Program-made: the position numbers and the translations under genes
Shown here: positions 1-64,000 of the stretch, piece after piece
Layout: every line of letters begins with the position of its first letter
Position numbering within the stretch: the stretch's first letter is position 1
The notes under the pieces: generated by a model
Databases searched by the model: none
Told to the model about the DNA's origin: nothing
Seen by the model: only the letters and a program-made list of their open reading frames with translations
DNA from: Lentinula raphanica
Lineage: Eukaryota > Basidiomycota > Agaricomycetes > Agaricales > Omphalotaceae
Reading direction: 5' to 3'
Assembly: GCA_027919835.1 (NCBI GenBank)
Contig: JANVFP010000033.1
Location: 545,290 to 609,289 of the forward strand
Length of the DNA: 64,000 nucleotides

Positions 1-172
1 AGAGTCCACACTGTACTCCAGGATAAGACTTCCTCAGGACATTTCAATTGTTGTTCGTACTGAACAATGTATGTTTCGCTCTAGCTACTTGTATTCGTAT
101 TCTGCGAGTCTCTATTCAAAGAGAGTCTACGTGAGCTTAACGTAAAAATCAGAGTATACAGGAGGAGGAAGT

Positions 173-1081
173 TCACCTTCGACTATTCTGCACACGTATA
201 AATAGCCAATCAACGGCAGCCCGGACTCCAGTCCTGTCGACGCGTCGGCAATTTGAATGGACACTGACCAGGAAACTTGTCCAGGAACTCACCCCTCGAT
301 GGCTGACACGCCCATAACATCCAGACTTGCAATTCTCTCTTTACGTGCAGTCATATCCTCTCCTTCACCATATCTCACGTTCCTTCTCGCACTCTCGATC
401 TTTCTCTGATGATAATCCTCGTAATCATTACGAATTTCTTCAACCGAAAGACTTTGAGGGGTATCTTGCTTGTTGGCAAGTAAGAGGAGAGGTACACCAA
501 GAATTTGCGGGGCTGATAGGACTGAGTCTGGAAGATGATCAGCATTATTGGGACCAAACCTAGACCAAACGTTGATTGCATACCGAAAACCTCCCAGCCT
601 TCGCTCAGTCTCTCTCGGTCATCAGCATCTATAACATAGACCACTGCATGACAGTCGTCGTAGTATCTGTGCCAGATATTCCTGATACCTCTTTGACCAC
701 CTAGGTCCCAGAATTGCAGAATGGTCGATGGTAAGGTGATCTTACCAGCTAGAAGCGCCCTTTGAGGATATATCCAACGGCAGTCGACCATCACTGACTA
801 TTCTGTCCAACTGTTGGGCCTATCTTGTCTGGGGAGAGACCCGGGGTGTCATTGTATAGAGTCTTGATCTTCTCTAGTAAGGTCTAATGGGAGTCGTGAA
901 TATTGTTCGGTCATAACAACGAAGTTTGGCATACGGTCTTTCCAGCACCGTCCAACCCAATAATGATGACGGAGAATTCTTCTTTCCTAGATGCTGCTAT
1001 ATAAAGCTCATAACGTCTCAGAGTGCAAAAAGTTAAATACCGCGTCAAATATTCATGCAAGCCTTTGAGCAAGTGGTACAT
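173..1081 (-). CDS. ARL3: Arl3/ARFRP1-type small GTPase
   Basis: ARF-family GTPase of the Arl3p/ARFRP1 branch, which in other eukaryotes works at the trans-Golgi upstream of Arl1 and golgin recruitment. The joined exons show the P-loop GLDGAGKT near residue 25, switch I Thr in PTVGQN, switch II in FWDLGGQRGIRNIW, the guanine-specificity motif ANKQD, and a C-terminal GTGVRAAVDWLF block. The protein starts MYHLL and has no Gly2, so it should not be N-myristoylated; a Met-Tyr start fits the N-terminal acetylation used by this branch (family knowledge). At least five introns are needed (for example 987-1040 between Thr-Arg and Lys-Glu-Glu). The stop is at 173-175. Its ATG lies 58 bp from the divergent V-ATPase gene, so the two probably share a promoter. 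Function confidence is high; the middle exon borders were placed by eye. Confidence 0.9.
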
Positions 1082-1139
1082 TCGAGAGGAAAGGCCAACC
1101 GTGTTATATAATCACCCATCAGCTTTCCCTTTCACCACG

Positions 1140-2101
1140 ATGGGCTACTACTACAATTATGGCCTCGTAACCTTCCTCGTCATTGTCATTGCTCTATATC
1201 TTTTGTTCACTGGTAAGCTTCATTGAAGATGCCTTGCCTTGCCACTAACTTGTTCTCGTCATAGGCTCTGGTGAAGCTTTCAACGTCGGGCGGTTTTTGG
1301 AAGAGTCGAGTCCATACGCATGGGCTGCCACCGGAATTGGTCTATGTATAGGGCTGAGCGTGCTTGGTGCTGGATGGTGAGAGCTTCGAGGTCAGAAACT
1401 TAAATGAACGTTGAAGAATGAGGCGCAGGGGTATTTTCATCACGGGTGCATCAATTCTAGGAGGGGGCGTACGTGCCCCGCGTATATCGACTAAGAATCT
1501 CATTAGGTGCGTGGTTACATCAACTGTCCATTCTGGTATCATACTGAGACCTGCGATTCTAGTATCATTTTCTGTGAAGTTGTGGCTATCTACGGTGTCG
1601 TACGTCCACAGCTTTCCTTCTCCACATATACACCTACAAATACGTGTCTCTAGATCATCGGCATCGTGTACTCTGCAAAGCTAGCCAGTGTCCCAGATGA
1701 TATACTCTATACCAGACAAAACTACTTCACCGGCACGTCTGCTTTCGCACTCGTTCATCAAACAGTAATAATCTTGTGGTTGCAGGTTACGCCATGTTCT
1801 GGGGTGGGTTCACCGTTGGCATGTGCAACCTCCTTTGTGGTGTCTGCGTAGGCATCACTGGATCCACTGCTGCGCTTTCTGACGCAGCCGATCCCAATCT
1901 ATTCGTCAAAATTCTCGTCGTGGAGGTATTTGGTAGTATATTGGGATTATTTGGGCTCATTGGTTCGTCTTTCACGCTTGATGCCAATGCTCTTCTTCAA
2001 TCATACTTCTCGTAGTTGGCCTTCTCATGACAAGCGCGGCGCAGGAGTTCAAAGGCGCAGAATCCACGTCGTCTCCTCTGGCTTCACCATTTGTGCATTG
2101 A
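1140..2101 (+). CDS. VMA16: V-type ATPase proteolipid subunit c''
   Basis: Membrane proteolipid of the V0 rotor of the vacuolar H+-ATPase. Seven exons (1140-1212, 1265-1376, 1429-1506, 1563-1599, 1654-1732, 1786-1962, 2016-2101) give exactly 213 codons plus stop, the length of yeast Vma16. Recognisable blocks are the N-terminal membrane segment, [18 protein letters not shown], the segment FCEVVAIYG with the buried proton-carrying Glu, and the C-terminal block [20 protein letters not shown] followed by [14 protein letters not shown]. All intron phases agree. The intron at 1733-1785 uses a GC donor instead of GT, which is the only way to keep the conserved Thr-Gly-Tyr junction. The gene is divergent from the Arl3-like gene. 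Confidence 0.96.
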
Positions 2102-2881
2102 TCAGACTCCTAATCCTTGCTGATAGAGTAACGTGCATGAACCTGCCTGTCCCGTTAGGGCATTTTTGCCATCGTTGCTATCTACTCATAACCCATCATG
2201 CAACTGATACCATACAGTAATAACAAGCTCACCTTCTGAAACTCGGTAGTGCAAGTCGTTGTGTCCTATCCAAATGCAACATTCTTCAAGCTGCTGATTC
2301 CTGGCATATGGATGAGCGCTGCAGATAACATCTTCTTCCAGCTATACCAACAACTTCATCTTCAGCTACGAGCATGTTATCCTCTATTTTGCCCCAGCAT
2401 GTACACCTCGGCGGCTCCGCAACACCAACATCGCGATCTTCAATCCTCGAACACGTGTTCAAGGCTTATGATGAAGTAGGGAATTTATGAACATGTTCCT
2501 TTTACGCCAACCCAATGTGTGGAAATAAGTACGGCTGATACAATGGTACGTTCAAGAATCTGTTGATGATTCAATGCGCAAGGCCTCATGACTGCTCTAC
2601 CTACTTCAAGTAAGAATACTTTTCGTAACGCCTCATATGAGCTCATGAGATGCTGATGAATTCCTAATACAACAAAGCTTCTCAAGGTTCTCCTGGCAAC
2701 CGAAAGGACAGTGGTCAAGACGATTCATGGTTTGTATAAAATAATTTCTCCGACATTCAAGACAGTGTCAAAATTGTTCACTATCTCCCTTCCCCTTCTG
2801 TGAGTTTGAGGCTCTCGACACAAACGCTCAGTCAGTACCCTTCGGGCTCCGGCACTAGTGGTTTTGAAACCGGCACCAAAA
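2102..2881. other. intergenic, nothing recognised
   Basis: About 780 bp between the V-ATPase gene and the GN-repeat gene, both on the plus strand. I see only short open stretches with no conserved motif. The final 100-150 bp presumably hold the promoter of the next gene, but no clear TATA box is visible. Confidence 0.6.
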
Positions 2882-4003
2882 ATGCACCCATCCTGGCTAT
2901 CCTGTGTTTTTGTCCTCCTGATTTCCATCCTTTGGGCATCGGCTCACAGCGTGAGCGGACGAGACGAAGACACTGAGACTGATGATACGATTTGCGCATA
3001 CGTACCTTATAAACAACTCCAACGACGTGCTACGGATGATTCAGGCAATGGTACGGGAGTGGGAGTGGGTGTTGGCGTAGATGTGAGTGAGGTTCGATTT
3101 AACACGGCTCACTTGGCTCACTTATGCAAATAGGTGCCTTCTGTGGGACTTACACTAGGAAATATCACCACAAAACTGGGGAACATCAATCTCACGTACA
3201 GTTTCAGATAGCTGTTAATCTTCCTTTCCTATAACTGATGTTGTTTCGGCAGCGTCACGAATGTCACCATATCTGTTGGGAACATCGAGTGAGTTGACAT
3301 ACAATCTTACCTTCAATACCCACTCACGGGTACGCCTGAAGTATCGAGAACATCACTATCGGAAACATCAGTGTTATAGTCTCTGTTCCATTACCAGGAG
3401 CCAGCCCTATCAACGCTTTCAGTGCCTCTGTGAGTGTTCTCTTTCCAGCATCTGGATCTTCGCCTGAGCGTAATCGCCTAGACTGCCAGCCAAAGCATCG
3501 CAAGTTCCACTGCTTCCGCCACCTCCACCATCTCACCTCCTACAACCGTCTCTCAAACAGCCACCGGGCTCTTTAGAATGAAGCGTCAAGATTCCTCAAG
3601 CGAACTCACCACCATCACACCTACACCCACGTCCACCTCCGGTGTAGGCTTGCCCAGTCCCACAGTCTCCGCTTCGGTTGGCGGAGGCCCAGTCGGGATA
3701 GGTGCAGGAAATGTTGATACGGAGATTGGTAACATCACGATTTTTGTTGGGAATGTGAATGTTTCAGTTGGGGATGGTGCGGTATTCCTGTTTTTGTCAT
3801 GCGTTGTGGCTTTCCTTAGATTCATTCGCTCTGAAAGTTAACATCAAGAACGTGTCTGTCGGGAATATTTTCATCCTGGTCCAGATTGGACAACCCGACG
3901 TGAGTGATCTATTCTCGATCATTAAAATCGAAGGATATTTACATACTTTTGAATCTAGTTGACTGGAGCTATCGGAAACTTGACGAGTCAACTTGGTGCA
4001 TAA
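2882..4003 (+). CDS. secreted protein with GN[I/V] repeats, unknown function
   Basis: I do not recognise a family. The N-terminus has a hydrophobic signal peptide (LSCVFVLLISILWASAHS), a probable KR-type processing region further on, and then a series of short repeats in which Gly-Asn-Ile/Val recurs every 6-9 residues (GNITT, GNINLT, GNITIFV, GNVNVSV, GNIFI, GNLTS). A Ser/Thr/Pro linker with the dipeptide MKRQD lies in the middle. Exons fitted by eye are 2882-3082, 3134-3195, 3253-3288, 3342-3429, 3482-3776, 3838-3899 and 3959-4003; all splice in frame to a TAA stop. Many NxT/S sites suggest N-glycosylation. The regular alternation of small and beta-branched residues could form a beta-solenoid, but that is inference. 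Several exons carry one or two repeats each. Confidence 0.7.
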
Positions 4004-4448
4004 ATCCTCTTACCACCGAGTGCTCCCCACCTTCATTTCCAATGTGGGAAGCAACTTGAACCTAGCCGTACGGTCTGCTATACACGCACAGCCATGAATT
4101 TCACTCGCTGGGATGATGAACTTCGGCTTCATCTTCTTGAACTTCCGCGTAAGAAAACACGGAAAGCTTTGCGGAAGGAAGGTAGGAATAAGGAATGGGA
4201 CAGTAATATTGATCACTTCAAGGTGGCCGTTCGATGCCAGTCATCATACCAAAGAACGCAGAATATCTTACAGTTATATGTTTACTACTGATCCACAATA
4301 CACGAGACAATGAACATGAAGAATGTCAACGAGGGTATAGTAACACTAAACCAAAGACGACACTGTACCTACTATTAACATTCCAACATAGCAAAATATC
4401 CGTTTCTTATTACCTGTCCTTTGAACTCCTAATCGATATGCAAAATCA
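4004..4448. other. convergent 3' region
   Basis: About 445 bp between the stop codons of the GN-repeat gene (+) and the Cue5-like gene (-). It probably contains both 3' UTRs. No gene or repeat is seen. Confidence 0.6.
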
Positions 4449-6067
4449 TCATCCACTCTTCTCTGCGGGAGCTCCAGATACAATGTTCTGTTCAACCTTC
4501 CCAGACTCCCGCTGTACTGGATGTATATCCTCTATAGGACTTTCATCTGCATCCACGTATAATTCCTCGGCATCGCTATCTAGCCTTGTTATAGGTGCAG
4601 GAGGATTGGAAACAGCTTGCTCCGTAGAAAACCTGGGCGACTGTCCGGTACTAATGCCGCTAGCAGGAGGGGTCGTGGGGCTCTGTGTTCTCAATAGAGA
4701 TACAGGGCGTTTGGGGAGTAGCCCTAGTTTACCTGTTCATCAAGCGACAACCAGTTTAGCAGCAGTCCGTTGGAGAAGCGATATCTTACCTGCATCTATA
4801 CCCGAGCTGGTAGGAGGCGTTCGCGGAGTGGTAGCGGTCGGGTTCATCGATTCCATATCTAAGGATAGAGGTTTGCCATGAGAAAACATAGTACAAGCCT
4901 TTACTTAGCTCGCAGGAACGTACCAATATTCCTGGGATTTGGCGCTGCATCGTACCCACCTGCACTGGAAGGCGGTGATTCTGATATTGGATTCGGGTCA
5001 TAATACGACGGCTGTTGCTGCCGTGCTTGTTGCTCCTCTTGTTGTTGCTGTTGCCGTAATAGTTGCTGCTGCTGCATCTGCTGCATCCGCTGGTGTCGAC
5101 TCTGTTGAGACGGATTCGGGAAGGGTGCTTGGCCGGGTTCATACTCATATGTGTCGCCACCTACACCGGTATTCCAGGACGAGCCTTCTTGTCTATATAC
5201 GAGGGGACTGTGAGATGGCAGCGGAGGTCATTGAGCGGAGCAAGGTGCTTATACGGTACCTCGATTGATCAAACTCTGCTATCTTGGCTTTCACTTTGGA
5301 GAAAATGTTCCCAAATGTCTTCTTGCCACCTATCAGCACAAAGGTCAGGTCGAGGCACAAATTAGAAGCATTAGGATAACTCACTCTCCGCGATTTTAGT
5401 GAACTGGTCGCTGATTTCCGCCATTGTGTCCTTCTCCTGATTGAGGGGAGGTTGAGAATCGCGACGACTGCTGAACGTTGGTCGAGGACGTTGCTGCTGC
5501 TGCTGTTGAGCTTGCCATGCAGCTTGCTGTTCCTGGTCTTCCATGTAAAGCTGCCTTGCAAAGCGCGCGTCGAGCTCTTCTTGGGACTGTGTACCAGGGT
5601 TGATGATTGGATGAGAATAACATTAGGAACGTATATAGCAATCACGTACAAGAACAGGTTCCGCTTGTGCTCTATTTTCGCTATGATACTCGGGATCACT
5701 CATTCCAAGCAAGATATCGATAGCTCGATCCGAATTGCCGCCAACAGAGTCGAGCACAGATTGCCTGATAAAGAAAGGGCTTGTCAAGAGCGATTTCTGA
5801 TGGGAGAAAGGCAACCTACAGCAGGGATTCATCGAAATCAGGGAACATTCCTTGTAGTGTAGACAGTTTGGGATCCCGAACTCTTTGTCGTTCTTGAGGC
5901 GCCTGAGTCGATACTGGAGGTTGTTCATTCTGTGTACTCTCTGTGTGAGATTGTACAGCTTCTGGTGTAGGCGACGCAGACGCAGGAGAATCGAGGCTGA
6001 CTGCCGGATTACCAGAGCCTGTTTCAGTATGCGGGGGAGGGCTTATTGGCGCTGTAGTTTCAGTCAT
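4449..6067 (-). CDS. CUE5: CUE-domain ubiquitin-binding protein, Cue5-like
   Basis: Likely ubiquitin-binding adaptor of the yeast Cue5 type, which links ubiquitinated cargo to selective autophagy. The start is taken at 6067 (MTETTAPISPPP) because the in-frame codon upstream is TTG. After a Pro/Ser/Thr-rich leader, a CUE domain begins about residue 70 with the diagnostic MFP (LQGMFPDFDESLL) and continues with NSDRAIDILLGMSDP. A glutamine-rich segment follows (CAG repeats at 5010-5095), plus a conserved GGKKTFGNIFSKVKAKIAEF block shared by Cue5-like proteins. The tail is acidic. About seven exons splice in frame to the stop at 4449-4451. I could not identify an unambiguous Atg8-interacting motif. 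It is on the same strand as the Rkm4-like gene upstream. Confidence 0.85.
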
Positions 6068-6685
6068 TGGAGAACGAAGCAAGGCCAGAGATCTCGAGCT
6101 CCAGAGACAGTAGAGGAAGGGTTAAGGAAGTAGCCTGTGTAGTAACGATGGTGATGGTACGGGATTGAGAAGTGTTCTTGTATAGTTGGCACAGCAGTGG
6201 TATTGAAGACAGATTAGGACTGAATCTGATGCCGAGTAGTGCTTTCCCGATGATGAACTGATGTTTCGAGTTGAGAGAGGTTGAAAGATGATGAAAATAC
6301 AAGGATAAGGTTGAAGACAGATAAAGAGAGGTATGTACAAGCAACAAAAGCTCAAAAGCTGCGGTTCACGCGTTCACGCGCAGTCTTCCACTTCGGCAAT
6401 GCCATCGGCTCTTCCGGGCTTTCCAAAATTTCGAGGAGCTTTGTATGTAGGACACTCAAGAACGCTTCAAAATGCTCAAGCAAGATACAGGTAGATCTGA
6501 ACCGTGGACAACTTGTTATTCATCACGCATAGCAACCAAGATAATTCCCTATGCACTATATGCACCGCATCGCAAGGGAACCAACCGAGAAATGGGTACT
6601 GGGTTCATGGTCAAGGGAATTTAAGGAAATGCAACAGGATGCAACCACCGGCCCAGCTCGAAGCAGAAACGACTGGCTATAGGAC
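6068..6685. other. intergenic, promoter region of Cue5-like gene
   Basis: About 620 bp between two minus-strand genes. It should hold the promoter and 5' UTR of the Cue5-like gene and the 3' UTR of the Rkm4-like gene. No other coding or RNA feature is recognised. Confidence 0.6.
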
Positions 6686-8765
6686 CTAACGTTTGGTTTT
6701 CTTCGTCGTTGACTTCGAACTCTGCGAAGCCGACTTCCGTTTGGGTGCACCACTTTCTTTAGCTTTCTCAGCCGTGACCATGGCCTGAAGCCGCTGCAGA
6801 GTTGAGTTGAGTATACGTTTTTCTCCTGAACGGACGATCAACGCCTGATACTTGTTCAAAGACATTCCAGGCTCGTCTTTCAGTATTTTTTTGTCCTCCT
6901 GACATGTCATAGTGAGCAATGGGACTACGATTCTGGATGAGAAATGACCGACCTCTATTGTGGAAGGATACTGAGCGATTCTTTTCTGCAGAACCAGGCC
7001 AAGCAGATTAGATGTCTGAAGATCCAGTCTTGGCTTGGGAGGTTTTCCTTTTTCCCTCGCCATTTCCCAATCACTTGACGAGAGGTACAAAAGACGTGTG
7101 AGAGATATCATGGCCTCAGGAACATCAAAGTTTGTTTCGACAACGAAGACACTACGGGTGCAGAAATGAGATTGAGTTTCTTTCCAAGAATTTGTCGACT
7201 ACTTACTCGTCGCCACCCTCCTCTAACCACCAATCAATTCTCTCATGACTTGAAGTAGTAGTAGCAGCCTCATTGGACCGCTCTAGATATGTCGAAAGCA
7301 CTAAATCTGCTCTTATCTCAACTATATCTGCTGGATTGCCTTCATCGCCTCCTTGGAGGGGTAGAACATCGACATGACCATATTTTCCTGCAACTCGATT
7401 AGCAAAGTCTGCAAGAGAAAGGTCGAAGAATGGATCGTACGGAGAAGCTCGCTATTGGGTAGATCATTGTACGTGTTCCACTGCGAAGCATGAGCAAGAT
7501 ACATTGAATTAGTCGAATCTAGATGCACTAACGATTTGTTCCCCAATTGATATTCGTTTAGTTGCGATCATCTTGAGTACCTTATCTTCGTAGAAGAGTT
7601 TAGCCTGTTAGATGACTTGTTAATGTCCTGCTCGTCAGTGAGGCGCGTCCGGATATCGACACTCGCATTTTCAGAACCATAACGAGCCTGTTTGGATATT
7701 CATCAGAAGCTAGAACCAGGTGAAAAATGAAAGGAGAGTGACGAAATATTTACATTGAGGAGGTCTGCGACAGGTACCATCGAAACGTTTATAGCATCTT
7801 CTTCATCTTCTTCCTCTTCTTCTCCAGTAGCATCATCCTGGATTGAATTATCTTCCACTCCAGCAGGCGCGTTATCCTCATCGACATCCATCGCACTACC
7901 TGTACTTCGGTCAGCTTCGCCATCTAGTTCTTCCTCCCCAGAAACTTCGTCTGTAGCTCCACGCTCGATGTCGAAGCTTCGGGATAGGATGCGACTCCCC
8001 GTAATATGGTACCTCTCAAGTGAATAGTATGTCGATAGGCTTTCAGGTGGGAAAAGATCCGGTCGACTCTAGTGAAAGCTGCGTCAGTTATGAGTGCGTT
8101 GAATGATGAGGAAGGTCGTCGGGATTACATACTTGTATGGCTGGGACAACTTTGTCGTTAAAATCTCGTTCGGCATCCTCTTTGCCTAATTTTTCTGGGA
8201 GATAGTTGATTCAGATGAAGTCTTGATTCAAGATTGGCTTGAACAGACCTACCACTGAAGTGCCTTCGAGCTCTTTCAGATCCTGCTCATCCCAAAACAT
8301 CGGTGTGTTGAATTGAGTGGGTAGGATGACTGTTTGGAAGATTTTGAGGAAAACGTAGCACAGATTCGTGAGGATAAACGTCGATTACCAAGATACTGCG
8401 CCCATTTGGAGTCGGAGGCTTGAGCGTCCTCCCACATCATGCACAAGATGAGTCCCGACCATCCCTTGTGCAATTCACGTCTCTTCCAATCATCGAGTCC
8501 AAACTTTTCAGGTAACGAAGATGTGTCGGTTGAGAGCACCAAAGAACGAGGAATCGTGAACAACGTTTGCTCTTTCTATGTCTTGACATCAGTCAGATAC
8601 TTTTACTGCACTTGTCGGTCTAAGCACCTCGATATTCTTTAGAGCCACGGCACCTCGTCCTCCCTCGGCAGCTGAGAAGATCTTGAATCCGACTGCATCT
8701 AGGTCAATCGTTCCGCCGTTACTTTGGAACCAGGAAAGGAAAGGCTCCAGCTCCGGAAGCGACAT
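6686..8765 (-). CDS. RKM4: SET-domain ribosomal lysine methyltransferase, Rkm4/SETD6-like
   Basis: SET-domain protein of the Rkm4/SETD6 group, which methylates lysines on non-histone substrates such as ribosomal protein eL42. The N-terminal block FLSWFQSNGGTIDLDAVGFK and AAEGGRGAVALKNIE are typical for the family. The SET core has WSGLILCMMWEDAQ, a serine/acid-rich insert (EEEEEDEEDA), VPVADLLNARYGSENA in place of the more common NH-type motif, and IWNTYNDLPNSELLRRYG. A Rubisco-LSMT-like substrate-binding domain follows, and the tail is very basic (TTKKTKR). The start is placed at 8765; an in-frame ATG at 8819 is also possible. Many small introns; exon borders by eye. Confidence 0.88.
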
Positions 8766-9095
8766 GGTAGTAGACAAAAACAAGATTTTTGGACCGGCCC
8801 GGATTTCGCCGGACGTCATGAACGAAGGTTGGCCCGAGGTGCGCTACGCCCTTTACTGCTAACCACCATCTGGGGAAGACTGTCATTGTAACGGCCGTCA
8901 ATATCTAAATCCTCGTATGTATCGTTAACTGAATATCTTTCATTCCGGGACTAAACACTATCTGAAGTCCAAATATCGCTTGTTCGTTCATCGCTTCATT
9001 GCATTCTGGCTGCCCTCTATGTAGGCATCATAAATCGCTTGATTGCGAAATCTAACCGTTTACAGCTCTGTAAATGGTACTACTCATAGCTCGAT
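8766..9095. promoter_or_regulatory. divergent promoter region, Rkm4-like / CRAL-TRIO genes
   Basis: About 330 bp between divergent start codons. It must contain both promoters. I see no distinct TATA box or repeated site. Confidence 0.45.
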
Positions 9096-10608
9096 ATGGA
9101 CATTCGTCTGCTACTGAAAGCGAATTACGACGGACTCTCAAAGCAATACGAAGCTAATGTGAAAGTCGTTCAAGAGCTTCAGTCTACTCTTATCCAAGAT
9201 ATACTTCCGTCCATAGAAAGTGAGCTCGCCCTTGACGCCGAGCAAACGATCTGGGCCAAGCAATGGCTCAAAGATACTCGTACGCTTAGTACACACGCGT
9301 TCGAAGCTTGGTGCTATAACACTCACGAACATTCTTGTAGAAGCCATGTTTCAACTGCTGCGAGTTCGTTCGTTCCGCTGTTAGCATCTAGTTCGTCCTT
9401 TTTTCTAAAGTCCATATCTCTTAGCGCGAAAATTTTACCAAATCGTTTGCGATCGAGTCCATTCGTAAGAATCTACTCTGGCGACTCAGAGAACTTTGGC
9501 CTCCGGAGCCCGAAATTCCTCTATCGAGAGTACATTTTCTTCCAATGGACACTCGAGATCCATTTGGCCGGCCAATCATTGTCATTCGTGCTACACGTCT
9601 CAATGAAAATTTGGACTCTTACATTCCGGTGCTGATACGTGCAATGGAACAATTCAGGCTTCGTTTGAAGGCCTTGAATGACGCATCTCATCAAGGGTCT
9701 CCTATTCTTCAATTCATTGTCCTTTTAGACGTGGAACATCTGTCCGTCCAGAATTTGGTACGTCCGCTGCGCTAAAAAGAATATGATAAGACCCTGACGC
9801 GTCTTCTATCGCAGAGCGTGGACTTGATCTCGTGGGTCCTTCGGGAGCTAGTACCTCGATTTCCAGGCATGCTTGCAGCCGGTGAGGCCTACTTTTCATG
9901 ATTTTTTTCACCCCCCACTCACAGGAACGGTCACAGTGTTCATTGTCAATTCGTCGTGGGCACATTCAGGAATGTGGAGTCTAGCAAGGTGGGTAATATT
10001 GAATCGTTGACACCGGGGTCGAGGTATTTTTTTGACCGTGCCAATTTACTTCAAAGGCGTGTCCTTCCTTCCTCTGCCGCTTCACGCGTGTTCTTCCCTT
10101 CACTAAAAGAGCTAGTGGCTTATTCTACCCCGTCTTCCCTACCTAAGGGTGCGTGTCAACTTGACTTTCTTTCTTTGCGACAACGCCAAAATACAAAGCA
10201 CACTCTCTGGTAGATTACGGGGGAAGCCTACCGCGTTTATATTCTCTTTCTGGCACGCCAGCTGTTATGGGAAGTGCTTCGCCTTCTTCCGATCCTAAAT
10301 CGTACACGCCCACAGCTTCTATCAGTCCCATCTACCTTTCGCCAACTTCACTTCTCAATCCGTTCTTTGGGTATCCTGCCTTATCGTCTCACGGTTCCCC
10401 GTCCTTGCACCATGGTCGCCGCCGCAAGCGAGATCTCATTCGTACACTTGCTGCACTGTATTGGCCACGTTGGCGACGGTCATTAAATACCTGTCTATGG
10501 CTAGTCGTACTGATAATCGCAGGTCGGATGTGGTTCCGAAAATGGCTACTTTATTCCTCGTCAGGAGCGGTACTCTTAAAAACTTGGTGGGAATCAACAC
10601 CGATATAG
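9096..10608 (+). CDS. CRAL-TRIO (Sec14-like) domain protein with C-terminal membrane anchor
   Basis: Sec14-type lipid-binding protein. The N-terminal helical part is followed by an intron-split CRAL-TRIO-N region (LLR/RENFTKSFAIESIRKNLLW), then the lipid-binding domain with DTRDPFGRPIIVIRATRL, LQFIVLLDVEHLSVQN, SVDLISWVLRELVPRFPGML, VFIVNSSWAHSGMWSLARRV and RVFFPSLKEL. A Ser/Pro linker comes next, then a basic stretch (HHGRRRKRDL) and one hydrophobic segment (CLWLVVLIIAG) near the C-terminus. This suggests a tail-anchored or peripheral membrane protein that moves or presents phospholipid. About six exons; stop TAG at 10606-10608. Convergent with the Ppg1 gene. Confidence 0.82.
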
Positions 10609-10931
10609 TAGGGGTATAAGTACATTATCATGATTCCTGTAGACATCTGCCAGGCACTCTTCTGCGCTCTGCGTTTCGCGTATAATTGCATTATGCTGCA
10701 CACAGCTCTCAACGATGATTATGATATCTGACTTTCATTCTACCTATTTGGGTCGAATTGAACGGAGCTTATTCCAGGTTGATTTCCTTGGGAACTGAGC
10801 ATGTACTAGCATGTTCGCTAGGAATATCTAGAACACCATTTGACAAGGTATACACCATCGCCGGTGAACGTTTGAACACTCGCATTTGAGAATCATATAT
10901 GATATTTTAATAACGCTCCAATAAGTCATGA
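10609..10931. other. convergent 3' region
   Basis: About 320 bp between the stop codons of the CRAL-TRIO and Ppg1 genes. Presumably 3' UTRs; nothing else seen. Confidence 0.6.
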
Positions 10932-12251
10932 TTACAAGAAATATTCAGGAAGCTGCAAATAGTCAGCGAACCAGAAAAGCATTTCTGAAAATCAAAAACT
11001 CTGACCTTCCCAGTTGCATTCTGAGCGGCCTGTTGCGTCGGTCCATCTCGCTCGTTTTCGGGTGCAGCTTCGAACACATTGAAGTACATAGTTCCACCTG
11101 GTCCTACTTCTAAGATACTTGCGGAATTGCCACATCGATAGCAATAATTGGGGGCTGACCATACGGTCGAGAGATGTCGGTCAAATAACGAGGCATAACC
11201 CTCCATACAGAGTTGATGCGCCCGGAGAATATGTGACATTTTGTTGATCTCCAAAAATTTATGTACAACGCCCGAACCGAAAGTGTAGCCAGCACCACTG
11301 AGGCAATGAATAAGCCTTGTAATGTTAGTCAAATTTCGACAGAATACGAACCGAGGTGAGATAGCAAAGTCTTCCTTCTCAGGATCGGGGTCCGACCAAA
11401 CCAAATCGGCCATAGGTCCTTCGTGTGGTATCTCTAAAGAAATTCATTGAACATGTAGCAGAAATGAAGTAGAACAGGATACTCACCCCGAAAGCGATCG
11501 ACCACCTTGATCTGATCTATAGAATGGATCGAAGGCGACAAACCTGATAGGATAGGCTGTAAGTACAGTGTGGTACGGCATGGAAAGGAAGTATGGTCAC
11601 CGCCGTGAACACAAAATATCCTATCGTCAATGACGACTGACAATGTCAGAAAATCGAACATATCCGTGAAATATGTCCAGACATGTGAAGATCCGTATTT
11701 GCGGACGCATTCAGTATAGAATCCGTATGTCTACGATATTTCGGTTGAGGATTGATTTTGGGAGCTTCGGATATACTAACTTGAGTGACGGCTCTGGATT
11801 CATGGTTTCCTCGAATTAGTTGGACTCTGTCTGGGTACCGCAGCTTCAGACATGTTAAAAGGGATATAGTCTCCACGCTGAACAAGCCACGATCGACATA
11901 GTCACCTGAGATTGTGATCAAGATCCATTCTGGCTGTTGTATGAACAGTGCTAGTACTCACCAAGGAAGAGATAATTTGTATTGGGAGCATAACCACCTA
12001 TTCGGAATATCTCGATGAGGTCGTAGAACTGTCTTGAGGTGCCAATGAACGGTCTTTTTCGCTGCAAAGCCAAATATGACTCACCCATGTATATCGCCTA
12101 CAACTGTCACCGGTGCACTGACATGGACAACATTAGATTCTCGCATAAGGACCTCCTTGGTCTTCTCGCATATTTCACGGAGAAGTGCTTCATGAAGGAG
12201 TTGTTTGCGTAAAAGTTGTTCGATACAAGCGTCAAGGTCAAAGGGAGCCAT
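10932..12251 (-). CDS. PPG1: PP2A-like serine/threonine phosphatase Ppg1
   Basis: Catalytic subunit of a PP2A-like phosphatase, Ppg1 type (in yeast part of the Far complex, with roles in glycogen and mitophagy control). It starts [14 protein letters not shown] and has the metal-binding motifs GDIHG, GDYVDRG, RGNHE, plus [26 protein letters not shown] and [14 protein letters not shown]. The last exon encodes LPEYFL followed by TAA, the carboxyl-methylation tail typical of PP2A-family enzymes (yeast Ppg1 ends DYFL). SVETI after GDYVDRG and DQIKVVDRF are closer to Ppg1 than to PP2A or PP4. Introns interrupt nearly every motif. The promoter lies in the 1.6-kb gap to the divergent C2H2 gene. Confidence 0.93.
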
Positions 12252-13833
12252 AGAGCTCAGTCATGTAAGCGTTCACGACAAGACTTGCTTAGTCATCAGT
12301 CAAACTGATCCTCCACGCTGATTCGTCTGCGAACTTGTTTTTGACTTTTTCAGCGGACCCAATATGCTGCTTTTGCAATGAGCTCGAATCTGATAACATC
12401 GAGCAGTGACCGGCTTCACCGCTATCTGCTGAGTTTTGCTGACTTAGGTCCGAGAGAAAACGCATTCCATCGCGATTTTTTCGCACTTTTAGGAAGTTTA
12501 CTAGGCAAGTTTATACTTCATTGCCTCATTCTCTAGTTTCTCAACCATCGTTTTAGAAGTCACCACTCTTATGTACTTCATTTTCTTTCCGCGTACAGAT
12601 TTTCCTTTACAAAAAAATCACTCCAAACCGAAATGGTAATGATTGCTTCCGGCGACTCGTCTGTTCATAAATGCACATTTCAACATTTTCTTTGTTTGAT
12701 GGAAATCCCTCTGACTGAATGAACTCTGATTTTGACTTCGGAACTTTAATTCCTCTAATTCTCCAGTACTGGACGTCACATTGCCTTCATGCTCAATACT
12801 GATACACCCATCTTGTTCTATCTGACCGCTGAGCGTCTCTAGCCCCGCATTTACTCAAATGTTACACAACCTTCCTCAATTCACTCATAGAACTTGTGCC
12901 ATCCTCGTTCTCCCATCCGATATCACGTCTCAGAGCCGGTTGTGCTGACGTCCTAGGTGAAAATTAGAGCTACGTTTTGGGGTCAGTACTTCACGCATTA
13001 TCCTGCCCGATCGGTATTACATTCTAATGAAGCGGTATCCTCACAGACTATATGTCAGAATCAGAGTAGAGGCCTTGACGGCACTTTGAATCGCGATCTA
13101 ACTTTCCTTGAAATCATCCAAATTTGTGCGTATCCTGTGCTGCTGCTCCATTCACACTTTGCATTCGATGTTGTCATATATGCTCTACGTGAGATCGTAT
13201 ACTTGACTATTGTTATATGATCTTTGATTTGTGAAATGTCAGGGTGCTCTCTTTTCCCCCTGTCATTTGCGCCGAAGGCAGCGACGACATTTAGGCATCA
13301 TTTAGGCAAAGTTGTTTGTTCGTGGTCCAAATTTATTGTCAGTATGAACATCCCAAATGGTTTCTTCCGACTATCTGATATATTGGACTTCTGCAGATCG
13401 ATCTAGGGCAGAAGATATTCTTGCACACCGTAAAGCCACGTTCAAATGCTTCCCCTTTCGTTGGGTGCACAAGCCTTTCGGACTTCGCCGCCGAAATATA
13501 TTCTGACAACATGCTTGCATTACTTTCGAAGTGCTCGTGAAGGTGAAAGTCTTTTCAGGTTCACCGCGTCTTCATTTAGAGTGCTTTTGTAACTTTCGAA
13601 TAGTAAAGTTGGCTACCCGTAAGGAACGGGAGATCCTGTCTTTCGCTACCATGTAAAAAGTAATTATTTGGTAAGCCCCTCGATTCCGCGTTCCCTCTTT
13701 GGATGACAGCACAAGCGACGGTTCCGGTGTATTTAAGGGCTACTCTTTTCGAACTTTTTTCCTTTAACGCCTCCTGCCCTTGGCTATTCTTCACGCCTCC
13801 GCCACAACGCTTAAACCTAGATCGTCGTTCACA
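12252..13833. promoter_or_regulatory. long divergent intergenic region, Ppg1 / C2H2 factor
   Basis: Nearly 1.6 kb without a convincing gene, bounded by two divergent start codons. It is long for this gene-dense contig, as is common upstream of fungal transcription-factor genes. A long transcribed leader of the C2H2 gene is possible. No repeats or RNA gene recognised. Confidence 0.4.
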
Positions 13834-14748
13834 ATGCATGGCAACTCGCGCACTTACTCTTACGATGATCAGGGAATCGGGTTTTCGCAAAGCAACACGG
13901 CTCATGGTGGCGCTCATGCTTCCAACTATCCTACATACGCTGAACATATCTATCCTGAGCAGAGTAATAGCCACTACTATGCGTCTGGAAGCCAGACGAC
14001 TGGCGTAGTTGCACATGGTGCTATCTCACTTGCAATCTGACGATACCACAAGCTAATCGAGTCGACAATAGGTCATCCCGACCCCCGATACGGACGTTCT
14101 ACAACGCCTGCTCCTAGTATGGGACATCGCTATGGAAGACACCCCACAGATCCCAGATACTACCGCTTAGCAGGGGAAATGGCCTCATCGTCATCCCACA
14201 GCGTAAATGGACCCCCTTCGACCTCGATGTATGGCACGAATCCTTATCCCTCCACTCAAACCCCTCCTAGCCACCGTGATGGATTTATCCCCACTCCTTC
14301 AGAAATCGCTCATGTTTATGGCAGCTATTCTGGGTCTATGGCAGGCAGCCAACACATGTCCCAGTCACCTTCGACATACTCTACTCCAGGACATCATTCT
14401 CGTCATCATCGTACGGCCTCGACCAGTCCTATATTGAACACGAGTCGGGCCACTACTATACGTTCCTCGCATACACCTGGTCTATCACCCAGCAATGAAC
14501 GTTTTCCGTGCGAGATCTGCGGTAAGACCTTCTCTCGGTCTCACGACCGCAAGCGTCATCATGAAACGCAGCACATCGCCAGCCCTGTGCTACATCGCTG
14601 CAGGTACTGTCGCAAGGAGTTTAGCAGGTACGCAAGGGTTTCATTTGTCCTTTTTCAATTTCGAGCTGATTGGTCTTCCAGAGCTGACTCGCTAAAAAGA
14701 CATCTGGACAACGGATGTGATGAAATGCCTGCGAACTTGAACAACTAA
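13834..14748 (+). CDS. C2H2 zinc-finger transcription factor
   Basis: Likely sequence-specific nuclear regulator. The N-terminal two thirds are disordered and rich in Ser, Thr, Pro, His and Tyr (for example PSTQTPPSHRDG, TPGHHSRHHRTAS). Two zinc fingers sit at the C-terminus: a classical one, CEICGKTFSRSHDRKRHH, and a second beginning CRYCRKEFSR and continuing after an intron with ADSLKRHLDNGC (C2HC type). Introns are at about 13994-14071 and inside the second finger at about 14628-14681. The protein ends EMPANLNN. Paired C-terminal fingers after a disordered region are common in fungal factors, so the target process cannot be named. Confidence 0.85.
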
Positions 14749-17278
14749 TCCTTCCAGATCAGGCTCGAGCCTGTCGTATCCCTCAAGTTCCCAAAGATAT
14801 TGATGAATGATTGAATACATACACCTCGGCGAGCCCGTGCTTGGATCTTGCGGGGGCTATGTAACGCACGGCGCTCTTTTTTCCTTCCCAGTTCCTCCGG
14901 TATCTTTCTTGTCATGGACAATCTATCTAATTATGTGCTTTCTGTTACTGGCATCTGTTTTGTAATTTATCCACCTGCTTCGATGAACAGTGCTTATGTA
15001 GTCGCTTTGAGATTTGGACATTTTCTATGTAGTGTTTGTAAATTTCAATGTATGGAATGTTTTTGCCCTTCCCCGCGCGTCAGTGCAGAGTGAAGAAGGG
15101 GATTTGTTGTGATCTATGTCGGTGCACTACAAATAAATCTCTCGAATCCCGCCCTTCCTTTCATGGTGCTCGCTCAGATCCTCCTGATAACCTTGAGTGA
15201 AGATATTCTCCAGGGGGCCACTCCGAGTCTATAATCCTGCTAGTATGCCAGGAGTCAGCAGCGACCATATTAGACCAATTTCCAGTTGGCGTTTCTAGGC
15301 GTTTCTCCCACTTAAACCTTCTCGGAAAGAAGTATGAGTCAGTAATGAGTGTCATGTCCTAAAGTGTATGGTATTGGACGTCCCCTTTTGACTTTCAACG
15401 CACAAGCATTTCCTCAGTGGCTCGAAAAGATATAACATTCAAAATTCGACTTTCAGTCTAAGGGTTCCTACATACACTAAGGACCACTTGGAGCAGCTAA
15501 TCTAACCATCTTCGTTACCATCGAGTCGAAATAGGAGGAAAAGAGCTGTCGAATTTGAGGTCCAGGCTTGCGGCAAGGCCTGTTTGGACACAAAAGCCGA
15601 GTTGACCAGAAAGGTATCGTGCTCCCTGGAAAGGCCTTCATGTCAAATACTGGTTGCTGTCTACGCCAATGTCTTTGTTCAGTATTTAGAGCATTGCCTA
15701 GACATAATCTTTTGAGGAAACCAGTGAAGCTGGATCTCGAGGACAAAGTCCAATGCCACCGAGGATTTAATCAGAATAGATCTGACAACTAGAACTTGAG
15801 CGTTGTTGGATTGCTAATTTCTGGGTCAACGGGTATTCTTTGACCGACTCTCAATCTGGTTCGAAAAGCAAAGACACACCAGCGGAAACCTTCGTTGAAT
15901 GGCTGATGAGACACGTTTTTGAACAGCACATCTTTCTGATCAAAAGACAGTTACGAACCGTTAAATCGCTGCTGTGGTGCTCGTCGGATCTACAATCGGT
16001 TTTCCGTATCTACAACTTGGACCAGAGCCACGGACATTGAAAACATTGTTTCTACTGGCTTCTTCCTCATGGTGAGTCCATGGACAAGTCGATGCTGTAA
16101 TGGTATGTACCTGGACAGCTTCGGCCATTGGCATTGCTGATATGAATTCGTCCAATCGAGAGTCTTTCCCCCTAGTACTTACCTGGAGCCTGAGGCTGGC
16201 GCGCACTCACTCGTATTGAAAACTCGATGCAGTACTCCAGAGCTAGTATACCATGGCCAGGAGGTAGTGGACCGTAATAATCGGAGCGGCGTTCGTCCTC
16301 GATAAATTCCTTTGCGTACGACTTACGGATACATACGTTCATTGCTTGGATAGACTCAATGATGTTCTGGTGCACCGGTCGTGTTACAGATGAGCGGATA
16401 TGTGTCATTTTAAACCAGTGGTAGACGTGATGGTTTAATCAATTCGAGATTCCAGGTAAAGCTTGTATCGTTCGTTCAAATTATACGATTCAAAGATTCC
16501 CACTGCGGAGGATCGCTCTGAGGTTGGATTTTCGAGCATTGATGGCAAGACTTGCCGGCGTCGAGCCTGACGGTCACACCGTCGGAAAATCCACGGCAAA
16601 TTCCGCCATCGCTTTTCTCCCTGCGTTCAGAGTCCTCGCCCCTCTCTCACGAATACTCATATCTCATGCGGTGAGGTCAGTGACACCTAATGGAGTCTGT
16701 GAACACGTAGTACACATGCATGTGTATCTCTCATGCACTGTCGAGCTGATTTCGGTAGTCAACGTTTCAACGTTTCCTTCGCCTGAGGATGTTCAATGTA
16801 CATACTAGTACGTGCATCGTTTCATACCATTCACAGGGGATGTTTCTGCCGAAGCATTCTATGATTTCACTCTCCAGAATATTTTGAGCGCTCCTTGCGA
16901 CAGACGAAACTCCTTCGATCTTTCGACAGGAATACTATTTATTTCATACAATCTTCCGGGCTTCAGGCATCCTTGCAACAACCATATTGGTCCTATTCTA
17001 TATCCATTAATCATATGAGAGTATGCAGCACAAGCTACTTCCTTATGATTGTTCTCATCTACTCATCGTGATCATTCTCACTATACCAGGATTCGGGAAA
17101 CGGAATAGCTTGAGTTAAACTTTCTCTGGCATCATGCATTTCTCGGAATCCGGAATGGGTTCCGACTCCTGAGCTTACTGCTTGGTAGGTGTGCATCGTG
17201 ATTTAAAGGAAAGCCACGACACAAAACTATTATACTAAATCTGGCGTTTCTGGCGTTTCTGTGCCTCTACATACGATA
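14749..17278. other. large intergenic region between C2H2 and bZIP genes
   Basis: About 2.5 kb. The last part must hold the bZIP promoter. Apart from the weak minus-strand candidate at 16172-16408, I see only short open stretches without family signals. No repeat arrays. Confidence 0.45.
16172..16408 (-). CDS. weak candidate small gene or exon
   Basis: A 78-codon minus-strand reading frame starting with ATG. The first about 65 residues (for example VHQNIIESIQAMN and DYYGPLPPGHG) have balanced composition resembling a folded protein, and the frame reaches a good donor (GTGAGT) at the end of that part. I could not find a convincing continuation. It may be an exon of an unrecognised gene, a remnant, or chance. 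Confidence 0.2.
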   Translation of the reverse strand: MTHIRSSVTRPVHQNIIESIQAMNVCIRKSYAKEFIEDERRSDYYGPLPPGHGILALEYCIEFSIRVSARQPQAPGKY

Positions 17279-18106
17279 ATGTTCAAATCCCACATCCACG
17301 ATTTGAACGTCATTGAACCAGTGTATCTGGACTCAAACTGTCTGGATTTACTCTCTGGACCACAATTCCCTGACCCATCACTATGGGTCCATATGCCTTT
17401 CGAAATCGATGACGGACTCGGTCAAATGACCGACGAAGATAGGAACCGGAATGGTGGAGAAATCGAGGTAGCGACTGTCCATGAGGGACACCTCAACATT
17501 GTCGTTGGAAGTGACTGGGGCAGTGACTACCTACCACAAAATAGCCCTCCTGCGACCATAGACTCACCGTCCTCCCCGCTGGGTACGTCGTGCCAGATGC
17601 CTTCGCTCGGTATCGATCCTCTGGACCTTATCCAAAAACGTAGTCCTCAGGGGACTTCGCCATCATCGACTACATCTTCGCCGATTGACTCAGTCAAATC
17701 GTCTTCGCTCGTAGACCAGTCGACTCATATCCTTCATACCAAAGCTGCTCCTTCGAAGGAACTCCAATACTCTAGGGATCCGGATACATCGGTCGAAAGC
17801 TTGTCCCAAGACTCTTCGCTCGGAGAACCATTGACACCTCCAAGTGTCGCTGAAGACAAACGGCGGCGCAATACCGCTGCTAGTGCACGTTTCAGATTGA
17901 AGAAAAAGGAGCGCGAGATAGCACTGGAGAACAACGTAAAGGAGTTAGAAGCACGAGTCAGTGCGTTAGAGAAAGAATGCGAAGGACTTGAGCGAGAGAA
18001 CGGCTGGTTGAGAGGCTTGGTCGCCGGAGTTACAGGGGCTGTCCAGGTCCATAGCTCATCCATGAGCGTGAAACAGACCATGGAGTCGGAGGAGGGAATG
18101 CCATGA
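17279..18106 (+). CDS. bZIP transcription factor, CYS-3/MetR-like
   Basis: Intronless gene with a C-terminal basic leucine zipper. The basic region EDKRRRNTAASARFRLKKKE is close to the CYS-3/MetR/Zip1 group that activates sulfur assimilation in ascomycetes, and the zipper runs through ALENNVKELEARVSALE and the following heptads. The N-terminal 190 residues are acidic and Ser/Pro-rich, with repeated Ser-Pro and Thr-Pro sites, as expected of an activation domain. The start is the ATG at 17279; a longer frame upstream begins at GTG only. The DNA-binding class is secure. The sulfur role is inferred from the basic region alone. Confidence 0.85.
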   Translation: MFKSHIHDLNVIEPVYLDSNCLDLLSGPQFPDPSLWVHMPFEIDDGLGQMTDEDRNRNGGEIEVATVHEGHLNIVVGSDWGSDYLPQNSPPATIDSPSSPLGTSCQMPSLGIDPLDLIQKRSPQGTSPSSTTSSPIDSVKSSSLVDQSTHILHTKAAPSKELQYSRDPDTSVESLSQDSSLGEPLTPPSVAEDKRRRNTAASARFRLKKKEREIALENNVKELEARVSALEKECEGLERENGWLRGLVAGVTGAVQVHSSSMSVKQTMESEEGMP

Positions 18107-18378
18107 GACGATACATACATAAACTTGTTTACATACGCTACTCAAGAAGCACCACTTTCAAGATTTCGATTTAACAGGACATGTTACGGCGCCACATTGT
18201 CAAGATCTATCTTCATTTCGTTGATCATCTAATTACGGTAAGTATAGAGAGAATACGGTTTAGCTTTGACTGTGCCTTGCCCATGTCCATATGAAGGAGC
18301 AAGTATGGCTTGTGCACTACATAGACAATAGGTCAGAGACATACAAAGGCAAAAAGGGAGAGAATGGGCACCAAGATC

Positions 18379-20446
18379 TCAGACCATGCCGAACCCAATG
18401 AGATCTGAGTTGGGGACATGTGTCCCTGGATATCTTCCCTTGCCATGTACAAACCACCACAGTACTGTCAGAACGACCAATCCGACTAATATGACAGAGT
18501 TATAATTCATCTCTGATGCCTGTTCCACAGGAAGAAAATATGGAAAACAATACAAGGTGTTTGTCAGGAGGATCAGAAACACCGCCATAGCATTGATGAT
18601 AGGTCCGAGGAACTTTCCCATCCAGAATGGACCTACTGGAACATTTGGGCCGCTAATGGAGAGACGAGATAAAAGATGAGGCAGGATGGCAAGGAGATAG
18701 GAGGTGGTGGTCAGAATGACGAAAGAGCCTACAAGATCACTGAAGGCAGTTGGACTTCCGAGTTGGATCGCACCAAAGCCTAGACAAAGAAGAACTACCA
18801 CATGCCAGGTTCAAATGTGTTTGAGGGTCTTTAGTGAAGACATGACAATGAGAAAAACTGAACAGACGCACAGCAAAAGACGGTTGAAGGAATAGGGCAG
18901 CTCAAGTCGATGGATACCTGGGAGAAGAATTCCGAAAAGGGTGTGGCATTATCGCGAGCAAGAGCCCACCAGCATCTTCCCACCTGTTGTTAAAGTTGAG
19001 ACATAGATTCCGATGTCTTGATGTAGTACATACGACAGTATAGGTGCCCAACACACAGCCCACTTGTGCCAGAATGATGAGAAGCAGTAAGATGAAAGTA
19101 ACTGCAGTATTTTCCGTGGCCTGATGATATATTTCTGCCAGAGGGAAGGATGTACCAGTGTTCAACACTGCATCCAAGTCGGTTATTGCAAACATGATCG
19201 CGATAGCGAAAGCAAATGAGGCTTGTTCATTGAGTGGTAACGTTAAGACCACCTCGGGATAAGAAAGAATGACAACTCACTCAATGTGCCAATGATCATT
19301 TGAACTGCGACTGCCTTAGGTAAATCTCGTTTAGGATTGGGAAGTTCTTCGGCAATATGTGTTATTGCATCTGGGGTTCCAATAGTGTAGGCTCCATTGA
19401 GCATTCCGGTGAGGAAGGCGACACCAGATGGCCAGCCAGTCTGGTTGCTCCATGTGGTAAAGACAGATGCAGCCGAGGCATGTTGACGGGGTAGGGCAGC
19501 GAGAATCTGAGGTGCGCAATGAGGACATATGGATGTAGATAGAGCGGATAACTTACGACAACCGTCACAATCCCTCCTCCCACCACAGCCACACTTCCCA
19601 TTCTTTGAATAAACGGAAGCCACCGATTCCGAAAGACAACAACCATGAGACAGGACACGTTGATCAGAACGAATGCGAGGTAGACATGCCAAGATTGGCG
19701 CTTGTATGTGTCTTGGTGAAAGAGGGCGTACATGTCTACAAAGACATTTGCGGGAATAAAGACAATGGAGGCGAGGGCGAATATCCAGCCATAAAAGTTG
19801 ACGAAACTATGGAGACATAACTACTCAGACGCATGGAAAAAACGGAGAAAGAAAAGTCATACCCAGTGAAAAACCCGACTATTCGTCCAAATCTACCAGC
19901 AGTCACTGATGCCCAATGGTATACTAGTAAGGGTAAGCTAAATGAAAAATGAATGTACGAGATGCGGTAGATCATACCTCCCCCAGAACTGGGTATTGAA
20001 CTCGCGAGTTCCGCGATACTCGCAGCTATGAAGCTGTAGTAGAAGCATGCCACCAAGAGCTCCCATATAATTCCTGGTGGGCCGCCATTGGATAATCCGA
20101 TGACGATAGATCCACCCAAGGCTACCCAAGCGCAATCTAATAACGGAACTTCAGAATCGGACACGAGTTCTCACAATTATTCATAGAGATACATACCGAT
20201 AGTCACAGACGTCGAGCAGATACTTAGCAAACTGTATTGTCGTTGTAACTGGTCAATATGACCGCTTGCATTGAGCCTCGTAAGGGATGGTTCGTCCTGG
20301 GCCGTACCGACGATTTCGAGTTGAGATCCATTTTTGTCTGAAATTTCAAAGGCGATAGTTTGCTTTTCGGAACGTTCCGAGAGTATTGGGGTTCGAGATG
20401 CGAGAACATTCTCCGAGGAGATTGATCGTTGATGTTCTTGCGACAT
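18379..20446 (-). CDS. APC-family amino acid / GABA / choline-type permease
   Basis: Plasma- or vacuolar-membrane transporter with about 12 membrane segments. After a hydrophilic N-terminal tail (MSQEHQRS to about residue 75) comes the APC signature region: ALGGSIVIGLSNGGPPG, then ASIAELASSIPSSGG, VYHWASVTAGRFGRIVGFFT and WIFALASIVFIPANVFVDMY. Later blocks include GTPDAITHIAEELPNPKRDL (consensus amphipathic motif after TM8), LNTGTSFPLAEIYHQATENT and the C-terminal pair of helices. The pattern matches fungal GABA (Uga4), choline (Hnm1) and polyamine-type carriers; the substrate cannot be fixed. About eight introns. The stop is just after GFGMV. Confidence 0.86.
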
Positions 20447-20949
20447 ATGAAAGGCAAACTCTTGGTCGTTTTGTTTGAAAGAAGTGAGAAGATGAAGAAC
20501 GAGTTCAAAGGAAGTCCAAATATGAATTCACATCGAGGCTCTTGCATAAGGTCAGCTCCAAAATGTCAGGGGTATGTCCCTTCCAGTCTTCGATGCCACA
20601 AGCCAGAAAGCATGTAGATGATATACGTCAGGATACCGGATTCCATCACCTGTTCCATGTGACGAATTAAAATGTTAAAGAACGCAACTTGGAGAGAAAA
20701 GCCAAGTTGGGCAGATAAGGTGTGTAAATGTCAGAGAGTGGAAAATCTGTACACACGCAGAATGTTTCGAACGCGGAATGATGTGAACAATTCGGGATCA
20801 CTATATACAATCCCAATGATGAATGAGAAGAAACGTATAACTGTTCGCAATCAACATAACGGCGTTAGTATGGGATGGGTGTGCAAAAGGAGCCTCATAC
20901 GTCATATTCAATTCTCTGCCTCTTCCAAGTTGAACCCAACAACTTGAAC
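20447..20949. promoter_or_regulatory. intergenic, upstream of permease gene
   Basis: About 500 bp between two minus-strand genes; promoter of the permease and 3' UTR of palC. No motif assigned. Confidence 0.4.
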
Positions 20950-22495
20950 TCAATAGTATTCTCCCGCTCCGGCATATGTGCTTGAACTTGGCATTGAATC
21001 TCCTTGACCTGACATCTCTTGTTCCTTCTGCATCCGAGCATCTGAGTCTGGTCCGAACGCAGGTTTTTGGGGAACATAACGGGTTACGAAAACTGCTGAA
21101 ACGCCCGTAGGAATGCGGGACTGTAATTCGGCTTGCGATGGGATAGGCTGGAAGTGTATCTGGAAGATGGTTATGAGTGAGAACATCATGATGAAGCAGA
21201 AGTATGATTCAAACCGTGTCATTGGTTTTCTTGTAGTGCTTTAACCAAATATCGATTGTCTCCAACTCTCTGGCGACTTTTTCTTTCCTTAAATTCCGAT
21301 CTTTCCTCTCCTTATCTCCTTTGGCCAACCCAGCTCCTTTACCGCCGTCTTTAATTTCCTGCAATTCTTTTTTTGCCCAAATGAGAAACCCAACGGCATC
21401 ACCACCTCTCTTTTGTCCACCATTTTCTCCAGCGTCAATGCCAAGCCACTTCTTCGCGAGACCAGAATTCAATGCCGTTTCGTCTGCAAGATAGTGCCTC
21501 AACTCTGGGGAGACGTCTTCTGAAGACTTTGATGAAGCCGATGGTGTTTTGGCTAGAGTTCGAGCCGTAGAATATAACGAGACACATTCCAAGTGCAATT
21601 TGGCTATGAGTCCTGGAGCAGGATGCGATTTTGGAAGTGGAGGACCAGGCGCGATGTTAGAGTCATAGAACGACTTCGAAAGCAATTTTCGAATTGCTAT
21701 AGTCTGTGCTTCCGCTAGGGACATTCTGGAGAAGTCGTGTCATTGGATGTGATCGAGATGAAGTACTGAATTACCTGGAAAGTGCTGTGCTGACTTCCGG
21801 CAAGAGGTCTGGGGGTAATTTGAACTTGGAAGTGGAAGCTGATGTCTGCAATTGAGGTAGAATCGTTTCGCTGAGATAAGTAAAGATCCCGGATGCTTGA
21901 CACAGGTGGCTGGTCGCATGTTTGAGTTGTTCTTCTTTGGCTTCCCTTTCTACTTGGGATATTGCTCGATCGTATTCGAATGGTCCCAAGTTTCCTACGA
22001 TGGTCCGCGCAAGGTTCGCATGCGCGAAAGCACAAGTGAGCAGGGAGCAAGCATTGTCTGCATTGAGAGATTGCAATGATATTTTGGGAGAAATATTCAA
22101 GGACGAAGAGGAAAGGGTCGTCCTCCAACTGAAAACTGTTCAATTGAGGTAAACACGGTTGGTGATGGTGTGCCGACGAACCAGGTTCAGCTTTAAGCAC
22201 GAGCTCTTTATGGGCGACACAGTCCATGACGCTTTGAAGATGAGGAAGATAATCATCTATAACCTACGCTGATATTAGCTTGCATTGAATATGATAGGAC
22301 TGGTCCCACCTTGATGATCGTCACGTAGTCTTTCTCGCCATCTATTCGTTTAGTTTCTTTCAAAATCCCTCTGAGTCGAGATCTTAGCTGAGTAGCTTCT
22401 GAGAGACGTCTTGTATAGAGAGAGCTAGGATCATTGATGAAATCTGAGAATGAGATCGCGCCGGTGGTCGAGAGGTCGTACAAGAACGTAGCCAT
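20950..22495 (-). CDS. palC: PalC, BRO1-domain protein of ambient pH signalling
   Basis: BRO1-domain adaptor that in other fungi is recruited to ESCRT-III (Vps32) at plasma-membrane pH-sensing complexes and is required for PacC/Rim101 activation. The N-terminus MATFLYDLSTTGAISFSDF, then LSEATQLRSRLRGILKETKR and KDYVTIIKVIDDYLPHLQSV, the block NADNACSLLTCAFAHANLAR and CQASGIFTYLSETILPQ are typical. The C-terminal half has WLKHYKKTNDTVHFQPIP, strongly conserved in PalC. The start is put at 22495 because it aligns with the family; in-frame ATGs at 22546 and 22597 would add 17-34 residues. Divergent from the Ssr4 gene 170 bp away. Confidence 0.85.
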
Positions 22496-22666
22496 GGTTG
22501 AAGCGCTCGAAGGTGCAAGTAAGCGCCGAAGAATAGGAGATGTCATTAGGGTTACCTCTAGGGTTAGATTCGTTCGAATCCCAAAGTCAACTTCCATCCC
22601 TTGAGACTTTTCCTGCTCGTAATCGATCCTAGCTGCTCAACTCTGCACGCTGCTCCTACGCTTGTA

Positions 22667-24430
22667 ATGGCAAATCCCAGCTTTACACTTCCTGAAATTC
22701 AGCAACTTCAATCCGAGGGATTGGTCTTGCGGTATCCGGATGTTTTGATGAACGCTCAATTGACGTTGGACGGCGCGGTCAGCTTGCTACTGAAAGCGGC
22801 GCAACAGGCGCTACTGGTGCCATTTATATGGTCCTGGATCGATCGCACCCAAGGTGAGTTTACATCTGCTATTTGCAGACTCGACCTCGAACAACAAGTT
22901 TACTCATAGACGGACAAACATTCATCATCTTTCTTCCACCACACACTCCCTTTCCACTGGATGGCATTCGCTGGTCTGAGGCCGAACACAAGTTTAGCTT
23001 CCATCAGGGGACACCGAAGGAATTAGAAGTATACGAAATCAAGCATGGTTTTATTCCTCGCTCTGGAGAGACGATGGCCACGAGAGTCAGAAGGAGATAT
23101 CGATTAGTCCATCCTGGTGGTCTGGGAGCAATGCCTCAATTGTGGGTTGTACACTATACTCGAGGCCCGCTTGGTCATCCCGTAGTGCCAGGAATGGGCA
23201 ATCAGCCAGTAAGGATATATCCACTCAGGCAGATAACCGAACCGCCAATGTACGTCGCAGGGGACAAGCTCGGCCAGAAGGCATTTCCAGGAGGACAAGA
23301 TATGGGCGGAGGGGGTATGCCCAGTGGAGGTGTTGGAATAGGAGCTGGAATGCCAGGAGGAATGTCAGGAGGAATGCCAGGAGGAATGGCTGGGATGCAA
23401 TCTGGGATTGGCGGCGGAAACGGAGGTCCAATGGTTGGAGGCGGAGGTATGCCTGGCGCGATGGGTGCTATAGCCGGAAATATGAGTATGCCCGGCGGAG
23501 CAGGTCCTTTCAATCAGCAACAAGCACAAGCAATGCTTGCACAACAAAATTCTAATATGGAGATGCTTGAAGCTCGAAGGACTCATTCTCTGGGAGGTCG
23601 TGGTGGTCCTCTTCCACCTCATGGTGTTCAGGGTACTCCTGGTATGCACGGTCCACCCGGATCTGGTCCCCATGGACGAGGAATGCCTCCTTCAGCCGCA
23701 GCTGGTGTTCCGCCTGGGAGGAGACCAGCCGGTGCACCAGGTGGTCTGAGCCATCTGGACGATGATGATTCAGGGGATGAAGTTGACACCATCTCGACCC
23801 GTACGCTCGCTCTGACGAGGTACAAGCAAAACCATGACTGGATGAATGAAGTCTTCGTGAAGGCTTCGTTCGGTATGTTTCGCTGCCTTGGAGCTCATTT
23901 CAATACTGATGCTGTCATCCTTGACTCAGGCGTCCAGCCAAATTCCAACTCAACGTCGCCTTATGGAATATTCAATCAAAACGAGTTGGATGCAAAAATA
24001 GTATGTGTCCTAGTTATACCGTTCCCTCATTCAAACAAATTTGCGTTCTGTGTCAATCGATTCGTTTCGCCAAGTGATTTGAAATATCTAACAATGTCTT
24101 CGCCATATTTGACTTTAGGCCAAACTATCTTCAGAAATTGAAGCGCTTCAAGCTCGCACAGAGGAGTTAAAACGACAGAAAGGAAGCCAGACTAACTCAA
24201 ACGAGCAAATCAAGGACCACACTATCCCTTTGTCCTCTCGATCCCCCGAAGAACAACTACTGCCGCCTGAATCTCAAACTATGCTTATGGACACGACGGA
24301 TGCTGTGACAGCCGTGGACTCATCGAAGTCAATGGACTTCACAGCAGAACCGACAGCAGCTAACAGTAGTATATCTGCACAGCCTGCTTTTGTAGAAGGG
24401 ATTGGTGAAGAAGGTGTCCCTGCTTGGTAG
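22667..24430 (+). CDS. ssr4: SWI/SNF and RSC complex subunit Ssr4-like
   Basis: Matches the fungal Ssr4 N-terminal domain, found in both SWI/SNF and RSC remodellers of fission yeast and most fungi. The conserved part runs from LRYPDVLMNAQLTLDGAVSL through WSWIDRTQDGQTFIIFLPP (split by an intron after Gln), GIRWSEAEHKF, RVRRRYRLVHPGG and LWVVHYTRGP. A long Gly/Met/Pro low-complexity segment follows (about residues 230-400, GGM repeats), then a conserved TRTLALTRYKQNHDWMNEVF block and a short coiled coil (AKLSSEIEALQARTEELKRQ). At least four exons; the stop TAG ends at 24430. Family assignment is by memory of the N-terminal pattern. Confidence 0.78.
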
Positions 24431-24532
24431 GGTTGCTTTAGTTTGGACATTGTAGTATGTAGATTATGTAGAATAGTGTACCTCTACTGAAACCTGTCGC
24501 ATATCATTTTGATTTGTACTCACTTCAACATG

Positions 24533-24628
24533 TCCCTGGTAGTATATCGGTTAGTACACGCGCCTGTCATGTTGTAGTAGTGGCTCAGATAATCGCGCGA
24601 AAGCTGGGTTCGACTCCCAGCCAGGGAG
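24533..24628 (+). tRNA. tRNA-Asp(GUC) with a 24-nt intron
   Basis: Complete cloverleaf. The acceptor stem TCCCTGG (24533-24539) pairs with CCAGGGA (24621-24627), with discriminator G. The D arm TAGTATATCGGTTAGTAC is the normal eukaryotic tRNA-Asp form. The anticodon stem CGCGC/GCGCG encloses loop CTGTCA-C, with anticodon GTC. A 24-nt intron interrupts the loop one base 3' of the anticodon, the canonical position. The T arm CTGGG-TTCGACT-CCCAG is perfect. B-box-like GGTTCGACTCC is present for Pol III. Confidence 0.93.
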
Positions 24629-27319
24629 CTTTTGTGCAACAAGTGTATTCTTTTTACTGCTTTCTGACAGGCCACTCGCATCAAGCTGTTTCAACGAAGC
24701 TTCGGTATGTTTAATGTTATATATGTATACACGAACAGATCTTCAACCCATCGGGGTGGGCTAAGACCCTTCCCTCTAAGTTTCATGAGTAATTTTGCTT
24801 TAGTTGCTTTAGACTAACTGTCATATCCGTCCCTCATTGTCCCTCAACTTCCTCACTCGAGTGACTACACTCTCATTCTCAGTGATGCCGGGAGTACAAA
24901 GTACCAGACAGCCATCCCAGGATAAACACTGGGTCATTTGAAGATTTTGAGCTTAATATCTCATCGAACAGTGACATTGTTTTTGTTTTTGATACAACCT
25001 GGATAGTTTGGAGACACCCTTCTCCCTTTCCTTGGCGATAAGCATGGACTCGTGTTTAGCTTTTTTTGGTTGTTTTGGGATACGGTGCAGTGTAAGCATA
25101 CCCGTGCAATTGAAGGGAATTATTGAGGACACGCTCCATTGCGTATAGCTGGATCAAATGATTGGTGAAGCTGGAAGTTGATACTAGTATCATGAACATC
25201 ATAGCTGTATGGCGATTGGGAGTCGGGATTGTGTTTCCGCGAAGGCGAATTTGCCTTCCAAGACGCACTGAAGTAGATGAAAACTCCATGTCAATCATGG
25301 ACAGCACCAGGCACGTTATTAGTGAAAGTAGTCCATTGACATCTGGGTTCTTAGTAGCTATCCGAGCTGGGCAACCATAACGAATCTTCCCCACCGGTAT
25401 TTGTGAAAGATGAGCAGATTATCTGGAGAATCTACTTGATGATGCTAGCCAATCAAGTGCACTCTCCTCCTTCCAATACTCGCAATTGTTCTGTCACTCG
25501 AGGAGATAAGCTTAGAGCTCACTCAGGGCGCAGAGCATGATGTAAGGAATTCCATGTGCAACCTACCTCAGGCAATGGATTTTGCTCCAAGAAGATGAGG
25601 CTGGGCCTGCCGGGAGAGCTTTGGCTTAGGGCATGCATCAGGGTATTGAACCCAGTAAACCGAGGCTTCACCTTTGGTTGGCGTGGTGCAACAGGAGAGG
25701 CTGCCACAACATCAAGCCCCGTGTGCCAAATGGGGTTGGTGAAGAGAAGGAGGCAAGAAACAAGATGTTTTTGATTTTTAAGGGATTCTTAAATGCCATA
25801 AACATCGTTGTAGATGGTCAATGCGCTGAAGATACTCGGAGTTGTCCAAAGTGTGAGAAGAGACGTTGAATAGAATCGATAACGCACCAGGCGGCTCAAA
25901 GACGCATGAGTAGTGCTTTCGTAGACTTATGCCACATGCGTCCTGACTCCTGTGAGGCTTTTATCGGGCCCGAGCGCCTTGATTGAAGCGCTCGGATAAA
26001 CTATGTTTTGATGATTTTGCAGGGAACCACCTGCCCTCCCCTACCAGAGCCATCATCCATTGCAGAAGCGCAGTGATTTTACAAAACATCGTTTCAACGC
26101 ACACATACGGCGAAGGAACATGTGTTTTGGGGCTACCTGCAAGGTCTAGATGAAGAAACAGTCGAAGCAAAACACATAGCCCTCATGCAGACGGCAGAGA
26201 GTCCTACTGATTTGGTGTCCATTCAATGTAGTAATTTCAAGGAGTAGCGCTGACAGACCTTAAAGTTTGGATGTGACTGTCATGGAGCACTATAGTAGGG
26301 TATTTTACGTTGATAAGAATAGAGAGTAGATGATAGGGCACCAGTGTAAAGACCGATGGTGCCAGAGAAGTTCAACGATATGATGCTGTCAATTCAAGCT
26401 TGTGTCGCGGGAGTTACACTGGGTAGAGATTCGTAAGTACGAACGGTTACGATAGTCAAGTCGAGAGGGGAAAAGACGCGCACTGTGGAGCTCGATATTT
26501 CGACCGGTATAAGGAATGACCGAGGCTGAACTCAAAGTTGGCAGAATTTTCAGTGTCATATTTACGAGGTCTTCCTGGAAAGCAACCCGACTTGCATCGG
26601 CCAGCTTCGATGTAGTTATCAACATCGTACACTCGTCGCCGTTGACATAACAATCTGCAGCGAAGTTTGCCATTAGGGAGCAGGATGAATCCGATAGTAT
26701 ATCAGAAGGCAATTCTGTGCAAATTTCGTGACTTTACTCCGAGGTATTCTTCAATATTCATGCTTACTCGACTTTAATTATTCTCTTTGTCCGAACTATC
26801 TGTCCCAGGACCCAATAGTGGGCGAACGGACCCTTGGTGGGTCAGAAATGCAGCGGGTACCAAGCACTACCGAGTGGGACCATGGTTGTTATTTAAACCC
26901 CACAGTGCTGACTGGCCTGAGTGCTCTTGAATCTTTGATGTTCTATACTAGAAGCAGCGTGAAGACCGTAGAACGTGAGTGAAAGATAAATCAGGAAGGT
27001 TTTAATGAAACTCGCCTCCAAGATATTAGCAGTGGTGCTTTCAGCATGATAATGTAGACATATTCAGCGAAATGGACATCAGAAGCGCATCAACCGAATT
27101 TCAAGAACACGACGGTGAAGGCTAAAAGTAGACTAATCGCATTGAGATTAGATAAGCCATTCTTCGAACACATACCCGCTTAAGCTCGGGCCAATCCTTG
27201 CACTCGAAATTCGAATGTCCGATTCTCGTATGGCACGGGGCGTGGGGTCAGTACTATTTAAGAGATGGTTGTGATAGACTTAACCCACTGACCTCTTTCT
27301 CTAGACCATTTGTACCACA
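24629..27319. other. gene-poor region between tRNA-Asp and AACS
   Basis: About 2.7 kb. Minus-strand open stretches at 25056-26712 hint at a degraded gene (separate entry). The last 100 bp contain TATTTAAG at about 27256, about 65 bp before the acetoacetyl-CoA synthetase start, a plausible TATA-like element. No repeats recognised. Confidence 0.4.
25056..26673 (-). pseudogene. possible degraded or unresolved gene
   Basis: Several minus-strand open stretches of 60-110 codons follow each other (26389-26673 beginning MANFAADCYVNGDEC; 25961-26170; 25519-25707 with NTLMHALSQSSPG and WNSLHHALRP; 25056-25394). The NxLHxAL-type pieces faintly recall ankyrin repeats. I could not join them into one frame with good splice sites, so this may be a decayed gene, a gene with unusual structure, or chance. 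Confidence 0.2.
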
Positions 27320-30180
27320 ATGTCTTCCTCGTACTTTGAGTCTTCCCATCTCCTCTGGCAGAATCCTCAACCGCAGCACGCCAATGTTGAAATCTTTCGG
27401 CGTATGGTGAATCGTAAACGCGGATTGAATCTCAGTATGTCAAACACTTGAGTGCCACATATACATTACATATGATTGTTTTGACGATCTTCACTCGTAG
27501 AGGATTATCATGATTTTCACAAATACTCTATCGAGAACTACTCCTTCTGGGAAGATGCGTGGCAGCATCTACGAATCATATATTCTGTCCCACCTCAAAA
27601 AGTATCCATTGACTCACATGAGCTGAAGATATTGTTCACGATAAAGGCAGGTCATCACGGAAGGAACTATACCGAACGTGCCAATCTGGTTTCCCGGCGC
27701 ACGCCTCAATTATGCAGAAAACCTGCTGTGGAGGAATGATGACAGTATCGCTTGTACTGCGGGTGGAGAACTAGGCAGAGTCACAGATATCAGCTTCCGG
27801 GAATTGAGGCTGAAGGTCAGGGATATGGCCTCAGCTATGCGAGCAAATGGCCTGCAGATTGGGGATCGTGTTGCGGGTACATATCCTACTTTCTCATTGA
27901 GAATGGATGGGTTCTGATGTCTCCTCTCATCCCCTTTCAGCGGTTGTGACTAACTCCATAGAATCTGTCGTTCTTGCTCTTGCAACCGCGAGTATAGGAG
28001 CTATCTATTCTAGCACGGCAACTGACATGGGTACCGAAGTATGTCTTCCCGAATGTTCGGCATCGTATTGGCATCTGCGTTGATTCAACTCTCGTTATCT
28101 CATCAGGGAATCCTCGATCGATACCGTCAAATCCAGCCCAAGTTTCTGTTTTTCGAAACAGAAATCATGTACGCTGGCAAAATTGTGGATTTAAGAGATA
28201 AAGTTTCTGCCGTGATCAATGGACTGCATGACCATGGATTGAAATGTGCCGTTTTGCTACCTAGTACCATTACCGGGAAAGAATATGATAACGTCCCGAA
28301 CACGTTGAGTATATTGTACTCCTGGTGATCTTCTTGATCCTGACTCTGCCTTTAGTACCGCTCTAGGGATATTCCTTGCAACCGGGACAGGAAGCAACTC
28401 AGAGCTCGTATTCGAGCAGTTACCGTTTAATCACCCGTTATATATCCTCTACAGCTCTGGCACCTCTGGGCCTCCAAAATGCATAGTACATTCCGCTGGG
28501 GTACGGTCATTCTTGAACCTCATTGGTGTTGTCATGATCTGATTGTTTAAATTGTGCTCAGGGGGTCTTGATGCAAACTCTCAAAGATCAGAGGATGTTC
28601 TTCGACATGAAAGAAGGTGACACACTGTTCCAGTTCACTACAGTAAGTTGAATATTTGTATCTTCGTTCACTCGGGTCTGATTTCATAAAATTTATAGAC
28701 GGGATGGATGATGTGGAACTTCATGGTGTCGTGTTTGGCATCAGGATGTCGAATGATCTTATACGACGGTTCTCCGTTCCATCCTACGCTTGAGGCATAC
28801 CTCAAATTCATCAGCGATGTTGGGTAACCATTCCGTTCTCTTTGGCTATCGTACGTATACTGAGATTCTTTTGATTTGATAGTGTCACCCACTGGGGCAC
28901 TAGTCCTCGCTTCCTCGCGGAGGTCAAAGGACGCAAACTGTCACCATGTCAGTAAGCTTACGATAACAAGTCCCAAAATACATCTCACCGTGCGGATTGA
29001 TCGTACATACAGTGAAAATTGCCTCTTTCCAAGGATTACGAGCACTGGCTGTAACAGGGGCAGTGGTAACAGCACCTCTGTTCGATTGGGCGCACAAAGA
29101 ATTCGATGGAAAACTCTACTTCGTATCCACCTCTGGAGGTACAGATGTTTGCAGCGCTTGTGAGTTTTTCAGCTGACGTGCTTCCACTAACAATGCATTC
29201 ACAATCAACATTGTAATCATTGACAGTCGTGGCTGGTGTCCCTAGTCTTCCCGTATATGCTGGAGGTATGTCAAACCGATTTAATGCTCCCTTCACATGA
29301 CTCAGATAATCAAACTCAGAAATCCAGGCAAAAACTTTGGGCATGGCAGTGGAAGTATTCGATGAGAACGGAAAGAACATTGAACACACAGGGCAAGCTG
29401 GTGAACTGGTGTGCACCAAACCTCACCCATCACTTCCTATTATGCTCTGGGGAGACACGCCCGACGGGAAGAAGCTTCGTGACACGTACTTCAACTATTA
29501 TCCAGGTGCGTTTCCGCGTACAGATATCCTCTATAATTCTCTGACATTGCCACGGAATTTCTCGCAGGGATTTGGAGGCAAGGCGATTTCATGGCAGTGA
29601 ACCCCAAAACAAAAGGAATCGTCATCCTAGGTAGAAGGTGAGTAACACCATACACGAGAGCTCATTTGCGATCTTGACCTGATTCAGCGATGGTGTGCTC
29701 AACCCCAATGGCGTCCGTTTCGGTTCCGGCGAGATCTATACCGTCATGGAGAAATTTAATACCATTGTTGAAGACTGCATCTGCGTAGGCCAACGCCGTC
29801 CAAATATCGACGAACACGAGCGTGTGCTTCTTTTCCTAAAAATGCGTCCAGGGAACAAATTTACAACAAAGTTGGAGAAGGACATCCGCCATAGTATTCG
29901 AACATCGTTGAGTGCACGACACGTACCAGCGTACATATTCGAAGTCGAGGATATCCCGGTATGGAAACATCCAGACACCTTCACATAGTTTCTTACGCAG
30001 TTGCAGGTGACAATAAACGGGAAGAAGATTGAAATTGCTGTAAAACAGATAGTCTCTGGATCAAACTTGAAGCCAAGTGGAACCGTGGCGAACCCCGAAT
30101 CTCTGAAGCTGTATTATAAGTACAAAGAGATAGAAAAGGTAGCTCATGCAACCGGAGCAGAGACCAGGGCAAAACTATGA
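27320..30180 (+). CDS. AACS: acetoacetyl-CoA synthetase
   Basis: AMP-forming acyl-CoA synthetase (ANL superfamily) that activates acetoacetate to acetoacetyl-CoA in the cytosol, feeding sterol or lipid synthesis or ketone use. It starts [17 protein letters not shown] and has the family blocks [39 protein letters not shown], the ATP-binding loop [40 protein letters not shown], the adenylate motif in WRQGDF and [20 protein letters not shown], and the C-terminal lysine loop in [17 protein letters not shown]. About 12 introns; all joins kept the frame. The last intron precedes VTINGKK. Stop TGA 30178-30180. Convergent with the next gene. Confidence 0.94.
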
Positions 30181-30582
30181 GTCCCGGTGAATAAGCCAAA
30201 GGATGTCATTTTTCCTAAAATAGAATGATAATGTCAGCTTTGACCTTCCTTAACCAGAATTCCGGCGATTGAGCGAGCAAGTGAACAAAAACAACAAGTC
30301 ATATCGAGTCTGTTCTTGACAGTAGATGTTAGTCACCAAAGATAAAGATAAAGCTACATAGGTCACAGTCCAGCTAGTCGCAGTCTCATGAATAGAACTT
30401 AACTGGTAGGAACCAAAATTTGAAACTTACGCCAGATGAACTCAGTTACTAAATGGATAACAGACGTTGGCAAGTAGATGCAAGATGTGAGATAAATATA
30501 CAGATGAAGGTGAAATGTACAGAAAAGGCATGATCATGATGACCATCAGAATATCTTGCCGAAGTTACCTGCAGCGGACTGC
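30181..30582. other. convergent 3' region
   Basis: About 400 bp between the stops of the AACS gene (+) and the large disordered-protein gene (-). Nothing recognised beyond likely 3' UTRs. Confidence 0.6.
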
Positions 30583-33500
30583 TCAACTCGGTCCGAAGCT
30601 TGTCAACGCCAATCCACCTACCCAACACAGCTCCATTATTGCTCTTCCTACTGGGGTCAGTTTTAACTTGAGTTCCACGCCTCCAAATCCCCACCCTTCT
30701 TGGGAGCCTTCGCTTGACATTCTGTGTTCGACGAAATCCTCCGCAACCATACCCATCGGAAGTGGGTTGAGCACTTTACAGAGCCCAAGAGAAATCAAGG
30801 CTTCGGGATCAAACTCTACGCCAGACTCGCGGGAGTGACATACAGCGATGATGGTGGGGTCAGGCATGAATGATGTATTCAAGGGTGACCCAGGGTCTGT
30901 CGTGAAGCCGGGCATACTATCGGGATGTGTGAGGCATTCCCTCCATGCCTCCTCCAACGGACCATTCACCGTCACGCCTTCATCTGGGACTCGCACACCT
31001 GTACCTTGCAGATCACAATAAGAGACACGTCGAGCAGTGATAAGAAATCCGGGAAGGAGAATGTTCCTTTCATCGTTGGCGTGTAATTGGGCCCAGGTTT
31101 GATTAGGGAGTGAGTGACTTCCAGAAGCCGTCGAGCCAGTGCCACGTCCGGGACTACTCCCGATACCGAGACCTCCAAGAGAGCGTGAGGAGCGAAGGAA
31201 GCCTGTACTATCACCTGATGACGTCGGAGAGGTATGTGAAGACTTTCCTGAATCCTTTCCAGAATCATTTGCGGATCCTGCTGGCGTGCTTCTGATCTTT
31301 TTATCTCGTTTATCCCGTCCTTTCTCTTTGTCTGTGTCCGGCGGAAGTCCAATCAGAGAATCTATCACTGCTAACGCAACTTCCTCCTTGTCCTGACCAT
31401 GTTTTCTGTGCCCATCTTTTCCTACTTTCGAAGGCGGTATCTGTGGCTCGAGGGCTTTGTACCATACTAGCAAAAACATCCTCTTTTCTAAAGGAAGGAC
31501 AGGTTTCTTGAATGAAGCCTGTGATGGGGGATAGACATGCTGGGAGTGAGCTTGGGAGTATGGATCGGTGTCCCCGGGCCACAGTGGGAGAAGCATACAA
31601 AGAGATTCGGATGGGATGGATGCAAACACATCTTGAGAAGGATCAGAAGCTTTGCCCTTGTCCTTTCTACTTTTGACACCACCGCCGAGGCTTTTTCTCC
31701 TTCCGCTACCGGTGACCGTACCTCTACTACTTCTAGAAATGTTGCTACTTCCATATCGACCAGAACTCTCTCGTGGAGTGCTGGGCAGCAAGCCTACATC
31801 TTTGAAGCTCATGTTCAAGTTATCAACAACCCTCCGCTGTTGCTCCTGTTTACCACGACTTGGGAACGTCAGCCATGGGGGGTCAAACGCAGGACCGGCA
31901 GTAGCACGTAAAGCGGATGCAGAAGGATCCAGAGAATCGATGACACCGGAACGAACGTTGCGATTAATGAATCGCAATAACGAAAATGACGATGACGACG
32001 AGGATGGCGAGGATTCAGATACTAGCTGAAGTATCCTCTGTCTATCATTAGCACTGCCGAAATCTACAGTGCCATACGTCTCGCTATGTGGTGTCCTTAT
32101 TACTCGCGAAGGGCCACCGTCACGGTGGGATCTGTAACCATACAGATCATCATCCTCGTCGTCATTATATGATGACTGGTCTGTTTCATCTTCATCGTAG
32201 TCGCGATCGTGATCGTACATCCTTCGTCTAGGTACCCGAAGTCTGTGAGGAGGGCGGGACGATGAAGCAGAAGATTGCGACGCAGAAGCTTCAGAGGCAG
32301 AGGCATAGGACGTTTCTGACTGTTCAGAATCAACGAGGGTGGAAGATCGATCGGTGTGTTCAGTATTGTCGGTAGTGGTAGTACAAGATGACATCCTTTG
32401 TGATACGGACGTCGAAGACGATGCGAGGGAAGCATGAGTTGTTGAAGATGTCGCAGAGGAGGAAGAGGAAGGAATTTCGATTGAATCAATCGAGGCGTCT
32501 ATTGGAACAGAGTCGGAGAATATCAAAGGAACAGCAACACTTGAGGAGTTTGGAGGAGTAGGTGCCGCAGTCGACGGGGACAGAGGTGAAGGTGTACTGG
32601 GCGTTAATGGTAACGGGGGAATGGGAGGGGGAGGTGAAGAAGAAGAAGATGATGATGATTGCGACTGCGACTGAGACGCAGAAAGGCTCTTCCTCCTGCG
32701 TATTTGCTCTGGTGATGGTGATGTCCGGTAGGTCGATGGACCGTCATTAGAAATTGATTTCTTCCTCCAATCTCGATCTTTGTCCCGACCCCCATCCTTC
32801 TCTTTCCGGCTGACCGGACTATTACTACTCAACAAACCATGATCAGCCAGCATCTTCGTAGTATTCGTACTCGTGAATGCTTCTTGCACTCTTCTTGGTG
32901 CCAATAAGATGATTCGATTAGAAGCCCGGGGCACCGAAGCTGACGTACTGCCACTACCAACAACACCGGCGGTTCTGAGGTGAGGAGGTAGGTGGCCGTG
33001 AGAAGGTGTAGGACTTTCAGAGGGGGTGGCACTTCTGGCGCGAATTGCAGCCGAAGGATTACGAACAGAGCTTGGCTTGTAGTAGCGAGTCAGACTGAAC
33101 GCCATTGCCTTGGAATGCTTATGAACAGTTACGGGTGGGTGAGGAAGATGCAGATGCAGCTCAGCATCTTTGGGCGTTGGCTGCGACTCGGATCGAAATC
33201 GAATAAGTAAGCGCTGTTGAGGTCCTTTCGTAGGATCCTGGACTGAAGCGGAGATGAATGAGAATGCCGTGATCACAGCGAAAACAAACTCACCTTTCGT
33301 ACCCCGGCCAACCTCTTCCCTGGTAACCAAAAATCTACCCATAAGATCGTTACTCCAAAGCTCTTCCGAACCGATAGGCATCCCTCGCCAATGCATCGTT
33401 GAGCGGCGCAAACGTTCTTTTTCCCTCTCTTTGTGTGAATGATCAGATTTCGGGTCCTTTTCTTTGTTGCCGTCATGCGATTGGGTTTTGGTATGAGAAC

Positions 33501-34593
33501 CTTCGCTCTCTCTGTGAGAGGAAGAGACCTGTTCTGGGCTGCTGAGAGACCCAACGTCCGTTGACGTCGCGGTCGTGATATTGGTAGCTGTACTTGTCCT
33601 AGGAGCCGTAGTCGTGGTCGTAACTCGCTTCAGTTTTTCGTCCTTGTATGTGGGCGACGTGCTTGAGGATGATACGCCCGAACGAACCTCCCTCCTAATT
33701 GTCCAATCTTTCCTTTGTTCTTTGTACCCTTCTCCACCCCACTTGAGCAGATTACGGGCAAAAGAATCATCATGAATAAACATATTGGATGAATTCGAGC
33801 TGGCGACAGTGGCCGTTGAAGGGCGACGCCCGGAAAACCAGGAAAAGAACAATGATTTTCCTAGGGAATCTTTTCTGCCGGAAGATTCACGATTCCCAGA
33901 AAGAGAGATAGCACTCTGACGTCGCGGTCGGACAAAATCTGGTATGGATGAAGATGGATCGGCTGACAAGTCGGTACCAAAGGAAGTGATATATGCGAAA
34001 TCAAAATCGGTGTCCATCCCACTAGATGCTGTGTCAGTAGATGGAGAGGTTGGAGAGACATTGGTATGAGGGGGTATACCGGCGGAAGGATGGACAGAGG
34101 AGGAAGTAGATGCTGTAGCCGCGGAGGCAAACGGAGATGTGAAAACGGGTGGGGAGTGATCTCTTTCTATGGTCTTCATCCGCAAAGTCGCTACGCTCCC
34201 TTCTCGATCACGATAGCCTTCTGACGGCCCATAACTAGCATAGTCGCCGATAAACCCTTGTCCTGAACTGCCAGAGGTCGCAGAAAACCTCGCGGAGCTA
34301 ATTTCGATATTGTCCCCGCCGTCATCTCCTTCTGGGTAATCGAGGTTGTCGAACTCATAAGAGTCATCATCAGAGCTAAATTCAACTTCCTCTCGTCCTT
34401 GTGTACTGTGCGAAGTGCGAGATGTACGCGTTGCAGATTGCGAGTGTGCGGAAGACGAAGCAAATTGAGAGTCAGAATCGGGCTCTGAGGACGACGGAGA
34501 AGAAGAAGAGCCAGGGATTCGAAGACGTTTAGAAGAATAGGGAAGTGCATCAGGGTGTGTATGAACAACACTGGGCCTGGGCGTGACATCCAT
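30583..34593 (-). CDS. large Ser-rich disordered protein, family not recognised
   Basis: An uninterrupted 1336-codon frame beginning at a well-placed ATG (ACCATGG). Long Ser, Thr and Pro tracts dominate (for example SQSQSQSSSSSSSSPPPPIP), with three more ordered islands: about residues 420-510 (MHWRGMPIGSEELWSNDL, FVFAVITAFSFISASVQDP, RLLIRFRSE), about 1045-1085 (SESLCMLLPLWPGDTDPY, MFLLVWYKALEPQIPPSK) and the C-terminal about 160 residues (LLPGFLITARRVSYCDL, EEAWRECLTHPDSMPGF, KLKLTPVGRAIMELCWVGG). The frame stays open about 190 bp upstream of the ATG, to an acceptor-like CCTAG at about 34783, so an upstream exon may exist. No signal peptide or membrane segment. A signalling or scaffold role is only a guess. 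Confidence 0.75.
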   Translation of the reverse strand: MDVTPRPSVVHTHPDALPYSSKRLRIPGSSSSPSSSEPDSDSQFASSSAHSQSATRTSRTSHSTQGREEVEFSSDDDSYEFDNLDYPEGDDGGDNIEISSARFSATSGSSGQGFIGDYASYGPSEGYRDREGSVATLRMKTIERDHSPPVFTSPFASAATASTSSSVHPSAGIPPHTNVSPTSPSTDTASSGMDTDFDFAYITSFGTDLSADPSSSIPDFVRPRRQSAISLSGNRESSGRKDSLGKSLFFSWFSGRRPSTATVASSNSSNMFIHDDSFARNLLKWGGEGYKEQRKDWTIRREVRSGVSSSSTSPTYKDEKLKRVTTTTTAPRTSTATNITTATSTDVGSLSSPEQVSSSHRESEGSHTKTQSHDGNKEKDPKSDHSHKEREKERLRRSTMHWRGMPIGSEELWSNDLMGRFLVTREEVGRGTKGEFVFAVITAFSFISASVQDPTKGPQQRLLIRFRSESQPTPKDAELHLHLPHPPVTVHKHSKAMAFSLTRYYKPSSVRNPSAAIRARSATPSESPTPSHGHLPPHLRTAGVVGSGSTSASVPRASNRIILLAPRRVQEAFTSTNTTKMLADHGLLSSNSPVSRKEKDGGRDKDRDWRKKSISNDGPSTYRTSPSPEQIRRRKSLSASQSQSQSSSSSSSSPPPPIPPLPLTPSTPSPLSPSTAAPTPPNSSSVAVPLIFSDSVPIDASIDSIEIPSSSSSATSSTTHASLASSSTSVSQRMSSCTTTTDNTEHTDRSSTLVDSEQSETSYASASEASASQSSASSSRPPHRLRVPRRRMYDHDRDYDEDETDQSSYNDDEDDDLYGYRSHRDGGPSRVIRTPHSETYGTVDFGSANDRQRILQLVSESSPSSSSSSFSLLRFINRNVRSGVIDSLDPSASALRATAGPAFDPPWLTFPSRGKQEQQRRVVDNLNMSFKDVGLLPSTPRESSGRYGSSNISRSSRGTVTGSGRRKSLGGGVKSRKDKGKASDPSQDVFASIPSESLCMLLPLWPGDTDPYSQAHSQHVYPPSQASFKKPVLPLEKRMFLLVWYKALEPQIPPSKVGKDGHRKHGQDKEEVALAVIDSLIGLPPDTDKEKGRDKRDKKIRSTPAGSANDSGKDSGKSSHTSPTSSGDSTGFLRSSRSLGGLGIGSSPGRGTGSTASGSHSLPNQTWAQLHANDERNILLPGFLITARRVSYCDLQGTGVRVPDEGVTVNGPLEEAWRECLTHPDSMPGFTTDPGSPLNTSFMPDPTIIAVCHSRESGVEFDPEALISLGLCKVLNPLPMGMVAEDFVEHRMSSEGSQEGWGFGGVELKLKLTPVGRAIMELCWVGGLALTSFGPS

Positions 34594-36843
34594 GGTTGTT
34601 ATTGTGGGAGATATATCTTCTTCGGGCTCTTCTACGTTTGCTAGCTCTCGGATAGTGTCGCTCTCGGCTATAAGATTGGCCTGTGGTTTCGAGGTGGAAG
34701 CGTTCCCGAAAGAGAATGAGTGGAGCGAGTTGATAGTGTAGTCGTCTGGGCGGTGAATGTATGTGCGTTGAGCCTCGTCCAGACTAGGTTATCAGAAATA
34801 ACATCAATTTTGTCAGTTAGGGGAAAAGTAGATGGGGATAGTAGGAACAGTCAAAGCAAGTGCGCGAAACCTGGCAGAATATGCCCAACTAGCCTTTGAT
34901 TATGGCTCAACAGCAAGAGAATTGATGACCATGCGTGAGGGCAAAATTCGCATTGTGTACCCTTGCGTCTATTCCAAGCAACATGGAAGATACTCACTCT
35001 GTTCCCCGTTCCCCTCCTGATGTACTGATGTTGTCCACATTCCCGCGTGCATTTCGACCATTCATCCCCAACCAAGTTCGTATCTGTTTAGTGCAAGTCC
35101 TTGTTCGTCAAGCTAGAGATGTATCTGACCATAGGGCCAGTCAGTAACGCCAATTGCGCAGATCGAAGGAAAAACTCACCAAGATTAATGGGTTCTAATA
35201 GTTAGCTTTTGGAGTGACAGGTGCAACGTCAGATCAGCGTCTAATCTTCCTCCCAAGCAACCTGGTTTCGAGCTTGATTAAGAGCGCTGAGGCTGTGGGG
35301 AGCGGCTTGGAGTAAAAGACGTAGGAGAATGAGGACGAAGAAAGCTCTTCGTGCTAATCTTACTCGCTGGTGAAGACGAGAAAAAACAAGAGAGAGAGTA
35401 AAGAGTTGAGATTTTCAGGAGGTTAGGGCCACGTGCTGTGTCTTTATGCTACTTTAGGTAGGAATTGGGCGCTTCGCCGCTTCAACCGTTCCACGACTTC
35501 AGCGGTATGTCTCCCTTGACAGAATCACTCGGAAGAGATTTAGGATACTTCCATTGGTTTTGAGCGAGACTTTGTGGCTTCGTGATTCGTGAATTTCCGC
35601 TGATAACCTTTTGTTTAGATGGGCAGTGTGCCAGTGATGGCACCGATGAATACGCTGTATTCAAGTATTGCACGATGTCGAGTTATTCGAATGGAAAGGA
35701 TCTCAGGGTATGTATTTCGTGCTCACCGTCAATCTTGCTTTCGGACAGCTCCGGCTCCGACGTCCTCACAAGCACCCTCAAAGTTTGCTATGTCCATCGA
35801 TACCGATTGGCCTGAATTATTCAACGGCCTAGATCCGATGATCACAGCTTTGTACATTGTGATTTTGCATGCAAGCCGTCTTGGTTGGGACCCGTTTTTC
35901 CGATCTTGCTTCTCATAGACTTGGGTACAGGAAGTACTCAATAGAAGACTAATCTAGAATCGGTCTTCCTTCAGCATCATGATGTCCGTATCAGTCCGTA
36001 TCCTTTGAAGAAACCACTACTGAAGAGTACTAAAGTCGATTCAAGTGGAACGGGTATTTCTCCCGCTGAAGCTACGAAAACCACGCATGGCCTAGTCAGT
36101 GACCCATCTAGGAATCTCTGCAGACAGGATCGATAGACTCATTCGTTGTCCCATGAGTAGAGAATGTTGCAACACACATTTCGGATGACACTACCAGTAG
36201 AGCGTTCTGGATTTTCCGAGCAGTGCCCAAAGATACCGACATCTGGCAATCTTGAAACGTTGAACACTCACTGTGCAGCGTGCACACATACTCTATGAGT
36301 TCCTGTACGCCGTTCTTTTCTCTTCCGTGTACGATCTCGTTGAACATCATGCACATTGTCAGCATCTAAAACGAGAAAGCTCTTGCAGCTACCAACATGC
36401 GATTCATAAACTCCGTGTCATCATCAGACAGCGGTCCTGTATGCTCTATGGGAGCCATTCTGCGGGAAAAGCTATACTAGTCTGGGTTTGTTTTCTGTCG
36501 TCGCAAGTTTTGAATTCATTGAAATTTTCATCTTGCGAACGTGATCTCGATACAGGTAGAAGACAACGACAACGACAGTGACTGTATCAGTGTATGTCAG
36601 AATCACTGGGGCAAGCCCAGGAGCTACTAGACTCACCCCAGCCTAGTATATCGCCATACCTCGAACCGAGTTGCGTCTAACAATATGTCTGACCTATGGG
36701 TGACAGTGAAGCATATGCTATACGCTTGGGAGTACTAAAGATGCTTCATCAGATCTGGTTTGCATAATGATACATTTTGGGAAATTTCTATTTACGTGCA
36801 ACATACTACCGGGTTTCGAAATAGGAAACTAGGATTTGAAAGT
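34594..36843. other. 5' region of large gene and unresolved stretch
   Basis: From 34594 to about 35450 lies the leader of the large minus-strand gene, with CT-rich minus-strand sequence typical of a fungal transcription start near 35390-35410. From about 35600 to 36750 there are short open stretches on both strands; the minus-strand piece 36108-36365 (beginning MLTMCMMFNEIV) and a hydrophobic VTVVVVVFYLYRDHVRKMK-like stretch near 36590 suggest a decayed small membrane protein. Nothing is firm. Confidence 0.3.
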
Positions 36844-37689
36844 TCAACTGTACTTCCCCTGGAGCAGCTCTATGACTGTCGTGCAGTGACTGTCAAAAAG
36901 AAGCTGCTGGCTCTTCAACAGTTTCCCTTTCTTGTACAAATGAATCCAGGGATGGTCCGCACCCAGTAGAGCCAACCCTGGTATTTTGTTGGAACCCTCT
37001 GTTGGAATATGATTCAGCTGCAACCAAATCATGACGACAGATATATAATCATAGCCATCTTGCACAGAGATCGCCTGAGCCCCCTGATGAGCACCTCTCT
37101 TCCGGAGATCTTCTCTAGTCCTTTCGAGTAAGAGGCTGGGATTTCCGAAGTAGGTTTTTAGATGTACAGGCTTGAGCGTGGGAGGTGCGGGATGGAAATA
37201 GGCCAAGGTTGTGCCCAAATCCAAAACGTTGTGGAGTTGAAGCAAATCTCCTCCATTTCTGACCTCAACATCGTCTGTGGGTCCTTTGTAAAAGAGGATG
37301 ATGAGCCCAAAGCAAATAATCGGCACATCGTCTTTGGTCAGATAAACATCCGAAGCAGAGTTGTATTCAACATTTAGCATGTTCGTCTGTGCGAAATATC
37401 CCTTCGTTAGAAACACCCGGACAGATTCTCGTCGCAGAGCTTACCATGAATTCTTTCGTATCCTTTGTAAACATCATTCTGAGACGAGATCTCTGCCAGT
37501 AAGGCGCTGCGTATATTACTGTTAGTCCTGCTTGAAATGACGGTGTTTGCTAAAATTTTACTAACAGTCGTCTCGACGTTCGAGTTGATTCATTGGACCT
37601 GGCAATGGAGCGGCATGGACAGTTGCAGCGAGAACAGTGGCCCATAAGAACAGCCCAAGGAAAGATGTGATATACGGTTGCAGGAGCAT
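36844..37689 (-). CDS. small secreted protein, unknown function
   Basis: Not a family I recognise. Three exons (37689-37566, 37506-37445, 37386-36844) splice in frame to 242 codons plus TGA. The N-terminus MLLQPYITSFLGLFLWATVL is a strong signal peptide ending near VHAAPLPG, followed by a dibasic RRDD that could be a Kex2-type processing site. The mature part is globular-looking, with VYLTKDDVPIICFGLIILFY, GGDLLQLHNVLDLG, HLKTYFGNPSLLLERTRED and a GADHPWIHLYKKGK segment. Few cysteines, so not a typical cysteine-rich effector. The first intron has a clear branch-site sequence (ACTAAC). The promoter region ends abruptly at the LINE insertion about 400 bp upstream. Confidence 0.65.
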
Positions 37690-38086
37690 TGCGAAATGAT
37701 TCTATAGACTCAAGGAAAGGTCGACCGTCAGAATGATAGGACTGGAATGAAAACGATAGAGCCAAGTACATTGTCACAGCAAGAACAGACCACAATGGAT
37801 TTAGAGAAAACTTGATTCTCACACAGGTGCTTGCAAGGCGTTTTGAGTACTGTAGATCTGAATCATTCATTCATGTTTGACCAACGAGTTTTGGCGACTT
37901 ACAATGAGTGAATCGTTTCAAACGACGAAATTCGACCAGCGAAGGGATCGAGGACTTCTTCAAGGAGACGTTGAGGTATATATGTCGCGGCTATCGTGGG
38001 TCAAGGGTTTTCTAAATTCTGACCACACACCGACCACACATACTACATAGCCTCCCAATTGAAGTGAAGGGCCTCCGTCGGTAACT
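37690..38086. promoter_or_regulatory. left half of a split divergent promoter region
   Basis: About 400 bp between the secreted-protein ATG and the left target duplication of the LINE. The matching right half is 62128-62542. No motifs assigned. Confidence 0.5.
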
Positions 38087-38101
38087 GTATTCAAAAATCC
38101 C
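38087..38101. repeat. LINE target-site duplication, left copy
   Basis: The 15-mer GTATTCAAAAATCCC here is identical to 62113-62127, immediately after the LINE poly-A tract. This defines the insertion borders. Confidence 0.95.
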
Positions 38102-38226
38102 GCCGAACTTTGAACTCTCACCATCATCTGCCCCGAAAACTCCCACGGTTGAAAACCTCGGAGGAAAGGGATTTTGCAGAGGATTAAGTCAAGTAGTAGG
38201 CATTTAAAAGCGAATTCTCCCTCAGA

Positions 38227-39548
38227 ATGGGCGACGCAACGAGCTTGCATAAGCGGAAGAACCCCCCAGACCCGGGGAAAGACACCGAGACAACTCCAAA
38301 AGGTCCGAGGACCAAAGCCACACATGTTCCCCCTACTCATCCAACATCGCCCACGCCACAACGATACAAAAATACCGCTGCCGAACGTGCCGCGTCAAGA
38401 AAAGAAGGTAGATATGACCCAATAAAGAACACGCCAACTCAGAACCCAACAACGATACGGCGAGGCGAAAACCACTCACCGGCACCCTCTTTGAATGGAC
38501 GGGACGGGAGGGAAAGTCAGCTATCGAATAACTCGGAACCCGGGCCCATGGACCAAGACTGGATACAGCCGAATCAAGACACGAATCGACAGAACTACCC
38601 CCAACCCCATCAGTACATTCCCCCACAACCAGCTCTGGATGAACGTGCAATACGCACGGCATCCATCTTCTTCGGGATGGACCAGCTGGTCAAAGACCTG
38701 AGAAGTGCCATCCGAGAAGGAAGTTTACCCTCAAACTTCGACGAACAGATGGGATCCTCCGGGGAGGAACTCGTGGACCTGCTCGCCCAAATTGGGGTTA
38801 AAGGACGAGGAACAACGGACAAGGTAACCCAAGCTATATCAAAACTGACGGAGTCCTTTGCAGAAGCCAGGAAGACCGACACGGCAAGACTGAATGAAAT
38901 CGAGCGAGCGCTGGGAATCAACACCGCGGGTAGCGAGAGACCCAACTGGGCAGCGGACACATACGCGAACCGCGTATCGAAGAGTCCCACACAGGTGAAT
39001 CCGAAAACCCCCACGAACAAACAGGTAACACCTAGAACGAGTAAAGAAATGGAACGCACGGCCCAGTTCGTGGTACACTTTGCGGAGCCCATCCCAGAGG
39101 AGACGCGTAAGGACCCCTGTTCCATTACCAGAGATCTGAATACCTTCATAGGACTACACCTCGACATTGGGAAGACCCGAGTTGCCACGGCGAAATGGAA
39201 CTTCAGCGGTAATCTCGTTATATCAGTACTGACCGGCCAATCAGCGGCTCCCCTCGTGCCCTATTTCCGCGACTTCCAGGAATTCTACACGGTCAATGCC
39301 AACGTACCAGTGGACACCAAACTAAACAAGGTATGGCACAAGATCATAGTCGATGGAGTCTCAACGGGGAGCCAGTGGAGGCTTGCGAGCGGAGTCACCC
39401 CGAGACCCCATAACCCAAGCGAACTCAGAGAAGAACTGGTAACGTACAACCCAATACTCGAAGGAGTGGAACTCGCACTAGACCCTAGGTTTGTAATACA
39501 GCCATCAGAGCTGGCACACAAGAAGGAATCCTCGATCCAGTTCGCGGT
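38227..39548 (+). pseudogene. LINE ORF1, 5' part (gag-like)
   Basis: Begins MGDATSLHKRKNPP. The first 130 residues are basic and Pro/Gln-rich. The part around residues 275-395 (for example TAQFVVHFAEPIPEE and LHLDIGKTRVATAKWN) resembles the RNA-binding core of Tad1-group ORF1 proteins. The frame is cut after QFAV by the LTR element at 39549. The continuing codons (TCA GAC AGC...) resume in the same frame at 56809, which shows that the insertion is simple and without loss. Confidence 0.92.
39544..39548. repeat. target-site duplication of LTR element, left copy
   Basis: GCGGT is repeated at 56803-56807. The duplication could be 4 to 6 bp (GCGG to GCGGTA), because T and A at the border are shared by flank and LTR. 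Confidence 0.85.
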
Positions 39549-41246
39549 AACGAGGTATAAAGTCGGTTCTTAGTATAATGCCTTATGACAGGTCACTTAG
39601 CACGAACACAGAGTACGACTTCACGGATTCGTCAATCAAATTGTATTTATAGCAAGGTGTGGGGCGTTGTCAGAGATTCCGCACTATCTTATATCTCGAG
39701 TCGAACGCAGTCTTGTGAGATCTTTTAGATCAGCAATACTGGTCAGCAGAACGAAGTGACACGGATATACCAGTCGTAAGATCTGGACTAAGGGGTTTGT
39801 TTTGAGTGGCTTCCACTCGGATAAGGGTTTTTAGGCTCGGAAAGCAACGGGGTACCAGACGTTATGGTAGACCAATCGATTCCGCTCCCGGGTGAAGCAG
39901 TACTGATCACTATTCTCAGTAAAACCTCGAAGATCACGCAGATCACCAATCACTACGTGTCAACTTGAACAGAGCCACCAAAACTCTGCACGTTCACTCG
40001 GCACAACCTGAGACCAAGTCCTCTGTATCTCCGGAACGGAGTCTACCTTCAACTATCAAGTGACAGACACCAAGTCAAACCACTCAAAAGTCGGGCTTAT
40101 CGCGATGAAGTAACACACTTAATCTGCAAGGTCCGGTACGGCTTAGAAGCCTTTACTCCCATGTATGGATGAAAAGGATTACCAGTTCAGAGAGATCTGG
40201 GCGCAAAACTTGTTTCATTTGTGCGGATACAGGTCTTTAAGTACACTACGAAAAGTCCAATACCCGTATTTGTCCTTGATCTAGTAGATCTAGCTATTTC
40301 TACGGACGGAGTCCGATAATATACACTTAAATAGTAAAATATGACTGAAACGATACAAACGCGCAAGGAAATAGTAAAGAAAACAGAGAAAAAGATGAAA
40401 CTTGTCCGTATTTCGTCGTACTTTCGCCAGATCTAGAAGACCAAGCAAGTTCCGACCATGGTCGGTGCGGCATCCACATGCTAGGGTGCCTAACTCGTCA
40501 GAGTGGCTCCTGCCTGTGTTGCTCAAGTGTTTCCGACGAATTTGCTTCCGCGGAATGGTAGTGGTCTTCCCAAGTTAATGAGATAGACTCGTAACAGCGG
40601 TTGATCTCGCGGATCAGGTAGGTCTGGTCCGTAGCTTTCGAACGGTATGCATATAGCCTGGTGTTCTGGAGCGGACAACGAAGATAAATGCTTCAGAAGT
40701 GTTTTCCGTAGGTTTCCGCGCGTTTCCGTGAGTGCTGGTCAAAGCTGTACATAGCATACGCTATATCCCAGTTTAGAACTTGAACATATGCGTGTTTCCG
40801 TTGCGGGTTTCACCCGTACTGCCACGGAAATGCTAGATCATCATGTTTCCGACGGTTTCCGCTACTTTGCGTAGGGTTTCCGTGTGGTAACTCGTCCGGA
40901 TAGGCTCTCATTGTGTCTGATCTGCTAGATCAAGTGAAATTTCCGTCATCACAGCCAAGTACCTAACTCAGTTGTGCCGATCCGGCAGATCTTGATACTA
41001 AGTCGATATTCCCTTGGTGTGCTCGTACCAGTAGTCAGCATTCTTGAAGGATCCCCGACCAAGGGTGCGAGCAATAGCTCTAAGTGGATATTCATGGCTG
41101 ATCCTGCCAAAGGATCTGTATCCTAGCTTATACTGATACAAGTTTGACTGCTAGTTCGGGCTCACTACAGTCCTTATTGATACTATGCAACGGTCTAAGT
41201 TGATCTTTTTGATCATTGCACGCCTGCGCGGAAAAACCGCGCAACA
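39549..41246 (-). repeat. 3' LTR (left copy)
   Basis: 1698 bp, matching 55109-56802 with about four substitutions (all transitions) and four single-base indels by eye. On the element strand it starts TGTTGCGCGG and ends near CCTCGTTA, so the usual TG start is present but the end is not CA. It contains paired GATC sites and a dense cluster of (T)TTCCG motifs (40529-40950). Confidence 0.95.
40529..40950 (+). promoter_or_regulatory. (T)TTCCG motif cluster in the LTR
   Basis: At least nine (T)TTCCG words on the plus strand and one CGGAAA lie in about 420 bp (near 40529, 40545, 40701, 40712, 40722, 40793, 40825, 40845, 40855, 40875 and 40938), several spaced about 10 bp apart. The same cluster is in the other LTR (about 56085-56505). 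CCG/CGG triplets are the half-site read by Zn(II)2Cys6 proteins, and the element encodes a protein with that cysteine spacing. Confidence 0.5.
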
Positions 41247-41263
41247 TCTCCCCCAAACTAAAG
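41247..41263 (-). other. polypurine tract next to the 3' LTR
   Basis: On the element strand the sequence directly before the LTR reads CTTTAGTTTGGGGGAGA, ending in a G/A run that abuts TGTTGCGC. This is the expected place for the plus-strand primer. The 16-mer recurs at 45165-45180. Confidence 0.75.
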
Positions 41264-41282
41264 ATCTGACCGTCCCCGGTCA
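41248..41282 (+). repeat. 16-mer plus TCCC-loop hairpin, copy 1
   Basis: CTCCCCCAAACTAAAG (41248-41263) is followed three bases later by the perfect hairpin TGACCG-TCCC-CGGTCA (41267-41282). The second copy, upstream of gene B, has the same 16-mer and loop but a different stem. Confidence 0.7.
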
Positions 41283-41702
41283 TCGCTATGGGTAGTGTAG
41301 GCTCGTATCCCTTGACAGGAGTGGTACTGTAGCTGATCCGACAGATCAATCACTTTTCCGCAATATTCTGACTTGATTATACCCGGTGATCTAACAGATC
41401 AAGTTGATCCGTTGATCTTAGCACCCGTACCGACAACTCCGCTGTCCTCTTGTCGAAGTCGCTAAGTCCTCGGTTTGTTATCGGCGCTTAATTTCCGAGT
41501 GTGATATCATGACGTAAATCACGCTTCTAATTCTATCACATCACATACACACTTCCTCGAAACAACTTCTTTTCAACATTTTACATACTATCCCTATGCC
41601 TAGGCCTGGGATTAGTAAGTGCTGACAAAGGTTCAACGGACTTGGAAAATTTTCTAAGTTCGTTTCTTCCTCTCTCCCATCGTTGTCCTCGCTCTAGACA
41701 CG
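41283..41702 (+). promoter_or_regulatory. upstream region of antisense gene A
   Basis: About 420 bp between the hairpin and the gene A start. It has two perfect TGATC-N5-GATCA sites (41334-41348 and 41387-41401), a CRE-like TGACGTAA near 41513, and a pyrimidine-rich stretch (CTTCCTCTCTCC) before the ATG. A 5' UTR intron is possible (GTAAGT near 41618). Confidence 0.4.
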
Positions 41703-44448
41703 ATGGCCTCCTCATCGAAAGCGTCCTCTTCTAAGAAGAGAATCGAGCTTCCTCCGGGCAAGATGAAGAAATCCTACTTATTCCCAGCCGACGCACTCAT
41801 TCGTGACTCCCCTACGACGGTGTCTTCCCTGGCGACCCTTTCCATTAACAAGGACGTTCGCCCTGCGGGAGGTACCTTCAACACAGAGGGCGTCCTTTTC
41901 TTACCAGCCACTCCTGCTGAGAGTAGACGCCTTCAGAAAAGCTGGAAACAGTTTCCCAACTCGTTTTCCTCTGCTTTTGAACTCCCTCGCTACGCTTCCC
42001 CAGAGACAGCCGACCTTAGCACTTCCCTCTTTGTTGACACCTCATCCCAGGTTCCTTCGACGTATTATCCCAGCTCCTTTGTTCGCCTTGTGGATTCCTT
42101 CTCAAAAGGTCCTGCGACCCGTGCCGAGGGCTACTTGTTGTACCAAGCTATTGCCTCCCTGCAAGTGGCCGTGTCCCACATCATCCATAAACACGCGTCC
42201 AGGGCTCGAAACCGTGAACTGATACTAGAACTGTTAGAGTCGGATCGTATTACCGCCTGCTTGGTTTGTGTTTTCTCCCTTTTCAGCGGTTTCGGTACTT
42301 ATCCAGACCGTCTAGGATCACTATCGCTCGTTTTGGCATCGGGGGCAGGATTGTCCTCTCTTCGCGGCTCTCTTTATGGCTCTATTCTGCGATTATTGTG
42401 AAAACCTTCTTTCGATCGAGGAGTACCAAGAGTACCTGTATGACGAAGAGGAGCGGACTGGCGGAGGCATGAGTAAGCGGAGCCGTCGCCAGATAAAGGT
42501 ACGATTTTAGCTGCATGTCGTCGCGCCTCGACTAATCCTGCTTTTGCTTCTGCCAACAGTCTTCCTTTCCGGATGTCTCGGTAACCCTTACCTCCCTTGC
42601 CATTCCACTGCCTCTGGATCCTTCCACCAAGGAGGGCCAGCTAATCATCACCGTGTGTCAGAAAGGGCCTCCGGGCTCTCAGCTCATTCATCCCTACTCC
42701 CATGTCTCGCTTCTTCCTGACCCTTCAGGGTTTATTCGTGCCGTTCCCCGGAGTCTGACACCAAATGAGGATTCCGATTCCGAGCATTCGCCCGTGCCTG
42801 TACGTTCTCCCGTCAAGAAACGTCGTCCTCCTCCTGCTGCTTATTCCGACATCGAACTTGACGATGAAGAACCCGACACGCCCGAACCCTTGGTTGCCGA
42901 CGACTCGGAGCCCATTGAACTGGAGATTCCTAGTAAGTCGTCGTTGGGTTGTCTATGACGTCTACTGATCCTGCTGGACCTGCTACCAGAAATTCGCGAA
43001 AGCATTGCTCGAGCTGCCAAGGCGCGTGGTCGTGTGGGGGCCAGCAAAACCGATCCTCCGGCGAGCCAACCCTTTGTGCAACTTCCCGCGAAGAGGGAGC
43101 GACACGTTACTCCGCCTGATGATTCATATGTACGTCGACCCCACTGCTCCCATCCGTTTCCTTCAAACTGACTTGATCACAGATCCCCGAAGGTCCTCCT
43201 GCCAAGAAGAAGAAATCGCAAAAGGCAGCAGGAAAATCCCGGGCAGCTTCCCCTTCCGCATCCCTGGTGCCAGAGGCCGGACCTTCCGAACCTCTACCTC
43301 TTCGTATCCAAGAGGGTCCCCCGGACTATTTTGAAGGCGACGACACCCGCGATCCTGGTCTGACCCTTTCTCTTCTCAATCCAGCTTTCACCATTACCAC
43401 CGGGTTTGCTGATATCTTGCAAACGTCCTCTAATACTCGCCGCGGCGCCCGAACCCCACTTCTCCGTCCCCCCAAGTTTTTAATTGCCGATGAGTTGAGG
43501 GATCTAGGTGCTTTCTTGTCCACCCCCGAAGTCACCTTTTCGCTCCAGGCCCTTAGCCGCTACAATTATCTCACTTCTCGCCATTTACGAACACTCAACT
43601 CCCGCACCCTTCCGGCCCACGATTCCATCTATTCCACCTCCAATTGTCTTACTTGTCTTAGTCGCGGGCTCGTCTGTGAAGGGGGCAGCAAGTCCAATGG
43701 ATCCTGCAACAATTGCGAGGCCACCCATCGTACATGTCCTAGCTGCCTTGGTCTTGAAGAACACCAGGATCGCTTTCGCGCCATCCATCAAACCGTACAA
43801 GGCTTTCCCGTTGGGTACGCCAAGGCCGTGGATGAGTTCGAGAAATCCTTAGATCGTTACACGCACCTCCAGACCTCTTTCGAACCTCTCTTTGCTGATG
43901 CTCGTCAAGACCTGTCCGCGAAAATGCGCAACCTGCGTGCGCAGGGGTTTGACGCCAACGTTGTACTTTCGCACTGGGCCGAGGAGAATCCCAACACCCC
44001 CGTTGATTTCGAGACCGTGTCTTGGTTCTCCACGCTCTTTGGTTGGAATACTTCTTGCAACGTAGCTCAGTTCCTCTCGAATCCTTCTGACATTGCTAAA
44101 CTAGAGGCTTTCCTTCTTCAACTCGATCCCGAACCGCCAACTTCTTCGAAACCTCTTCCTCAGAGCCAGCCTTCTCCTTCCAAAGCACCCACGTCTTCGG
44201 AACCCGTTGTCGGTACGGTGCGTCAGCCAGTTCTGAAGTCGAAGCATCGCCCCGCCGCCGCCGTTCCTGTCAACTTTCCTTTACGCCGTGCCTTTCAGAC
44301 TCCTTCCACCTCATCGGCACCACCTCCCTCTGCAACCGTGGTGGGTGAGGGATCGGATGACGAAGAGGGGCCTGCGCAAACCACTCCCGGTCGAAGCCTT
44401 CTTACCGAGTACGAGGGGGAGGGAGATGACGACGCTGACGCGGACTAG
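41703..44448 (+). CDS. antisense accessory gene A: 840-aa protein with Zn(II)2Cys6-like cysteine cluster
   Basis: Lies inside the LTR element, opposite to gag-pol. Five exons (41703-42263, 42316-42498, 42560-42932, 42990-43129, 43193 minus 10 = 43183-44448) total 2523 nt with every intron phase consistent, giving 840 residues. The N-terminus is basic (MASSSKASSSKKRIELPPGK). A folded-looking domain spans about residues 60-240 (for example LVDSFSKGPATRAEGYLLYQ, CPLFAALFMALFCDYCENLL). A Ser/Pro/Lys linker follows, with KKRRPPP and KKKKSQKAAGK as likely nuclear signals. At about residues 574-604 the cysteines are spaced C-x2-C-x6-C-x9-C-x2-C-x6-C, the Gal4-type Zn2Cys6 pattern. The tail is acidic (EGEGDDDADAD). 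A DNA-binding role is inferred from spacing only; the surrounding residues are not strongly basic, so a structural zinc cluster is an alternative. Confidence 0.8.
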
Positions 44449-45164
44449 ACATTTTGCGTATGGTATTGCTTTAGCTATAACTTATGGTAGTGATCGGACT
44501 CGCACATCGTTTTTCTGAGCCAGACTACCGCAGTTTTTAGTGTTGTACCATTGTACCTGATTCTTCTTCTTGGTCCCCAGTATCTAGCACCAATCTTGAA
44601 TGTCAATGCCCTGTGGGCTTTATGTTGTCTTTGCATTATCTGAGATCTCCTTAAGACTCCCTAAATTACTCTTCAAGATACTTGAGATATCCTTTAAGAT
44701 GTCCTCTGAGTTTTCTTAAGCTAGCTTGCAAAGCCACTGAGTTTCCTCTAAGTTGACTTTAAGTTTTAGGTCTCTTGCCCTTAACCAACACCTGATAGAG
44801 CACTGTAAGTACTTTATTGATACCATGTACTCTTCTAAGTGTTTGTCTTTTGACATTTCTACAGCTGTTGCTTTGCTCTTGTCATTCCTGAAGCACAAAT
44901 TTCGGTCTGATCAGCTAGATCATTTTGATCTGCTAGATCAGACCCATCAATGTCGATTCTTCGGTTATCAAGTTGGTGGTTGCAGCCTCATATGGCATGT
45001 TAAATCCATTGGGCTTTACAAATTGCAAGCTGCGTCGGTTTTAGATCTAAGTCTTTGGATTGTACGCATGCTTAAGCTGTCAATGAGCACAGGTCTTTTA
45101 GATCTCGTAAAATTTTCATGAAAATTTCTGAAATTTCGAAAATTCTTGAAACACCGTGTGTCCC

Positions 45165-45199
45165 CTCCCCCAAACTAAAGCTCAGCAGTCCCCTGCTGA
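45165..45199 (+). repeat. 16-mer plus TCCC-loop hairpin, copy 2
   Basis: The 16-mer CTCCCCCAAACTAAAG (45165-45180) is identical to copy 1, then one base later comes the perfect hairpin TCAGCAG-TCCC-CTGCTGA (45182-45199 region). Same loop, different but fully paired stem. It ends about 70 bp before the gene B ATG. Confidence 0.7.
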
Positions 45200-45216
45200 C
45201 CCGAAGCATCGGAAAA

Positions 45217-45225
45217 GGTATAAAA
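45217..45225 (+). promoter_or_regulatory. TATA box of gene B
   Basis: GGTATAAAAG lies about 50 bp upstream of the gene B start codon and about 20 bp downstream of the hairpin. This compact arrangement argues that gene B has its own promoter inside the element. Confidence 0.6.
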
Positions 45226-45268
45226 GCCCTTGATCTAAGAGATCCGACTCCCAACTCAACGAAAAAAA

Positions 45269-47192
45269 ATGGCTCCCAACTACGAGTACCACAATCTCCC
45301 TATCTCGCTTGAAGCTGACTTTGCCAACTGGTGCGTCGACGCGGAGTACTGGGCTGCTCGTGTTAGCGATGACAAGAGCCTGGCCTGGCAAGGTGCCAAG
45401 TACAGTTCTAGCAAGGACAAGGTCGAGTTCACCACGTCCAACAAAACGATCTTTTTGAACGATGTCCGTTGCGCGTACACTCATTTGGTACGGAAACCGT
45501 CTGGTCTGCTAGATTTAGCAATTTTAACCATTTTCCGCTAGCTCATTCGAGTGTCCCGCGACGCAGCTTGTATGAACAAGGAATATCTGCGGGCGTACGA
45601 CAATCTCGCGGAGGAATTACTTTCCGCCGTGAATGCGTACCGCACGATCCGTGACGAGATCCCTAAGCAGTTTCCCAAACTCTCGGAGGAGGGAGGGAAA
45701 AACGCTGAGATCGTCAGTTTCTACATTCAGCTGAACGACCTTCGTCGCAAAAAGCTCCGTGAGGACCAAGGCAGACAGGGTTCTCCTGCTGTCAGTACTC
45801 GCGGACCTAGTGTTCCACCTGCTGATCCTGAAGGACCGTCGAAATCCAAGTCGAAAGGCAAGGAAGTTGCGACTGATCCAGCAGATCCAGCAGTTTCCGA
45901 TGCTGATGCCAAGTTCATGGCAGAGGTGGTGCGTTTCCGCAACTATTTTCGAAGATTCGTTTATTGACTAAAGGTTCCAGGATGCTGATCTTGCAGAACA
46001 TGGTCCTTCTCCTCCAAAAGGTCCTCGAGGCGCACTTGCTAACCATTTACGAGGCCGCGGACTTCCCATGCGAGGCCACTTCCGTAGTCCACGCGAGCAA
46101 CGCTTTGAAATGCAAGAATCACTGCGTATGGGTGTTCCTGTTCCGCGGTATGACCCTCCGGTAAGTATTGGACCTTGATCTGTTAGATCAGCTGCTAAAT
46201 GTTTATCCAGCCTCGTCGTGCTGAACTCGTCATCGATCATATCATTGGTATGGACGAAAGGATCAAACACGCCAAGGAGGAACGTGAAAAAGGCGAGAAG
46301 GGGAAGAAGACCGCGGAAGCGACTCCTCCTCCTCCTACCAGGCCCTCTACTCGTTCCAAAAGCAAGAAGAAATCCCCTGACGACGAACCGGCTGCTCTGG
46401 CAGATCAGGATGTCTCTGTACGTGGCCGGTCTTGTAGATCAGACAAGTTTATGACTAACCCGTGCCATAGATGGCTGACGAAGTCGAGGATTCTACTCCT
46501 GCGAAGGCTAAGACCAAAACCAAAAAGCGCGACACCGTCGACGACGATGACACTCCGAAGTCTTCCAAGACCAAGAGCAAGCGCAAACGTTCCGAACGCG
46601 ATGTCGGTCCCGCGGACGGTGATGAGACTGAGCGGGCTCTGTCTCCTCAAGCACATAGTACTGTGCACGCTGTAACCGCGATCTCCCAGCCTCATGCTGT
46701 TGGTGAAGATCTGATTAAGAGGGTGAAGTATTCGTTGGAACTCGCGGATACCAGTGAGTACCACTTCCATTTTCCGCTTTTTCGTACGGACTTCTACGGA
46801 AACTCGTTGATCTGCCAGATCACGCATTTTCCGTTAGATATTTTCGCTTTGCATAGTCCGGAGTCCTTCCGCAAATCATCGTGTTACTGATTATTGTTAC
46901 AGGTACCCCCGACGATACAGATCATCGAGATCTCGTGCAACTTCTTCACAACATCGGACTCGCCCACAACCCGGAGGTTGAATCGTACACCGAAGAGCAG
47001 TACAATGCCTTCATCAACTTCCATACGACCCAACTCTTCGACTGTGTTATGAAAGCTCGTTTCTATGCTCACCGTGGGGAGGCTAGTCAACGGATCATCG
47101 ACAACGCCAGGGCGGCTCGGAAGGCTTCGTTCATTCTGCCCTGTCGCCTATTTTTATACCTGTACTTTTGTCAAGTCAAGTATCATTGGTAG
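45269..47192 (+). CDS. antisense accessory gene B: 521-aa basic protein, unknown function
   Basis: Second gene antisense to gag-pol within the LTR element. Six exons (45269-45487, 45542-45928, 45981-46160, 46211-46417, 46471-46753, 46903-47192) sum to 1566 nt with consistent phases. The N-terminal about 170 residues look folded (YHNLPISLEADFANWCVDAE, LLSAVNAYRTIRDEIPKQF). The middle is rich in Lys, Arg, Ser, Pro and acidic residues with likely nuclear signals (KSKGKEV, RSKSKKKSP, KSKRKRSER). A last ordered part contains LVQLLHNIGLAHNPEVESY and FDCVMKARFYAHRGEASQR. Several introns carry TTTCCG or TGATC-N5-GATCA motifs. No family recognised; the 3' end faces the integrase end 113 bp away. Confidence 0.78.
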
Positions 47193-47304
47193 TTTTTGAG
47201 GTAATCCAGTGGCAACTAAATTCCTCGAGTGATTATTGAGATAGAATAAGTTGAAACATCGCGGAAACTCCACCAAACTAACTGATCTGTTGGATCAGGC
47301 ATGT

Positions 47305-48315
47305 TTAGCAAGATTTCCGACGACCACTTCGTCGTGGACCATTCGGTAGAGACGGATTCGCCTCTTCCTCTTGATCTTCGGACTCAGCAGCCTTCAGCTC
47401 CTCCGGATCAAGCTGTTCAACAGGCGGAACCAGTGGTGGTTCAGCGGAATTCGACTGATCATCACCGGAAATGTTTATTCGAGGGACCGTACTGAAAATA
47501 AAGTCCTCCACTTCCTCAGGTTCGTCTTCCTCATCCTGTACCATAGACTCTAACTGCTCGGGCGACAGATCTATCAGATCATGTATATTTTCCGGCAGTT
47601 CAATCGGTTCGTAACGAGCATGATGCGGGATCACACGGAAAGCACCCACTTTGTCTTTAAGTACAGTGCCATCCATTTCCGCAATGATATATGCACCTCC
47701 TCGTGTCCTCCGGATGACAACCATAGGTCCACGATATCGAAGGTACATTTTCCGATCCAAATTCTTCTCGATGGCAGTGTTCCGTACTTGTACTAAGGTT
47801 CCCGGTTTGAAATCCCAGTCCTTAATTGTGTACTTGTACTTTTCCTCGAAAACTCTCGCTTCTCGACGTTTGTTCTCGTCGATCCGTGATTTCATGTTCT
47901 CGACGAAGGAACGATGTTTGGAAAGAGCCTGAGCCCGGAAGCCCAGTAACTCTTCCCGTGATAGTATTCGATTTGGTGGATTGACCAAATATGTAGATTC
48001 AACAATATCGAAAGGTAGCAGAGGTTCCGTACCGGTAGCTACAAAGTATGGTGAACAGCCTAAACCTCTCCGTGCAGTAATACGATCAGCCCAAAGTATC
48101 GGTTTCAAGAAGTAGTACCATTTTGACAGATCTCCCGCACACGCTTTCGCAAGTGCTTGTCTCAGATCAAAGTGAGCACGTTCAATCTTTCCGTTAGCTT
48201 GTGAATTGTAAGGCGATATCTGTATTCCACGGATCCCGTATTTCTGTTCGAGCCATCGCAACATAAGCTTCATCTGTGGTGCATTGTCCGAGACCACGAT
48301 TCCGGACATCCCCAT
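47305..48315 (-). pseudogene. integrase, catalytic core and C-terminal part
   Basis: Continues the integrase in a different frame from 48270-49778; a one-base deletion near 48300 separates them. It has the second catalytic Asp in VVSDNAPQ and the Glu in NGKIERAHFDLRQAL, then a C-terminal domain (WDFKPGTLVQVRNTAI, YRGPMVVIRRTRGGAYII) and a long acidic tail. No chromodomain. It ends 113 bp from the stop of gene B. Confidence 0.88.
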
Positions 48316-49778
48316 CTACATATGATGTCTTCAAAGAACCATTCCGCGAGTGATCTCGCGTTTTCAACTCTCAGTGCCCTAGCTTCCGACCAACTCGACA
48401 AGGAATCCCTTCCGTGAACGATATATCTGCAACCATTACTGGCCGGAGACATAACCATCGTATCGATATGTATCTTTTGGAACAAGGATGGCGTGAAGGT
48501 CACCGTTGGAGGGATCCGTACCAAAGACCTAAGTCGATCTTGGCAGGCTTGACATGTTTTCACATACCACTCCACGTCTTTCTCCAGATCAGGCCACCAA
48601 AACCTCTTTTCTAAGAAGTCTTTCGTAGCATATGTACCCTTGTGTCCTAAGGCATCATGAGCACTGTGCAATAGATACATTCGTTTTTCCGGTTCAACCA
48701 CTAAACGCAGTTGATCTGTGGATGGTTTCCGGTGGAACAGTCGACCTTCCGAGTCTATTGAAAAGGACAGCGTTTTCCGGTCCATTTCCGCTCGTTGTCT
48801 CTTGTCCCACTTCGCGAATTGCTCCGCATTCGGGTCCTTAAGCCATGCTCGGATTTCCGGTAACTGCTGATCTAGACGATTTCCGCCATCCGATCTATGA
48901 GATATCGGATATTTGTGATCAGGTCCCCAAGTAGCATTGTCGGGGATCGCAGTATACTGCAGAAACTGAGAGGTCAAAGGCATTCCCGAGGCCTCTAAAC
49001 GTTCTTTGAGGAATGCATGCTGGATCTCTTCCTCCCGGGCAACTTGAAGATCTTCCGCAAACTCATCTTCAATGGTCTCGCAAAAGTATCCTGTCCGGGG
49101 ATCTATATGATCTTTGAATGATTCAAAGGGCAATGGATCATCCGCTTCGTCCGCTTTGAAGAACCTAACGTTGTTGGAGTCATCTGCATCTTCTGCTAGA
49201 TCCTCTTCGGTTTCCCGACGAGGGGTAGTCCAACCTCCCGGAGGTCTTCGAGACAAACCATCAGGTCCAAAGGTTGCTCCTTTGACATGGATCAAATCGA
49301 AATGGAATTTACGGATATCTTCAATCCAACGGTTGATCGTAGCGTTTGGACCACTACTCGGATTTTCGAGCATTCCTTGGATATAGCTAGCATCCGTTTC
49401 TACCGTGAGTTTCCGACATCCATAAAGAAGATAGTGGGTTGCTCGGAGAGCAACCTTCAAACCATAGAGTTCACGCTTAGATTGAGAAAACCGGGCTTCA
49501 CGTTCATTATACGGGATGGATCCGAAGTAATTATAGTAAATCTTCGTCTGATCTACAGGATCAATCTGATAGATGTAAAATCCTGTACCCATGTAAGAAC
49601 TATCCACTGCTAAGTGTGTTTCCCAGTCATATACTATGACTCTTAAGGCTGGTGCATTACGGACTCCGTCTTTCAACAGGTCCATGGCTATGACATGCTC
49701 ATCCTTCCACTCAAACGGAATATTCGCCGTTAATTTGGTCAAAGGTGAGGCTTTCTTAGCGTAATTGTGAATGAACAT
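48270..49778 (-). pseudogene. RT connection, RNase H and N-terminal integrase
   Basis: A 502-codon open stretch of pol. The first residues (PLTKLTANIPFEWKDEH) are the RT/RNase H tether typical of Ty3. RNase H acidic residues are in HLAVDSSYMGTGFYIYQ, SKRELYGLKVAL and TVETDASYIQGML. GPDGLSRRPPGG ends the domain. The integrase zinc-binding motif is HDALGHKG...CQAC, and the first catalytic Asp is in HIDTMVMSP. The frame then breaks (near 48300). Confidence 0.9.
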
Positions 49779-49843
49779 CCGGAGCTGACCAACAGTTCCC
49801 AGAAAGGCTCGGACCTGGGTCTTAGAAGAGCACGGAGGCCAAG

Positions 49844-51408
49844 TTAGACCGTAGTTGCGATTCTATCTTCCGGTTTCTGTCCTTCGTACGTGCAACGGTG
49901 TCCAACCACTACAGTTTCAGCGCAACACAGGAATGCTTTAGGTCCCGAGAAGGTTCCGCCGCAATACCGCATCCGCTGAATGATTCGGTTCACATTTTGG
50001 AGATGCTCCCAGACAAATCGTCTGATCAAAGATTTTCAGGGATAGTTTCGTATCCGCCACCCGGTAATTCATAACGAGTCCCGGGGCCTCTGATAGGAAC
50101 ATCATCGACGTATGGAATAGTATATTCCGGAATTTCATCTCGCATCATGTAAGTTACATCATCATGGAATATCGGAACAGAGTTCGTCCAACCCATAGGC
50201 AACTTTACGAGACGGTGTGGTCCGTACGGGGTTGGAATGTTGTCAGATCTCGCGAACTAACATCGAGGGGTCGTTCATCATAACCCACATAGATATCCAA
50301 CAAACCACCACAGGCACGACCCGCAAAATGACGAGCAATATCCGCGGTAGCAGGAGGAATCCCCGGAGTGTTGAATGGTCACCTGTTCAGGGTTCCAACT
50401 ATGTACTAACGAAGACTCGTTCCATCTTCTTGACCACACAAACCATTTTGAACGATAGCTCGAGCAAGATGGTTCATAAACTCCAGCATCAATCTTATCC
50501 TTGATGATCTTACAAACCTTCTCGAAGATTCCGGGAGGAATTGGAATATTTCGTTCGACCCAGGGCTCATGAGGTATGACCGGAATTCACGGGAGGAAAG
50601 AAGTCCTCTCTGAATGTTCCGCCCTCGGAAGCTCCCAAGCAAAACCCATTTCCTGCAACTTCATCATATGATGAACTAGCTTCATTTCCTCGTCCGTAAG
50701 GAAACCTTCCGCATGGTTTTCTCGATGATCTCTTTCCGTTCTTGCGTATACCGAATACCCGGCGTGAATTCCGGAGGATGAGTTGGTAGATCTGGTAGAT
50801 CAGCCAAAGGATCCCCGTAAATGTGTCTCCGCACACGGAATTCTTCCGGTAAATCAGCCTTGACAGGGCGAACTTTCACCGCTACAGGCTTTATTTTCGA
50901 GAACCGAAGACCGAAACTGGCTGATCTGGCAAAACACATCATTATATGCGCATATATGCTGGTCAATCGTCTTGTTCTTGAGTTCCCAGAGCTTAACACG
51001 ATGCATCGCAGCCTCCAAATCTTGGGTCATTGAAGACAATTCCGCATCTTTTGTTTGATCTACTTGATCTGGTAGATCTTCCGTGTTATCATATGGCCGA
51101 GTTAACCCGTGTAAGTCTTTCCACCTAACATCCTTTGTCATGGACTGGTAAAAGGTCTCCTTCAGGTCCTCAACGGTCGGATTAGCTCTGAATCCTTCCT
51201 TCCATGGGTTGATCACACGATTTTGTTGATGATCTACACCTTTGTTCAGGTATAGTGATATGGTTTCGGCAATTCCGGGGTGTGACTTCTCGATCGTTGG
51301 CAGACAGCATTGTACATACACGTCCGCTAATTCTTCATTGGAGAAGGTACCTCGTTTCACCTGATTCGACTCTATAACCATTCCTCCGCTGAGCATCCCA
51401 GTACCCAC
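49844..51408 (-). pseudogene. reverse transcriptase region, frameshifted
   Basis: RT sequence spread over several frames. Recognisable pieces include MQKIFSW-independent leader helices (51408-50854), then FSKIKPVAVKVRPVKADLPE, GTFREDFFPP, the palm sequence near 50300, YVDD at about 50085-50096 (IPYVDDVPIRGPGTRYELP) and FVWEHLQNVNRIIQRMRYCG. Frame changes are needed near 50850, 50640, 50250 and 50025 at least, so this copy cannot make an intact RT as it stands. Confidence 0.82.
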
Positions 51409-51455
51409 TAAGAGCGATTTCTACCTCTCCCTGGTCGCTACTCAGATCCCAGAGG

Positions 51456-52930
51456 TTATTCAAAAATTTGGTTGCGGAACTTTCTCTGCCTCCTCTTGAG
51501 TGTCTTCCCGTCTTGATTCGGGTTGCACTGTTGAGTTGGCTGTGATACTTTCGTTCCATCACCTTCTTGGTGCTCTCGGTCCATGTCCTTTCGGATATGT
51601 ACCCATGGTATACCGTTTTCCAGTATTCGGATCCGTAATCGTAAGTTCCTGATCACCCGATCCAAATGTCTGAATGACACTCTCAGTTAACACATCAAAC
51701 GGCCGTCCCAACAGTATTTCGAAGGGAGCCTTTTCTTGAACATGTAACTGCAAATACACTGTGACTGGTCCAAATCGAAAGGGCACATTTCGGGCTAAAC
51801 CTTTGGTCCGCGGATCCCGCCATGTACATTTTGCATCTGTATGGTGATTCCGGGATCCAAACCTAGACCTAGGCCTAACGCCACGCTCATATCGATGGCG
51901 ACTATCTGTGATCCTGAGTCCAGGAGGTTCTCTACTTCGAGATCTTCCCGATCATTCACAACAGGCCACACTGCACGGAGACCATTGCCTATGGTAGCAA
52001 CTATGGTCATATCTCGTCGTTCATCATTCTCGTCTACATCACTTAAGAATGATTCTACTGGATCTACTTGAACAAACGCTCCTGCTTTCATCCCATCCCG
52101 ATCCTCAGATAATCTTTCAAAAGCCCAAGCTTCGGGTAATGCTAGATCATCCACGGAAATGACTTGTTCGTCTTCGGAATCATCATTTGAAAGTGTTTCC
52201 GTAGCTAGATCTTGTTGATCAGCCACGTTCAGCAGCATTTTCTTTCGATCTTGCGGAAGTACTCGCTTTTCCGTTCTTTCGTCCTGTATCTTTTCGATCT
52301 TCCCCGAAAGCTGTAAAGCTTCGGAAGAAGTCAATTCAATCGTCTTTCGCACTATCCGGTCAGCAAGCTCTTCCTCTAGACCAGGCGTAAACAGTTCATT
52401 CTGCAGCCTGTATTTTGGTGCCTTCGAAGATCCCTTAGATTCAGGTATCTTTTCCGGCTTTGGTTGATTTCGAGGGTGAGGTGTAACTTCTCTGGGCTGA
52501 ACATCATCAAATGGTCTTCTCGGATTTTCCGTACGAGGAGGTGACGGATCGCGGAATCGTACTTGCTTCGATTTCCGTTGATCTGCCTGATCAGGCTCGC
52601 GTCCGAACCTAAAGCACTCTCATCCGTTAAATCGTCAATGGTCACTGACTGTATCCTTTCCAAAGCAGCTTCCCTCAGTGATTGAGAAGAATCGGGGTCT
52701 GATCCAGCAGATCTGTCATGATTAGGCGTAGAATTGTCCGGATTGGACTTCGGTTTTTCGGATGTTTTGTTTTTACTAGGGTTATTTCGATCTATGGGTA
52801 TATGCACCCCGTCAAAGCGTTTATTCTTGACGGCAGGTATTGCTTTTGGTGAGTTAGGCTTTGGGGCACCCTCATGAGTTGTTGCCTGTTGCTGAGACCG
52901 TGTCCTTGGCCCAGAGGTCAACTCAATCAT
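51456..52930 (-). pseudogene. protease region between gag and RT, frameshifted
   Basis: Encodes an acidic linker (for example VISVDDLALPEAWAFERLSE) and a retropepsin-like core with the catalytic DSGSQIVAIDMSVALGLGL and a later ILLGRPFDVL (the usual ILGR-type flap-side motif). Frame breaks occur near 52550 and around 51780, 51600 and 51400. Confidence 0.8.
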
Positions 52931-52938
52931 TGGATTCC

Positions 52939-54664
52939 TCAGTTTCCCGACTCGTTCGTGTACACCGTAGCCACACCATTGCTAGATCTCCCTTGCACCA
53001 TCTCCGCCAGATTGGCAATGACCATCCAAGCTGGGGATCCGGCCAACTGTTCCGAGTAATCCTCATTGTCCGGGATCATCTCGTTCATCATCGTCGAAAC
53101 CTCGGGCCATCCTTTGGCCTGACCATATTTCATGATCTTTTGGTATCTACTCTCACTTCCGAAGTTGTTCGGTAGCGGAGACCCATCCTTCAACTTAAGA
53201 CGCTTTGGATCTTGCGGATCACGCATAATCCAACCTTTCCCTAAGAGTTCCAAGAACATTGGACAACTTTGCATCATATGGTTCGGTTCCCGACAAAGGA
53301 AACACAACATCTCAGACCTTTGACCTTGTGCATTATTCGGATTCGTGTTAATGATTCCGCGGGGAGGCCCACTGTTTCCGGGATTACCACTACCAGAAGC
53401 GACAGTATGGGGCTGCGCCCGTTGCGCAGGTTGAACATTTCCGGTCTTGATGTTAGCCAGCATTTGAGCCAACGTCTCAAGTTCCTCTTTGTAGGTAGCC
53501 TTAAGTGCTCCCAAATCTTTGACCAACACACTGTACTGGTCCCTATTTGCAGCTAGTGCTCTTTCCGTTTCCTCGGAAGCCTCTCGTTTCACTTCAACGG
53601 GCTTAGCTGGAGACCGGAAGAAATGCGAGAGATCCGGTACTTCTTCTTTGATCACCGGAGGACCACCAATCGGAACGTATACGCCTCCTCTTGAGTGGGT
53701 TTCCGCATTGAAGACCACACCATCCCGACTTGTTACCGTCCGGTACAACGATTCCAAGGGTGGGTGCCTTGCTACGGCCTCTGCTGCTTCCTTGTACTCT
53801 AAACAGATATGGATCATCGACCCGACGTTTCTCGTATACGCCTCTTGAGTGGGTTTCCGCATTGAAGACCACGCCATCCCGACTTGTTACCGTCCGGTAC
53901 AACGATTCCAAGGGTGGGTGCCTTGCTACGGCCTCTGCTGCTTCCTTGTACTCTACAAACAGATATGGATCATCGACCCGACGTTTCTCTACGCGGAAAG
54001 CAGGTACCTGCTGTTGAACCTTACGATTCACAGCTTTCCGTAACTCGTCATCGAATGCTGACAGGAAAAGAGACACCAATTCCGTGTTTCCTATCGCCGG
54101 AGGCGGTTTCAACAACTTATTGGCTTCTACCTCCATCAACAGACAATATCCGAGCAACCTATCTCCGTCCCGGACACCCAAAGGAGCATAGTTCTGTACG
54201 ATCTGCAAGAGCGTATTCTTCGAACCCATTGGTCTCCCTAGAGATGCCGGGAATCTTTCACACAAGGAACGCAGAAAACAGTCCGCGTCCTCCCTTCCCT
54301 CCTGCGCGCCAGGAAGATGCTCGAGAGCCTGCTTGGTCTGAAGGGTCATCCAAGAAAAGATCTTTTGCATCTTCACCTTCTCGGAGGTAACTTCCGTAGC
54401 CTGGAACGTGTTCAAACAGAACCTCACCCACTCGGGGATCATGCTCGGATTGGCCAAGTCCAGGATCATAGCAGTTTTGTGCGTAAGCGGAAACTTGGTA
54501 TTGTTATACTCTGCTTGTTCCGCAGGAGTCAGTTCAGGAGGACCAAGCATCCTTATGATGTCGAGTTGATCCTCCGGTCGTTTTTGTTGGGCAGCCGGGT
54601 TTGCTGGTGCGTTAGCATTCGCTCCCGCGGCTCCCTGATCATTTCCGTTATGTACTTCGGACAT
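52939..54664 (-). pseudogene. gag, disrupted by a tandem duplication
   Basis: Begins MSEVHNGNDQGAAGAN; the frame upstream is open for over 300 bp without an ATG. The capsid part has FPLTHKTAMILDLANP, MQKIFSWMTLQTKQALEHLP and LLGYCLLMEVEANKLL. The nucleocapsid zinc knuckle is CFLCREPNHMMQSC (CX2CX4HX4C) near 53290. A roughly 157-bp tandem duplication (53676-53990) shifts the frame between the two halves, so no single protein spans gag in this copy. Confidence 0.87.
53676..53990 (-). repeat. tandem duplication inside gag
   Basis: Two nearly identical units of about 157 bp (starting at 53676 and 53833) differ by a 3-base deletion near the start and a 2-base difference near the end (TCTAAACAG versus TCTACAAACAG). 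The unequal lengths break the gag frame. Confidence 0.85.
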
Positions 54665-55087
54665 ATTGTTGGGTAAAAACAGTCGTATCAAATCAAATGG
54701 TTCGGGTTGTAATGTAGGATCTGAACTAGATTGCGGATCTGGTCCAACAGTAGCTGCCTTCTGTCTACCGTTTCCTGGCACTACGTTAGATCTCTTCGTT
54801 ACTGGTTGTTCCGAAGATGGTCTAGCAGCTCTCCCGTTATCTGGATTGCTAGTACTCGCTCTTCCGAGGTTTCTCGGATCGTAAACAGGTACAGAGGGTT
54901 TCTTTGTTGCGCGCTTTCGCTGATCTGAAGCTTGTATCGCTGGATCAAAGAAATCTGCTGAGCCCGCATTCTTCGAAGTCCGAGTAGCTCTTGGAGCTAT
55001 TTTTAATGATCAAATAAATTCGATCAAAGGCAGTAGTTTTGAGAAATCAAGAAGATCTCTCGAGTTCGACCAAAATATAGATTCCAC

Positions 55088-55105
55088 CCCTCGCGGTGGG
55101 CTCCA
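55088..55105 (-). other. primer-binding site of the LTR element
   Basis: On the element strand, three bases after the 5' LTR, the sequence TGGAGCCCACCGCGAGGG starts with TGG (complement of the tRNA CCA end). It predicts a primer tRNA ending GGTGGGCTCCA; a U discriminator base is characteristic of tRNA-Cys, but the identity is not verified. Confidence 0.65.
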
Positions 55106-55108
55106 GAT

Positions 55109-56802
55109 AACGAGGTATAAAGTCGGTTCTTAGTATAATGCCTTATGACAGGTCACTTAGCACGAACACAGAGTACGACTTCACGGATTCGTCAATCAAA
55201 TTGTATTTATAGCGAGGTGTGGGCGTTGTCAGAGATTCCGCACTATCTTATATCTCGAGTCGAACGCAGTCTTGTGAGATCTTTTAGATCAGCAATACTG
55301 GTCAGCAGAACGAAGTGACACGGATATACCAGTCGTAAGATCTGGACTAAGGGGTTTGTTTTGAGTGGCTTCCACTCGGATAAGGGTTTTTAGGCTCGGA
55401 AAGCAACGGGGTACCAGACGTTATGGTAGACCAATCGATTCCGCTCCCGGGTGAAGCAGTACTGATCACTATTCTCAGTAAAACCTCGAAGATCACGCAG
55501 ATCACCAATCACTACGTGTCAACTTGAACAGAGCCACCAAAACTCTGCACGTTCACTCGGCACAACCTGAGACCAAGTCCTCTGTATCTCCGGAACGGAG
55601 TCTACCTTCAACTATCAAGTGACAGACACCAAGTCAAACCACTCAAAAGTCGGGCTTATCGCGATGAAGTAACACACTTAATCTGCAAGGTCCGGTACGG
55701 CTTAGAAGCCTTTACTCCCACGTATGGATGAAAAGGATTACCAGTTCAGAGAGATCTGGGCGCAAAACTTGTTTCATTTGTGCGGATACAGGTCTTTAAG
55801 TACACTACGAAAAGTCCAATCCCGTATTTGTCCTTGATCTAGTAGATCTAGCTATTTCTACGGACGGAGTCCGATAATATACACTTAAATAGTAAAATAT
55901 GACTGAAACGATACAAACGCGCAAGGAAATAGTAAAAAAACAGAGAAAAAGATGAAACTTGTCCGTATTTCGTCGTACTTTCGCCAGATCTAGAAGACCA
56001 AGCAAGTTCCGACCATGGTCGGTGCGGCATCCACATGCTAGGGTGCCTAACTCGTCAGAGTGGCTCCTGCCTGTGTTGCTCAAGTGTTTCCGACGAATTT
56101 GCTTCCGCGGAATGGTAGTGGTCTTCCCAAGTTAATGAGATAGACTCGTAACAGCGGTTGATCTCGCGGATCAGGTAGGTCTGGTCCGTAGCTTTCGAAC
56201 GGTATGCATATAGCCTGGTGTTCTGGAGCGGACAATGAAGATAAATGCTTCAGAAGTGTTTTCCGTAGGTTTCCGCGCGTTTCCGTGAGTGCTGGTCAAA
56301 GCTGTACATAGCATACGCTATATCCCAGTTTAGAACTTGAACATATGCGTGTTTCCGTTGCGGGTTTCACCCGTACTGCCACGGAAATGCTAGATCATCA
56401 TGTTTCCGACGGTTTCCGCTACTTTGCGTAGGGTTTCCATGTGGTAACTCGTCCGGATAGGCTCTCATTGTGTCTGATCTGCTAGATCAAGTGAAATTTC
56501 CGTCATCACAGCCAAGTACCTAACTCAGTTGTGCCGATCCGGCAGATCTTGATACTAAGTCGATATTCCTTGGTGTGCTCGTACCAGTAGTCAGCATTCT
56601 TGAAGGATCCCCGACCAAGGGTGCGAGCAATAGCTCTAAGTGGATATTCATGGCTGATCCTGCCAAAGGATCTGTATCCTAGCTTATACTGATACAAGTT
56701 TGACTGCTAGTTCGGGCTCACTACAGTCCTTATTGATACTATGCAACGGTCTAAGTTGATCTTTTTGATCATTGCACGCCTGCGCGGAAAAACCGCGCAA
56801 CA
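55109..56802 (-). repeat. 5' LTR (right copy)
   Basis: 1694 bp, about 99.5% identical to the left LTR by eye, arguing for recent insertion. At its outer edge (56780-56800) it has a perfect hairpin GCGCGG-AAAAA-CCGCGC, read from the plus strand, just inside the terminal CA. It carries the same GATC pairs and TTTCCG cluster as the left copy. Confidence 0.95.
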
Positions 56803-56807
56803 GCGGT
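56803..56807. repeat. target-site duplication of LTR element, right copy
   Basis: GCGGT, identical to 39544-39548. LINE ORF1 sequence resumes here. Confidence 0.85.
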
Positions 56808-57404
56808 ATCAGACAGCAAGACTGCGGAGGACATCCTACGAGGGAGAACGTTAAACATGTTCGGGAAGACATGCAAGGTGCGTAAATTTCAAGAGCGTAC
56901 CCCGACGACCCCCCAGTGTAGGAAGTGCAAGACGTTCGGGCACAGAGCCGATAAATGCAAGTCCCAAGACAAGTGCGCACTCTGCGGACAAGAACACACC
57001 GAGGCCCAACACACGCTCCAGTGCGGGTCCTGCAAAGCAAACCCAAACTACGAAGAGCTGGACTTCGACGAGGAGTCCATCCAGAGTGGCATCATAGCAC
57101 AGTGCACACATAACCTAAGGTGCGTGAACTGCAGTGCAAAAGGTTTAGACTCACTACACAGCGCTACGAGCGGGACTGCCCCGAGCGGATCCGCAACATG
57201 GGAACAACCAGAGACAACAACCGGGCTCAGCCAAAAGGTAACACGGCGACTGACCAGTTTCAGACCGTCACGAAGAGACGCTCGAAGGCAAAGAAGACAC
57301 CGACTCCTGGGGCAGTTAGCACCCAGGGAACATCAGGGTCCCGCTTCGAGGCACTAGACCTAACCTCCCAGGCTGGCAACGACAAAACGGTGACCACAAC
57401 ATGA
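56803..57404 (+). pseudogene. LINE ORF1, 3' part with zinc knuckles
   Basis: Resumes the frame of the left part (SDSKTAEDILRGRTLNMFGK). It has three cysteine-rich knuckles: CRKCKTFGHRADKC, CALCGQEHTEAQHTLQC and CVNCSAKG. Around 57155 a one-base deletion shifts the frame; the expected continuation (RDCPERIRNMG) is in the next frame, which ends with TGA at 57402-57404. That stop lies 9 bp before the ORF2 ATG, which suggests termination-reinitiation. Confidence 0.85.
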
Positions 57405-57413
57405 CCGTTGATC

Positions 57414-58532
57414 ATGTCTGATACGACAAATCCTTCCACGATCACACAGACACCAATACGATTCGCTCAACTCAACGCAAACAAGAAGAAGGCGCCGGTA
57501 CTGGCGTTACTAAACGAACATATCGAAGACTTCGAGGTAATCCTCGTACAGGAGCCTAACTGGTCCTTCATAGGGAAGGACGGCGACCGAACCATCCTAG
57601 GAACAGTAAACCATGCAACGGCATGGACACCCATCTCCCCTATCCCCTCCGCACCTGACACCGACGTCCCTAGAGTCTACGCATATGTGAAGAACTCGAT
57701 CCAGGCAGAGGTGACCCTTCGTACGGACATCGTATCGGACCGCGACACGATGGTACTGGACGTCAAACCACGCAACGGACGGAGGGTGACCTTCATACAC
57801 GTCTACAACGACCCATCGAGAGGACGGCAGCAAGCCCTCTGGCAGTTACGAAACCTCGAGCTACCCCTCAACCAGCCAGTGGTGGTGACCGGGGACGCGA
57901 ACCTGCACCACATACGATGGTCGAGAGGCGTACCACGAACCCCGTCGATTACGGAAGAAATCGTGGAGTGGATGGATCGGAACCACTTCATCCTCAACAA
58001 CAAGAAGGGGGTGCCCACACACTTCCCCCACGACACAGAGAAGCACCCCTCGGTCATTGACCTGACGTGGGTGAATCTCCCAGCAGCTGAAGTGGATGCG
58101 ACGAGGGAATGGGCGATCGACCCAGACCTGGCTACCGGATCCGACCACACAGGGATTCGCTGGAAGTACGACCCCGGAGGACGTCCGATTGACAACCCCT
58201 TCGCGGTCAAGTACAATCTGAAGGCAGTCAAGCCGAAGGAATGGATAGAGGCCTTTGACGAGGAAATCGAAAAGAGGAGGGAACGCCTGTCCCCAGTCAG
58301 GAGGAGCGAGGAAGTCACCACCACGCAACTCGACGACGCGGCAGAGGCCTTCACCGAAGCTATGCAAGCAGCGACGGAGAAGGTAGCGAAGATCCGCAGG
58401 CCGAGCCCACACGCCAAACCATGGTGGGATGACACGTGCACAGCAGCCTCAACCGTGTACGAACGGCGCAGAGGAACGCAAGGAGATACCGGATGGAGCA
58501 TGGCTTCACAGACGATGAACTCAAGAAGATAG
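57414..58532 (+). pseudogene. LINE ORF2, endonuclease part
   Basis: Starts MSDTTNPSTITQ. APE-type endonuclease motifs: FAQLNANKKK, ILVQEPNW (catalytic Glu), FIHVYNDPS, VVTGDANLHHIRW (Asp-Asn pair), DLTWVN and GSDHTGIRW (catalytic Asp-His). It should run on into the RT, but a one-base deletion near 58448, just after KPWWDDTCTAA, shifts the frame and leads to a stop at 58530. Confidence 0.9.
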
Positions 58533-61500
58533 CGAAGCACGAGCAGAACCACTTCGACCGACTGGTGAAGTATCAGAAGGGGAGCTGGGCGATCAAGGTG
58601 ATCGAAGAGGCGCACCCGGATGACATGTGGGGCTTCCGGAAGTGGTCCAAGGGTACGAGGAACTACCCCATGCCCGCCATACAGAGAACGGGGCGCCCTC
58701 CGGCTACGACGCACGAGGAGAAATGCGAAGCCCTACGAGACGAGCTGTACCAGCCTCCCCCACACCTAGAGCAGGATTACGAGGTGAACCTCACGGAACC
58801 TGCCCGAGACGACCTCCCATTCCACGACGTAACGGAGACCGAAATCGTTGAGGCCATTGCATCCACCAGCAACACCTCCGCTCCGGGATTCTCCCAACAG
58901 GGTTACCAGCAGGTGAAGTGGGCGCTCCAAGTGCAGCGGAACCTCCTGATAGCCTTGTACCGCCAATGCCTACGGGCAGGATACCACCCGAAACTCTGGA
59001 GGAAGGCAATCGCGGTTGCACTCAGGAAACCGCGGAAACCGGACTACTCAAAACCGAGGGCATACCGCCTAATAACGCTCCTGGAGTGTTTAGGTAAGGT
59101 TCTGGAGAAGGTCGTAGCGAGGAGACTGCAACACCTTGCGGCGGAACACGAACTGATCCCGAGCCAGCAGTTTGGGGGACGCACAGGGTTCTCCACCACC
59201 GATGCCATACTGACCTTTACGAACGACGTTCAGGCAGCATGGAACCAAGGTCTGGTGACTTCAGCACTAACGTTTGACATCAAGGGATTCTTTGACTTCG
59301 TTAACCACAACAGGCTACTAGCAGAACTACGACGGAAGAAGATACCACTCCAGATGGTAAAGTTCGTAAAGTCATTCTTGGAGGAACGGAAGGCAGCGGT
59401 CTGCGTGGACGGGATGGTCTCCGAACTGAAGGAGGTACAGAATGGCACACCCCAAGGCTCACCCCTCTCCCCGATACTCTCAGCGTTCTACGCTGCAGAG
59501 CTGTTGGAAGAACTCAAGTACGAAAAGCCAGGCCTCCAAGACGTGGCAGAAGTGAACGACTCCGACATACTGTCAACGCCACCGAACCTCCTGATGTACG
59601 TGGACGATGGGAAGGTGTACGTCTCATCGACATCCCTCGAGGTGAACACACGGATAATCAAAAACGTATGGGAGAGGACCATTGCCCCATGGGCAACCCG
59701 AGTGGGGTTCGAATACGACTACGAGAAACGGGAGCTAGCACATTACACGAGACGTAGGTCTGATAACAGCTCATCACCATCTATTACATTTACAGACCGG
59801 GACGGGGTGACAAGAACCATCAAACCGCAACAAATCGTCAAGTGGTTGGGGGTGTACCTAGACCGCAAGCTGACGTTCAACCACCATGTGAAGACCCTGG
59901 CAGGGAATGCAGGGAAAGCCCTGGGAGCACTGACAATGCTCGCAAATACAGTAAAAGGTATGTCGCAGTACCACTTACGCCTGATGTATAAAAGCTGCGT
60001 GGTACCGGTGATGACGTACGCGAGTCCGGTATGGTGGACAGGTAAGAAAGTACATGAAAAGGCAATGGAGAAGATCCAGAACCGAGGGCTACGACTAATT
60101 TGCGCAGTCTTCAAGACCACCCCAATAGCAGCTATGGAGATAGAGGCGTCCTTGCCTCCCATGCGACTGGAACTTGATAGGCTGAACAGAGCATGCGCGC
60201 TACGCTTCAACAAGCTCAGCACAAGTAATCCTGTCATCCAGAGGCTGGATGACACATGGAGAGCGGGTCACTCCCCGTCGTATCCACCGCCACTCCAGTT
60301 TCGTCTAGGTAACCGAAGCGGAAAAGACCAACGAAGGACTACCCAGCTACAAGAAATTGCAAGACACACGGATCCAGAGGACGAACGAATCCTCCCTTTC
60401 TTAACGCCACCATGGAGAAAGACCCGGGCGGACTACGGAGACCATCGTCTGAGGTTTGTCGGGCCACCCCCCAAAGACAAAGAAAAGGATAAGAAGAAAC
60501 GGAAAGCAAAGCTGGTAGAGGAACACAATCAAAAGCTGAGTAACCTCCGAAACTCCCCCGAGAACCTGATTATATACACTGATGGATCCCTCAAACCTGT
60601 ACACAGGGTAAGGAGAGGGGGAGCAGGTATCGTCGCATACCAGGAAACCCAAGAAACATTCCATCGAAGCATAGGCCTCGGTATGTACGCGGAAGCCTAC
60701 GATGGGGAAGTGGTCGCCCTAAGTTTCGCAGCGGGGCTGGCAGCAGCCTACACGGAGCAACACCCGGAGGTAACACACTGGCAGTTCTTCACTGACAGTG
60801 CTTCGTCCGTAGATGCTATCTTCGACGTGGCGCCCAAACCTGGTCAAGCTTATTGCGCAAACTTCCACAAGAAAGTGTCAGAGTTTCTAGAAGACCCGAC
60901 GCATTCAGTGGAAGTAGCATGGACACCAAGCCACACTGGGATCCAAGGTAATGAACGAGCTGACAAATTAGCGAAACAAGGAGCGGAGAAGGCAAACGAA
61001 ACGATCTGGAAGAGATCGAGGACGAATGCACTACGAATGAACAAAAAGAAGACGGAACTGGCATGGAGGAAAGTATGGGGAGCAAGGTCCGTAACAGGAA
61101 GCTTTGCAGCAGCCAACCGTATCCCACCTACAATCAAACCTACCGAGCGCTTCAAGAACACTGCGAGGGAAACTTTCGGGAGACTCATGCAGTGTAGAAC
61201 AGGACACGGATTTATAGGCGAGTACTACAAGAAATTTGTACCAGCGAAGAACATTGACTGCCCTTGCGGCGAAGATCTACAGACCAGAGAGCACATTCTG
61301 AGACAATGTCCCCGTTACGAAGACTTCCGGTCCACACTAAGGAAGGTATCGGAAGACATATGTCTAGCGGATATACTGGGAACGGAAGAAGGAGTAGAGG
61401 CACTAGCTGAATTCCTAGAAGAATCGGGAGCCTTTACGGTGACAGGAAGACCGAGGAAACAACCAGAACAGCCTATCTACAAGCCACGAGGCCTGAATGA

Positions 61501-61615
61501 AGAGATAAACGACTGGCTCAACGAGGAGAATGATGAACCCGGAAACGAAGAAGCAGACTGGAGGGAAGAAATCGTCGATGAGGACGACTTCACCGAAGAC
61601 CTTGAAGACGAGTGA
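58450..61615 (+). pseudogene. LINE ORF2, reverse transcriptase and RNase H part
   Basis: About 1050 open codons in the frame after the shift. RT: AIAVALRKPRKPDYSKPRAY, FDIKGFFDFVN, NGTPQGSPLSPILSAFY, LLMYVDDGKVY (catalytic YVDD) and VKWLGVYLDRKLTFNHH. RNase H: LIIYTDGS, EAYDGEVVAL, FFTDSASSVDAI and WTPSHTGIQGNERADKLAKQ. A C-terminal zinc motif, CPCGEDLQTREHILRQCP, follows, as in Tad1/I-group LINEs, then an acidic tail. Apart from the upstream shift it is uninterrupted. Confidence 0.94.
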
Positions 61616-62093
61616 AGGTCAGGTACGCCCCCACATATTATACTACCTAGACACATACCCCATTGGAAGCACACACACAAAATCCCGGGCGTTGGTGCGC
61701 TGAGCTCATAACTCAGTTGCGGGATTTGGTACAACCGGTGATGAGGAACACTGGAGGTACTGCCCAAGTCCAGCAAGAGCCAGAAGGCCACGGTGCGGTT
61801 ACGCCCGGAAAGGGGACTTGGTTTTGCCCTGACGCCCATCCTCATCAAAACGGGATGGAGTGTGTGATGTACAATGCAGGATTTCCTCTCCCCCCTTTTT
61901 TTATTACAAGGCTTTGACAAGCCGAGCGTCGACGTACAATAGGAATACAACATACATACCCACCCCGATACCCAAAGCTCTACCTTACATACAGACTCAC
62001 ACAACATAAACTAGAACTACAGAACGGAGGCCCTAGAGGCCTCCCCGCGCCTTAGTACTTAGTCTTACTTGTTAGCGGTTACCTTTAGAATTC
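61616..62093 (+). other. LINE 3' UTR
   Basis: About 480 bp between the ORF2 stop and the poly-A tract, including the tRNA-like fold at 61680-61727. It ends GTTACCTTTAGAATTC before the A run. Confidence 0.8.
61680..61727 (+). ncRNA. tRNA-like fold in the LINE 3' UTR
   Basis: AAATCCCG (61680-61687) pairs perfectly with CGGGATTT (61720-61727). Inside is a 5-bp stem CTGAG/CTCAG (61700-61704, 61712-61716) around the 7-base loop CTCATAA, the size and sequence of a Met-type anticodon loop. There is no T arm, so this is not a functional tRNA gene. It may be the structure recognised by the element's own RT. Confidence 0.45.
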
Positions 62094-62112
62094 AAAAAAA
62101 AAAAAAAAAAAA
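62094..62112 (+). repeat. LINE poly-A tail
   Basis: Nineteen consecutive A residues directly before the right target duplication. Confidence 0.95.
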
Positions 62113-62127
62113 GTATTCAAAAATCCC
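62113..62127. repeat. LINE target-site duplication, right copy
   Basis: GTATTCAAAAATCCC, identical to 38087-38101. Confidence 0.95.
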
Positions 62128-62542
62128 TCATCAACCCAGTGTGCTCATCATGATCTCAGTAACCTGCAGGTCCCAGGAGCATTTCTTCGTCAAGGAGAGC
62201 CAAGAAGGGCATTTCAAGAGCAAACGGGAGTACTTAGAGATTGCCCATTTTAGTACGAACTCCGAGTCTTAAGGCGCCTATTGAAAGAACCCCTAACCCT
62301 GACTCTTTCAGTTTCAAGTTCCGCCGGCACGTTTTACTCAGTGGTCTCCGTTTTGTCCTTGAAGGAAGACACAAGCACGAGCTTCTGAATCTCATCGTCC
62401 AGCACATTCTCTGCTCAGAAAACTCGTATCTGATACGCATAGAGTCAGGACCTATCCTTTGTTTGAAAGCTTTCATCTGATTTCTTTGTGCAGTTTCGAA
62501 ACCACCTTTGGCAGAGGTTCTCTTTCTACGAACAGAGGAGCA
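62128..62542. promoter_or_regulatory. right half of the split divergent promoter region
   Basis: About 415 bp between the LINE border and the start of the last gene. Together with 37690-38086 it made the original intergenic region. No TATA box or clear motif seen. Confidence 0.5.
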
Positions 62543-64000
62543 ATGCCTTCTGCTACACAACCAAACTTTTCTACATTCCAGTTCAAGACCATCGGAAAAT
62601 CACCTGTACACAGCGATAATTCACTCCTGAAACGAATATCTTCTGGGCGAGTCTCGACTCGGAGCTCTCACGAATATGATGATGATGATGATGAGAATGA
62701 TTCCCCTAAAGATCAGGCGGCAAAAGATTCTGCCTTCGCGCCTGTAGTATCAGACAGAAACGCGTTCTCATCCGTGCCTCCTCGAGGTCCTTTGATTCCA
62801 ATTCTCGGAAGCGAGAAACAAGCCTCAACCACTCCTGGTTCCAAAAATGATATCTTCGGCCAGAAATTCGATTTTAGCTCTACTCAACCCCTTTCTTCGA
62901 CTACTTCTACGACTTCGAATGATACAAATCCAACTCAAGCCGTTGCTAGCTGCGATGCGTCGACCAAGAGAGCTGGGTCTCTAGCTATCGGTCTTCCTCC
63001 TATCCTTACCCAAACAGCAATGTCCAGAACTAGCTCGATGGCGTCGAATTCTCCCAATCATGACCTGACCTATCCATCTGACGTCGTGATGTCCACTCCG
63101 CAAAGCCCGCGTAGAAATCTTCCACAGTCCATTATCAAAGCCGAGTCGTTGAAGGTCAACTTGTCAAAGCCTGAATCCGAAGTCTCGTCCTCAGAGGCAG
63201 ACAATAACTCTATGTCATATCCCTCGCTACAAACCTCTTCTAACCCTTCAATCGCGATGCTCAAAGAAATGCATCTTTGTCTCGCGTCCTCTATTCAGAC
63301 TTTGACAGATATCTCCTCCAAAGCTATGACTTCAGCATCTTCGGAATTGGCCTCTGCTTCTGAACGCGCCGGTCGCGCTCGAACCCTTGCAGCCGAGTCC
63401 CACGAATTGGCTCAGAAAGCGTCAACCATGTTGTCTCAATGCCTGAATATTGACAAGGCCTCATGTGAAACCGCGGAGCAGGCCAACTCGCACGTGGAGG
63501 GAAGCATGGCGATTCTGACGACTCTGCGAACGGAGCAGGAGAAGAAGATTGCGGAGTTTAAGGACGTGCTAGACTCGTTTGCGAGACGGATCGAAAACGA
63601 GGAAGAACGAGTGAGGCTTGATTTACAGGCGAAGGAGAAAGAGGAGAGGGAGAAAGAAGAGGGAGAAAGAGAAGAGGGAGAAAGAGAAGAGGGAGAAAGA
63701 GGAAAGGGAGAAAGAGGAAAGGGAGGCACAGAGAGTGGAGAGATTGAGAGAGGTGCAAGAGAAGGAGGCAAAAGAGAAGCAGAAGCGCAGGACAGAGCTA
63801 GGACAGTTTCGCAGGATGCCGAAAAGCAGGGGCAGGACTATGCTGCGATGCAGCCTTATCTCTATGCTATTCCAGGCGGTCCTCGTGCGATTCCTATCCC
63901 TCGTAACGTTGCTGGCCTCCCAACTGCAACGTCCTCTGCAAACGACCCAACTTCCGCCGCCCCAGACCTTTACGATATTCCTGCACCTACGGGAGGATGG
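62543..64000 (+). CDS. coiled-coil protein, N-terminal part (runs off window)
   Basis: An open frame from the ATG at 62543 (MPSATQPNFSTFQFKTIGKS) to the window end, 486 codons without a stop. Residues 1-240 are Ser/Thr-rich and disordered, with a run of Asp from a GAT repeat (near 62672). Residues about 240-370 look helical (MLKEMHLCLASSIQTLTDIS, ASERAGRARTLAAESHELAQ) and lead into a Glu/Arg-rich stretch made by a GA-rich minisatellite (63606-63790). Then comes a Pro-rich part (QPYLYAIPGGPRAIPIP). Family not recognised; a nuclear or cytoskeletal coiled-coil protein is possible. In the GA repeat the second frame also reads like a coiled coil, so a slippage event may lie there. Confidence 0.7.
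   Translation, partial: MPSATQPNFSTFQFKTIGKSPVHSDNSLLKRISSGRVSTRSSHEYDDDDDENDSPKDQAAKDSAFAPVVSDRNAFSSVPPRGPLIPILGSEKQASTTPGSKNDIFGQKFDFSSTQPLSSTTSTTSNDTNPTQAVASCDASTKRAGSLAIGLPPILTQTAMSRTSSMASNSPNHDLTYPSDVVMSTPQSPRRNLPQSIIKAESLKVNLSKPESEVSSSEADNNSMSYPSLQTSSNPSIAMLKEMHLCLASSIQTLTDISSKAMTSASSELASASERAGRARTLAAESHELAQKASTMLSQCLNIDKASCETAEQANSHVEGSMAILTTLRTEQEKKIAEFKDVLDSFARRIENEEERVRLDLQAKEKEEREKEEGEREEGEREEGERGKGERGKGGTESGEIERGAREGGKREAEAQDRARTVSQDAEKQGQDYAAMQPYLYAIPGGPRAIPIPRNVAGLPTATSSANDPTSAAPDLYDIPAPTGGW
63606..63790 (+). repeat. GA-rich minisatellite in coding sequence
   Basis: Repeated GAGGGAGAAAGA-type units of about 12 bp inside the coiled-coil gene. Whole units keep the frame; smaller slips would not. 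Confidence 0.8.

What the first reader, a model, noticed from the sequence alone, without database searches (positions are those of the whole stretch)
41703..44448. LTR retrotransposon carries an antisense, intron-containing gene with a Zn(II)2Cys6-like cysteine cluster
Seen: five exons with consistent phases give 840 aa antisense to gag-pol, between pol and the 3' LTR. Cysteines at about residues 574-604 are spaced C-x2-C-x6-C-x9-C-x2-C-x6-C. Known: Zn2Cys6 is the main fungal DNA-binding class, and antisense extra ORFs between pol and LTR are described for some plant gypsy elements. Inference: the element carries its own regulator or nuclear targeting factor. Introns in an antisense gene can survive retrotransposition, because they are not spliced from the element's genomic RNA.
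Basis: partly seen in the sequence, partly recalled or inferred. Interest (0 to 1): 0.82.

Follow-up and report, generated by a model that had tools for sequence, protein, structure and literature searches.

The report
Jumping gene with swappable antisense gene
In a mushroom genome, nearly identical copies of one jumping element each carry, on the opposite strand, one of many very different old versions of the same protein gene, as if the element keeps a deck of exchangeable type cards whose purpose is unknown.

Summary
An 840-aa, five-exon gene ("gene A", 41703-44448, +) lies antisense to gag-pol, between pol and the 3' LTR of a 17.25-kb Ty3-type element (39548-56802, minus strand) of the mushroom Lentinula raphanica. 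Its six-cysteine cluster is kept in relatives down to 31% identity. Spacing fits Zn(II)2Cys6; Pfam and the usual basic residues do not.

Beyond the finding: a second spliced antisense gene ("gene B", 45269-47192) lies beside it. Of 46 gene A loci tabulated in the genome, 41 have gene B and 36 antisense pol downstream. LTR, pol and gene B are nearly identical between copies; gene A is not. In five matched copies synonymous difference is 4.7-6.8% in pol, 5.5-12% in gene B, 62-80% in gene A exon 5, with purifying selection. Twenty-nine copies carry 15 gene A types; type is uncorrelated with the nearby 3' UTR (r=0.08). So old gene A versions are shuffled as cassettes within a young backbone. A GATC-N5-GATC dyad is enriched in the element, most densely outside genes.

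Best guess: a nuclear, element-encoded regulator kept diverse by selection for rare types. Function is untested.

The parts
39548..56802 (-). Whole LTR element, Ty3/gypsy order, 17.25 kb, inserted in ORF1 of a LINE with a GCGG(T) target duplication
   Evidence: LTR pair; flanks read (LINE frame ..QFA|VSDSK.. continues across the empty site); RNase H then integrase zinc domain in one ORF
39548..41246 (-). 3' LTR (7 GATC-N5-GATC dyads)
55108..56802 (-). 5' LTR
55089..55105 (-). Primer binding site TGGAGCCCACCGCGAGG, 2 nt inside the 5' LTR
   Evidence: sequence; tRNA not identified
41247..41282 (-). Polypurine tract next to the 3' LTR with a 16-nt hairpin upstream (third of three copies)
41703..44448 (+). 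Gene A, 840 aa, five exons (41703-42263, 42316-42498, 42560-42932, 42990-43129, 43183-44448), hypervariable between copies
43645..43737 (+). Six-cysteine cluster of gene A (residues 574-604)
43201..43221 (+). Lysine-rich stretch (KKKKSQK region), nuclear-localisation-like, conserved as KKRR-type
   Evidence: function not tested
44449..44905 (+). 3' UTR / spacer of gene A, variable; its last 330 nt are uncorrelated with gene A type
   Evidence: (output partly cut)
45162..45199 (-). Second polypurine-tract-like copy with hairpin, just upstream of gene B
   Evidence: same place in family 2 locus L064 at 2641
45219..45226 (+). TATAAAAG box about 43 nt before the gene B start codon
   Evidence: sequence
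45269..47192 (+). Gene B, second antisense gene, 520 aa, six exons (45269-45487, 45542-45925, 45981-46160, 46211-46417, 46471-46753, 46903-47192), conserved between copies
47268..47298 (-). Third, weaker polypurine-tract-like copy with hairpin, just after pol
   Evidence: family 2 L064 at 381
47305..55009 (-). gag-pol, frame interrupted in this copy
   Evidence: other copies have pol in open frames up to 1458 aa

Best explanation
Gene A is an accessory gene of the retrotransposon, read from the opposite strand and spliced, that makes a nuclear protein with a cysteine cluster. SHOWN: it belongs to the element; its protein is under purifying selection in the copies compared; about 15 versions of great age sit in 29 copies whose LTR, pol and gene B are young and nearly identical; version and nearby 3' UTR are uncoupled, so versions have been moved by recombination. 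INFERRED: exchange happens by template switching between co-packaged element RNAs of different type (or by gene conversion between DNA copies); the protein acts in the nucleus on the element's own LTR and promoters, as activator, anti-silencing factor or self-repressor; many versions persist because a rare version has an advantage, for instance against type-specific silencing by the host or by resident copies. The dispersed GATC-N5-GATC dyad is the likely DNA target of a protein of the system; gene A's conserved cysteine region or gene B are the candidates.
For: Belonging: of 46 gene A loci 41 have gene B on the same strand within 9 kb, 36 antisense pol within 25 kb (33 within 9 kb), 35 both (hits typed, second fragments of a copy and family 2 hits left out). 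Age contrast in five matched copies, 10 pairs (five of the eight copies with pol held): pol aa identity 99.4-100%, pS 0.047-0.068; gene B exon 2 pS 0.055-0.122; gene A exon 5 aa identity 45-85%, pS 0.62-0.80. Eight pol copies, 28 pairs: median dS 0.064, dN/dS 0.02. Types: 15 at 90% aa (167-aa core) among 30 loci = 29 copies; 2 of 32 loci dropped as short. Flanks with over 300 nt aligned: unlike-type pairs 96.5% identical upstream (124 pairs, 17 copies) and 95.7% downstream (243 pairs, 23 loci), like-type pairs 97.4% (12) and 96.6% (10). Edges: DNA similarity to the window ends between 41678 and 41737 (mostly 5-11 codons into gene A) in the diverged copies and returns between 44566 and 44908, apart from weaker matches, mostly around the cysteine cluster. 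Recombination: the window copy and C26b share 97% of the 3' UTR stretch but 47% of the gene A core, C40a and C26a the reverse (59% and 99%); r=0.08 over 351 pairs of 27 copies. Parts of gene A are also reassorted (P0020/P0021: N domain 41%, C core 88%). 11 of 26 types at 90% occur under two or more locus-tag prefixes, taken as assemblies (50 of 67 proteins used). Dyad: 30 GATC-N5-GATC in one LTR plus interior, at most 5 for any other spacing 0-20, 2 in 46.7 kb outside. Whole genome: 339 strand-wise matches of TGATCTGNNAGATCA (full palindromes count twice), 1 for the reversed control.
Against: No transcript, binding or function data. No Pfam, PDB-sequence or fold match for gene A. The 3' UTR stretch, which codes for nothing known, is as scrambled as gene A (median identity 61%), so diversity there is not only a matter of protein selection. 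13 of the 30 dyads lie in gag-pol (11) or gene B exons (2), and the densities in introns and in the B-pol spacer rest on 2 and 1 sites. The dyad does not differ between copies of different gene A type, as it sits in near-identical LTRs; and related family 2 loci, which have gene A and B relatives, nearly lack it (1 in the 9.7-kb and 2 in the 9.9-kb locus). Selection for rare types is not tested; saturated dS hinders a search for positive selection. Counts of loci are lower bounds (tool's own note).
Confidence: 0.5

Rival explanations
1. Concerted evolution without selection for diversity: the elements are old lineages whose LTR, pol and gene B were homogenised by gene conversion or recombinational sweeps, while gene A was already too diverged to be converted.
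For: The recombination signs fit either direction of exchange; the 3' UTR stretch near gene A is diverged as well (median identity 61%) although it codes for nothing known.
Against: Gene A is under purifying selection in the copies compared (pN/pS 0.13-0.49 at saturated pS in 10 pairs; dN/dS about 0.2 for the five closest pairs) and types recur in several assemblies (11 of 26), which a passive leftover would not predict by itself.
Confidence: 0.25
2. Host arms race: gene A diverges because it antagonises a fast-evolving host silencing factor, and types simply track host alleles.
For: Anti-silencing proteins of Arabidopsis VANDAL elements are proposed to evolve so (PMC10398659 abstract; PMC5735166 passages); gene A has a conserved lysine/arginine-rich stretch.
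Against: About 15 types in one genome is more than tracking one host would need; protein change is slow relative to synonymous change.
Confidence: 0.15
3. Sequence diversity is selected at the RNA level: gene A mRNA is complementary to the element's genomic RNA, and diverged versions avoid small-RNA silencing between copies.
For: Antisense position; synonymous sites are near saturation between types and the 3' UTR is diverged too. The dsRNA idea for antisense ORFs is discussed for plant elements (PMC7264820 passages).
Against: Gene B is also antisense and is almost invariant, so its mRNA would still pair with the RNA of the other copies.
Confidence: 0.07
4. Ordinary captured host gene or chance frame in a retrotransposon.
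For: Homologues are named only as hypothetical proteins.
Against: 46 loci mostly with gene B and pol, purifying selection, shared introns, a relative in element family 2; no homologue outside L. raphanica among the hits.
Confidence: 0.03

Closest known systems
Antisense additional ORFs (aORF-3R) of plant Ty3/gypsy elements: Grande gene23, RIRE2, Retand (TRP28), PvRetro13
   Same: [quoted passage not shown] Grande product nuclear, TRP28 predicted to bind DNA (PMC7264820 and PMC11963269, passages)
   Different: No TRP28 or other Pfam match; two spliced antisense genes ('intron' does not occur in either paper's main text); diversity of the coding sequence between copies was not among the passages I saw
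Botrytis cinerea Boty element with antisense gene brtn
   Same: Fungal Ty3-type element with an antisense extra gene (named in PMC7264820 and PMC8365987, passages; the 2011 paper itself not seen)
   Different: I had no brtn sequence to compare; nothing on between-copy diversity was seen
VANC proteins of Arabidopsis VANDAL DNA transposons
   Same: Element-specific short motif at high density in non-coding parts including introns (PMC5735166 passages), here the GATC-N5-GATC dyad
   Different: LTR retrotransposon; motif constant while gene A varies; dyads also in gag-pol; binding not shown; no sequence comparison made
Envelope gene recombination in endogenous retroviruses
   Same: One backbone, exchanged versions of a downstream gene (PMC10536682, seen in search listing only)
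   Different: Cassette is antisense and spliced, with a nuclear-signal-like stretch, and varies among tens of copies of one genome
Hypervariable 3' UTR of plant LTR elements (Macas 2009, seen only as a citation)
   Same: Variable stretch toward the 3' end of the element
   Different: By its title untranslated and a source of satellites; here mainly a coding gene under purifying selection

Membership tests
Ty3/gypsy (Metaviridae) LTR retrotransposon | Two LTRs, target duplication, primer binding site and polypurine tract | tested here: met
   (sites read from the sequence)
Ty3/gypsy (Metaviridae) LTR retrotransposon | RNase H before integrase in pol | tested here: met
   RNase H domains at residues 51-185, Integrase_H2C2 at 389-442 of one ORF; RT seen only as fragments by eye
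Zn(II)2Cys6 transcription factor | C-x2-C-x6-C-x5-12-C-x2-C-x6-8-C (recalled) | tested here: met
   49 of 67 homologues match a pattern allowing 8-9 residues in the middle loop
Zn(II)2Cys6 transcription factor | Match to a Pfam zinc-cluster or fungal TF domain | tested here: not met
   none for the window protein at E<=1 (without 11 residues) nor for five homologues at E<=10
Zn(II)2Cys6 transcription factor | Basic residues in the loop after the second cysteine (recalled class feature) | tested here: not met
   loop reads LSRGLV; only one arginine conserved
Zn(II)2Cys6 transcription factor | Binuclear zinc cluster fold | tested here: inconclusive
   cluster pLDDT about 47
[quoted passage not shown]
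Plant aORF-3R / TRP28 proteins | TRP28 domain (PF04195) | tested here: not met
   no such Pfam match
VANC-like sequence-specific anti-silencing system | Element-specific motif dense in non-coding regions | tested here: met
   17 of 30 dyads in about 3.4 kb of non-coding sequence, 13 in about 12 kb of gag-pol, gene A and gene B exons
VANC-like sequence-specific anti-silencing system | Protein binds the motif and removes silencing | not testable with these tools
   needs binding and methylation assays
VANC-like sequence-specific anti-silencing system | Motif changes along with the protein | tested here: inconclusive
   motif constant across gene A types of family 1 (40 scored LTRs 98-100% identical); two family 2 loci nearly lack it

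The most novel reading that the evidence does not exclude
The element family runs a multi-allelic recognition system: each copy bears one of many long-lived gene A types, which decides which other copies (or which host states) it can silence, activate or resist; rare types win, so types are preserved for ages and passed between copies as cassettes, much as mating-type or phage immunity specificities are.
Probability: 0.25. Interest if true: 0.93.

Novelty: new variant of a known kind. Interest (0 to 1): 0.78.

Why it matters
The papers I saw say that the function of antisense genes in LTR retrotransposons is unknown. Here one genome offers a natural experiment: tens of near-identical elements that differ mainly in this gene, with about 15 old, selected versions. 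That shows the gene matters to the element, and makes its role testable by comparing types. It may also be a case of long-kept, allele-like diversity inside a selfish element rather than in a host, and a defined candidate DNA site to test for binding.

Full report
WHAT IS THERE. The window is G000:C33:545290-609289, in an assembly of 49.06 Mb in 75 contigs. The contig lengths I compared equal those given for C8R42DRAFT proteins of Lentinula raphanica, so I take this to be that genome. A 17.25-kb LTR element occupies 39548-56802 on the minus strand: LTRs of about 1.7 kb, 99.5% identical, primer binding site and polypurine tract in place, RNase H before integrase. It sits in ORF1 of a LINE; reading across the flanks by eye restores the frame, with a GCGG(T) duplication. 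gag-pol of this copy is split over several frames; other copies have pol in open frames of up to 1458 aa.

THE GIVEN GENE. Between pol and the 3' LTR lie about 6 kb with two genes on the opposite strand. Gene A is the finding: five exons, 840 aa, exactly 41703-44448. My first model missed 11 residues at intron 1; homologue P0001 corrected it. Gene B (45269-47192, six exons, 520 aa) was not reported; it has a TATA box about 43 nt before its ATG. Splicing of gene A is supported without RNA. Of 15 protein/locus pairs tried, 10 gave an exact exon chain; one of these (P0028/L024) needed implausible extra introns and is left out. In the other nine (the window's model and eight annotated proteins, themselves predictions) introns 1 and 2 recur at the same site and phase; five of the nine also share introns 3 and 4 (P0001 has one more), and four instead have an intron at another shared site.

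ELEMENT GENE, NOT HOST GENE. Tabulating hits, with second fragments of a copy and family 2 hits left out, gives 46 gene A loci; 41 have gene B downstream on the same strand within 9 kb, 36 antisense pol within 25 kb (33 within 9 kb), 35 both; some of the rest are near contig ends. All 14, 5 and 57 hits of the three protein searches are named L. raphanica, from this and, by locus-tag prefix, other assemblies. A related element family (pol about 77% identical) has the same order with relatives of gene B (27-34% in exon 2) and gene A.

THE MAIN RESULT. Copies agree nearly perfectly outside gene A and hardly inside it. LTRs: the 40 scored of 302 candidate matches are 98-100% identical. pol: 8 copies, 28 pairs, median dS 0.064, maximum 0.094, dN/dS 0.02; gene B exon 2: 22 loci, some of them the same copy, 231 pairs, median dS 0.094, maximum 0.160, dN/dS 0.03. 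Gene A exon 5 in 20 loci chosen for long matches: median aa identity 0.52, 181 of 190 pairs with pS at least 0.6. In five matched copies (C33, C13, C23, C5a, C26a; 10 pairs) pS is 0.047-0.068 in pol, 0.055-0.122 in gene B and 0.62-0.80 in gene A, with gene A pN/pS 0.13-0.49. So gene A versions are far older than the backbone they ride in, and are selected as proteins. Clustering 30 of 32 loci (2 dropped as short) at 90% aa gives 15 types in 29 copies. Sequence outside is about 96% identical whether types agree or not, like-type pairs being about 1 point closer; single copies compared with the window go down to 87% downstream and 92% upstream. Similarity ends between 41678 and 41737 in the diverged copies (mostly 5-11 codons into gene A) and returns between 44566 and 44908, 118-460 nt after the stop codon; within the gene these copies show only weaker DNA matches, mostly around the cysteine cluster.

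RECOMBINATION. Gene A core and the 330 nt of 3' UTR ending at 44919 are uncorrelated (r=0.08, 351 pairs, 27 copies; gaps count as differences in the UTR). The window copy and C26b are 97% alike in the UTR but 47% in gene A; C40a and C26a are 59% and 99%. Within gene A, N domain and C core mostly go together (r=0.76, 595 pairs), but some pairs are discordant (P0020/P0021: 41% and 88%; P0025/P0054: 80% and 58%). Types recur among locus-tag prefixes (11 of 26 at 90%, 50 of 67 proteins used). In family 2 one pair of copies is 98% identical over 2.6 kb through gene B and then carries unlike gene A relatives, but one of these is partial.

PROTEIN. Across 35 homologues (31-92% identical to P0003) the best kept parts are the cysteine cluster with its surroundings and a stretch near residue 700; five of the six cysteines are invariant and one nearly so. 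A lysine/arginine-rich nuclear-type stretch is kept. The spacing fits Zn(II)2Cys6, but Pfam, the basic loop and the model do not confirm it, so I call it zinc-cluster-like only.

CIS SIGNALS. GATC-N5-GATC occurs 30 times in one LTR plus the interior, against at most 5 for any other spacing 0-20, and 2 times in 46.7 kb outside. Counts: LTR 7 (4.1 per kb), LTR-A spacer 3 (6.6), A-B spacer 4 (4.9), gene B introns 2 (5.5), B-pol spacer 1, gene B exons 2 (1.3), gag-pol 11 (1.4), gene A 0. The fuller form TGATCTGNNAGATCA is matched 339 times in the genome, strand-wise, so that full palindromes count twice; control 1. A hairpin plus polypurine-tract-like sequence occurs three times, after pol, before gene B and at the 3' LTR, and a like sequence at the same three places in family 2 locus L064. 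Extra tracts could start plus-strand DNA at module borders and favour exchange; this is inference.

READING. Best supported: an element-borne, probably nuclear accessory protein whose many old versions are traded between copies. What it does is open: activation, anti-silencing or type-specific self-control. Selection for rare versions explains the persistence of types but was not tested; passive homogenisation of the backbone is the strongest rival.

LITERATURE. [quoted passage not shown] VANC/VANDAL offers the nearest parallel for element-specific motifs (abstract, passages). I saw no description of a cassette-like, hypervariable antisense gene in the listings of searches, in a library that lacks most subscription journals.

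Noticed in passing
45269-47192 (+): Second spliced antisense gene (gene B, 520 aa), nearly invariant between copies, no Pfam family; the same place in family 2 holds a 27-34% relative.
   Followed up: yes
41247-41282, 45162-45199, 47268-47298: Three copies of a hairpin followed by a TTTAGTTTGGGGGAG-like polypurine tract at the borders pol / gene B / gene A / LTR; like sequences in family 2 (L064 381, 2641, 6517).
   Followed up: partly
39548-56802: Dispersed dyad around GATC-N5-GATC, enriched in the element and densest in its non-coding parts.
   Followed up: partly
38200-39573 and 56803-61615 (+): A LINE (endonuclease, reverse transcriptase, RNase H domains) is interrupted in ORF1 by the LTR element.
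   Followed up: partly
53687-53964 (-): A 124-nt direct repeat (spacing 154 nt, 96% identical) in gag of this copy, where two gag frames overlap.
   Followed up: no
L061 (C25:353432-358130): An element LTR directly beside inverted gag sequence of the family: looks like a nested insertion.
   Followed up: no
22858-24138, 17207-18103, 14041-14745 (+): Host genes: SWI/SNF-RSC subunit Ssr4, a bZIP factor, and a C2H2 zinc-finger protein below the Pfam cut-off.
   Followed up: partly
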